A DNA stretch of 41,164 nt from Planctomycetaceae bacterium. GTDB lineage: Bacteria > Planctomycetota > Planctomycetia > Planctomycetales > Planctomycetaceae. Where the stretch lies: the NCBI GenBank assembly GCA_028284885.1, contig JANQQW010000281.1:1-41164 (forward strand). Direction: 5' to 3'. Shown here in pieces: positions 1 through 41,164 of this stretch (position 1 is the stretch's first letter; every line of letters begins with the position of its first letter). The notes beneath the pieces were generated by a model. It made no database searches. It was not told where the DNA came from and was given only the letters and a program-made list of their open reading frames with translations. Both the position numbers and the translations under genes were made by a program.

Positions 1-199
1 GGACTTGTCGAGAACGTAGCGCCGGCCGACGCCAACGGCCGGAACCGACCGTCGCCCGTGTCGACACTGGCCACCTGCCCGAGCGACGCTGGCGGCCGAG
101 GTCTCCCCAAGCCGAGGAGTGTCGCGTGAACCCGACGCACGTCGTTGATCTGGTGTCTTGAGGTGGTGCCGTGGTTGGAGCGGCGGATTCCCTCCAGGA

Positions 200-390
200 C
201 CTGCGGGACGCCGCCGGACTTCAACGTCTTCCCGGACGCGCTGGAGCTGAACTACGAGCCGGACCGGCACGCTGGGCCGTCCGAGGTGATGTCGCTGGTG
301 GAGTTGAAGGGCCGCGTCGGGCATCCGGCGTTCGGCTTCCAGACCGACTTCGAGCTGGCGAACCGGTTGGTCGTCCCACATGTTGGGTCG
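200..390 (+). pseudogene. Possible gene fragment with coding-like codon use
   Basis: From about 200 to 390, the frame read from position 145 has G or C at almost every third codon position and a protein-like composition (for example NVFPDALELNYEPDRHAG and GHPAFGFQTDFELANRL). After about 390 the same frame becomes arginine- and serine-rich and no longer looks coding. This suggests a truncated or frameshifted gene remnant. I do not recognise the family. No convincing start or ribosome binding site is visible. It lies downstream of the minus-strand operon that ends at 1039. It could also be chance in GC-rich DNA. Confidence 0.25.
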
Positions 391-473
391 GAGTTCGACC
401 GAGATCGACTTTGGCGATCACGGGTCAGATTCGGAACGGCGAGTAGGGGACGAGTCCGTTGTAGAGTCTCGGG

Positions 474-929
474 ATGGCAATCTGCGACAAGTCGGATCGC
501 AAGCCGTGGAGACTGTCTGACGTTCGCGACGGTGTTTGCTGCGGCGGGATCGCCTACCGATTGGCCGAGGGCCGCGGTAACTCGGCGCGCTGTTCGGCGC
601 AGTTGTTCCTCGACAGCGGAGAGGGAATCGCATTCCTCAGGAGTCTCGGGCCTTGGCACTCCCCGGAGCAACCCGAGTCTCGTCTCTCGCCCGAATCTGT
701 TGAGGCGTTGCTGCGCGGAACGCTTGAGACGTACGCGCAACTCGAAGTACGGCCGCTTCGCGAGGTCCTGCACGCCAAGTTGGGCATCAACGCCGACGAG
801 TTCGAGAGACTTCATCGAGCGTGCCCGAGTGGTTGCGATTCGCCCTTGGCTCCTTCGGGCAGGGCCCCAGTCCGTGGTCAGAAGCACGCCGCAAGTCACT
901 CCCGCGGAGCCGGGAAGAAGCGTGGGTGA
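474..929 (+). CDS. Hypothetical protein, 151 aa
   Basis: The open frame starts with ATG and stops at 927-929. The middle, roughly residues 30-115, reads like a real soluble protein with alternating acidic and hydrophobic residues (SPESVEALLRGTLETYAQLE). The last 35 residues are basic and low in complexity, with a GAGKKRG end. No signal peptide, membrane segment or known motif is visible and I do not recognise the family. There is no clear Shine-Dalgarno sequence. G/C bias at third positions is weaker than in neighbouring genes, so it may be a recent acquisition, a decaying gene or a false frame. It converges on the minus-strand operon ending at 1039. Confidence 0.35.
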   Translation: MAICDKSDRKPWRLSDVRDGVCCGGIAYRLAEGRGNSARCSAQLFLDSGEGIAFLRSLGPWHSPEQPESRLSPESVEALLRGTLETYAQLEVRPLREVLHAKLGINADEFERLHRACPSGCDSPLAPSGRAPVRGQKHAASHSRGAGKKRG

Positions 930-964
930 GTAGGCTTGTTGGAATGGACTGTTGCGAGATTCGT

Positions 965-981
965 GGTGTCGAGGCGACACC
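965..981 (-). terminator. Hairpin after the minus-strand operon
   Basis: A perfect 7-bp stem, GGTGTCG / CGACACC, with a 3-nt loop lies 58 nt past the stop codon of the last gene of the 8417-to-1039 operon. No U-run follows, so an intrinsic terminator role is only plausible. Confidence 0.35.
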
Positions 982-1038
982 CGTGTACTCGACGCGTCAC
1001 TTGGTGCTCTGCGGATTCCAAGAGGTCGTGGAAGGCCG

Positions 1039-2328
1039 TCAGGCGAACAGTCCGGGCAGCGTTCCGTCGCTGTCGGCGAATTGGTCGCAGTCGACGCCGA
1101 CGCGCCGCAGCAGCGAGAGCCACAGGTTGGCGAGCGGCGTCTGGTTCGACTCGTAGACGTACGAGCGACCCTGGTTCAGTCCGCCGCCGCCGTGCCCGGC
1201 GACGAGGGTCGGCGTGTCGGTCAGGTGGTGGTTCGTGCGGATCCCGCTGCCGTAGACGACTAGCGAGTTGTCGAAGACCGTCGATCCGTCAGGGTCCTTG
1301 ATGTCCTTGAGTTGGTCGATCAGGTAGGCGAGCAACTCGATCTGCCGACGGTCGCGGGCGATCGACGCGCGGTAGGCCTCACTGCCCCTCGGGCAGTGGG
1401 TCGTCTTGTGGCCTCCGACCTTGAACCCGAGATCGGCGAAGATCCCCTCCACCGGTTGCCGGTAGGTGATGACGCGGGTCGTGTCGGTCCGGATGGCGGC
1501 CGCCATCAGGTCGTACATCACCTTGATCGTGTCGGAGGTCGAGAGCTTGCCGCCCGGTCGGCCGAACGGGGCCTCGGGCTTCGGTCGTTCCAGCCACTCC
1601 TCCGCCTTGTCGATCCGCCGCTCGACGTCTCGGACGGACTGGAAGTACTCGTCGATCTTCTCGCGGTCCGGCTTGGAGAGTTTGCCGTGCAACCCGCGGG
1701 CGTCGACGAGGATCGCATCGAGGACGCTCTGGTCCTTCCGGAGCCGATACTGACGTTCCTGGAGCGGAACCTCGGCCGCGCCGAAGAGGCGGTCGTAGAG
1801 GGCGACAGGGCTCGTCTCGCCGGCGATCGGGCTGCCGGACTCCGACCAGGCTAGAGAGAGTCCCGGTCCGAAGCCGCCGCCGTCAGTCGGGCAGCTGAGT
1901 TCGAGCGACTCGAACCGCGTCTCGACGCCGAGCTTTCGCGCGGCCACCTGGTCGACGGAGACCCCGTTCTGGAACTGTTTGCCCGGCGTGCCGTTCACGT
2001 CGGCGGAGGTCAGCCACGTCGTGCAGCCCCAATGGCCGTTGGTCGCGCGTTTGTTCGTCAGGTGGCTGAGGACCGAGAAGTCCTCGCGGTGCCGGGCGAG
2101 CGGTTCGAGGCAGCGGGGCATCTCGTAGTCCGCCCCGGCCGTCTTCGGGAACCAGTCGTCCTCCGCGACCCCCCAGGAATAGCTGAGGAAGACCGCCCGC
2201 TTCGGTGGTTTGGGGGCCGGGGCCCCGAAGGCCGTGCGGGGCAGGAACGACTCGAGCAGCGGCAACGAGAGCGTCGTGCCGATGCCACGAAGCACGGCGC
2301 GGCGGCTGACGGGATCGACGTGGAGCAT
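1039..2328 (-). CDS. DUF1552 Tat-exported protein (pair 1)
   Basis: A 429-aa protein of the planctomycete DUF1552 family (Pfam HXXSHH), whose biochemical role is not established. The N-terminus has a twin-arginine type signal (SRRAVLRG, then a hydrophobic stretch, then a FGAPAP cleavage region), which implies export folded, perhaps with a cofactor. A histidine motif, H307-K-T-T-H311, sits where the family's HxxSHH signature is expected. The coiled-coil-like middle (about 200-240) and the C-terminal NQTPLANLWLSLLRRVGV block are typical. The ATG at 2328 comes two bases after the stop of the upstream cytochrome gene, so translation is probably coupled and the pair likely works as one unit. The open frame continues upstream, but the ATG just before the Tat signal is the sensible start. 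Confidence 0.9.
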   Translation of the reverse strand: MLHVDPVSRRAVLRGIGTTLSLPLLESFLPRTAFGAPAPKPPKRAVFLSYSWGVAEDDWFPKTAGADYEMPRCLEPLARHREDFSVLSHLTNKRATNGHWGCTTWLTSADVNGTPGKQFQNGVSVDQVAARKLGVETRFESLELSCPTDGGGFGPGLSLAWSESGSPIAGETSPVALYDRLFGAAEVPLQERQYRLRKDQSVLDAILVDARGLHGKLSKPDREKIDEYFQSVRDVERRIDKAEEWLERPKPEAPFGRPGGKLSTSDTIKVMYDLMAAAIRTDTTRVITYRQPVEGIFADLGFKVGGHKTTHCPRGSEAYRASIARDRRQIELLAYLIDQLKDIKDPDGSTVFDNSLVVYGSGIRTNHHLTDTPTLVAGHGGGGLNQGRSYVYESNQTPLANLWLSLLRRVGVDCDQFADSDGTLPGLFA

Positions 2329-2330
2329 GG

Positions 2331-4847
2331 TCACCTCGTGCGGAAGGCTTCGCTGCGAACGATCGCGTGGATCAGCGCTCGCAGCCGGTGGTCTCGTTCT
2401 TCGGTCTCTGCCACGATGGCGGCGACCGTCTCCTGGTCGGAGAAGCCGATCGAACGTCCGAGTCCGTAGGTCATCATCGCCTCGGCGAGCCCCTCGGTGA
2501 AGGCCCTGCGGTCCTCGAGGAGTCGCTGCTTCAGTTCGAGCGGCCCGGCGAACGACCGGCCGTCCGGCATCGTCCCCCTCGCGTTCACGGGAAACGTCAG
2601 GCTGCCGTCGACCGAGCGGACCTCCTCGCGCCAACGGCCGACGGGGTCGAAGTTCTCGAGAGCGAAGCCGAGTGGGTCGATGCGGCGGTGGCACGAGGCA
2701 CACTGTGGGTTCGTCTGGTGCCGCGCGAGCGTCTCCCGGATCGACCGCGTGCCGACCGTCTCCTCGTCGAGCATGGGGACGTTGGCCGGGGCGGGTGGCG
2801 GTGGGCGGTTCAGCAGTTTCCGTAGGACGAAGGCCCCACGCTCGACCGGCGACGTACGGTCCCCGGTCCCGGTCAGCGTGAGGATGGCCGACTGCCCGAG
2901 CAGTCCGCCCCGTGGATCGCCTGCCGGGCGCGGCACCACGCGGAATTCGTCGCCGACGACCCGGTCCACTCCGTAGAACTCGGCCATCAGCGCGTCGACG
3001 ACGAGGAAGTCGGACTCGACGAGGCTGGTGATCGGTCGGTTGTCGCGCATCATCGTCTCCAGGAAGGCGACGACCTCCCGCCGGGACTGCCGGTGAACGG
3101 CTTCGTCGTAGTGCGGGGACGCAGCCGCGCTCGGGTCGATCGCCTGCAGCCGGTCCAGTTCCAGCCATTGTGTGGCGAAGTTCTCGACGAACGCCCTCGA
3201 CCGCGGTGAGTCGAGCATCCGCTCGACCTGCTCGGCCAGTCCCTCGTCGCTGCGGAGCGAACCGCTCTCAGCGGCTCGGTAGAGGTCCTCGTCGGGCGGG
3301 GCACTCCACAGGAAGTAGGCGAGGCGGACGGCGATCTCGCGCTCCGAGAGCGGTCCCCGCGGCTCGTCGTCCGCCTTCGGTTCGCCGAGGAACAGAAACC
3401 GGGGCGTGGCTAGGACGACGGTCAGCGCGTCCTTCAGCGCATCGAGCGGCTCGTCCCCCCGCTCGAGCGAGGCATCGTGGATGGCGATCAATCGGTCGAC
3501 GTATGCCGGATCGGGCGTCTCGTGTCGGAAGGCTTCGTACGCGAACCGTTCGACGAGTGTGCGAATCTCGGTGTCATCGAGTTCCGCGACCTTCCGATCC
3601 CCGAACAGCTGCGATTCGGACAGCGGAGCCGGGTTCTCCGGCAACGGCCCCTCGATCTCGACCCAGTCGATCCACAGGTCGGGCCGCGTGTCCTCCTCCA
3701 ACTCCTCGACCAGTCTGTACTTGAAGAAGTAGTCGCGGGCGTCAGCGTACTTCTCCAGCGTCTCCCGACGGACGTCTCGGCGGGAGAACGTGAGGCGGTT
3801 CGAGCGAAGGTTGTCGACTTCGTACGTGAACGCGATCGTCTGCGGCTCGTCGTACGTCCCGGTGAGGTGGTGGTAAGTGATGTCATCCGGGACCTTGCTG
3901 CGGTACTCGCCGCGGACGACTTGGAGAAACACGTCGTCGGGCGGGTTGTCGGCGACGATCCCGAGCCGGACGCGGACGGCGTACGTGCCGGTCGGCGGCT
4001 CGCGTCCGGAGGTAGTCCACGTGGACGGATTGAGGCCGTGGAACGGCACGAGCGTGCCGGTCGCCGTCTCGGGGCGTGAGAGGTAGTCGTTCGAGAGAGC
4101 GATCTCCGTCCGCGAGATGTCCCGCCGGAGGACGTGGTCCTTCCGGCCAGCCGCGATCGACTTGTCGAAGCCCTCGACCTTCTTCTCCAGCCGCGGGATC
4201 TCCTCACGAATCTTCCGGGCCTCGCCTTCCGGTTCGTGACGTTGCCTGACGGGTTTCGGCCGCTTGCCGGACGTGGGATAGGCGGCATCGAGGACGCGGC
4301 GGCCGAGCATCAGGTACCGTTCGAGGTGCAGCGACGAGAAGCCCTGCGCGCCGCCGTTCGTGTCGAAGCCGTCGACGATCGCATCCTCGGGCAGCATCGA
4401 GACATCGACCGGCACACCGAAGAGGGCGTCGATCGTGCGGGCGTACTCGCGGCGGTTGAGCCGTCGGACGACGACCTTGCCGCCGGTGTCGGCGAGCCGC
4501 TCGCGAGCCTCGAGCAGATTTCCGGTCAGCGCCTCGATGGCGTTCGAGGTTTCCTCCCGCGGCGGCCGTGGCTCTCCTTCGGGCGGCATCTCACCGAGGT
4601 TGAGCACGTCCAGGACGTCCTGCCACTGCAGTGCAGCGGTCCCGTCCGCGATCGACTTGGGCATCGTGTCGAACCGGACTTCGGCGTTCTGCTCCTCTGG
4701 TCCGTGACAACGGGCACAGTGCGTGGCGAGGAACGCGGTCACGTTCGGCGAGATGCGTGCCGCGTCGTCGGCATGGGCCGTGTGAACGCTTGCCGCCAAC
4801 ACGACCAGCGTGCACAGCGGCGAGGATGGGAGACGGGACGTCGACAT
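2331..4847 (-). CDS. PSCyt1/DUF1592 planctomycete cytochrome protein (pair 1)
   Basis: An 838-aa secreted multi-domain protein. It has a signal peptide (residues 1-27, ending HTAHA) and a PSCyt1 heme motif C44-A-R-C47-H48. A DUF1587 block (VVRRLNRREYARTIDALFG, from about 125) follows, then a beta-rich insert (about 245-400) resembling a carbohydrate-binding module. DUF1595 begins near 425, DUF1592 near 500 (ISEREIAVRLAYFLW-like), DUF1588 near 646 with a second CxxCH (C716-A-S-C-H720), and DUF1585 lies at the C-terminus. Two heme sites imply electron transfer outside the cytoplasm; substrate and partner are unknown. The stop is two bases before its DUF1552 partner. No Shine-Dalgarno is visible at the ATG, and 37 bases separate it from the upstream gene. 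This is the full-length form of the family. Confidence 0.92.
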   Translation of the reverse strand: MSTSRLPSSPLCTLVVLAASVHTAHADDAARISPNVTAFLATHCARCHGPEEQNAEVRFDTMPKSIADGTAALQWQDVLDVLNLGEMPPEGEPRPPREETSNAIEALTGNLLEARERLADTGGKVVVRRLNRREYARTIDALFGVPVDVSMLPEDAIVDGFDTNGGAQGFSSLHLERYLMLGRRVLDAAYPTSGKRPKPVRQRHEPEGEARKIREEIPRLEKKVEGFDKSIAAGRKDHVLRRDISRTEIALSNDYLSRPETATGTLVPFHGLNPSTWTTSGREPPTGTYAVRVRLGIVADNPPDDVFLQVVRGEYRSKVPDDITYHHLTGTYDEPQTIAFTYEVDNLRSNRLTFSRRDVRRETLEKYADARDYFFKYRLVEELEEDTRPDLWIDWVEIEGPLPENPAPLSESQLFGDRKVAELDDTEIRTLVERFAYEAFRHETPDPAYVDRLIAIHDASLERGDEPLDALKDALTVVLATPRFLFLGEPKADDEPRGPLSEREIAVRLAYFLWSAPPDEDLYRAAESGSLRSDEGLAEQVERMLDSPRSRAFVENFATQWLELDRLQAIDPSAAASPHYDEAVHRQSRREVVAFLETMMRDNRPITSLVESDFLVVDALMAEFYGVDRVVGDEFRVVPRPAGDPRGGLLGQSAILTLTGTGDRTSPVERGAFVLRKLLNRPPPPAPANVPMLDEETVGTRSIRETLARHQTNPQCASCHRRIDPLGFALENFDPVGRWREEVRSVDGSLTFPVNARGTMPDGRSFAGPLELKQRLLEDRRAFTEGLAEAMMTYGLGRSIGFSDQETVAAIVAETEERDHRLRALIHAIVRSEAFRTR

Positions 4848-4884
4848 GGGAGGGTGGTCTCGTGTCGTTGGCTACGTCGGCGTT

Positions 4885-6270
4885 TCAGGCGAGCAGCAGT
4901 TCGATTGGTCCGTTCGCGTCCAGACCGGTGCGTTTACCATCGAGGTTGAAGTGGTCCCGTTCGTCGCCGGCGGCGTGGAGCAGCGTGGCGTAGAGGGCGT
5001 TCGTCGTGCGGCTGTCGTCGTGCGGGGAGAGTGGCAGGTGCAGGTACCGGCCGCTTCGCAGTCGACCACCGAAGTCACCGATCAACAGATACGGCCACCG
5101 GTCCCCGGTGGAGTGCTGCGTCTCGCCGTGGCAGCTCGTGTAGACGATCAACGTGTGGTCCATCATGGAGCCGTTCCCCTCCGGGATCGACTCGAGGCGA
5201 CGGACGACGCGGAGGAGTTGCTGCATGTTGTGCCGCCGGAGCACGAGCCAGTCGTCTTCCTCCTCCTGGTTGGTGTGGCCGATCGAGTGGCCGACGTGCT
5301 CGAGGCCCAGCCCCTCCCACGAACCGGCCGCGGTGCAGAGACCGGAGGCGATGGTGAGGACGTTCGTCACCCCCGCGACCATGGCGGCGAGTCCGACGTC
5401 GAGACCCGCCTCCCACCAGTCGGTCTCGAACTTCGGTTCGGTGAACTTCGCGGTCACCGTCGGCGCATGTTCGCGAAGGACGTCGGTCATCGCCTGCAGT
5501 CGCCGACGCTGTCGGGCAATCGTTTCGAGGCCTTCCACGTACGGGGCGAACTTGCGGCGCTCGTCGCCGCCGAGCCGGGCGTCCAGGGCCCGTGCGTCGG
5601 TGCCGACGAAGTCGAACAACTCGGTCTCCGCCTCGAACTCCTCGCGGGCCCGACCGGCCTTGGCGACCCCGAAGAGGTTGTCGAACGCCAGCATCGGATC
5701 GCAGTAGATCGGGGCCGGGAGACTCGCCCCCCAGGCTGACGACGCGTACGCCACCCGGCTGGCCCGCATCTTCGGCAGCGACTCCCATCCGAACGCGAGC
5801 AGCGGCACGACGGCCGGGAGCCGCCGTGCGAGGGCACAGTCGATCGTCTCGCCCTCCGGTGTGCTCGCCGACTTCTTGAACCCGCCCAGCGCCCCGAACG
5901 GCGCTCCGTGGTAGGGGGCGACGTGCTTCCCGTTGAGCCCGTGGACGATCGTGACGCGGTCCTTGATCGGCTCGAGCGGGTCGATCCATCGCGGCAGGGC
6001 GTGGTCGGCGAGCGGTTCGTCGACCACGCGGTCCAGCCGGTCCTGGAACTTCCGCATCTCCTTCTGTTCGTCGACTTTGCCGTCCGGGAAGTCGATGCTC
6101 CGCGGATGCGCGTGGGCTGGGCAGAACCCGTGGTTCTGCAGGAAGAAGACGACTCGACGTGGGCCGTCCGCACCCTCCGGACTCGCGCTCGCGAGGTGCG
6201 GCCAGACGAGCGGGCCGGCCAGCGTGCCCCCCGCGAGGCCCTTCAGCAGTGTGCGGCGGTCGAGCGTCAT
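4885..6270 (-). CDS. DUF1552 Tat-exported protein (pair 2, divergent)
   Basis: A 461-aa DUF1552 protein with a Tat-type signal (DRRTLLKGLAGG, cleavage near LASASP). The family histidine signature appears as H325-V-G-H328-S-I-G-H332, followed by an acidic run (QEEEDD), unlike the other two copies in the window. The C-terminal DHTLIVYTSCHGETQHS block corresponds to the region that reads DNSLVVYGSG or DRTMVMQGSN in the other copies. The sequence is clearly more distant from pairs 1 and 3 than those are from each other. The ATG overlaps the stop of the upstream cytochrome gene in an ATGA arrangement, implying translational coupling. Function is inferred only as the exported partner of that cytochrome. 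Confidence 0.88.
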   Translation of the reverse strand: MTLDRRTLLKGLAGGTLAGPLVWPHLASASPEGADGPRRVVFFLQNHGFCPAHAHPRSIDFPDGKVDEQKEMRKFQDRLDRVVDEPLADHALPRWIDPLEPIKDRVTIVHGLNGKHVAPYHGAPFGALGGFKKSASTPEGETIDCALARRLPAVVPLLAFGWESLPKMRASRVAYASSAWGASLPAPIYCDPMLAFDNLFGVAKAGRAREEFEAETELFDFVGTDARALDARLGGDERRKFAPYVEGLETIARQRRRLQAMTDVLREHAPTVTAKFTEPKFETDWWEAGLDVGLAAMVAGVTNVLTIASGLCTAAGSWEGLGLEHVGHSIGHTNQEEEDDWLVLRRHNMQQLLRVVRRLESIPEGNGSMMDHTLIVYTSCHGETQHSTGDRWPYLLIGDFGGRLRSGRYLHLPLSPHDDSRTTNALYATLLHAAGDERDHFNLDGKRTGLDANGPIELLLA

Positions 6271-8417
6271 GGGGACTTTGGCTCCTCGTTGGTCGTCGGG
6301 ACGACGGTGCGGAACAGGAACGCATCGGACACGAGCAGGCTGGCGACGAGTTCCCGCAGGCTGCCGTCGTTTCCCGCGTAGGCGGCGTGGGCGGCCCGCA
6401 GGACCGGGCCGTCGGCCGGGGTCTCGTTGCGCCCCGTCCAGAAGCGGAAGGCGTGACGTACGAAGACCTGTTCGACCCGCTCCGACTTCGCCAGTCGGTG
6501 CACCAGTTCGACGGCGTTCTCGACCGGGCCGTCCAGTTCCGCGAGACCGGTGTCGAAGACCGCGCCGGACGAGTCGACCGACCGCCCGAGTTCCTCGGTC
6601 CGATGCCGGCCGAAGTGGTCGAACATCTGGAAGGGCAACCCGAGCGGATCCATCCGCCGGTGACACTGCCAGCAGTACTCCTCGCGGGTCACCCGCATGC
6701 GATGTCGCAGTTGCTCGTGCGGTTCGTCGGGGAGTTGGGCGTCGACGGTGATCGGCGTGTCGGAGATCGATCCGCCGAGCAGACGTTCGCGGATCCACTT
6801 GCCGCGATGGATGGCGTGGTTGTCGGTGTTGGTGGAGTGGGCGATCAGCCAGGCGGGTTGGGTGAGAACGCCCGCCCGCTGCTCCGAGTCGAGCGGCAAC
6901 GGCATCTCGACGCGCCAGTTCTCGGCCGCCAGCCCGTACAACTCGTTGAGGCGGTTCTTCTTGTCGAACGGATGCTTGGCAGGCTCCTCGCCCTTTGCAC
7001 GGGCCTGCTCCTCCCGCCGTTTCGCGAACTTCACCCAGTTGGGAACGCTGGAGACGCTGACGAACGACTCCGGCGTGGTCAGCAACTCACGGAGAACTTG
7101 CCGGTCTCGTTCGAGGACGTGCAGCACGAGCCGGTCGGTGTCCTCCACGAGCGAGTCCGGGTAGTACCGGCCGATCTTCGCCGCCGAGACGACCGAGTCG
7201 TCCTTGAAGACGTCCGGCGCCGACGCGTACCCGAAGTACTCGCGGAGGAATCGGAGCAGGGTCGGCGTCTCTGCTTCGGGATCGGCTAGACGACGGCGGA
7301 CCTCCCGTTCGACGTCGTCCCGCGTTTCCAGTCGCCCCTCTCGAACGGCGGCGATCAGTGCTTCGTCCGGGGCGGCGTCCCGGAGTGCGTGCGAGATCGC
7401 GTGGGCGATCTCCAGCGGGGCCAGCATCACCCGGCCGTGCTCGTCCGGTTCGCCCCGCCCGAGTTCCAGCCGGAACACGGCCTCTGGGTGCAGCAGGACC
7501 GCAGAGAGACCGAGAACCGCGCCGTCCTCGTTCCCCAGCCGCTCGACGTTCTTCCGCACGAAGGCTTCGTACCGCGCGGCCTCGTCCTCGGTCGGGCCGC
7601 GCCTGAGCGCCCGCTCGAACACGAACCGCACGGCCGCGGCGACCTGTTCGTCGGTTGGCTCGTCCTGGTTGAGTGCCAAGTCGGTCAATTCGCGCGCCGC
7701 GGCGCGGGGCCCTCGTCTCTTGAGACCGAGTTCGAGCGTCAGCCGTGCGTTCATGGCCAACCGTTCGATCTCCGAGGCGGCGATCCGGTATCGAAATGCA
7801 TAGTCACGAATCCCGGCATCGGTCGTGAGCCCGAACGGGACGGCGACGACCGGCTTGCCACGGCTCCCGATCCGGCCGAACTTCAATCCCACGAGTCCGT
7901 TCGTGAGCCCGTCCGTCGTCGAGCGGTACTCGACTGGGTTCACGCGCCAGATGCGGGCCGGTGTCGACGCGGGGCGGTCGCCGTCGCCAGTTTTCTCCGT
8001 CCTCCCGGGTGTGAACAGCCAGTCGTGCGGCACGACGTTGCCCTTCGACGGAAACGCCCATTCGCCTGCGTAGAGGTTCCCGCCGGCAGTCCGGAAGAGC
8101 GTCTCGAACTCGGTGACGACACGACGAATCTCGTCGCGGCCCGGTCGCGGTTCGTCCAGCGGGGGCATGTCACCGGTCGTGATCCGTTCGACGACGTGCC
8201 GCCAGCTCGCCGCCTCGCCCGGCAACCGCGCGGCGACGACATCCAGCCTCAACCCGGCCTCAGGCTCGTCGGCACCATGACAGCTGGTGCAGTGCCGCCC
8301 GAGGAACGCCCGCGTTCCCTGCGAAAGCGTTCTCGACGCGCCGGTTTCCTGACCGCGGGTCACGGTCGACGCGAGCAGAAGCCCCAACGCGATACTCAGC
8401 GACCACAGTCCTGCCAT
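6267..8417 (-). CDS. PSCyt1/DUF1592-like cytochrome protein, short form (pair 2)
   Basis: A 716-aa secreted heme protein. It has a signal peptide (residues 1-22) and a PSCyt1 motif C43-T-S-C46-H47 followed by the usual MPPLDEPRPGRDE block. A second CxxCH lies near residue 581 (CWQCHRRMDPLGLPFQMFD), which is the DUF1588 signature. It lacks the DUF1587 block and the carbohydrate-binding-like insert of pairs 1 and 3 and is over 120 residues shorter. The DUF1592-type region (about 330-450) is also divergent. I chose the ATG at 8417, because GGAG lies five bases upstream and a normal signal peptide follows; an ATG at 8447 is in frame but has poor spacing. It appears to be the first gene of the minus-strand operon running to 1039. 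Confidence 0.88.
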   Translation of the reverse strand: MAGLWSLSIALGLLLASTVTRGQETGASRTLSQGTRAFLGRHCTSCHGADEPEAGLRLDVVAARLPGEAASWRHVVERITTGDMPPLDEPRPGRDEIRRVVTEFETLFRTAGGNLYAGEWAFPSKGNVVPHDWLFTPGRTEKTGDGDRPASTPARIWRVNPVEYRSTTDGLTNGLVGLKFGRIGSRGKPVVAVPFGLTTDAGIRDYAFRYRIAASEIERLAMNARLTLELGLKRRGPRAAARELTDLALNQDEPTDEQVAAAVRFVFERALRRGPTEDEAARYEAFVRKNVERLGNEDGAVLGLSAVLLHPEAVFRLELGRGEPDEHGRVMLAPLEIAHAISHALRDAAPDEALIAAVREGRLETRDDVEREVRRRLADPEAETPTLLRFLREYFGYASAPDVFKDDSVVSAAKIGRYYPDSLVEDTDRLVLHVLERDRQVLRELLTTPESFVSVSSVPNWVKFAKRREEQARAKGEEPAKHPFDKKNRLNELYGLAAENWRVEMPLPLDSEQRAGVLTQPAWLIAHSTNTDNHAIHRGKWIRERLLGGSISDTPITVDAQLPDEPHEQLRHRMRVTREEYCWQCHRRMDPLGLPFQMFDHFGRHRTEELGRSVDSSGAVFDTGLAELDGPVENAVELVHRLAKSERVEQVFVRHAFRFWTGRNETPADGPVLRAAHAAYAGNDGSLRELVASLLVSDAFLFRTVVPTTNEEPKSP

Positions 8418-9205
8418 CTGAGCTCCGAAATGGTGACGGTTTGTCATTCTCCGTTGTTGGAGCCGCGATTCGAAGGCCCGATCCGCGGCGACTGGGCCTC
8501 GACCCACAGGAAGTCGGCGGACCGAACAGGCTCTGCGCTACCGCCGCCCGGGGAGCCGTGACGAGCTGCCCAAGGTCATGCGGCCGGCGAGAGCCCCAAC
8601 TCCACGTCCAGACGAGCGGCGACTACTGTGGACTGACGTGTTCCTGCCGAGGTTGGCCCCCACTTGCTTCACGACGACCCGCTCGGCGTTCACCGCCAGG
8701 TGCGCGCGAACGCGTTGCCGCCTCTTCGGGGCTCCCTGATTCTCGTCCCGTTGGTTCAATGGCGCCGAGAGCCTGCCGATCTCATCGACTACCAACTCCC
8801 TCCGGGAGACGACCCCGAAGAGGAGACCGGTTTCATCGGCGATCCCGCATTGACCGTGCAGGCATCACGTGGGCGTTGAAAACCGGTGGGGGCGAGCGGT
8901 CACTCGTCTTTGCGGTTCCCCCGCGAACGTCGTGACCTGCGTGCCAACGTCTCGATGCGATGCACGTCGGTTCAACGAACATCTTCGATGTCGTTCGACG
9001 TGGTCGGCCTCTGGGACGGGAAGGTTCTCCAGTGGATGAACCGTCGGTCGGTGCGGTGCGCGCGAACTCAGGCCAAGGTGACGAACGCGAACGCCTACGG
9101 CACTGCAAAGAGCGTTGGCGCGGGCAAACTGCGGAAATCGTGGTAACCGAATCCGGTCGAGTGCTATTCCAGAGGGTGGAGTGAGGTGCTGAACGGGAGG
9201 CCGAG
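8418..9205. other. 788-bp intergenic region between divergent operons
   Basis: This stretch separates the minus-strand cytochrome operon from the plus-strand sigma-factor operon and should hold both promoters. Several short open frames cross it on both strands, but none has a recognisable motif, a convincing start or consistent third-position G/C bias. I see no tRNA, terminator or repeat in it. The only firm signal is GGGAGG five bases before the sigma-factor start at 9206. Confidence 0.5.
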
Positions 9206-9781
9206 GTGGGGAAGCGAACCGAACTCGACGAGTGCGTCCGCCGCGTGCAACGGGGCGACGTGGAGGCCTTCGAGGTGATCGTCCGCGACCATCAGGCGGA
9301 GATCCGGGGATGGATCGTCTCACGCTGCCCGCCGCTGGGGGACGCGGACGAGGTCGCGCAGCGAACGTTCGTCGAGGCGTTCCGCCGGATTGGGGACTAC
9401 GATCCGGGAACGAATCTGCGGGCGTGGCTGTTCACGATCGCTCGCTACCAGTTGATGGCCGAGTGCACACGAGTCGAACGGCTGGCCGACTACCACAGCC
9501 GCTACGTCCCGTACGCCCTCAGCCGCGAGCTGGAGCGCCGCGTCACAGACGCGACGGTCGACGAACCGGAGCGGCTGACCTTCCTTCAGGAGTGCCTGAC
9601 GGGGGTGGAGTCGAAGGCGCGAAGTCTCCTCGACTGGCGGTATCGCGACGAACTGCCGCTCGCGGAGATCGCCGCACGCACGGAGCGGAGCGTGGGTGCG
9701 ATCAAGAAACACCTGTTCGCCCTCCGCCAGAAACTGCACGACTGCATCCAACGGAAACTTGCCGAGGAGGCAGCCTCGTGA
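9206..9781 (+). CDS. ECF RNA polymerase sigma factor (planctomycete/Verrucomicrobium type)
   Basis: A 191-aa extracytoplasmic-function sigma factor. Region 2 (about 15-85) has the DEVAQRTFVEAFRRI helix and the TNLRAWLFTIARYQLM core and promoter-melting segment. Region 4 (about 130-185) carries the helix-turn-helix ELPLAEIAARTERSVGAIKK and a trailing RQKLHDCIQRKL. The start is GTG at 9206, preceded by GGGAGG at five-base spacing. Its stop overlaps the GTG of the membrane anti-sigma gene (GTGA), the usual sigma/anti-sigma coupling. The expected role is to switch on genes in response to a cell-surface or periplasmic signal; the neighbouring cytochrome/DUF1552 genes are the obvious candidate targets. 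Autoregulation is likely but I could not identify the promoter. Confidence 0.93.
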   Translation: MGKRTELDECVRRVQRGDVEAFEVIVRDHQAEIRGWIVSRCPPLGDADEVAQRTFVEAFRRIGDYDPGTNLRAWLFTIARYQLMAECTRVERLADYHSRYVPYALSRELERRVTDATVDEPERLTFLQECLTGVESKARSLLDWRYRDELPLAEIAARTERSVGAIKKHLFALRQKLHDCIQRKLAEEAAS

Positions 9782-11493
9782 ACGCACCCGGCGACGGACG
9801 ATTCGAGGATCTCTGGACGGACTTTCTCGAGGGGGAGCTTTCGGAGGATCACGTTGAACAGCTCGATCGGTTGCTCGCGGACGACGACACGTTGCGGCAA
9901 CGGGCCGCCTCGCTCTACGAGGAACACCGGCTGCTCGGGTTGTTGCACCAACCGTTCGACGTCGAGACCTTCGTGGCCGAGAGCCGCCGCCGAATCGCCA
10001 CCGACGGAGACGGGTTCGTCAGGAGGGTGACCGGGTCGTTGGGGCCTCCGCTGGAAGAAGGCCGAGGGCGTTCGTCTCGCCGTTGGGTGGGGTACGTGGT
10101 CGTCTCCGTGACGGCCGTGGTGCTGACACTCGCGATCGACTGGCTCACCGAGAGCGTGCCGAGTGGCGGCGTCGAGTCGCGGATCGGCGAGCGTGGCCTC
10201 GAAGACGAGGAGACTCCACGGATCGCGGAGCCAACCGCGGTGGCAACGCTCGATCGGTGCAACGACTGCAAGTGGAGAGACGCGACCGAGCAACGGGAAG
10301 GATCACGGTTGGAGCCCGGGCGGCTGCGCCTCGACTCCGGAACGGCGGTCGTTCGCTTCGACGGCGGAGCCCTCGCCCTGCTGACCGGCCCCGCGGAACT
10401 CGTCGTCGAGTCGGACGACTCCGCCCGGTTGATCGCCGGTGACGTCACGATTCACGCTCCGGAAGAGGCGATCGGTTTCACCCTGCGAACCCCGGGCCAC
10501 GAGATCATCGACCTCGGGACCGAGTTCCACGTGGCGGTCGGGGAGGCCGGCGAGACCGCTGTTGAGGTTCTCGACGGTGAGATCGAGACACGGCCGCGGA
10601 ACGGCGGCGAGCAGCGGGGCCGTATCCTCGAGCGGGGCCGGGCCGTACGACTCGATCCCGACGGAGCAGTTCGCGACGAGGCATTCGCCCCCGCCACGCC
10701 GCGATTCCACACGCGGTTGGCCGAAATGCGCAGCAACGGACCGAGTGGTCGCGTCGTCGCGAGTGAGAGTTTCGAGTATCCGCCCGGCCAACACGAGCAC
10801 TTGAACGGAGGATCGGGCTGGCGGACGCCGTGGCGGGAACGTCGAGGCACGGAACTCGTTCACTCGGAACACGACGACACCAGCCGGATGAACGTCGTCC
10901 GGGCCCCCATGGTCTTCGCGCCGTTCCTCGGCGACAACGCCGATGGCCGGTCGGTACGGTTTCCCGCCGGCCCGAATTATCGGCTGCGCGAGCTCGCCCA
11001 GCCGATCGACCTCGGTCGAGACGGCGTCCACTTCGTCAGCTTCCTCGGCTATCGCGACGCGGGCCGGGCACCGAACTCCGTGCTGCGGCTCACACTGCGG
11101 TCGAGCGAGGACTACTGGGGCGACACGGTGGGCCTCGGCTTCCCGCGGGCACGTCGTCCGCACGCCCACCTCGGTACGTTTCGCGAGGCCGTTCCGTCGG
11201 CGGCACGGTTCGTCCGCGATGTCCCACTCCTGTGGGTCGTGAAGATCACCGCACGTGCGGAGGGGCCAGACGAACTGGCCGTCCGCATCTACGAACCTGA
11301 CGAGACGATCCACCTGCTCGAACCGTCGCTGTGGACGATCGAGCTCGAGGGAGCCGACTCCGATGCGAAGCTCGATGTTCTCGTCCTCACGGCGAACGGT
11401 GGCTTGGCACAGTGGTTCGACGAACTCCGTGTCGGCACGAGTTGGGAAGCCGTGACGAGCCACGTTCGCGACACCGACGAGCGGGCGCCCTGA
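9778..11493 (+). CDS. FecR-type anti-sigma factor with C-terminal lectin-like domain
   Basis: A 571-aa membrane protein. Residues 1-75 form an acidic, helical cytoplasmic segment (LWTDFLEGELSEDHVEQLDR) typical of the sigma-binding part in this planctomycete family, without zinc-binding cysteines. One transmembrane helix spans about 103-122. A FecR domain (about 180-275) with the signature IIDLGTEFHVAV follows on the outer side, and about 320-571 is beta-rich and resembles a concanavalin/LamG-like jelly roll. The likely job is to hold the ECF sigma factor at the membrane and release it when the external domain senses a ligand, possibly a polysaccharide; that ligand is inference. It begins at GTG 9778, overlapping the sigma stop by four bases. 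Two cysteines (C162, C165) lie just before the FecR domain. Confidence 0.85.
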   Translation: MNAPGDGRFEDLWTDFLEGELSEDHVEQLDRLLADDDTLRQRAASLYEEHRLLGLLHQPFDVETFVAESRRRIATDGDGFVRRVTGSLGPPLEEGRGRSSRRWVGYVVVSVTAVVLTLAIDWLTESVPSGGVESRIGERGLEDEETPRIAEPTAVATLDRCNDCKWRDATEQREGSRLEPGRLRLDSGTAVVRFDGGALALLTGPAELVVESDDSARLIAGDVTIHAPEEAIGFTLRTPGHEIIDLGTEFHVAVGEAGETAVEVLDGEIETRPRNGGEQRGRILERGRAVRLDPDGAVRDEAFAPATPRFHTRLAEMRSNGPSGRVVASESFEYPPGQHEHLNGGSGWRTPWRERRGTELVHSEHDDTSRMNVVRAPMVFAPFLGDNADGRSVRFPAGPNYRLRELAQPIDLGRDGVHFVSFLGYRDAGRAPNSVLRLTLRSSEDYWGDTVGLGFPRARRPHAHLGTFREAVPSAARFVRDVPLLWVVKITARAEGPDELAVRIYEPDETIHLLEPSLWTIELEGADSDAKLDVLVLTANGGLAQWFDELRVGTSWEAVTSHVRDTDERAP

Positions 11494-11525
11494 CGTCTCC
11501 GACCCCCGTCACCGATACACCGGTC

Positions 11526-11540
11526 TCGTCTCCGAGACGA
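11526..11540. promoter_or_regulatory. 15-bp near-perfect palindrome before the TTG-start gene
   Basis: TCGTCTC-C-GAGACGA is a perfect 7-bp inverted repeat around one base, 26 bp before the start of the next cytochrome gene. It lies in the 73-bp gap after the anti-sigma gene. It could be an operator or an attenuating hairpin; the sequence alone does not decide. Confidence 0.3.
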
Positions 11541-11566
11541 ATCGGACTCACCCCGAGGACCCACCC

Positions 11567-14113
11567 TTGAACCGCCCCGCTCGACGCCGCCTGTTCGTGT
11601 TCGTGTCCTTGGCCTGGACGTCCACGCTCGCTGCGGCCGAGGCCCCCTCGAGCGCTGCGACCTTCGTCCGCGCCCACTGCCTGGACTGCCACACCGGCGA
11701 CGAGGCCGAGGGGCGGCTCGATTTGTCGACGTTCCCGTGGTCGCCGGACGATCGGGAGAACCAGACTCGCTGGGTGGCGATCCACGATCGCGTTCGAAAC
11801 GGAGAGATGCCTCCAGCAGAGGCCGAGCAGCCCGCCGACGAGGAACGGGCCGCAATGCTGGAGTCGCTGGCGGTCTCGCTGCGTACGACGGAACTCGCCC
11901 GACGGGAGCGCGAGGGACGCTCGGAACTGCGGCGGCTCAGCCGAGTCGAGTTCGCCAACGCCCTCAAGGACGTGCTCGACCTGCCGGATCTCGAACTCGC
12001 CGAGATGCTTCCGCCGGACGGGCTCGCCCACGGCTACGCGAAGAGCGCGAAGGCGCTCGACTTCTCGCACGTGACGGTCACGAAGTACCTCGAAGTTGCC
12101 GACTACGCCCTGCGACAGGCTCTCGCCAAGCGGGCGAGAGGCCTCCCACGCCAAGTCGTGCGATCCGAGCTGAAGAGCGTCGACGGCGTGAAGGACACGC
12201 TGCAGACGCTGTACGTGCAACTCAAGCAGACGAGCGGAATGCCGCTCGTCGGGCTCGAACGGGACCCCACGCTCGACGTCTACCGCGGGAACTTCCAGAA
12301 ACGCGAGCCCGGTTACGTGAAGGACCCGGAGCCGAGGTTCGACGGCGTCGCCACCTTCATGAACTACCGAGCCAACCACAACGTCGTCGTGAAGCCGTTC
12401 AAGGTGAAGCAGACCGGCCTCTACAAACTCCGCGTGCACGGCTGGGGGCTCCGGAACGACCACGGGAAGCTCGTCCCCAGCGACCGTACCGAGACGATCG
12501 CCTTCTACACGCCCACCGGCCGGCTGCTGGGCCGCTGCGACGTGCCGCCAAACGAGCCGACGACGAGTGAGTGCACCGCGTGGCTGCGGGAGGGGGAGCC
12601 GGTCGAGTATCTCGCCATCTCCGTCCCGAATCGCTGGTTCAAACTCCCCGGCCGGGACGAGCCGATGTTCGAGCGGTTCGACGCCTACGGGGTCGGGCTC
12701 CGCTGGTTCGAGATGGAGGGGCCACTCGACGAGTGGCCGCCGAAGAGCCACCGCATCCTGCTGGACGACCTCGAACTCGAGCCGACCGGCGAACTGCCGA
12801 ACGGCCTCGCGTACCGCGTGGTCGTCGAGAGTCCGAAGCAGGAGGTCGCCCGGCTGATTCGCCGCTTCGCCCGTCGAGCGCTTCGTCGGCCGGTGACGCA
12901 GGCCGATGTCGAGACGCCGATCCGACTCGCCCGGCAACGGCTGAACCGCAAGGAGCCGTTCGTCGAGGCGCTGCTCGCCGGCTACCGGGCGGTGCTCGTC
13001 TCCCCGGCCTTCCTGCTCGTCGACGAACGGCCGGGCGAACTCGATGCCTGGGCGCTCGCCACGCGGCTGTCGCTGTTCCTAACGAACTCCCCCTTGGATG
13101 CCGAACTCCGCGCTGCCGCGGCGAGCGGCGAGATCCTGGACGACGACGTCCTCCGCCGACAGACCGAGCGACTGCTCGACGACCCACGCAGCGGCCGCTT
13201 CGTCGAGCATTTCCTCGACCACTGGCTGAGCCTCGCCGACATCACACTCACCGAGCCGGACGAGAATCTGTACCCGGAGTACAACACGCTGCTCGCCGAG
13301 TCGATGGTCGAGGAGACCCGGGCCTTCTTCGCCGAGATGCTCCGCGAGGATCTCCCGGCGCTGCACGTCGTCGACTCGGACTTCCTGACGATCAACCAGC
13401 GGATGGCGAAGTTGTACGGCATCGACGGCGTGCACGGCTCGCACACGCGGCGCGTGCCGATTCCGGCCGACCACGTTCGCGGCGGACTGCTCACGCAGGG
13501 AAGCCTCCTCAAGATCACGGCGAACGGCACGACCACCTCGCCCGTCGTGCGGGGGACGTTCACACTGGATCGACTGCTGGGCGATCCGCCGCCGCCACCC
13601 CCACCTGCGGTACCCGCCATCGAACCGGACATCAGCGGGGCGACGACGATCCGCGAACAACTCGCCCAACACCGGGCGGACCCCGCCTGTGCTTCCTGCC
13701 ATGCCAAGATCGACCCACCCGGCTTCGCCCTCGAGAGCTTCGACGTGATGGGCGGTTACCGCGACCTCTACCGGACCACTCTCGATGGAGGCGGGGGGGA
13801 GCGTCCCGAGACCGAGTACAACGGGAAACGGGTCCGTTACGTGATCGGCAAGCCGGTCGACTCCGCTGGCGAACTGTCGGACGGCACGCCCTTCGAGAAC
13901 GTCAACGGCTTCCGCGATCTGCTCCGCAAGCACGAGGAGGCGATCGCCCGGAATCTGCTCGAACAGTTCGTCGTCTACTCGACCGGCCGCCCCGTCGGAT
14001 TCGTCGACCGCCCGCTGGTGGACGACACGATGCAACGGCTCGCCGAGTCCGACCACGGCGTGCGATCGATGATCCACGAGGTCGTGCAGAGCGACCTGTT
14101 TCGCCGCAAATAG
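11567..14113 (+). CDS. PSCyt1/DUF1592 planctomycete cytochrome protein (pair 3)
   Basis: An 848-aa secreted protein. It has a signal peptide (1-24, ending LAAAEA), a PSCyt1 heme motif C38-L-D-C41-H42 and DUF1587 (LRRLSRVEFANALKDVLDL, about 125-190). A beta-rich insert at about 265-390 is likely a carbohydrate-binding-like module. DUF1595 lies near 425-480, DUF1592 near 490-610, DUF1588 with a second CxxCH at C708-A-S-C711-H712 and a proline run before it, then C-terminal DUF1585. Domain order matches pair 1. The start appears to be TTG at 11567, with GAGG upstream and the signal peptide beginning directly after; no ATG or GTG gives a better leader. Downstream, after a 92-bp gap with a nested inverted repeat, comes its DUF1552 partner. 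Confidence 0.92.
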   Translation: MNRPARRRLFVFVSLAWTSTLAAAEAPSSAATFVRAHCLDCHTGDEAEGRLDLSTFPWSPDDRENQTRWVAIHDRVRNGEMPPAEAEQPADEERAAMLESLAVSLRTTELARREREGRSELRRLSRVEFANALKDVLDLPDLELAEMLPPDGLAHGYAKSAKALDFSHVTVTKYLEVADYALRQALAKRARGLPRQVVRSELKSVDGVKDTLQTLYVQLKQTSGMPLVGLERDPTLDVYRGNFQKREPGYVKDPEPRFDGVATFMNYRANHNVVVKPFKVKQTGLYKLRVHGWGLRNDHGKLVPSDRTETIAFYTPTGRLLGRCDVPPNEPTTSECTAWLREGEPVEYLAISVPNRWFKLPGRDEPMFERFDAYGVGLRWFEMEGPLDEWPPKSHRILLDDLELEPTGELPNGLAYRVVVESPKQEVARLIRRFARRALRRPVTQADVETPIRLARQRLNRKEPFVEALLAGYRAVLVSPAFLLVDERPGELDAWALATRLSLFLTNSPLDAELRAAAASGEILDDDVLRRQTERLLDDPRSGRFVEHFLDHWLSLADITLTEPDENLYPEYNTLLAESMVEETRAFFAEMLREDLPALHVVDSDFLTINQRMAKLYGIDGVHGSHTRRVPIPADHVRGGLLTQGSLLKITANGTTTSPVVRGTFTLDRLLGDPPPPPPPAVPAIEPDISGATTIREQLAQHRADPACASCHAKIDPPGFALESFDVMGGYRDLYRTTLDGGGGERPETEYNGKRVRYVIGKPVDSAGELSDGTPFENVNGFRDLLRKHEEAIARNLLEQFVVYSTGRPVGFVDRPLVDDTMQRLAESDHGVRSMIHEVVQSDLFRRK

Positions 14114-14119
14114 CCATCG

Positions 14120-14180
14120 TGGGGCACACCTCTGGTGTGCCAGAGTCTCCCCGAGAATGGCACACCAGAGGTGTGCCCCA
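14120..14180. repeat. Nested inverted repeat (REP-like), two perfect 23-bp arms
   Basis: The arms at 14120-14142 and 14158-14180 are exact reverse complements, separated by 15 bases. Each arm is itself a hairpin: GGCACACC-TCT-GGTGTGCC has a perfect 8-bp stem with a 3-nt loop. The element fills most of the 92-bp gap between the cytochrome and DUF1552 genes of pair 3. It resembles a paired REP/BIME-type element. No other copy is visible in the window. It could stabilise the upstream mRNA or lower expression of the downstream gene. Confidence 0.85.
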
Positions 14181-14205
14181 CATTCGAACGACCTTCGAGA
14201 AAGTC

Positions 14206-15498
14206 ATGCCCCACTTCGCCAAGAAGACGCACCTCTCACGTCGCACGCTCCTCCGAGGTGCCGGGGCGGCAATGGCGCTTCCGCTGCTCGACGCCATGAT
14301 CCCCGCCTTCGCCAAGGCTCCCGAGGAGTTGACGACGCCGCGGCGGATGATCGCAGTCAACGTCGACCTCGGATTCCTGCCAGAGGAGTTCTTTCCGAAG
14401 CGGGCGGGCAAGGACTACGAACCGTCGCCGTATCTGAAGGTGCTCGGCGACTTCCGCGACGACTACACGGTCTTCAGCGGCGTCTCGCACCCGGAGGTCG
14501 ACGGGGGCCACCAGGCGGACGTCTCGTTCCTCACCGGAGCGCCGCACCCGACCTCGGCCGGCTTCAAGAACACCATCTCGCTGGACCAGTTCGCCGCGCA
14601 GCACATCGGCCACCTCACTCGCTTTCCGACGCTCAATCTCCGCGTCGGCCCCGGGGCGGGGTCGTTGGCCTATACCGCGGACGGCGTGCGGCTGCCGTCG
14701 GAGATGCGGCCCTCGGCCGTCTTCCGCGAGTTGTTCGTGCAGGGCTCGCCAGACGAGATCGAGGCCCAGGTGCGCAACCTCCGCGAGGGACGCAGCCTGA
14801 TGGATGCCTTCGCAGACCAGATCAAGACCCTCGAGGGGAAGGTCAGCGGGGCGGACAAGCGGCGGCTCGAGCAGTACTTCTCCTCCGTTCGCGAGGTCGA
14901 GCAACGCCTGCGGATGAACGAGGAGTGGGAACGGCGACCCAAGCCCGAGGTCGACGTGCAGCCGCCCAAGGACGTGCTCGATCCCGGAAAGCTCGTCGAC
15001 CGAACCCGCAACATGTACGACCTCGCCCGGCTCGCCCTCGAGACCGACTCCACGCGGCTCGTAACGATACTCGTCACGCAGGGCTTCAACCCCAAGGTCG
15101 ATCTCCCCGGTGTCGACCTCCCGCACCACGCGCTCACACACCAGAGCCAGAAGAAGGACTCACGCGAGCAACTCACGACCATCGAGGAGGCCCAGATGGG
15201 TGAACTCGCACGCCTACTGGGCGGTCTGCGTTCGGCGAACGAGGACGGCGAGACTCTGCTCGACCGCACGATGGTCATGCAGGGGAGCAACCTCGGTCAC
15301 GCCGGCAAGCACGACAACCGCAACCTGCCGGTGTTGCTCGCCGGCGGCGGGTTCCGCCACGGGCAACACCTCGCCTTCCATCGCACCCACAACGAGCCAC
15401 TGGCGAACCTCTACGTCAGCATGCTGCAACGGCTGGGCATCGAGGCGGACCGCTTCGCGTCCGGGACGAAGACGATCAACGGGTTGGAGGCGGTCTGA
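14206..15498 (+). CDS. DUF1552 Tat-exported protein (pair 3)
   Basis: A 430-aa DUF1552-family protein with a Tat-type leader (SRRTLLRGAGAAMALPLLDA, cleavage after AFAKA). The HxxSHH-like motif reads H307-H308-A-L-T-H312, close to the family consensus and at the same position as in pair 1. A helical, charged stretch (about 190-245) and the C-terminal block DRTMVMQGSNLGHAG, then NEPLANLYVSMLQRLGI, match pair 1. It is the export partner of the cytochrome at 11567. The ATG at 14206 has only a weak GAGA upstream and sits 25 bp after the nested inverted repeat, so its translation may be influenced by that structure. Its stop overlaps the start of the next gene (TGATG). Confidence 0.9.
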   Translation: MPHFAKKTHLSRRTLLRGAGAAMALPLLDAMIPAFAKAPEELTTPRRMIAVNVDLGFLPEEFFPKRAGKDYEPSPYLKVLGDFRDDYTVFSGVSHPEVDGGHQADVSFLTGAPHPTSAGFKNTISLDQFAAQHIGHLTRFPTLNLRVGPGAGSLAYTADGVRLPSEMRPSAVFRELFVQGSPDEIEAQVRNLREGRSLMDAFADQIKTLEGKVSGADKRRLEQYFSSVREVEQRLRMNEEWERRPKPEVDVQPPKDVLDPGKLVDRTRNMYDLARLALETDSTRLVTILVTQGFNPKVDLPGVDLPHHALTHQSQKKDSREQLTTIEEAQMGELARLLGGLRSANEDGETLLDRTMVMQGSNLGHAGKHDNRNLPVLLAGGGFRHGQHLAFHRTHNEPLANLYVSMLQRLGIEADRFASGTKTINGLEAV

Positions 15499-16586
15499 TG
15501 GTCGGTGAACGATCCTCACCGGCGATGAATCGCCGCCGGGCGCTGAGTGTGCTCGGCGCGGCCGCCGCAGCCGCGACGTTCGGTCGCTCGGCGATCGGGG
15601 ACGACGGTCCGCCGCGACGCACCGGTATGGGCCTCGTGATCTACTGCCAGCGGTACCGCCGCGAGCAGTTGAAGCAGCAGGAGAACGTCGATCTCTACGA
15701 GCCGCTGCGATTTCTCGAACACTGTCGCGGCCTCGGTGCCGGTGGCATTCAGGCCGGCCTCGGCGTGCTCGACGCCTCCGACGCGAATCGGCTTCGCAAG
15801 CAAGCCGACGCGTGGAACACGTACGTCGAGGCGATCATCAAGCCGCCGAAGGACGACGCCGACGAGGAACGGTTCGAGGCCGAGGTGCGAACGGCGAAGG
15901 AGGTGGGGGCGGTCGCCGCGCGGACGACGATCATTCCCGGCCGCCGCTACGAGCGGTTCGACACGCTCGCGGAATACCGTCGGTACTCGGCTCGCGGAAG
16001 GAAGATGCTCGAACGGGCGGCTCCGATCGTCGAGAAGCACCGCCTGCCGTTCGCAGTCGAGAATCACAAGGACCACCGCACCGACGAGCGGGTCGCACTC
16101 TTCGAGCACGTCGGCAGCGAGTACGTCGGGGCCTGCATCGACACCGGCAACACGTTCGCGCTCCTCGAGGACGCTCAGGAGACCGTCGCCGCCCTCGCCC
16201 CGTGGGCGTTCTCCGTACACCTCAAGGATCAGGGGGTGAAGGAGTACGAGGACGGCTTCCTTCTCGCGGAAGTCCCGCTCGGCAGGGGAATCTTCGACCT
16301 GAAGCGGATGGTCGAGACGCTCGTGAAGGCGAAGCCCGACGTGCGGTTCAGCTTGGAACTCATCACCCGCAACGCCCTGAAGGTCCCCGTCCTGACCGAC
16401 GGCTACTGGGCGACGTTCCCCGACATCCCCGGTCACGACCTTGCCCGGACGATGAGGACCGTGCGAGAGAACTCGACCGAGTCGTTCCCCGACGTCGAGT
16501 CGCTGCCGCTCGACAAGCAGGTGGCCGTAGAGGAGAGGAACGTCCGCGAGAGCATCGAGTACGCGGGCAACGTCCTGAAAATCTGA
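15498..16586 (+). CDS. Secreted sugar phosphate isomerase/epimerase-like TIM barrel protein
   Basis: A 362-aa protein of the xylose-isomerase-like TIM-barrel (AP endonuclease 2) fold. The barrel shows strand-end motifs typical of metal-binding sugar isomerases: AVENHKDHRTDE (near 190), GACIDTGNTFALLED (near 215), SVHLKDQ (near 240) and SLELITRNAL (near 285). An N-terminal RRRALSVLGAAAAAATFG segment looks like a Tat or Sec signal, so it probably acts outside the cytoplasm, as many planctomycete members do. The exact reaction is unknown. The start ATG shares a base with the DUF1552 stop (TGATG), with GGAGG seven bases upstream; an in-frame ATG at 15525 is an alternative. A Gfo/Idh/MocA gene follows after 15 bases, a frequent pairing in sugar or inositol-type metabolism. 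Confidence 0.87.
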   Translation: MVGERSSPAMNRRRALSVLGAAAAAATFGRSAIGDDGPPRRTGMGLVIYCQRYRREQLKQQENVDLYEPLRFLEHCRGLGAGGIQAGLGVLDASDANRLRKQADAWNTYVEAIIKPPKDDADEERFEAEVRTAKEVGAVAARTTIIPGRRYERFDTLAEYRRYSARGRKMLERAAPIVEKHRLPFAVENHKDHRTDERVALFEHVGSEYVGACIDTGNTFALLEDAQETVAALAPWAFSVHLKDQGVKEYEDGFLLAEVPLGRGIFDLKRMVETLVKAKPDVRFSLELITRNALKVPVLTDGYWATFPDIPGHDLARTMRTVRENSTESFPDVESLPLDKQVAVEERNVRESIEYAGNVLKI

Positions 16587-16601
16587 ACGGAGCCGTCGAC
16601 G

Positions 16602-18038
16602 ATGTCCGCTCGAAGAAGCACGCGGCGCGATTTCCTTGCGAAGAGCACGCTCACCGCCGCCCCGCTGTTCGTCCCCTCACACGTCCTCGGCCGGGGCAGT
16701 CGCACCGCTCCGAACGACAGGATCGAGATCGCGGTTGTCGGCTGCGGCGTCCGCGGGAAGTACCTGATCGCCAACCTCCCCGACTCTGCCCGGGTGACCA
16801 CTCTCTGTGACTGCGCGGCCGATCGCATCGAGGGAGTCCGTCGGCCGAAGGAGAAGCCGTTCGACTCGATTCTCGCGGACTTCGCCGAGGGGGACGGCCG
16901 ACACTGCAGGACGTATGCCGACTATCGCCGACTGTTCGACGAGGCCAAGGCCGATGCCGTCGTCATCGCGACTCCCGACCACCATCACGCCCTCGCCGCC
17001 GTCCTCGCCTGCCGGGCGGGTCTTGACGTCTACCTCGAAAAGCCGCTCGCCCTGACGATCGCCGGCGGGCGGGCCGTCGCCGACGCGGTCGCCGAGCACG
17101 ACCGTGTGCTGCAGGTTGGCAGCCAACAGCGAACGATGGAGATCAACCGCTTCGCGTGCGAGTTCGTCCGCGACGGTGGTCTCGGGAAGGTCTCGCTCGT
17201 CGAGGTGCCGAACTACCCGGGACCGATCGACGGTGTTCGACTCGCCGAGCAGCCGGTTCCCGCAGGCTTCGACTGGGACCTCTTCCTGGGGCCCTCGTCG
17301 CGTCGTCCGTACAACCGGAAGTGGTGGGACAAGGACTCCTTCAAGGTCGGCCGGCTGACGTGGCGTGGTTGGGATCTCTTCCGCGACTTCTCCGGCCACC
17401 TCACCACGAACTGGGGTGCCCACAGCGTCGACATGGTGCAGTATGCCCTCGGGGCCGACGACACGGGTCCCGCCGAGGTCGCAATCGGCGAGGTCGACGA
17501 AGCCGCCATCGAGCGGGACTGGGTTGAGAAGTGGTCGAAGAAGACCCCCCGAGCAAGACGACCGTGGGGACGATCGACCCGCTTCCACCCCGTGACGATG
17601 AAGTACTCCGACGGGACCGAGTTGCGGTTCACTCCGGACGTCGACACCGCTGTCTTCCACGGCGAGAAGGGGACGATGAAGATCAGCCGCAACAAGTTCG
17701 TCGTCGACCCGGCGGACCTCGTCGTTGACGGTCCCGATCCGAGCATCGCCGCGAAGTGGGTGGGAGGCGGCCACGTCGCCCGGCCGCATCTCGAGAACTG
17801 GCTCGACTGCATCCGCACGCGGGGTGTTCCGAACGCCCCGGTCGAGGTCGGCCACCGCAGTGTGACCGTCTGCCACCTCGCCAACACGGTGCGGGAGCTC
17901 TCTCGTCCGCTTCGTTGGGATCCCGATGCCGAGCGATTCGCAAACGACGACGCGGCGAACGCCCTCCTTGATCGAGCACCGCGAGAGGGCTTCGGACTCC
18001 CGCCGGTGCGAGGATCGAACGTCGGGCCGAGGAACTAG
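16602..18038 (+). CDS. Gfo/Idh/MocA family oxidoreductase with Tat signal
   Basis: A 478-aa NAD(P)-dependent dehydrogenase-like protein. A Tat signal (STRRDFLAKS, hydrophobic run, FVPSHVLG) starts the protein. The Rossmann fold follows, with the GxGxxG-type AVVGCGVRGKY (about 44-54) and the catalytic-loop motif VYLEKPLALT (about 143-152), whose EKP lysine is the family signature. The C-terminal domain includes FRDFSGHLTTNWGAHSVDM and FHPVTMKYSDG. Tat export fits import of a folded, cofactor-loaded enzyme, as in glucose-fructose oxidoreductase. It lies 15 bases after the isomerase gene and ends this gene string. The stop TAG (18036-18038) is followed immediately by the end of an IS5-type transposase remnant, so the last few residues or the stop may have been set by that insertion. 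Confidence 0.92.
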   Translation: MSARRSTRRDFLAKSTLTAAPLFVPSHVLGRGSRTAPNDRIEIAVVGCGVRGKYLIANLPDSARVTTLCDCAADRIEGVRRPKEKPFDSILADFAEGDGRHCRTYADYRRLFDEAKADAVVIATPDHHHALAAVLACRAGLDVYLEKPLALTIAGGRAVADAVAEHDRVLQVGSQQRTMEINRFACEFVRDGGLGKVSLVEVPNYPGPIDGVRLAEQPVPAGFDWDLFLGPSSRRPYNRKWWDKDSFKVGRLTWRGWDLFRDFSGHLTTNWGAHSVDMVQYALGADDTGPAEVAIGEVDEAAIERDWVEKWSKKTPRARRPWGRSTRFHPVTMKYSDGTELRFTPDVDTAVFHGEKGTMKISRNKFVVDPADLVVDGPDPSIAAKWVGGGHVARPHLENWLDCIRTRGVPNAPVEVGHRSVTVCHLANTVRELSRPLRWDPDAERFANDDAANALLDRAPREGFGLPPVRGSNVGPRN

Positions 18039-18051
18039 GTCGTGTTGACGA

Positions 18052-18141
18052 TCACGAGGCGTACTTGAGTGCGGCGACGGCGAGGAAACCGTTGAAGTTG
18101 GTGATGGGTTTGTCGTAGCGGGTGGCGATGCGGCGGGATCT
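18052..18141 (-). pseudogene. IS5-family transposase C-terminal remnant
   Basis: On the minus strand, 29 codons and a TGA read RRIATRYDKPITNF and then NGFLAVAALKYAS. The RRIATRYDK motif is typical of the C-terminus of IS5-type (IS427-like) transposases. In-frame stops and loss of similarity occur just upstream, so only the 3' end remains. The bases between its stop and the Gfo/Idh stop codon (18039-18051, GTCGTGTTGACGA) would correspond to the insertion-sequence end. I see no second end nearby. The interval 18142-18296 shows nothing else recognisable. Confidence 0.75.
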
Positions 18142-18296
18142 GTGCGGTGGGCCCAGTAAATCGAGGCGGTCGGCCCCGCCTCACGGGAAGCGGATCGTCT
18201 GCAGCTTCCGTTCGACGGTACGTTCCGAACACCCTGTCCGTTCGGTTTCGCGGACCGGCGGCCTCCCGAGTCGTCTGGAGCACGTCGCGTGTGCCG

Positions 18297-18497
18297 TCAC
18301 GGATCGAGCGCCAGAAACGGATCTTTGACCAGGGTGGCGTCGTTCGCCTCCAGCTGAGCCGCAGGACGGTCGAGACCGCAGAGCGGGTCACACGCGTCGA
18401 GACGGGTGGGGGCGTACGAACGCGTCACGCTGTACGGGCCCGCCACGCAACCGGTGAGGCAGAGCATCGAGAACAGGATCAGGTAGCGAGTGGTCAT
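18297..18497 (-). CDS. Small lipoprotein, 66 aa
   Basis: A short protein with a clear lipoprotein signal: MTTRYLILFSMLCLTGC, with the lipobox LTGC and lipidated Cys16. The mature part is about 51 residues and contains a second cysteine pair (DACDPLC). AAGGAGG stands at ideal spacing before the ATG at 18497, so translation is probably strong. I do not recognise the family. It lies 207 bases downstream of the 1146-aa secreted protein gene on the same strand; that gap contains small hairpins but no clear terminator, so it may have its own promoter. Confidence 0.78.
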   Translation of the reverse strand: MTTRYLILFSMLCLTGCVAGPYSVTRSYAPTRLDACDPLCGLDRPAAQLEANDATLVKDPFLALDP

Positions 18498-18704
18498 CGT
18501 TTCCTCCTTGAAGTGCGACCGTTGGACCTGCGAGACGATAGGCACGTCGCGGGTGATCGTCGCGTCGGCGTTGTCTGCTTGTTCCGCAAGCGACCGTGTC
18601 CGGGGGACTTGCCGAGTTCCCCAGCGCGCGCAGGGTCGGTGCGTGACACTTTGTGCAAGCAGGCGGGGTGTGCCGGACGCCGGTGCGGCGGGGGCGGTTG
18701 CGGG

Positions 18705-21700
18705 CTACTCGGTGGGAGACAACGCGCCGATCGGCAACCGCTCGCGTTCGTGTCGTGGCGACTGCCAGAGGAGCTTCAGTTCTGCTCGACCGTCCGGGTT
18801 GTCGTACTCGATCCGCAGCAGGTAGCGACGTCCGGCGACGAGTGGGACGTGGGCGTCGACGTTCTCCTTCTCGCCCGCCGTGAACACGACGTCGTCACCG
18901 ATCGCGACGCGGACTCGCTCGTTCTTGCCGAGGAACGCGACGAACCGGTGCGGTCCCGTGTGCACCGGTTCGAGGAAGCCGGACCACTCGACGTGGTACG
19001 GGGCGGCCGGAGCCTCGCGTTCGGGGCCGAAGCGATCGAAGTAGACCGGAGTCTCGATGCGCTCGGTGACCACCTTCCCGCCGACGGAGTACCGTGCACG
19101 AAGTCCGGTCCCGGCTCTCTTCGCGGCCACCACCTCGTCGGGTCGCCGCACGATCCCACGCTGGCGACGGAGTTCGTCCCAGCCGGTGACCTCGTAGACG
19201 AAGTTCATCCCCTGGTACGGCATGAACCAGAAGACGCGCCCGTCGTCGAGTTGGACGACCTCGACGCCCTGCATGTCGTCCGACCACGGACGGTAGAACG
19301 CCTCGGGTCGGTCGTCGGCCGGGCGGTCGAGGAGCGATCCGGCGTAGAGTCCGTCGCGAGTCCAGACGGTTGCCGGCTGGAAGAGCTGGTCGGAGACGAC
19401 CAGCGTGTCGGCGGGACCGAGGATCGTTCGCTGCGGGAAGTAGAACCGACCGCCGCCGACCTCGCCGGAGTCCTTCGAGTGCCGTCCGGCGACGAACGAC
19501 ACACGGCCGTCGGCGTCCCACTTCACGAGCCTGGCCCGCCGAATCCCCGTCGCGGGCCACACGCCACCTTCGAACTGCCCGTGCCCCTTGATCATGATTC
19601 CCGACTGCACGGCACCGTAGACGTTCCCGTCGTCGTCTCGGGCCAGGCCGCGAACCGCCGAGGAGTCCGAGACGACCGCCGGCACGTTCCCACCGGGTTC
19701 GACACGATCCCACGCCCACACGGGGATGCGTCCCTTCGGGCCCGTCCAGCCGATCCGTGGCAACCGAAACCACGATCCTCCGTAACCGCCGGCAGGGATC
19801 GTGTAGCCGAAGTCGACGTCGACGTGGGCGGCCGAAATGAGGTTCGGGGCGTGCCTCGCGTTCTCGAAGAACCGAAACTCGCCGGGGTCGAATTCGCCGT
19901 CCCCGTCGGTGTCCCCCCAGTAGAAGTGCCGGGGGGCCTGCTTCGGGTCGTCGAAGCCGTGGTGGGCGGCGGCGGCCACCCACGGTTTCGGGAATCCGTC
20001 GCGTCCGGTTCCCGGGAACTGGATGGCCCGACGGCCGCCGTTGTGGCCGACGGAGGCGAGGGCGACCGGGACGACACGACCGTTCGCCTCGTCGACACGG
20101 ACGACGGCCGGGACCGACTCGTGGACGAGCCACGTCTCCTCGCCACGACGGACCGGCCGCCACTTGCCGGCGAACGGGAAGAGCGAGTCGCCGAGCCGAC
20201 CGGTCGCGTAGATCGCCCGGATGGTCCACGAGCCGGTGTCGTAGTTCACGACGTAGTGGTGCACGAACCCCTCGCCCGCGCAGCCCCAGACGTTCGACGG
20301 ATCGGTCCGGTCGATCGCGGTGTCCACGTAGAACGACTGCCCGCCGTACCACTCGCGAAGCAGTTTGCCGGACGTCGCGTCGAAGTGGGCGACCCGTCGC
20401 GGCGGGAACGACGGCTCGACGACGTAGAACCCGCCTCGCCCGTCCGCGGCGACGTCGCCGATGCCCGAGAACCGTGTCGGGTCGTACCGCCCGAAGCCCC
20501 GGACCTCGCCACCGTACGCCCGGACGAGTCGGTCGTCGTCGTACCGGAGAACCCGCTCGCCGTTCGCCGAGTCGACGACGTACAGCTCCCCCGTCGCGTG
20601 ATCGACGTCGATCGCCCCGAAGACGTGCCCCGTCGCCGGCACACGGACGACCGGTTCGGCGTTCGGACGTGCAAGCGAGACGATTCCCGCCTCCGTGACG
20701 GCGACGACCTCGCCGTTCGACCGAACGGTGAGGTTGGTCGGCCTCTTCGTGGAACGGTTCTCGTGCCGTGTCGATCCGTTCGTCGGGTCGATCCAGCGGA
20801 TGGTGTCGTGTTCCGGGTAGCAGACGACGACGGAGTCGCCCGCGCAGTCGACGTCGCTCGGCGGCTCGTCGTCCCACTTCGCCTCCCAGGTCCTCTGGAG
20901 TCGGCCAGTGCGGGCGTCGAGTCGGCGGACGCGACCGTTTGGCTGCACGAGGAAGACGTGCGTGCCGTTCGACGCCATCCGCGTGAGTCGTCCGCCGTCG
21001 TAGTACTGCGGCTGCTCCCAGAGCCGTGTGGTCGCGTCGTGGGACTGCTTGAGTGTCTGCCGGAGTCCCTCGGTGATGCGGGCACCGAGGTAGACGCCTG
21101 ACTCGTCGACGGCGACCGTCCCCGGGCCGAGGTGGTCGCCGACCCAGGAGTGGTTGAACTTGCCGCTCAGACCCGACGGAGGATTCACGCCGAGCGGACA
21201 GACGAACCGCGCGGCGAAGCCGTTCGTCTCGAGCAGTCGCCATTCGTAGTCACCGGCCGGAACCGGTCGGCCGTCGCGGTCGAGTCCGTCCCACCGAACG
21301 ACGTGCTTCCCGGCGGATCGCACGGCGTCGCGTTCGGCACGCAGGAGTTCGGTCACCTGGAGGCCGGTCCCGCGTTCGTAGACGCCCAGCGAGACGCGAG
21401 TCGGACGATCGAGTTCGAAGCGGATCGCCGCGTGCCGTTCGGTTCCGGGGATCGGGTCGCTCTCGGAGGGAACGTGGACCTCGACCCGGACGTTGTCGAT
21501 GCCGAAGGCCGGCATCGGCGTCCCGCTCCCCGCAGCCGCTCCGCAGAGAAACGTGAACCGGAGGGCCGGTGACCGCGACGGGTAGTCGAACTCGAGCGGC
21601 CACCGGTGAGCGTTCCGGAAGCGACCGGTCGCGTCGATCTTGACCGCCGTCGCCCCCGTGAGGGGCCTGTTCCCCTTGGGACTTCGGTCCGGCCACGACT

Positions 21701-22145
21701 GCTCGAAGGCGACGTTCGTCGAGAAGTTGGTGTCGAACGCGAACGCCGGCTTCGCCTTCCCGTCGAAGAACATCAACCGGTGCTGCGGTCCCCCGGTCGC
21801 ACGCTGCAGTCCCCGCCAGTCGCCAAACGTGTAGAGGTCACACCGGACCCGCACCCGGTCGTGCGGCACGTCGGAGAGATCGAGGTTGAGAACGGGGCCC
21901 TGATTGAAAGACGTCCACGTGTTCGCCGCGACGAGAAAGCGAACGGCCTTCTTGGTGCGACCGTCGAACACGACCCCGGCCGCCGAACCGGTCTCCCAGT
22001 TCGCGAGCGGCCCGGCTCCCGTCCGGCTGCCGCTCGCGATGCCGTCGAAGGACTCCGCGTACACGACTCGCCACTCGGCTCGGCAAGGGGACATGCCGAC
22101 GGCCAACACGAGAGTCGAGAACAAGAGCGGCACGCCCGAACGCAT
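18705..22145 (-). CDS. Large secreted beta-propeller protein with FlgD-like and PA14 domains
   Basis: A 1146-aa exported protein. A signal peptide (1-22, ending SPCRA) is followed by a jelly-roll-like region (about 25-215). A FlgD/Ig-like domain (about 225-310) contains the hallmark [21 protein letters not shown] long repeat region (about 330-970) of NHL/PQQ-like blades includes a calcium-type loop [14 protein letters not shown]-terminal PA14-like domain (about 1010-1140) has [12 protein letters not shown] and [20 protein letters not shown]14 and FlgD-like parts suggest binding to glycans or other surface material; no catalytic residue is evident. I chose ATG 22145 because GAGG lies six bases upstream and the signal peptide follows; GTG 22157 and ATG 22151 are in frame. 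It appears to be transcribed alone or with the small lipoprotein gene. Confidence 0.85.
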
Positions 22146-22193
22146 CGGCATCCTCACGGAAAGGGGAGAGCGTCTTGGTGTGAACCGCGTTCG

Positions 22194-22751
22194 TCACGAC
22201 GTGGTGATCGAGTCCACGTAAGCCTCGGCCGCGGCACGGAAGCGCTCGACGTCGTCCAGCGACCGAACGAGAATCTGCAGGCCCTGAAGCATGGCGAAGA
22301 ACCCCGTGGCGGCGTCGGTCGGGGAGCCAGTGTACCGCAGGGAGCCTTCGGTTCGTCCCTGATCGAAGACGACGGCGAACCGGTCCACCGCACCCTTGGC
22401 AGTGTCGGACAACTCGCGGGCGGCGACTTCCGGGAGCGTGTTGCGTCCCCCGCCGAGTGCTGCAAGCAAGCACGGGCGTCGCTCTCGAAGTCCCGCTTCG
22501 AAGACTCCGGCGAGCCGACGCAGCTTCTCCGGCGCATCGGCATGGCTCTCGACCACGGCCGCGTAGTGCGGACCGTGCTTCGTCGCACAGCGTTCGATCA
22601 GCGCCCGGGCGAGCGCCTCCTTATTCCGTATGTGGTGGAATACACTTGCCTTGCGCAATCCGACGGCATCGGCAAGATCCTGGAAGCTGACGGCGTTCAG
22701 GCCCCTGTCCTGAACCATCTGTTCGGCGGCGTCGAGCAACTCTTCCTTCAT
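22194..22751 (-). CDS. TetR family transcriptional regulator
   Basis: A 185-aa repressor-type regulator. The N-terminal helix-turn-helix (about 1-55) has the family pattern [18 protein letters not shown], then [20 protein letters not shown]. The C-terminal ligand domain is all-helical and near normal length ([18 protein letters not shown] at the end). It is transcribed divergently from the MdaB-like flavoprotein operon, and the 105-bp space between them holds two palindromes, its probable operators. The expected role is to repress that operon, and perhaps itself, until an electrophile, quinone or similar ligand binds. The ATG at 22751 has a weak ribosome binding site. Confidence 0.92.
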
Positions 22752-22760
22752 TTCGACACT

Positions 22761-22817
22761 CTACCGATCGGTCGGTTGACAGGCAACGCCGGCCCAAGTA
22801 GCCTACCGACCGGTCGG
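22761..22817 (+). promoter_or_regulatory. Promoter with two TetR-type operator palindromes
   Basis: CTACCGATCGGTCGG (22761-22775) and CTACCGACCGGTCGG (22803-22817) differ by one base and start 42 bp apart, four helical turns. The second holds a perfect 12-bp palindrome, CCGACCGGTCGG (22806-22817); the first holds ACCGATCGGT. Between them lies TTGACA (22776-22781), then 17 bases, then TAGCCT (22799-22804), a plausible promoter for the plus-strand operon. Binding at both boxes would cover both the -35 and -10 elements. Confidence 0.75.
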
Positions 22818-22856
22818 ATGGTGCGGCCGTGGGTTCTCAGAGAGCGGAGTCCGGCT

Positions 22857-23453
22857 GTGAAGAACGTCTTCGTCATCAACGCCCACGAGGAGTACGAGTT
22901 CGCCAAGGGCGAACTCAATCGCACGCTGACTCACGTGGCGATCGATCATCTCGACACTGCTGGCTACGTGACCCGGTTGACCACCATGAAGGACGACTGG
23001 CAGGTCGACACGGAGATCGGCAACCACCAGTGGGCCGATGCCGTGCTGCTTCAGACGCCCGTCAACTGGATGGGCGTGCCGTGGAGCTTCAAGAAGTACG
23101 TGGACTTCGTCTACTCGTTCGGCATGGACGGCCGGCTGTGCAACGGCGACGGCCGCACACGATCCGATCCGGCCAAGCAGTACGGCACGGGCGGGGCGCT
23201 CACCGGCAAGAAGTACCTGCTCTCGCTCACCTTCAACGCACCGCGAGGCTCGTTCAACGACCCGTCGCAGACGTTCTTCGAAGGCAAGTCGCCCGACGAC
23301 CTGTTCTGGCCGATGCACCTCAACTTCCGGTTCTTCGGGATGGAGCCGCTTCCCACGTTCGCCTGCTTCGACGTGATGAAGAACCCGGACGTCGAGAGCG
23401 ACCTCGCCAAGTACCGCGCGCACCTCGCAACCCTGTTCCCCACCCTCGGCTGA
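22857..23453 (+). CDS. MdaB-like NAD(P)H quinone oxidoreductase (flavodoxin fold)
   Basis: A 198-aa protein of the flavodoxin-like fold family that includes MdaB and NQO-type quinone reductases. Motifs include [20 protein letters not shown] at the FMN/FAD phosphate site, [21 protein letters not shown] in the middle and [12 protein letters not shown] toward the end. It probably reduces quinones with NAD(P)H by two electrons, protecting against redox cycling. It is cytoplasmic, with no signal peptide. The start is GTG at 22857, with GGAG seven bases upstream; an upstream in-frame ATG at 22818 overlaps the operator and is less likely. It is the first gene of a three-gene operon opposite the TetR gene. 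Confidence 0.9.
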
Positions 23454-23488
23454 TCCACGTCGGTCGACGACACTCGGAGGAGAATTCC

Positions 23489-23785
23489 ATGCACGAGAAC
23501 GTCTACACCGTCGCCGTGCTGCCCGCGAAGGAGGGGCGCGTCGACGACCTGCTCTCGACGCTGCGGACGCTCGCCGACGCGACGCGGCGAGAGCGGGGCT
23601 GCATCGAGTACGGCTTCTACCAGGCGAGCGACCAGCCCAACACGGTGCTGTCGTTCGAGCGCTGGGTCGATGCGGCCGCGGAGGACAGTCACTGGGACAC
23701 GCCGCATCTGAACGACGCGCTCGCGGCGCTCGGCGAGATCCTCGAGTCGCCGCCGCAGGTGTTCAAGGCGAAGAACGTCATCTGA
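23489..23785 (+). CDS. Antibiotic biosynthesis monooxygenase (ABM) domain protein
   Basis: A 98-aa single-domain ferredoxin-like-fold protein of the ABM/YgiN type. It shows the family pattern VAVLPAKEGRVDDLLSTLRT, then the ERGCIEYGFYQASDQP loop, then FERWVDAAAEDSHWDTPHL with the conserved tryptophan and histidine. Members act on quinones or quinols, often paired with MdaB-like reductases (as YgiN with MdaB in Escherichia coli), and that pairing is reproduced here, 35 bases downstream. GGAGGAG precedes the ATG at 23489. It is probably cytoplasmic and co-regulated by TetR. Confidence 0.9.
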   Translation: MHENVYTVAVLPAKEGRVDDLLSTLRTLADATRRERGCIEYGFYQASDQPNTVLSFERWVDAAAEDSHWDTPHLNDALAALGEILESPPQVFKAKNVI

Positions 23786-23841
23786 CCCGACTCCGTCGTC
23801 GGGGCCTGTCCGTCAACGTCGTCAACGAGTGGAGTGCAGCG

Positions 23842-24636
23842 ATGTCGAAGCGAATCTTGATCACCGGTGCGGCGACCGGCTTCGGTCACGGGACGGCCAT
23901 CGGGCTCGCGAAGGCCGGGCATTCGGTCGTCGCCGGCGTGGAGATCTGGCCGCAGGTCACCGCGCTCTTGAACGACGCCGAGGCGGCGGGGGTGGAGCTG
24001 GAGGTTCTGAAGATCGACATCACGAACCCGGACGACTGCGCGGTTGCCTGGGAGCGCGACGTGGACATCGTGGTCAACAACGCCGCGACCGGCGAGACGG
24101 GGCCGATCTCCGAGATCCCGGTCGATCGCGTCCGCCGTGTCTTCGAGGTGAACGTCTTCGGCACGCTTGGCTTCGCCCAGCCGTTCGTTCGGAGGTTCGC
24201 CGAGCGGGGCCACGGCAAGGTCGTGTTCGTCTCGTCGATCGCCGGCTTCTCGACCTTCCCGTTCCTCGCCCCGTACTGCGCGTCGAAGCACGCTCTCGAG
24301 GCGATCGTTCAGCTGATGCGGGAGGAGACCGACGGGACGGGGGTGCAGGTCTGCACGATCAACCCCGGGCCGTTCTGGACCGGCTTCAACCACCGCATGT
24401 ACGACACGCTCGACCAGTGGTACGACCCCGCGAAGCACTTCACCGCCGAGGGGCCAATCCGCGAGATCCAGGGGAAGTTCAAGGACCGCTCGATCGAGTT
24501 CGACCCGCAGATCATGATCGACAAGATGGTCGAGGTGATCCCGAAGGACCACCACGCCTTCCGCACCGTTTGCCCCGAGGAGGTCGTTCCGGACGTCAAG
24601 GCCTACCAGGCGGAGCTGTGGGACCTGCAGATCTGA
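23842..24636 (+). CDS. Short-chain dehydrogenase/reductase (SDR)
   Basis: A 264-aa classical SDR. The cofactor motif is TGAATGFGHG (residues 8-17). NNAA lies at 79-82, the catalytic set is N104, S132, Y145 and K149 (YCASK), and INPGPF follows near 178. It is predicted to oxidise or reduce an alcohol/carbonyl with NAD(P); the substrate is unknown. It is third in the TetR-controlled operon, 56 bases after the ABM gene with GGAG before the ATG, and suggests that a carbonyl or quinone-derived compound is being detoxified or catabolised. The C-terminal part after 190 is family-specific and not recognised. Confidence 0.9.
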   Translation: MSKRILITGAATGFGHGTAIGLAKAGHSVVAGVEIWPQVTALLNDAEAAGVELEVLKIDITNPDDCAVAWERDVDIVVNNAATGETGPISEIPVDRVRRVFEVNVFGTLGFAQPFVRRFAERGHGKVVFVSSIAGFSTFPFLAPYCASKHALEAIVQLMREETDGTGVQVCTINPGPFWTGFNHRMYDTLDQWYDPAKHFTAEGPIREIQGKFKDRSIEFDPQIMIDKMVEVIPKDHHAFRTVCPEEVVPDVKAYQAELWDLQI

Positions 24637-24691
24637 GGTGCGCCACGGGAGGAGCCCCCGAACCGTTCGGCGTCATGGTGACGAAGACGTA

Positions 24692-24829
24692 GTCGGCGGA
24701 CTCGGCGATGCTCTCGGTCGTCGGCGACGCGAGACTCGGGACCTGTTGGTAGCCGGGGAACTCGTCCATCATCCGGAGTCGCGCTTCGACGTCGACCACC
24801 ACGGGCATTCGCCGTGCCCGCTCGAACAT
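24692..24829 (-). pseudogene. Amidohydrolase family fragment (ACMSD-like)
   Basis: About 46 codons on the minus strand read FERARRMPVVVDVEARLRM, then MDEFPGYQQVPSLASP. This is reminiscent of the N-terminal part of amidohydrolase-2 (aminocarboxymuconate decarboxylase-like) proteins. The frame carries on into an unrelated tail and no metal-binding HxH or later motif follows, so it is a broken piece of a gene. It lies in the 266-bp space between the convergent SDR and 24903 genes. The rest of that space shows nothing recognisable. Confidence 0.5.
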
Positions 24830-24902
24830 CAGCAGCGGACGCGTCAGCCCTCGGTTCGCCGAGAGTGGGCGGGGAGGCCACGGTCGGACGCCGGGATCGC
24901 AC

Positions 24903-26015
24903 TCACTTGGCCGGCACTCCGGCGAAGGAGAGCTGCGACAGTTCGGCCTCGGTCTCCCAGTGACCCATCCCCTCGAAGCCGATGCTGAAGTTGTAGATCG
25001 CGTAGTCGTCCGGCTCGGCGGAGAGTTCCGGCTGCTTCTCCCGACCGCGACGCAGCGCTTCGGCGACGAGTTCGCGGACGTCGATCTCGACCGAGTACGG
25101 CTTCTTCAACTCCGGAACCGGACGGCCACCGCCGGTGATGCCGTCGCGCCAGAAGACGTTGCCGTGCTGTTCGACTCCGAGATGCGGGGCGTAGTGCTTG
25201 GGGTTCGACGTGTAGAGCATCATGCCGGCGAACAGCTTGCGGTCGAGGTCGTCCGGGTCGCGGAGGAAGAACATGAACTTCAGGTTCATGCTCGAGCGAG
25301 CCGCCCCACGGATGCCGTTCGGCCATTTCGTGAGCCGCTGCATGCGATCGACTTGGAATGCGACTCGAAAGTCGAGACGTTCGTACTCGGCGATCGGGAT
25401 CGGCTCTAGGAACCGCTGGTTGACGAGGAAGTGCGGCCACGTGTCGCGGGCCCACTTGGCCGAGTGGGCGGTCGCCGCGTTCCGGATCTCGTTCCGCGAG
25501 TTGTAGTACAGCCGCAGGTTGCCGCGGCGGTCCGTCGTGACCCGCTTGACGAGCTTTGTGTTACGCTTCGGGTCGTCTCGCTTCAGTCCGTAGTTGTTGA
25601 ACTGTGCGAACCGCAGCCGCTCCGGCGTGTTCTGCTCGATCACGTGGTTGACGACGAGCCGGTGGGCGTGCAGCTCACGGACGCGGTGGCCTCGTGAGTC
25701 GACGAATCCGTGGTGCAGGCCCTCTTGGAAGTCCCAGGGGTGCGTGCGGACACCGAACTTGGCGACCGGGCCGTCCGGAATGAGATGGACCTGCCAGGGC
25801 TTGATGTCCCGGTAGGCGAGGACGCGGCCGAGCGGTGGGCGACGGCCGCCGGAGAACTCGCTGCCGTACACGAACGCCGCCCCGAAGCCTTCGGTGAAGT
25901 TCGTGTCGGCGAGGAGCGGCACCGACTCGTCGGCGTGTGCCGAGGCGAACACCGACCCGAGTGCGAGAGTCGTCGCCAGCGTGGTTCGTCGCGCGAAGTC
26001 GCTCACGGAGGCCAT
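24903..26015 (-). CDS. Secreted protein of unknown function, 370 aa
   Basis: An exported protein with a signal peptide (SDFARRTTLATTLALGS, ending ASAHA). The mature part begins VPLLADTNFTEGFGAAFVYG and is rich in beta strands and aromatic residues (DIKPWQVHLIP, THPWDFQEG, NFSIGFEGMGHWETEAEL), like a carbohydrate-binding or lyase-type jelly roll. I do not recognise the family and no catalytic motif is certain. The ATG at 26015 gives a normal-length signal peptide; ATG 26057 is also in frame and would add 14 residues. It is divergent from the LacI-type regulator, and a palindrome lies between them, so it is probably under that regulator's control. Confidence 0.75.
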   Translation of the reverse strand: MASVSDFARRTTLATTLALGSVFASAHADESVPLLADTNFTEGFGAAFVYGSEFSGGRRPPLGRVLAYRDIKPWQVHLIPDGPVAKFGVRTHPWDFQEGLHHGFVDSRGHRVRELHAHRLVVNHVIEQNTPERLRFAQFNNYGLKRDDPKRNTKLVKRVTTDRRGNLRLYYNSRNEIRNAATAHSAKWARDTWPHFLVNQRFLEPIPIAEYERLDFRVAFQVDRMQRLTKWPNGIRGAARSSMNLKFMFFLRDPDDLDRKLFAGMMLYTSNPKHYAPHLGVEQHGNVFWRDGITGGGRPVPELKKPYSVEIDVRELVAEALRRGREKQPELSAEPDDYAIYNFSIGFEGMGHWETEAELSQLSFAGVPAK

Positions 26016-26079
26016 GCCGAGTTCTTCGTCGGAACGCGAGACAACGCGTTCTTGCATCGGGAGTCAAAGCGACTGTCTA

Positions 26080-26090
26080 TTTCAATGAAA
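26080..26090. promoter_or_regulatory. Probable LacI-type operator
   Basis: TTTCA-A-TGAAA is a perfect 5-bp inverted repeat around a central base, in the 118-bp space between the divergent LacI regulator and the secreted protein. The half-site TGAAA is common in LacI-family operators. It lies 54 bp before the regulator start, so it could serve both directions. Confidence 0.5.
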
Positions 26091-26133
26091 CAATGGTAGC
26101 CTGCTCTCGTCGATTCCGTCAACGGGGGGTGCC

Positions 26134-27207
26134 ATGCCGGCAACGGTGAAGGACGTCGCGAAGGCGGCCGAGGTGTCGATCGGCACGGTGAGCCGTGTCC
26201 TCAGCGGCGAGCCGAACGTCTCGCCGGAGACGGCCGACCGCGTTCTGCGGGCCGTCGAGGAGCTGAACTACACGCGGCAGCGGCGTCGGAAGTCGCCGCC
26301 GGTGTCGAGGCCGCTCGTGCGGAAGAACGTTGCCGTCGTGCTGTTGGGGCTCGACCGGTCGTTGGCGACGCTTCCCTCCGTCGCGAGCGGCATCCACGGC
26401 GCGGAGTCGGCGCTCGCCGAGGCGGGTGCCAACGTCTTTCTCGCCGACGTCCCGCTAGCGGACCGCCTCCCCGAGCCGCTCGCCCGCCGCCGCGTGCACG
26501 CGGTGGTCGTGAAGGCGGCCCTGCAGACGGAACTCATCGACCAGGCAGCTCCCGAGCTGATCTCGCGACTGCGTGAACTCCCGACGACTTGGCTGCTCGG
26601 TCGTCCACGCGGCGCGAACTGGGGTGACGTCGTCGAGTCCAATGACGCCGAGGTGGGACGACTCGCCGCCGAACACCTGCTGTCTCGTGGGCATCGCCGG
26701 GTCGCCGTGCTCGATCCGAAGCCCGACCACGTTGCACTCGGCCAACGGTACGCGAGCTTCGTCTGGCACGCTGAACGAGCGGGGGCGTCGGTCTCCCAGG
26801 TACTCGGCAAGGCCGGGGAGTGGTCCCTGCCGCTGAAGACCGTCGACGACGTCGAACTCGTCGACCGGCTGCTCGGTCGCGTCCTGCGACACCGCTCGAA
26901 ACCGACCGCCGTCTTCGTTGCCGCCGACAGCATCGCGGCCATGGTCTACCGCGCCTGCTCGAAGCGGGGACTCCGCGTCGGCGAGGACCTGAGCGTCCTC
27001 TCCTGCAACAACGAGCGGCCGCTGCTGACGGGCCTGTACCCCGAAGTCACTACGATCGACATCCGTGCCGAGCAGATCGGCCGGCAGGCGGTCGAACAAC
27101 TCGTGTGGCGTCTCGAACACCAAGACTCGCCTACCGTCGGCGTCTCGGTCGAACCCCGACTCGCGGACGGCATGTCCGTCGCGAACTTGAACGAGGAAAC
27201 GGAATGA
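26134..27207 (+). CDS. LacI family transcriptional regulator
   Basis: A 357-aa DNA-binding regulator. The helix-turn-helix and hinge (about 1-55) show VKDVAKAAEVSIGTVSRVLS followed by NVSPETADRVLRAVEELNY. The periplasmic-binding-like sensor domain (about 65-345) includes NDAEVGRLAAEHLLSRGHRR and FVAADSIAAMVYRAC, then SVLSCNNE and TTIDIRAEQIGRQAVE. It probably senses a sugar or sugar derivative and controls the two genes around it. The ATG at 26134 is the only reasonable start. Its stop overlaps the ATG of the giant CxxCH protein (ATGA), so regulator and that gene are translated from one message, an unusually tight link between regulator and target. Confidence 0.93.
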   Translation: MPATVKDVAKAAEVSIGTVSRVLSGEPNVSPETADRVLRAVEELNYTRQRRRKSPPVSRPLVRKNVAVVLLGLDRSLATLPSVASGIHGAESALAEAGANVFLADVPLADRLPEPLARRRVHAVVVKAALQTELIDQAAPELISRLRELPTTWLLGRPRGANWGDVVESNDAEVGRLAAEHLLSRGHRRVAVLDPKPDHVALGQRYASFVWHAERAGASVSQVLGKAGEWSLPLKTVDDVELVDRLLGRVLRHRSKPTAVFVAADSIAAMVYRACSKRGLRVGEDLSVLSCNNERPLLTGLYPEVTTIDIRAEQIGRQAVEQLVWRLEHQDSPTVGVSVEPRLADGMSVANLNEETE

Positions 27208-30200
27208 GAACTCTCGTACTGCTTGCGCTGCTCGGCAGCCCGGCCGTCGCCGCGGACGACCTGCCGATCCTGCTCGACGGCTTCGCGGTCGACGTCGTCG
27301 CGCGGGAGCCGATGGTCGCCAACCCGTGCGTGATGGCCTTCGACCGCCACGGCCGGTTGTTCGTCGGACAGGGACAGCAGTGGCGGGCTCCGACGCCCGA
27401 GACGCCCGGCGATCGCGTCGATCTCCTGCTCGACGACGACGGGGACGGCATCGCCGACCGACGCAAGGCCTTCGCCGAGGGGTTCAACTGCATCCAAGGG
27501 CTGGCTTGGCGGGGGAAGGACCTCTGGGTCGCCAACGCACCGGACCTGACGATCGTCCGCGACACCGACGGCGACGACGAGGCGGACGAGTACGTCCGCG
27601 TCTACACCGGGCTGGGGAACCTCGAGCACGCACTGCACGGCCTCAACTTCGGGCCGGACGGCAAGCTCTACATGTCGAAGGGGAACTCGAAGGGCTACAA
27701 CCGCCTCGACCAACTCGCCCCGAAGGTCCTTCGCGATCTCTGGGGTCTCCCGTCTCCCGCCGGCGCCCCCGACTACACGCCGATCGAGACCTTCACCAAG
27801 GAGACCTACCGGCGGAAGTACCACACGCCGCCCGACGACTGGGGGCAGACGGGTGGGATCCTTCGTTGTGATCCGGACGGACGAAACCTCGAGGTCGTCA
27901 GCCGCGGCTTCCGGAACCCTTGGGACATCACCTTCGACGACGGCTTCGACTGGCTGGGGACCGACAACGACCAGGCGCAGGGCGACAAGATCTTCGCCCC
28001 GTTCCACGGAGCCCACTTCGGTTGGGGGCATTCGTGGAGCTACCACTGGACCGGCGAGGGCCACCTGCCGACGGTCCCGGCCGCGACGCCGCTGTTCGAG
28101 GGCTCCGGAGCCGGCGTGATCCACTACCGGGCCGAGCAGTTCCCGGCCGACTACCGCGACGTCTTCCTCGTGAACGACTGGATGCGTCGCGAGATCTACC
28201 TGTTCCGGCCCGAGTGGAAGGGGGCCGTGCTCAAGTGCCGTGACGGCTTCCCGACCGTCTTCGCTCATGCGGGCGGCGGGCGGACGCTTCCGGGAAGTTC
28301 GGGCCGCGTGTTCGAGCCGACCGACATCGAGGTCGGGCCGGATGGAGCCCTCTACGTGCTCAGTTGGGGGCACGCGTACGGGGCGACCATCGAGAACGGC
28401 AAGCAGGTCGACGCGGGCCGCGTCTACCGGATTCGTCACGCGGGGAGTCCGCTCGTCGACTGGAGGGGCGAACATCGTCGGAAGCCGCTCGCGGAGTGGT
28501 CGCTCGACGAGCTTCACGCCGATCTCGTTGGCTCGATCCCGGCGTGGCGGATCGATGCCCAGGACGAACTCGTCCGTCGTGGCGACTCGGCGAAACCGTT
28601 CTTGCTGGCGAAGCTCGACGAACCGAGTCGCACGAAGGCATCGGAGACCTGGACCCTGTGGACGCTCGGGCGGCTCGCGTCGGAGGACGTCGACGTCCGT
28701 CTGATCTCGTTGCTCGAAGATGGCGAGACCTCCCGGAACCTGCGAATCCAAGCCTTGCGAATCCTCGCGTTCCGAATCCGTAACGGAATCGTCGAGAAGC
28801 GGTTGCCGGATCTCGTCGGTGAGTTGCTGACGTCGACCGACGCCCGCCTGCGACACGAGGCCGTGCAAGCGGTCTGGCAGGCACGTGAATCACGATTCGT
28901 GCCGCGGCTCGTCGAACTCGCTTCGAACGAAACCGACCGCGTGGTGTTCTACTCGACGTGGAATGCACTTCGTGAACTCGTCAGTGCTGACGAACGGCGA
29001 GAGTGGGTGGGCGACGAGCGTGCGGGCGTGCGGTTGGCGGCCTTGCTCGGGCTGTTCGAGGACGACGCGGTCGTTGCGGAGACCGTTCTGCCGCTGCTGG
29101 ACGACACGGACGCACGGGTCTCCGGACTGGTCGAACTCTGGCTTCGGAAGACGGGGCGGTTGGAGCCGCAGGTGACGATGACGCCACCACCCGGCGAGTA
29201 CACGGCCCCGGTCACCGTCACCCTCGCGACTTCGATTCCCGGTGCCGGGCTGACGTACTCGCTCGACGGATCGACGCCGGTCAAGACCTCGACCCCGTAC
29301 ACCCGGCCGATCACGATCGACCGCACCACGACGCTACGCGTGGCGGCGATCAAGTCCGCCGAGCGACCCGGAGTCGCGTCCGGAACGTATCGCATCCGGC
29401 ACGTCGAGCCGTACCGCCACCGTCCGTTCGTCACGGACGTGACCGCGAAGACCGGAAGGCCGTACGAACTCGACTGGACCGGCCTCGCCGTCGGCAAGCG
29501 ACACTACACCGACCGCGACTACGCGATCACGAGCGTTCCTCCCGAACTCGTCGGCGTCCCGTTCCTCCGCACGGCGAACAACGACGACCGGGAGATCGGT
29601 GGCGACCTGCTCTCGTTCACCTCGGACACGGAGGTCGACGTGATCGTCGGCGTCGACGTCCGTGTGAACGCTCCGCTCGCGTGGATGCGCATCGGCGAGG
29701 AGGACGGGTTCGTCGACACGGAGCTCGTTCTCCGTACGGACGACCCCGACTTCCGCCTCTACGAGAAGACGTTTCCTCCCGGCAAGATCGTGCTGGGCGG
29801 GAACCTGAACGCCCCGAGCGACTCGAGGCGCGGGAACTACACCGTCATCCTCGATCGTCGGATCGTCGTCCCGGACGCGACCCGACTCCCCGCCACCGCG
29901 GCCGAGGTCGAGGCGGCACTCGCGACGGCCGACCCGGCTCGCGGACGGGAGCTGTTCCTGCATCCTCGCGGGGCGGGTTGTGTGAAGTGCCACCGCATGG
30001 AGGGGCTCGGCCCGAAGTACGCCCCCGACCTCTCGGACATCGGCTCGCGGGCGATGAAGCCGTCGATCCTGATCGAGTCGATCCTCCAGCCGAGCAAGGT
30101 CGTCACCGAGGGGTTCGCCCAGCAGCAGATCGTCACGGTGGAGGGGAAGGTGCTGAGCGGGGCCGTACTCGAGGAGACCGGGCGGTCGCTCGTGCTCGTC

Positions 30201-31298
30201 GACTCCTCCGGCAAGCCGACGACGGTCGCGAAGGTGGACATCGAGGAACGCATCGGCACGAAGCAGTCGCCGATGCCGGCCGGCTTCGACAAGATGCTCA
30301 CCGCCCAGCAGATCGCGGACGTCGTCGCCTGGCTCGGCACGCAGACGTCGGTCGGCGACCGCAGCGGCTTCTCGTTCCGCGACCGGGCCGACCACCTCGA
30401 CGTGCACCTCGGCGAGCAACGGATCGCGACGTACGTCAAGCGGCATCCGCAGCTCACGCGGCGGGCGTTCGTGAACGTCACCACGCCGTCGGGCATCCCG
30501 GTCACGCGGAACTTCCCGCCGCGGAAGCCGGAGGACGTGGACCCCGGCTACACCGCCGAGAACGGCATCATCCACCCCGTCATACACCCCGGCCTCTGGA
30601 TCGGCTTCGGCGACGTCGACGGCAACGACTACTGGCGACTCCGGGCGAAGGTCGAGTTCGACGGCTTCGTCGAACCACCCGCCGGCGATCGGACCTCGGG
30701 CCGCTTCGCCGTCCGGAATCGTTACCTCGACGAGAAGGGCTCCGAAACCGTCTGCACCGAGATCACCCGCTACGAGTTCGAGCGGGTCGACGACGGCTGG
30801 TGGCTGCGGATCGACGCCGAGTACCGAAACGACGACCGCGACTTCTACTTCGGCGACCAGGAGGAGTCCGGGCTGGCGGTGCGGGTCGCCTCGCCGATTC
30901 GCGTGCAGGGAGGCAACGGCACGATTCTGAACGACCGCGGCGAACGGAACGGCGGCGAGGTGTGGGGGAAACCGGCGAAGTGGTTCGACTACTCCGGACG
31001 CGTCGACGGTCGCGAGGTCGGCGTGATGGTCGTGCCGTCCGCGTCGAACCCCCGCCCGTCGTGGTTGCACGCCCGCGACTACGGCGTCGTCGTCACGAAC
31101 CCGTTTCCGAAGCAGCCGAGGGAACGCCGCGAGCCGTACGTGAAGACGTGGGTGAAGAAGGGGGAGCCGTTTCGCCTCGAGTACGACGTCCTGATCCACG
31201 ACCGGCCGGCCGGCAGTCCGCTCGACCACGGGGCGGCGTTCGAGCGGGCCAAGTTGCGTCGCGACCGGGGAGTCGCGTCGGAGCCGGTCCGACGATGA
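27204..31298 (+). CDS. PVC-type heme-binding CxxCH protein fused to DUF6807 (PmoA-like)
   Basis: A 1364-aa secreted fusion. A signal peptide (1-17) leads into a glucose/sorbosone-dehydrogenase-like beta-propeller (about 20-430) with calcium-type loops (DDDGDGIAD, DTDGDDEAD) and the GFRNPWDITFD motif. A HEAT-like region (about 450-640) and a chitobiase/hexosaminidase C-terminal-type domain (about 661-730, GLTYSLDGSTP) follow. A beta-rich segment (732-885) precedes the PVC heme domain (about 912-1046) with CVKCH near 925. A DUF6807 domain (about 1066-1350, HPGLWIGFGDVDGNDYW) closes the protein. Separate planctomycete genes usually carry the propeller-heme unit and DUF6807. It probably oxidises a sugar outside the cytoplasm; that is inference. 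It overlaps the LacI stop by four bases and has GAGGAA upstream. Confidence 0.88.
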   Translation: MRTLVLLALLGSPAVAADDLPILLDGFAVDVVAREPMVANPCVMAFDRHGRLFVGQGQQWRAPTPETPGDRVDLLLDDDGDGIADRRKAFAEGFNCIQGLAWRGKDLWVANAPDLTIVRDTDGDDEADEYVRVYTGLGNLEHALHGLNFGPDGKLYMSKGNSKGYNRLDQLAPKVLRDLWGLPSPAGAPDYTPIETFTKETYRRKYHTPPDDWGQTGGILRCDPDGRNLEVVSRGFRNPWDITFDDGFDWLGTDNDQAQGDKIFAPFHGAHFGWGHSWSYHWTGEGHLPTVPAATPLFEGSGAGVIHYRAEQFPADYRDVFLVNDWMRREIYLFRPEWKGAVLKCRDGFPTVFAHAGGGRTLPGSSGRVFEPTDIEVGPDGALYVLSWGHAYGATIENGKQVDAGRVYRIRHAGSPLVDWRGEHRRKPLAEWSLDELHADLVGSIPAWRIDAQDELVRRGDSAKPFLLAKLDEPSRTKASETWTLWTLGRLASEDVDVRLISLLEDGETSRNLRIQALRILAFRIRNGIVEKRLPDLVGELLTSTDARLRHEAVQAVWQARESRFVPRLVELASNETDRVVFYSTWNALRELVSADERREWVGDERAGVRLAALLGLFEDDAVVAETVLPLLDDTDARVSGLVELWLRKTGRLEPQVTMTPPPGEYTAPVTVTLATSIPGAGLTYSLDGSTPVKTSTPYTRPITIDRTTTLRVAAIKSAERPGVASGTYRIRHVEPYRHRPFVTDVTAKTGRPYELDWTGLAVGKRHYTDRDYAITSVPPELVGVPFLRTANNDDREIGGDLLSFTSDTEVDVIVGVDVRVNAPLAWMRIGEEDGFVDTELVLRTDDPDFRLYEKTFPPGKIVLGGNLNAPSDSRRGNYTVILDRRIVVPDATRLPATAAEVEAALATADPARGRELFLHPRGAGCVKCHRMEGLGPKYAPDLSDIGSRAMKPSILIESILQPSKVVTEGFAQQQIVTVEGKVLSGAVLEETGRSLVLVDSSGKPTTVAKVDIEERIGTKQSPMPAGFDKMLTAQQIADVVAWLGTQTSVGDRSGFSFRDRADHLDVHLGEQRIATYVKRHPQLTRRAFVNVTTPSGIPVTRNFPPRKPEDVDPGYTAENGIIHPVIHPGLWIGFGDVDGNDYWRLRAKVEFDGFVEPPAGDRTSGRFAVRNRYLDEKGSETVCTEITRYEFERVDDGWWLRIDAEYRNDDRDFYFGDQEESGLAVRVASPIRVQGGNGTILNDRGERNGGEVWGKPAKWFDYSGRVDGREVGVMVVPSASNPRPSWLHARDYGVVVTNPFPKQPRERREPYVKTWVKKGEPFRLEYDVLIHDRPAGSPLDHGAAFERAKLRRDRGVASEPVRR

Positions 31299-31342
31299 GC
31301 GGCCTTCACGTGGTCAGCCTGGCTGGGACGCAAGGTCTCGCG

Positions 31343-31362
31343 TGCGTGGACGGTTACACGCA
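31343..31362. terminator. Possible hairpin between convergent genes
   Basis: TGCGTG-gacggtta-CACGCA forms a 6-bp stem in the 117-bp gap between the CxxCH fusion gene and the convergent DUF1501 gene. There is no U-run on either side, so the terminator call is weak. Confidence 0.25.
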
Positions 31363-31415
31363 AGACTCTGCGGAATCGTCCCGGGTGACTCAGCGTTCCA
31401 CCAACCGGGTGGCCA

Positions 31416-32900
31416 CTAGCTGACAACCTCGTGGATCACGTGGCCGTGCACGTCGGTCAGGCGGCGTTCCAGGCCGTTGTGGTAGAAGGTCAGCCTGCGG
31501 TGGTCCAGACCCAGCAGGTGCAGGATCGTGGCGTGCAGGTCGTGGACGGTCCGCACGTTCTCGACCGCCTCGTAGCCGAACTCGTCAGTCGCGCCGTAGC
31601 TGAACGGCGCCTTCACGCCGGCCCCCGCCAGCCAGCAGGTGAAGCCTCGCGGATTGTGGTCCCGGCCACTCGCTCCCTTCTGGAACGTCGGCATGCGACC
31701 GAATTCGGTGCACCAGACGACGAGCGTCTCCTCCAGCAACCCGCGTTGCTTCAGGTCGGTCAACAGGCCGGAGACCGGCTGGTCGAGGATCGGCCCGTGC
31801 TTGGCGTACTGCTCCGCCAGCTTCTTGTGGCCGTCCCAGTTGCTGACCCCCTCGCCGCCGGTCTGGTAGGCGCCGTTGAACAGTTGCACGAACCGCACGC
31901 CCCGCTCGATGAGCCGCCGGGCCAGGATGCAGTTCCGCGCGAACGCCGCCATAAGCGGGTTCTCGGCGTCGTCGGCCCCGTACAGCGCGAACGTGCTCTT
32001 CGGCTCCGTGGAGAGGTCGCTCACGGCCGGCACGCTCAGCTGCATTCGGGCCGCCAACTGGTAACTGGCGACGCGGGCCGCCAGTTCGGTGTCGCCGGGA
32101 TACCGGTCGTTGAAGCGTGTGTTGAGACGGTCGAGGAACAGTCGCGTCGCACGGTCGGTCGGCTCCCCGACGGCGGTCGGACGTGCCAGGTTCCGGATCG
32201 GTCGGGCCGCGTTGAAGTCCGTCCCCTGGTAGGCCGCCGGCAGGAAGCCGGCACCCCAGTTGTTCACGCTCGACTGGGGTGTCCCGCGCGGGTCCGGAAT
32301 CGCCACGTAGGCGGGGAGTTCACGGTTCTCGCTGCCAAGAGCGTACGTCACCCAGGCCCCCATGCTGGGGAACCCGTCGAGGATGTTCCCGGTGGAGACG
32401 AAGTTCTCGCCGGGGCCGTGCGTGTTCGTCTTGCTCGTCAGCGAGTGGACGAAGCACAAGTCGTCCGCCAGCGCGCCGATCCGGGGGACGAGATCCGTGA
32501 TCATCTTTCCGCACTCTCCGCGGGGGCGGAACGTCCACGGACTCCTCTGCAGGTTCCCCTGAACCGACTGGAACGTCCGCAGGTTCTCGCCGCCGGGCAG
32601 CGGTTGGTCGTGCCGCTGGACCAGTTCTGGCTTGTAGTCGAACGTGTCGATCTGGCTGCAGGCACCGCTGCAGAAGACGACCAGCACGTTCTTCGCCCGT
32701 GCCGCGAAGTGCGGGACGCGAGGGGCGTACGGTTGGGCCGGGTCGATCACAGGGCGGATCGGCGAGCTCTCGTCTTCCCCGGCCAGCAGGCCGTCGGCGT
32801 CGAGCAGGCTGGCGAGCGCGATTCCTCCCAGCCCGGCCGCCATGTCGCCTAGGAAGCGGCGGCGAGTCGGTTGGTCTCGACGGGGGAGTGGGGCGGACAC
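31416..32900 (-). CDS. DUF1501 Tat-exported protein
   Basis: A 494-aa DUF1501 protein, of the alkaline-phosphatase-like superfamily but without known activity. A Tat signal ([12 protein letters not shown]) opens it. Typical blocks are [20 protein letters not shown] (about 73-92), [49 protein letters not shown] with [15 protein letters not shown], and the C-terminal [15 protein letters not shown]. The histidines and aspartates in the last blocks could bind metal, as in alkaline-phosphatase-like enzymes. The start is GTG at 32900 with GAGGAGG seven bases upstream. It lies 31 bases after the DUF1549/1553 cytochrome gene, with which it forms the standard planctomycete pair. Confidence 0.93.
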
Positions 32901-32931
32901 GACGGACCTCCTCGGGGCGAGACGGGGCAGC

Positions 32932-35733
32932 CTAGGGAACGAACACGAACTCGTTGGCGTTCAGCAGAGCACGGCAGAGGGCGGGCCAGCCGTGCTCGTT
33001 CGCGAACGAAAGGGCAGCCGACGCTTCGTCCGCCGCCGCCGGCCTCCCGAAGGCCAACTCGTAGGCGAGCGCGGCACGGGCGACGTCCGACTCGGGCACC
33101 TCGTCAGCGAGCCGTCGAGCGAACAACTCCGACTGCTCGACCACGAACGTGCTGTTGAAGAGGTTCAAGGCCTGCAGCGGAGTCGTCGAACGGCTCCGCT
33201 TCGCGACTCCCTGACCGCCGTCGGGGCAGTCGAACGCCCCGAAGACGGACTCCTGCTCTTGGCGGACCTTGGTCATGTAGACCATCCGCCGCCAGTCCTC
33301 CGGACCATACGTCTTCTTGGGGAAGAAGTGCCGGACGTTCTCGCGTTGCACCTCGAACCCGCTGAAGCCGGGGCCGCCCATCCGCTGGTCGAGCACGCCG
33401 GAGACCGCGAGCATGCTGTCACGAATCGCCTCCGCCTCCAGACGTCGAGGTGGGAACCTCCACAGCAGCCGCGTCGCGCCATCGACCTCGGTCCCGCGGG
33501 GCGACGGCCGGCTCGCCTGCTGCCAGGTGCTCGACGTCAGGATCAGCCGGTGGACGGACTTCAGCGACCAGTTCTCCGCGATCAGTCGGCCAGCCAGCCA
33601 GTCGAGCAGTTCCGGATGGGTCGGACGCGTGCCGTTGGCCCCGAAGTCGCTCGGCGTATCGACGAGACCCTCGCCGAAGTGGTGCTGCCAGAGCCGGTTG
33701 ACGACGACCCGGGCGGTCAGCGGGTTGCAGTCGTCCGCGATCCAGTTCGCCAACGCGATACGGCGACGCTGTTCCAGCGCTCGTGGCTTCAGATCGAGTG
33801 TGCCGAGTGCGACGACGGCGTTCGGAGCGACGACCTCGCGTTTCTGGTCCGGCTCGCCCCGGAACAGCCGGTGCGTCTCGCCCGGCTGGGTGAACCGCCC
33901 GACGTAGGCCGGCCCGGTCTTCGCGATCGCCGCCCGCTCCGCTCGCGCTGCTTGCAGGCGGTTCAACCACGAACGCCCCTGCGCGGCCTCCGCCTTCGGC
34001 AGGCCGGTGAAGTCGTACTCTGGTTCGGAGGGTCGATCGGCAGCTTGTGCCCGCGGCCGGTGGTCCGCCGAACTCGCCACGGTTCGCCACTTGTCGGGTT
34101 GGACGGCCACGTCGATGCGGTAGCGGACGGGCAGGCGGTCCGAGTAGCGGCCTTCGCGGTCGCGAGCCCACTCGATGCGGTCGATCGTCTTCGTTTCGGG
34201 CAACTCGATCTGGACCCACCCCGTGGGCTTGTCGCAAATCCAGCTGTGCGCGTTGCCGTACTTGCCGTCGTTCACGTGAGCCAGCTCGTGGATGGCGTAC
34301 CCGGCGAGCGACCCGGAAGCGGTCGCCCTCGCCCCCCGACTCGCGGCAGCGACGTTCTCGTCCCCTGCGAAGACCTCGAGCTCGTCGATGCACGGCTGCG
34401 ACCGGGAGGTCTCCTCGATCACGAAGCGGACGAACCGGGCCCGAACCGGTTGGAACGTCTCCACGTTGTGACGCGGGTTGACCGGCGGCGCCTTCGTCCG
34501 GTCGGAGTCCGAGGTCGTGCGAGCGCCCACCTCGAACCGGCTCAGCCGCTCGGCCAACTTGCCGATCTCCCGGTCGAGTGAGGTGATGCGGGTCTGTGTC
34601 TCGGGTGAGACGGGCAGTCTGGCGTCGCCGTGCTGGACCCCGGCGAAGACCGCCTGGACGGCGTAGTAGTCCGTTTGCGTGACCGGGTCGAACTTGTGGT
34701 TGTGGCAGCGGGCGCACCCCAGCGTGAGCCCGAGGAAGGCCGTGCCCGTCGTGTTGATCATGTCGTCGAGCTCGTTCATCCGTTGAACGGCCGCGAGGTT
34801 GCCGCCCCCCTTGACCAGGTCGTACGGACCGGCGACCAGGAAGCCGGTTCCCACCGGCTCGCCGAGGGCGTCGCCGGCGAGCTGCTCTCGAACGAACTGG
34901 TCGTACGGCTCGTCCTCGTTGAGCGACCGGATGACGTAGTCGCGGTAGGGCCATGCGTTCGGACGTTCGCGGTTCGTCTCGAATCCGTGCGTCTCGCCGA
35001 ACCGGACGACGTCGAACCAGTGCTGCGCCCAGCGTTCCCCGTAGCGAGGACTCGCCAGCACACGATCGACGAGCCTCGCCCACGCGTCGGGTCGGTCGTC
35101 GTTCAGGAACTCGTTGATCTCGGCTCGGGTCGGCGGGAGTCCGTGCATCACGAGGTACAACCGACGGACGCGTGTCCTGCGATCCGCACGTGGCGAGGGT
35201 TCGAGGCCTCGCTCGACGAGGCCCCGCAGGACGAACGCATCGACGGGGTTCCCCCCGGAGACGAAGGCATGTCGCGGACGGGGTGGGGGCGTCGCGGCGA
35301 GGGGCTGGAACGACCAGTGGTCCGAACCCTTGCTCTTCGTCGGCTGCCCGGAGAGTTCCGCGGGCATCTTCGCCCCCTGGCGAATCCAGTCGTGGATCAC
35401 CCCGACCTCCTCCGGAGAGAGTGGCTTTCCCTCCGGCGGCATCTTCAGGTCGTCCTTGCCGGCCACGACCCGCAACAAGTAGCTCCGCGCGGGCTTGCCG
35501 AGAACGACCGCCGGTTCGCCCGAGTCTCCCCCCCGCAAGAGGAGCGCTCGGTCGTCGAGCCGAAGTCCGCTCTCCTGTGCCTGCGGGCCGTGGCACGCCG
35601 TGCAGTGCTTCGCGAAGACGGGCTGAACGTCGTCGACGAAGTCGATCTCGTCGGCCGGCAGCCTCGACGTGGTCGCCGAGGCGACGAGAACCAGCAAGCT
35701 GGTCAGGCTGGGCCGCGCTCGAACGCTCGTCAT
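32932..35733 (-). CDS. DUF1549/DUF1553 planctomycete cytochrome with F5/8 C-like insert
   Basis: A 933-aa secreted protein. It has a signal peptide (1-28) and a PSCyt1 heme site C44-T-A-C47-H48. DUF1549 spans about 160-300 ([17 protein letters not shown]). A second heme-like motif [14 protein letters not shown] lies near 341. A discoidin (F5/8 type C)-like domain (about 420-560; [33 protein letters not shown]) is inserted before the C-terminal DUF1553 (about 650-920; [36 protein letters not shown]). The insert would bind carbohydrate or other surface material; the enzymatic role is unknown. I chose ATG 35733, with GGGAG six bases upstream, although the frame is open further. The DUF1501 partner gene follows 31 bases downstream. 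Confidence 0.92.
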
Positions 35734-35760
35734 GACAACTCCCGCTGACAACGTGACAAC
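35733..35760 (-). promoter_or_regulatory. Three GTTGTCA direct repeats at the cytochrome start
   Basis: GTTGTCA occurs three times on the minus strand (35754-35760, 35746-35752 and 35733-35739); the last ends on the first base of the start codon. Starts are 8 and 13 bases apart. This could be a binding site for a regulator or for a small RNA or protein controlling translation of the cytochrome gene. Confidence 0.35.
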
Positions 35761-35843
35761 CGCTGATTCTCTCGATCCGACCGTCGGGGCTGCAACGCCT
35801 GCTCGCTTCGACGCAACCTCACGCCATGTGTCCGCCGGGGGAC

Positions 35844-38066
35844 TCACCGCTCGCCCGAGGACGCCTTCCGCTCTCCGTAGACCGGGGGTTTCCAGTCGGG
35901 GGCCAGGCGACCCTGCGGTCGCACGCCGTAGGCGTCGTCGGGAATCGGCGTGTTCGCGGGCGTTCGCAGGGGCAGGTCGTCCGGCAGGTGCTTGATTCGC
36001 ACGTCCCGGTACTCGATCGTCATCTTCGGGCCGACGTGCACCTGCACGCCGAGCACGCCCTCGAGCGAGCGGCCGTTCTCGTCGAGATCGACGAGGTCGG
36101 CGGTCGGGTGCCCGTCGATCCAGTGCTGGTGGTGGTTGCCGCGGACGAGCACTCGGTAGTCGTGCCACTCGTCAGGGGTGAACGTCTTCACCGGCATCTT
36201 GCCGACGACCCACGGCCGGCCGTCGGGATCGACGACGACCTTCTCGCCGGTGTGCGAGAGGATTCGCCGTCCCTTCTCCTCGTACAGCATGCCGTTGTAC
36301 TCGGGCCGGGCGGCCACCACGTCGCACTGGTAGCCGGAGACGATGTCGAGCCCGAGGTCGGGCCGCATGCGGCTGCGGTACTGCAGGCCGCTGTTGCCCC
36401 CCTCGGTCACACGGACCTTCACCCGCAGGTCGAAGTTGCGGACGGTGCCGTGCTTCCAGGTGAGGAAGCGGTTCGACTCGAGCGAGCCGTCGGTGACACC
36501 GGTGATGGCACCGTTCTTCACGGACCAGTGCTTCCGGTCCCCCTCCCAGCCGCGGAGGGACTTGCCGTCGAAGATGCGGACGAAGCCCTCCTTGTCCGGC
36601 CGGGCACTGACGTTCGCGGCCGCCTCGGGATGGGGAACGGTCGAGGCGTTGAAGGAGCCCTTCAGCGGGTCGATCGGCCCGCCCAGTTCGGCGACGCGGG
36701 TCTTCGTCCGCTGTCGCATGTCGGCGACAACCTTCGCGTAGGCCGGGTCCTCGACGAAGTTGACCAGCTCGTCGGGATCCTTCCGCAGGTCGTGCAGGAA
36801 CTCGTGGTCGTGGTCGAAGTACCGCACGTACTTGTAGTCGGCGGTGCGGATTCCCTCGAAGGCCGGGATGCGGTTGCGGACGGCGAAGTGCTCGTGGAAC
36901 GACTCCGTCCGCCAGTCGGACGGCGTCGTGCTCGAGACGATCGGTGCGAGGCTGCGGCCCTGGTACCGCTTCGGCACGTCGGCACCGGCCCAGTCGACGA
37001 ACGTGGCCGGCAGGTCGAGGTTGAGGGCGATCGCGTCGACGACCTGACCGCGGTTCGCCTCCGGGACGCGGGGGTCGAACACGATCAATGGCACGCGGAG
37101 CGACTCCTCGTAGTGGGACCACTTCCCGGCGAGGCCGCGGTTGCCCATGTGGTACCCGTTGTCGGCGGAGTAGACGACGATCGTGTTCTCGGCGAGGCCG
37201 GCCTCTTCGAGCGCCTTGAGGAAACGGCCGATCGCCCCGTCGATGCCGCTGACCATGCGGTAGTAGGCCCGCACGTTCGTCTGGTAACGCTCGGGCGTGT
37301 TCCACCGCCAGAAGTACCGCTCGCGGTTGATGGTCGTCCGCAGGAAGTCGGGCAGACCGTCGAAGATCGCCGGGTCGTTCAACCGGGGCGGGGCGATCGT
37401 CACGTCGTCGTACTTGCCGTCGACGGCCCGCGGCCACGGGAAGTGTCCGACGCCCGGCCGCCGGTCGCCGTCCTCGGCGTGGCAGGCGTTGAACCACATG
37501 TTGAGGGCGAACGGCTTCCCCTTCGGCTGCGACTTCAGGAACTCGATGCCGCGGTCGACGATCAGTTCGGTCTCGTGCCGCAGGGTGCCGTCGGGCTGCC
37601 GCTTGTAGAACGGGTTCCGGCCGATCGCCTGGAACTCGTCGAAGTGGTCGGCGTTCCGGAACCCGCGGGGCGTCTTCGCGTGCCACTTGCCGAAGTACCC
37701 GGTCCGGTAGCCCTGCTCGCGGAGGACGTCCGAGTAGAGTTCGGCGACGGCGTCGGGTCGGGCGGTGTCCGGGTTCGCCGAGGTGCCGAAGCTGCGGCCG
37801 GTCAGGCCGGTCAGGATCGTCGTCCGGCTGACCCAGCAGATGGAGTGGCTGACGAACGCGTTCGAGAACCGCGTGCCCCGTGCGGCCAGACCGTCGAGGT
37901 GGGGCGTCTCGACCACGTCGTTGCCGTAGCAGCCCAGCGTGCTCGTCGTCTGGTCGTCGGCGAAGAAGAAGACGATGTTCGGCTGGTCGGCCGCGACGGA
38001 GGGTCGCGGTGCCAGGCCGAAGAGCAGGCAGGCGAGCAGGACGGCGAGACGGCACTTGGAACGCAT
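35844..38066 (-). CDS. Sulfatase fused to DUF1080 (3-keto-disaccharide hydrolase-type)
   Basis: A 740-aa exported fusion. After a signal peptide (1-26) comes a sulfatase domain (about 28-460): metal ligands D37-D38 (FFFADDQT), the formylglycine site C77-W-V-S-R81, K127 in YFGKWHAK, and the DN/H/K cluster SADNGYHMGNRGLAGKW near 300. The consensus C/S-x-P-x-R has valine in place of proline, which may affect cysteine conversion. The C-terminal DUF1080 domain (about 489-692; VRIFDGKSLRGWEG, NSGLQYRSR, EWHDYRVLVRGNHHQHWIDG) is related to 3-keto-glycoside hydrolases and lectin-like folds. It probably removes sulfate from a polysaccharide and may cleave or bind it too. ATG 38066 precedes the signal peptide; it appears to be a single-gene unit. 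Confidence 0.92.
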   Translation of the reverse strand: MRSKCRLAVLLACLLFGLAPRPSVAADQPNIVFFFADDQTTSTLGCYGNDVVETPHLDGLAARGTRFSNAFVSHSICWVSRTTILTGLTGRSFGTSANPDTARPDAVAELYSDVLREQGYRTGYFGKWHAKTPRGFRNADHFDEFQAIGRNPFYKRQPDGTLRHETELIVDRGIEFLKSQPKGKPFALNMWFNACHAEDGDRRPGVGHFPWPRAVDGKYDDVTIAPPRLNDPAIFDGLPDFLRTTINRERYFWRWNTPERYQTNVRAYYRMVSGIDGAIGRFLKALEEAGLAENTIVVYSADNGYHMGNRGLAGKWSHYEESLRVPLIVFDPRVPEANRGQVVDAIALNLDLPATFVDWAGADVPKRYQGRSLAPIVSSTTPSDWRTESFHEHFAVRNRIPAFEGIRTADYKYVRYFDHDHEFLHDLRKDPDELVNFVEDPAYAKVVADMRQRTKTRVAELGGPIDPLKGSFNASTVPHPEAAANVSARPDKEGFVRIFDGKSLRGWEGDRKHWSVKNGAITGVTDGSLESNRFLTWKHGTVRNFDLRVKVRVTEGGNSGLQYRSRMRPDLGLDIVSGYQCDVVAARPEYNGMLYEEKGRRILSHTGEKVVVDPDGRPWVVGKMPVKTFTPDEWHDYRVLVRGNHHQHWIDGHPTADLVDLDENGRSLEGVLGVQVHVGPKMTIEYRDVRIKHLPDDLPLRTPANTPIPDDAYGVRPQGRLAPDWKPPVYGERKASSGER

Positions 38067-38117
38067 GGGGTACCCTCGGGAGGTCGGATCGACGCGAGGG
38101 TGCATCGTAACGGCCCG

Positions 38118-38138
38118 GCGGACGGAGCGAACGTCCGC
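38118..38138 (-). terminator. Hairpin after the HemP gene
   Basis: A perfect 7-bp stem GCGGACG / CGTCCGC with a 7-nt loop lies 11 nt past the HemP stop, between it and the sulfatase gene on the same strand. No long U-run follows, so termination may be partial or Rho-dependent. Confidence 0.45.
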
Positions 38139-38149
38139 AGCCGGTCGTT

Positions 38150-38344
38150 TCAGTCCTTGTTCAGCAGCAGCTTGCCGTTGCGGGTGCGAATGAGCCGGTA
38201 GACGTCGGCCCCGTGGCGAATGAGCACCTCGCGGTCCCCGCCGAGGAGCGTCTCGGACGAGACGACCCGCGGCGGAGGCGAGTCCGGCTCGCCCTCGTCG
38301 GGGCGAGCCGGTCCGCGTGACTTGTCCAGCTGGTCGTCGGACAT
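38150..38344 (-). CDS. hemP: HemP family hemin uptake protein
   Basis: A 64-aa protein whose second half is the HemP domain (PF10636-type): SSETLLGGDREVLIRHG, then DVYRLIRTRNGKLLLNKD. Family members are small and are linked to heme or iron uptake and its regulation. The first half is charged and proline-rich. The ATG at 38344 is preferred; a GTG at 38359 is in frame but its AAGGA is too close. It lies 25 bases after the DUF4198-Kelch gene, as the last gene of the operon, and is followed by a hairpin. With many CxxCH proteins in this window, control of heme supply is a sensible role, although that link is inference. Confidence 0.88.
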   Translation of the reverse strand: MSDDQLDKSRGPARPDEGEPDSPPPRVVSSETLLGGDREVLIRHGADVYRLIRTRNGKLLLNKD

Positions 38345-38369
38345 GTCGGCTTCGTTCACGTCCTTCGGG

Positions 38370-39998
38370 TCACTTGTCGTCCGAGACGTCGAACGTCTCG
38401 ACCTCGAGCACCTTGCCGGCCATGCTGCCCCCGCCGACGAGGAGCAGTCGGTCTCCCGAGAGCGCCAGCATGCGGTGGAAGAACCGGGGGTGCTCGACCT
38501 TGCCGACCGTCTCCCACTTGCCGGCGTTCCGGTCGAGTCGCTGCACGGTCCCCTCGTAGGTGGTGGCGTACAGGTTGTCGCCGCAGAGGAAGGCCGAGGA
38601 GCCGAAGCCGCCCATCCGCCCCTTGGCGTTGATCGACGGACCCTCGGACCACTTCTTGGACTTCGGGTCGTAGACGCTGACCTTCGTGGTGGTCCCGCCC
38701 TCTTCCTCCATTCCGCCGATGACGACCAGTCGGCCGTCCGACTCGCCGAGCGACATCGCCCGCCGCTTGAACGGCGGCTCCGGGAGCTTCTTCCAGGCGA
38801 TCTCGTCGGCCGAGAGGTCGGCGACGTAGGCGGTCGAGTGCCACTTCGACTCCAGCCCGTCCATCGCCCAGCCACCGGCGACGTACAGGTGGTCGCCGAT
38901 CACGACGGCGTCGTGCGACGAACGGGGCTCGGGCAGGTCGGCGAGCTTCTCCCACTTGCCGGTCTTCGGGTCGAACCGGGCGAAGTCGGCGGTGGAGACG
39001 AGGACGTGGTTCTCGCCTTCCTTGTTCCGGGCCTCGAATCCGCCCACGCGGTAGAGATGCTTGCCGTGCGCGACGAGGGCGAGACCCTGCCGGCGGGGTC
39101 CCTTGGCGGCGACGGTCCACCCCTTGGGATCGGAGAGGTCGAGCGCCAGCAACTGGTTCGACTGACTCTCACGGTAGTAGTCGTGAGCCTCGCCGGTGTG
39201 GCCGCCGTAGACGTAGACGGTGTCGCCGAGGACCGCGGCGCCGAAGCTGGTCAGGCCGCGGGGCAGGTCGGGCAGGGCGGAGGTCGAGCTCTCGGACGGG
39301 GTCTTCGCGGCCGTCTTCCCGGTGCTCTCGCCGATCTCGACGGTCAGCGTGGTGTAGTGGCGGGCGTCCGTGTAGGCCTTGTCGCCCCGCTTACCCGGCT
39401 TCGCCTCGACGTGCTTCACCCGTGCCGCGAACAGCCCTTCGGACTTCGACTCGACGGTGAAGCGACCCTTGGCGTCGGTCTGACCCGTCACGCGGTCGAG
39501 GTCGGGCGTATCGACGGTGACCTCGGCGTCGGCGAGCGGCTTGCCGTTCCAGTGAGCGACGAGCGTCAGTCGCCCCGGCGTCCACTCCGGCACGAGGTCG
39601 AGTGCCGCGACCGGCTTGCCGAACTCGCCCGCGGGCTTCGGGCCGGCGTACGCCTTGGCCGCATACTGCAGCAGGAAGGTGCTGTCGCCCCGCGTGATCA
39701 CGCCGTACTCGTGGGCGAGTGCGTACGTGCCGTCGAACGACTTCGCCGGGAGGCCGAGCCAGTCGTCCTGGCGAACGGCCTTCTGCTTCGCCGTCTTGCC
39801 GTCGACGGCCCGGTGTCGAATCGTCAGTTCGCCGAGGCGGTCGAGCAGGGCCGGGTCGTCCGGGTCGGCGGACTCGGCGAAGTAGACGTCGACGCGTCCC
39901 TCGGCGCGGTTCAGGACGAGCCACGGAAAGTGGGCCTGGGCCTGGGTGGGCAGCAGGACGACGCCGAGCAGCATCGCCGGAAGGAGTCTCTTGAGCAT
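38370..39998 (-). CDS. Secreted DUF4198-like and Kelch-repeat protein
   Basis: A 542-aa exported protein. A signal peptide (1-22, ending AQA) is followed by a DUF4198-like domain (about 23-225), the NikM-related beta fold that starts HFPWLVLNRAEGRVDVYF and includes LVAHWNGKPLADAEVTVD. A Kelch beta-propeller (about 250-535) then has repeats such as GDTVYVYGGHTGEAHDYY, GDHLYVAGGWAMDG, DGRLVVIGGM and GDRLLLVGGG. DUF4198 proteins are associated with metal (nickel/cobalt) uptake; a Kelch fusion is less usual and suggests protein or polymer binding. It is third in an operon after DUF1559 and a lipoprotein, with HemP next, so iron or metal acquisition is a reasonable guess. The ATG at 39998 has only a weak ribosome binding site. 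Confidence 0.85.
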   Translation of the reverse strand: MLKRLLPAMLLGVVLLPTQAQAHFPWLVLNRAEGRVDVYFAESADPDDPALLDRLGELTIRHRAVDGKTAKQKAVRQDDWLGLPAKSFDGTYALAHEYGVITRGDSTFLLQYAAKAYAGPKPAGEFGKPVAALDLVPEWTPGRLTLVAHWNGKPLADAEVTVDTPDLDRVTGQTDAKGRFTVESKSEGLFAARVKHVEAKPGKRGDKAYTDARHYTTLTVEIGESTGKTAAKTPSESSTSALPDLPRGLTSFGAAVLGDTVYVYGGHTGEAHDYYRESQSNQLLALDLSDPKGWTVAAKGPRRQGLALVAHGKHLYRVGGFEARNKEGENHVLVSTADFARFDPKTGKWEKLADLPEPRSSHDAVVIGDHLYVAGGWAMDGLESKWHSTAYVADLSADEIAWKKLPEPPFKRRAMSLGESDGRLVVIGGMEEEGGTTTKVSVYDPKSKKWSEGPSINAKGRMGGFGSSAFLCGDNLYATTYEGTVQRLDRNAGKWETVGKVEHPRFFHRMLALSGDRLLLVGGGSMAGKVLEVETFDVSDDK

Positions 39999-40075
39999 CG
40001 GGAAGGTCTCTTTTGGGGTGTGGGTCGTGACTGGTGGGGACGCCGCGGGCGGCCCTCAAGTGATCCTACTCAACT

Positions 40076-40351
40076 TCAGCGGTTGGAACCCCGGTCCTTG
40101 GCACGTTCGGGGACGACGACGTCGCGGAGGAACGTCTCCCAGGCCTCGGTGTCCTCGAACTCCGGGTTCGTGTTCATCAGTCGGGCCATGGTCTCGTCGG
40201 CGTACTTCTCCTTCTCGGGCATGGTCCGCCACTGCTCGACCGTCAGAGGCTCGGCCTCGGCCGGGTTGGCCGGGCCCGCCCCGCCACCGCCGCCGCAACC
40301 GGCGACGGCGAGGGCCAAGAGCATCAGCCCGCTCGCGAGCAGGCGTGTCAT
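40076..40351 (-). CDS. Small lipoprotein, 91 aa
   Basis: A lipoprotein with a signal and lipobox LALAVAGC (Cys at residue 19) followed by a glycine run, then a short acidic helix-rich domain (TVEQWRTMPEKEKYADETM and TEAWETFLRDVVVP). I do not recognise the family. It overlaps the DUF1559 gene by four bases (ATGA) and is followed 77 bases later by the DUF4198-Kelch gene, so it is probably in the same operon. Such small lipoproteins next to DUF1559 genes are common in planctomycetes; their role is unknown. Confidence 0.85.
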   Translation of the reverse strand: MTRLLASGLMLLALAVAGCGGGGGAGPANPAEAEPLTVEQWRTMPEKEKYADETMARLMNTNPEFEDTEAWETFLRDVVVPERAKDRGSNR

Positions 40352-41164
40352 TCCACCACCTCGCCGCCGTCACGGGTCGCCCGGGCGGTCAGCACGTCGG
40401 CGTGGGCGTTCTCGGAGAAGAACTTCACCGAGCCGTCGCAGTTCGTGAAGTGCGCCCCGCCCGGGTGCAGGCTGCGGAAGCGGCTGAACGGGCCGCTGAA
40501 CCCGCTGAGGGTCGTGTGGTCGTGCTGGTTGAAGGGGAAGCTCGTGGAGCCGGCCGTGTAGCCGGTGAAGCCCCACGCCCACAGCGCGGCGATGTGCGTC
40601 TCCGGCTTGCCGGTCGGGTTGAAGTCGGTCTCACCGAACAGGAACGTGTTGGACGTACCGTCGGTGATGTCCCGGATCCGACGCTCTTCCTGGTTCGGGT
40701 GGCTCGGGTCGTCGGGGTCCGTCACGTAGGGCGTGACGGCACCGTTGTAGGCGGGCGGCGGGGTGCCGGGCGTGTAGAAGGTGTGGTACTGCAGCAGCAG
40801 CGGGTCCTGCGTGCCGATCGACCAGAGGTAGCTGTTCGGGGCACGGTCCTCGGTGCCGCCGAGCGGGCCGGGCGGGAGGACCATCGTCGGGCAGAGGAAC
40901 GTCGGGATCTGGAACGACTGCAGGTCCGCGTTCGCCAGTCCGTCGCCGTCGTGGTCGGTGGTGCCGTTGCGGGACTCGTCGGCGTTCCACTTCTTGGCGA
41001 TCGCGTCCCGCTCCATGTAGGGCAGGATCTGGATCCAGCCGGTGGAGTAGGTGTCGGTCGCCCCACCCTCCTCGCGGTCCCTGGTGCTGTAGGGGAGCGT
41101 GCCGAAGGCGTCGTGCCGGTTGTGCACGGCCAGGGCGATGTTCTTCATGTTGTTCTTGCAGCTC
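40348..41164 (-). CDS. DUF1559 domain protein (pseudopilin-like), partial
   Basis: The gene runs off the window edge, so its N-terminus, where the type IV prepilin-like methylation site is expected, is not seen. The visible 271 residues begin SCKNNMKNIALAVHNRHD, the start of the conserved DUF1559 domain. They contain TGWIQILPYMERDAIAKKW and DITDGTSNTFLFGE, and end with the H-x9-DG motif (HPGGAHFTNCDGSVKFFSE). These planctomycete proteins are thought to be type II secretion-related pseudopilin-like surface proteins, with no proven role. The stop overlaps the lipoprotein start (ATGA). The internal ATG at 41148 is not the real start. Confidence 0.93.
   Translation of the reverse strand, partial: SCKNNMKNIALAVHNRHDAFGTLPYSTRDREEGGATDTYSTGWIQILPYMERDAIAKKWNADESRNGTTDHDGDGLANADLQSFQIPTFLCPTMVLPPGPLGGTEDRAPNSYLWSIGTQDPLLLQYHTFYTPGTPPPAYNGAVTPYVTDPDDPSHPNQEERRIRDITDGTSNTFLFGETDFNPTGKPETHIAALWAWGFTGYTAGSTSFPFNQHDHTTLSGFSGPFSRFRSLHPGGAHFTNCDGSVKFFSENAHADVLTARATRDGGEVVE

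Follow-up and report, generated by a model that had tools for sequence, protein, structure and literature searches.

A predicted self-amplifying ECF sigma operon with putative exported sugar-redox enzymes in a Planctomycetaceae bacterium

Six consecutive genes in a 41,164-nucleotide stretch of a Planctomycetaceae genome (contig JANQQW010000281.1; the window) probably constitute a dedicated, self-amplifying one-operon sigma system with exported non-hydrolytic sugar chemistry. Judged from sequence comparison, the regulatory part of this proposal is highly likely, and a role of the exported proteins in sugar-redox chemistry in general, for which we infer both chemistry and substrate, is held with slightly better than even confidence. 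Planctomycete ECF sigma factors linked to PSCyt proteins are already known as a kind of system; neither the present variant nor its promoter was found in a literature search, the reach of which stopped short of the ECF-group definitions of Jogler 2012, Wiegand 2020 and Casas-Pastor 2021. PSCyt/PSD and DUF1552 genes number in the dozens in planctomycetes and have unknown roles (PMC5615132); for some of these so far unassigned proteins, the present row offers a specific regulator that can be tested, together with a plausible function. With a predicted promoter for the sigma factor, conservation of the operon and cultured relatives (Rhodopirellula europaea, Stieleria), one PSCyt/DUF1552 pair becomes testable, and the inducer, once identified, would lead to the substrate.

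Gene row and its conservation

All six genes named by the first-pass annotation are present on the plus strand (Table 1). A GTGA overlap joins the sigma stop and the anti-sigma start, a TGATG overlap joins the DUF1552 and AP_endonuc_2 genes, and 73 bp separate the anti-sigma gene from the cytochrome gene. The further proposal that the four downstream proteins carry export signals is borne out by the predicted leaders, which appear to be Sec-like on the cytochrome and twin-arginine on the other three, with the RR pair invariant across all aligned orthologues. The sigma factor contains the Pfam domains Sigma70_r2 (5e-10) and r4_2 (7e-7) and passes TIGR02989 with 124.8 bits against a cut-off of 124.55, slightly below which lies its orthologue in genome G048 (123.0 bits).

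Table 1 Features of the sigma-headed gene row in the window
Feature	Position	Strand	Basis or remark
Predicted ECF promoter GGTAAC-N15-GCTAT	9142..9167	+	cross-genome comparison
ECF sigma factor, 191 aa, GTG start	9206..9781	+	TIGR02989 Sig-70_gvs1
FecR-type anti-sigma, 571 aa	9778..11493	+	FecR domain below cut-off; orthologues above
Exported diheme planctomycete cytochrome	11567..14113	+	PSCyt1, PSD3, PSD5, PSD4, PSCyt3, PSD2; two CxxCH
Hairpin between cytochrome and DUF1552	14119..14181	+	24-bp stem, -61.3 kcal/mol
DUF1552 (HXXSHH) protein, Tat-type leader	14206..15498	+	PF07586, 9e-75
Xylose-isomerase-like TIM-barrel protein, Tat-type leader	15498..16586	+	AP_endonuc_2
Gfo/Idh/MocA oxidoreductase, Tat-type leader, EKP motif	16602..18038	+	nearest curated family BT_2158

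When the gene order was checked in other planctomycetes, it was found to be identical in G048 and G274, which represent two further genera of this family, whereas R. europaea 6C and Stieleria tagensis retain it with extra genes inserted; G013 and PL25a_bin.67 contain the gene set in rearranged form. Orthologues share 50-72% identity for DUF1552, 50-57% for the isomerase-like protein and 50-60% for the Gfo/Idh protein; the best other DUF1552 protein in the window is only 34% identical. Sigma orthologues are 57-67% identical, with the exceptions of PL25a_bin.67 (41%) and Stieleria locus L130 (26%), and a Stieleria sigma factor with 67% identity heads DUF1549/DUF1501 genes, not the present enzyme row. 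As gene order and promoter recur in other genera, the association reflects more than chance. Sulfatase genes often neighbour the module. The enzyme module also occurs without a detected sigma gene at other loci (e.g. G110, G145, L136 and L121), and in two loci a GntR/UTRA regulator takes the place of the sigma pair, an arrangement no less compatible with a small sugar-like inducer than with a polymer.

Predicted promoter and reach of the sigma factor

The two-box site upstream of the sigma gene was first spotted by eye in five upstream regions and then used for a prediction in R. europaea. This prediction proved correct, since the only two matches in that genome lie before the sigma gene and before a cytochrome gene of the operon. 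With two -10 positions allowed to be C or T, the site stands ahead of 28 of the 33 related sigma genes, compared with an expectation of 0.002 from shuffled sequences. In the genome studied here (6.47 Mb) the site is the sole exact match; as about one chance match is estimated for a genome of such size and composition, uniqueness alone is weak and it is position and recurrence that carry the case. G048 likewise has exactly two matches, before sigma and cytochrome, and in L114, where the operon is split into divergent halves, each half has one promoter copy. Because a second copy directly precedes the cytochrome gene in these three relatives and in G274, the sigma factor very probably drives both itself and the enzyme genes.

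In the window, a second promoter copy is absent before the cytochrome gene of the row, and none precedes the two other cytochrome/DUF1552 pairs. Control of the enzyme genes here would rest on read-through of the 73-bp gap and, from DUF1552 onward, also of a very stable hairpin that derives from a dispersed REP-like palindrome and has no T tract. Neither an internal sigma-70-like promoter nor a classical terminator was found in the gaps of the row; a strong terminator or separate promoter cutting off the sigma pair had been named as one observation that would speak against a common unit, and no such site is predicted there. Together with the conserved order and the second promoter copy in relatives, this favours the earlier suggestion of a self-regulated unit.

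Anti-sigma ectodomain and enzyme genes

The anti-sigma protein consists of a sigma-binding region (residues about 1-100), a sole hydrophobic helix (103-121), a periplasmic FecR domain (about 150-300) and an ectodomain (about 320-571). The FecR domain (PF04773) is matched at residues 197-270 and reaches 22.8-22.9 bits against a cut-off of 24, and orthologues reach 27-30 bits. The ectodomain had been called lectin-like, a name which finds no support: there was no Pfam match up to E 1, hhalign assigned a probability below 1% when its profile was compared against a planctomycete Laminin_G_3 set, and an AlphaFold model built with three sequences was poor in this region and unfit for a fold search. 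As the ectodomain is kept in orthologues at 28-35% identity, the domain is real and conserved and only its name is in question. In Stieleria L130, the sigma factor and the anti-sigma N-terminus diverge jointly and the FecR domain, ectodomain and enzyme genes are kept, which was counted as modularity.

The cytochrome contains all six PSCyt/PSD domains and adjoins the PF07586 protein, one of 37 encoded DUF1552 proteins in the genome. The DUF1552 model (pLDDT 83) is predicted to share the alkaline-phosphatase/sulfatase superfamily fold, with a sulfatase as best Foldseek match (7.7e-6) and similarity to PafA (Z 17.7, rmsd 3.8, 271 aligned residues) and ENPP7 (Z 17.6, rmsd 3.5, 246 aligned), although comparison with the PDB by sequence returned nothing meaningful. 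The formylglycine sulfatase motif C/S-x-P-x-R is absent from DUF1552, which has no cysteine and no S-x-P-x-R. In the isomerase-like protein, the expected metal ligands E188, D215, H241 and E287 are invariant in eight orthologues; its barrel is weakly similar to ribulose-5-phosphate 3-epimerases, and a single weak profile match to the PDB was obtained (8z1i, 0.0028). The best family of the Gfo/Idh protein is the glycoside 3-dehydrogenase NF058561 (BT_2158; 2.6e-39), yet at 135.1 bits against a cut-off of 750, and PDB entries 8tdf/8tdh match at about 1e-30. Levoglucosan dehydrogenase (NF052479) scores 40.7 bits against a cut-off of 650, and matches to inositol 2-dehydrogenase (5e-15) and Zymomonas-type glucose-fructose oxidoreductase were also found. 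No glycan-binding or depolymerising domain was found in the unit that would back the earlier suggestion of sensing and oxidising a polymer.

Proposed mechanism and alternative readings

In the rest state, as its family suggests, the FecR-type anti-sigma would keep the sigma factor at the membrane. Contact of the ectodomain with a signal, probably a periplasmic sugar or sugar-derived product, would release the sigma factor, which could then guide RNA polymerase to the GGTAAC-N15-GCTAT site identified by comparison. Transcripts of sigma and anti-sigma would rise and amplify the response, and those of the four enzyme genes would follow, by read-through here and from the second promoter copy in relatives. 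The Gfo/Idh enzyme may oxidise a sugar at one carbon, which is C3 among its nearest relatives; elimination or rearrangement of the 3-keto intermediate may fall to the isomerase-like enzyme, and the cytochrome and its alkaline-phosphatase-fold DUF1552 partner may pass electrons or strip a substituent. This specific 3-keto route is put forward tentatively. In the levoglucosan pathway (LgdA/LgdB1/LgdB2/LgdC), Gfo/Idh and sugar-phosphate-isomerase-like enzymes catalyse oxidation, elimination, hydration and reduction, the isomerase-like proteins beside Gfo/Idh carrying out elimination and hydration of 3-keto sugars (PMC7676230).

Alternatively, the isomerase-like and Gfo/Idh proteins could act on a small substrate of the polyol or inositol type as dehydrogenase and isomerase or dehydratase, with the cytochrome/DUF1552 pair performing a separate step such as de-esterification. 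The secondary Gfo/Idh matches, the epimerase likeness of the TIM barrel and the DUF1552 fold would all suit such a route, but glycoside 3-dehydrogenase is by far the best Gfo/Idh family match and the frequent sulfatase neighbours point to glycans, so this reading is somewhat unlikely. A general envelope or stress response (salt, temperature, oxidant), in which cytochrome and DUF1552 repair or protect and no specific sugar is involved, is unlikely: within G048 and R. europaea the strict promoter is limited to this operon, which is not the pattern of a broad stress regulon, and some module copies carry a GntR/UTRA regulator, a class usually binding sugars. In Rhodopirellula baltica, however, three stresses raise an ECF sigma for which control of a PSD1/PSCyt2 gene has been proposed, and the same stress gene list includes a DUF1552 protein (PMC2754498). 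That the sigma factor controls its own pair only, with the enzyme genes as neighbours under their own promoters and linked by chance or selfish-operon effects, appears very improbable in view of the second promoter copy in the four relatives, an order kept across two families and window gaps free of sigma-70-like promoters and terminators, even if the 73-bp gap, the strong hairpin and the sigma-less modules elsewhere would agree with it.

The proposed sigma-driven sugar-redox operon resembles several known systems in part. An analogy to SusCD-linked sigma systems had been drawn, and its sigma/anti-sigma logic holds, as here and in FecI/FecR an ECF sigma and a membrane FecR-type anti-sigma pair heads the targets. 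The analogy does not extend to the receptor, since the adjoining genes encode cytochromes and DUF1552 proteins and a scan of part of the window reading frames revealed neither a TonB-dependent receptor nor a SusC/D gene beside the pair. The anti-sigma here also bears its own large extra ectodomain, and the targets are redox and sugar enzymes. Glycoside 3-dehydrogenase (BT2158) and 3-keto-glycoside pathways contain the nearest family to the Gfo/Idh protein, which falls far below the cut-off; the operon lacks a 3-keto-disaccharide hydrolase (such a domain lies elsewhere in the window, at 35844-38105), all operon enzymes look exported, and the planctomycete cytochrome/DUF1552 pair is added. The levoglucosan cluster differs in adjoining sugar ABC transporter genes, with no cytochrome or sigma pair described (PMC7676230).

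Also related are the planctomycete ECF/PSCyt-PSD clusters, such as that of R. baltica (RB10049-RB10051; Studholme et al. 2004 via PMC2754498), in which an ECF sigma is likewise thought to control a PSD-domain cytochrome gene. Related sigmas in the comparison set head DUF1549/DUF1553-DUF1501 pairs, whereas here a DUF1592/1588/1585 cytochrome stands with DUF1552, isomerase and Gfo/Idh, the anti-sigma has another ectodomain and the -10 box is GCTAT, not GCCAT. Perhaps, though this is doubtful, the operon encodes a complete, exported, cytochrome-linked, non-hydrolytic sugar-cleavage pathway with PSCyt3/DUF1552 as a new redox-coupled enzyme pair, under an exchangeable switch whose -10 base (GCTAT to GCCAT), anti-sigma ectodomain and cytochrome-pair type largely changed together within one sigma lineage. 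The comparison of promoters and anti-sigmas offers a natural series for joint change of ECF sigma, promoter and sensor. In the sigma tree, GCCAT sigmas form a supported clade around which the GCTAT sigmas form a grade, and a division into two clean sister clades was rejected. Sigma residue 85 tracks the -10 base, being Ala with GCTAT and Thr with GCCAT, a pattern confounded with clade.

The six-gene row and its conservation

The window is one entire contig (C243) from the 6.47-Mb draft assembly of a planctomycete and carries six plus-strand genes between 9206 and 18038 whose identities, order and strand are as the first-pass annotation had stated; among its gene labels, only that of a "lectin-like" outer domain on the anti-sigma factor found no support. 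The sigma and anti-sigma genes overlap by GTGA and the DUF1552 and isomerase genes by TGATG, and 15 bp separate the isomerase from Gfo. A Sec-like leader can be read on the cytochrome, and the three proteins that follow carry twin-arginine leaders, invariant across orthologues. Directly past the Gfo stop codon, the minus-strand stretch 18039-18146 can be read as what is left of the C-terminus of an IS5-like transposase, likely the end of the conserved block.

Features of the operon, and regulators that replace the sigma pair in loci of relatives
Feature	Position	Strand	Remark
GGTAAC-N15-GCTAT	9142-9167		38 nt before sigma start codon
ECF sigma	9206-9781	+	
FecR-type anti-sigma	9778-11493	+	
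Cytochrome	11567-14113	+	
DUF1552	14206-15498	+	
Xylose-isomerase-like TIM barrel	15498-16586	+	
Gfo/Idh/MocA	16602-18038	+	
GntR/UTRA regulator	L086 9745-10515		directly before enzyme module
GntR/UTRA regulator	L087 7586-8425		directly before enzyme module

The isomerase was used as query against 148 genomes of the class and its alignment as query against the genome collection, and the neighbourhoods of matches were read with local profiles. The same gene order, sought in other planctomycetes, was found exactly in two other genera of the family (G048 and G274) and with insertions in Stieleria tagensis (one short-chain dehydrogenase) and Rhodopirellula europaea 6C (sigma-FecR-cytochrome-DUF1552-sulfatase-cytochrome-DUF1552-SDR-isomerase-Gfo); in G013 and PL25a_bin.67 the same genes occur in another arrangement. 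Since identities reach 50-72% for DUF1552, 50-57% for the isomerase and 50-60% for Gfo, against 34% for the closest of the window's other DUF1552 proteins, these genes are, judged by sequence, orthologues and not random family members. The mere presence of a cytochrome/DUF1552 pair would mean little, as such pairs are common in this genome (37 DUF1552 genes). Further lineages contain the enzyme module without the sigma pair, and in two of them that pair's place is taken by a GntR/UTRA regulator, which is divergent in DLM2.Bin10 and on the same strand in SKYG72.

Predicted promoter and transcript structure

Comparison of upstream regions yielded a predicted promoter, GGTAAC-N15-GCTAT, which also lies upstream of sigma in G048, G274, G013 and PL25a_bin.67; the first two of these have a second copy ahead of the cytochrome. 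Exact sites number one in this genome, two in G048 (solely before sigma and cytochrome) and three in G274 (two of them at the operon); as about one chance match per genome is expected by our estimate from base composition, the argument rests on position and recurrence, not uniqueness. R. europaea, an out-of-sample test, has exactly two genomic matches, one before a sigma gene (66-67% identical to that of the window) and the other before a cytochrome of the operon. In PL25a_bin.67, where the operon is split, each of the two divergent halves carries one site. With C or T permitted at two -10 positions, the two-box site occurs within 200 bp upstream of 28 of the 33 sigma genes of the subfamily, compared with 0.002 expected from shuffles. 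Two more cytochrome/DUF1552 pairs of the window (1039-8507, minus strand), divergent from the sigma operon, lack GGTAAC-N15-GCTAT.

The -10 box is GCTAT in most DUF1552-kind operons and GCCAT in a clade (support 99/95) heading mainly DUF1549/DUF1553-DUF1501 pairs. Two cases depart from this: in G301 GCCAT, with a variant -35, precedes a pair of the DUF1552 kind, and in Stieleria a sigma gene with GTTAT upstream heads DUF1501 genes. Residue 85 of the window's sigma factor (region 2.3-2.4) is Ala with GCTAT promoters and Thr with GCCAT promoters; this difference, though confounded with clade, may underlie the change in -10 specificity. In the GCCAT sister group (L186, L188, L189, L259, L261 and others) about 10 nt separate the -10 box from the start codon of sigma, a spacing suggestive of leaderless transcripts.

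The idea of one transcript is weakened in this genome by the absence of a second GGTAAC-N15-GCTAT before the cytochrome in the window, together with a perfect 24-bp hairpin (14119-14181; about -61 kcal/mol, z -9.7) between cytochrome and DUF1552. This hairpin is a REP-like element inside the operon, built from a dispersed palindrome (GGCACACCTCTGGTGTGCC; eight genomic copies at ≤1 mismatch) that has the same paired arrangement on contig C96. It has no T tract, and a terminator-like site was sought and not found; the hairpin may reduce expression of the final three genes or uncouple it from that of the others.

Proposed sensor and chemistry

The anti-sigma factor consists of three parts that vary separately. 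The GCCAT sister systems share its N-terminal part and FecR domain and have an unrelated outer domain. Stieleria tagensis locus L130 (2961-5125) shows the reverse: sigma is of another ECF type and the anti-sigma N-terminus, replaced along with it, is unrelated, and the FecR domain, the outer domain and the enzyme genes are retained. Such part-wise exchange fits sigma binding by the N-terminus and a link between the outer domain and the signal, with one exception, locus L218, where the same outer domain accompanies DUF1549/DUF1501 genes.

The confidently predicted DUF1552 fold (pLDDT 83) matches the alkaline phosphatase superfamily of sulfatases and phosphodiesterases (Foldseek 7.7e-6, Z up to 17.7). 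As its sequence contains no cysteine and no formylglycine motif, DUF1552 is not a sulfatase of the ordinary type; its conserved residues H102, D127, H308, H312 and H369 may bind metal. E188, D215, H241 and E287 of the TIM barrel, kept in all eight orthologues, form a pattern typical of metal-dependent sugar isomerases/epimerases. Gfo is nearest to PDB 8tdf/8tdh and to glycoside 3-dehydrogenases (2.6e-39), though its 135 bits fall far short of that family's cut-off of 750. In the levoglucosan pathway, proteins of the same two types as Gfo and the TIM barrel oxidise C3, eliminate and hydrate (PMC7676230), and periplasmic 3-keto chemistry has been proposed elsewhere for disaccharides (PMC9007349). 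Based on these similarities and precedents, we favour with moderate confidence that the operon enzymes would perform exported sugar oxidation/elimination.

A system of the same kind was put forward for R. baltica in 2004, with an ECF sigma in control of a planctomycete cytochrome gene (cited in PMC2754498), and PSCyt clusters have been tied to carbohydrates by context only (PMC5615132). As far as the literature searched shows, the operon, promoter and regulator exchanges are new within that known kind of system. The window's second cytochrome string (31416-38105, minus strand) is of a different kind: a DUF1501 gene is accompanied by a PSCyt2/PSD1 cytochrome and by a sulfatase that also bears, as a fusion, a 3-keto-disaccharide hydrolase domain (PF06439).
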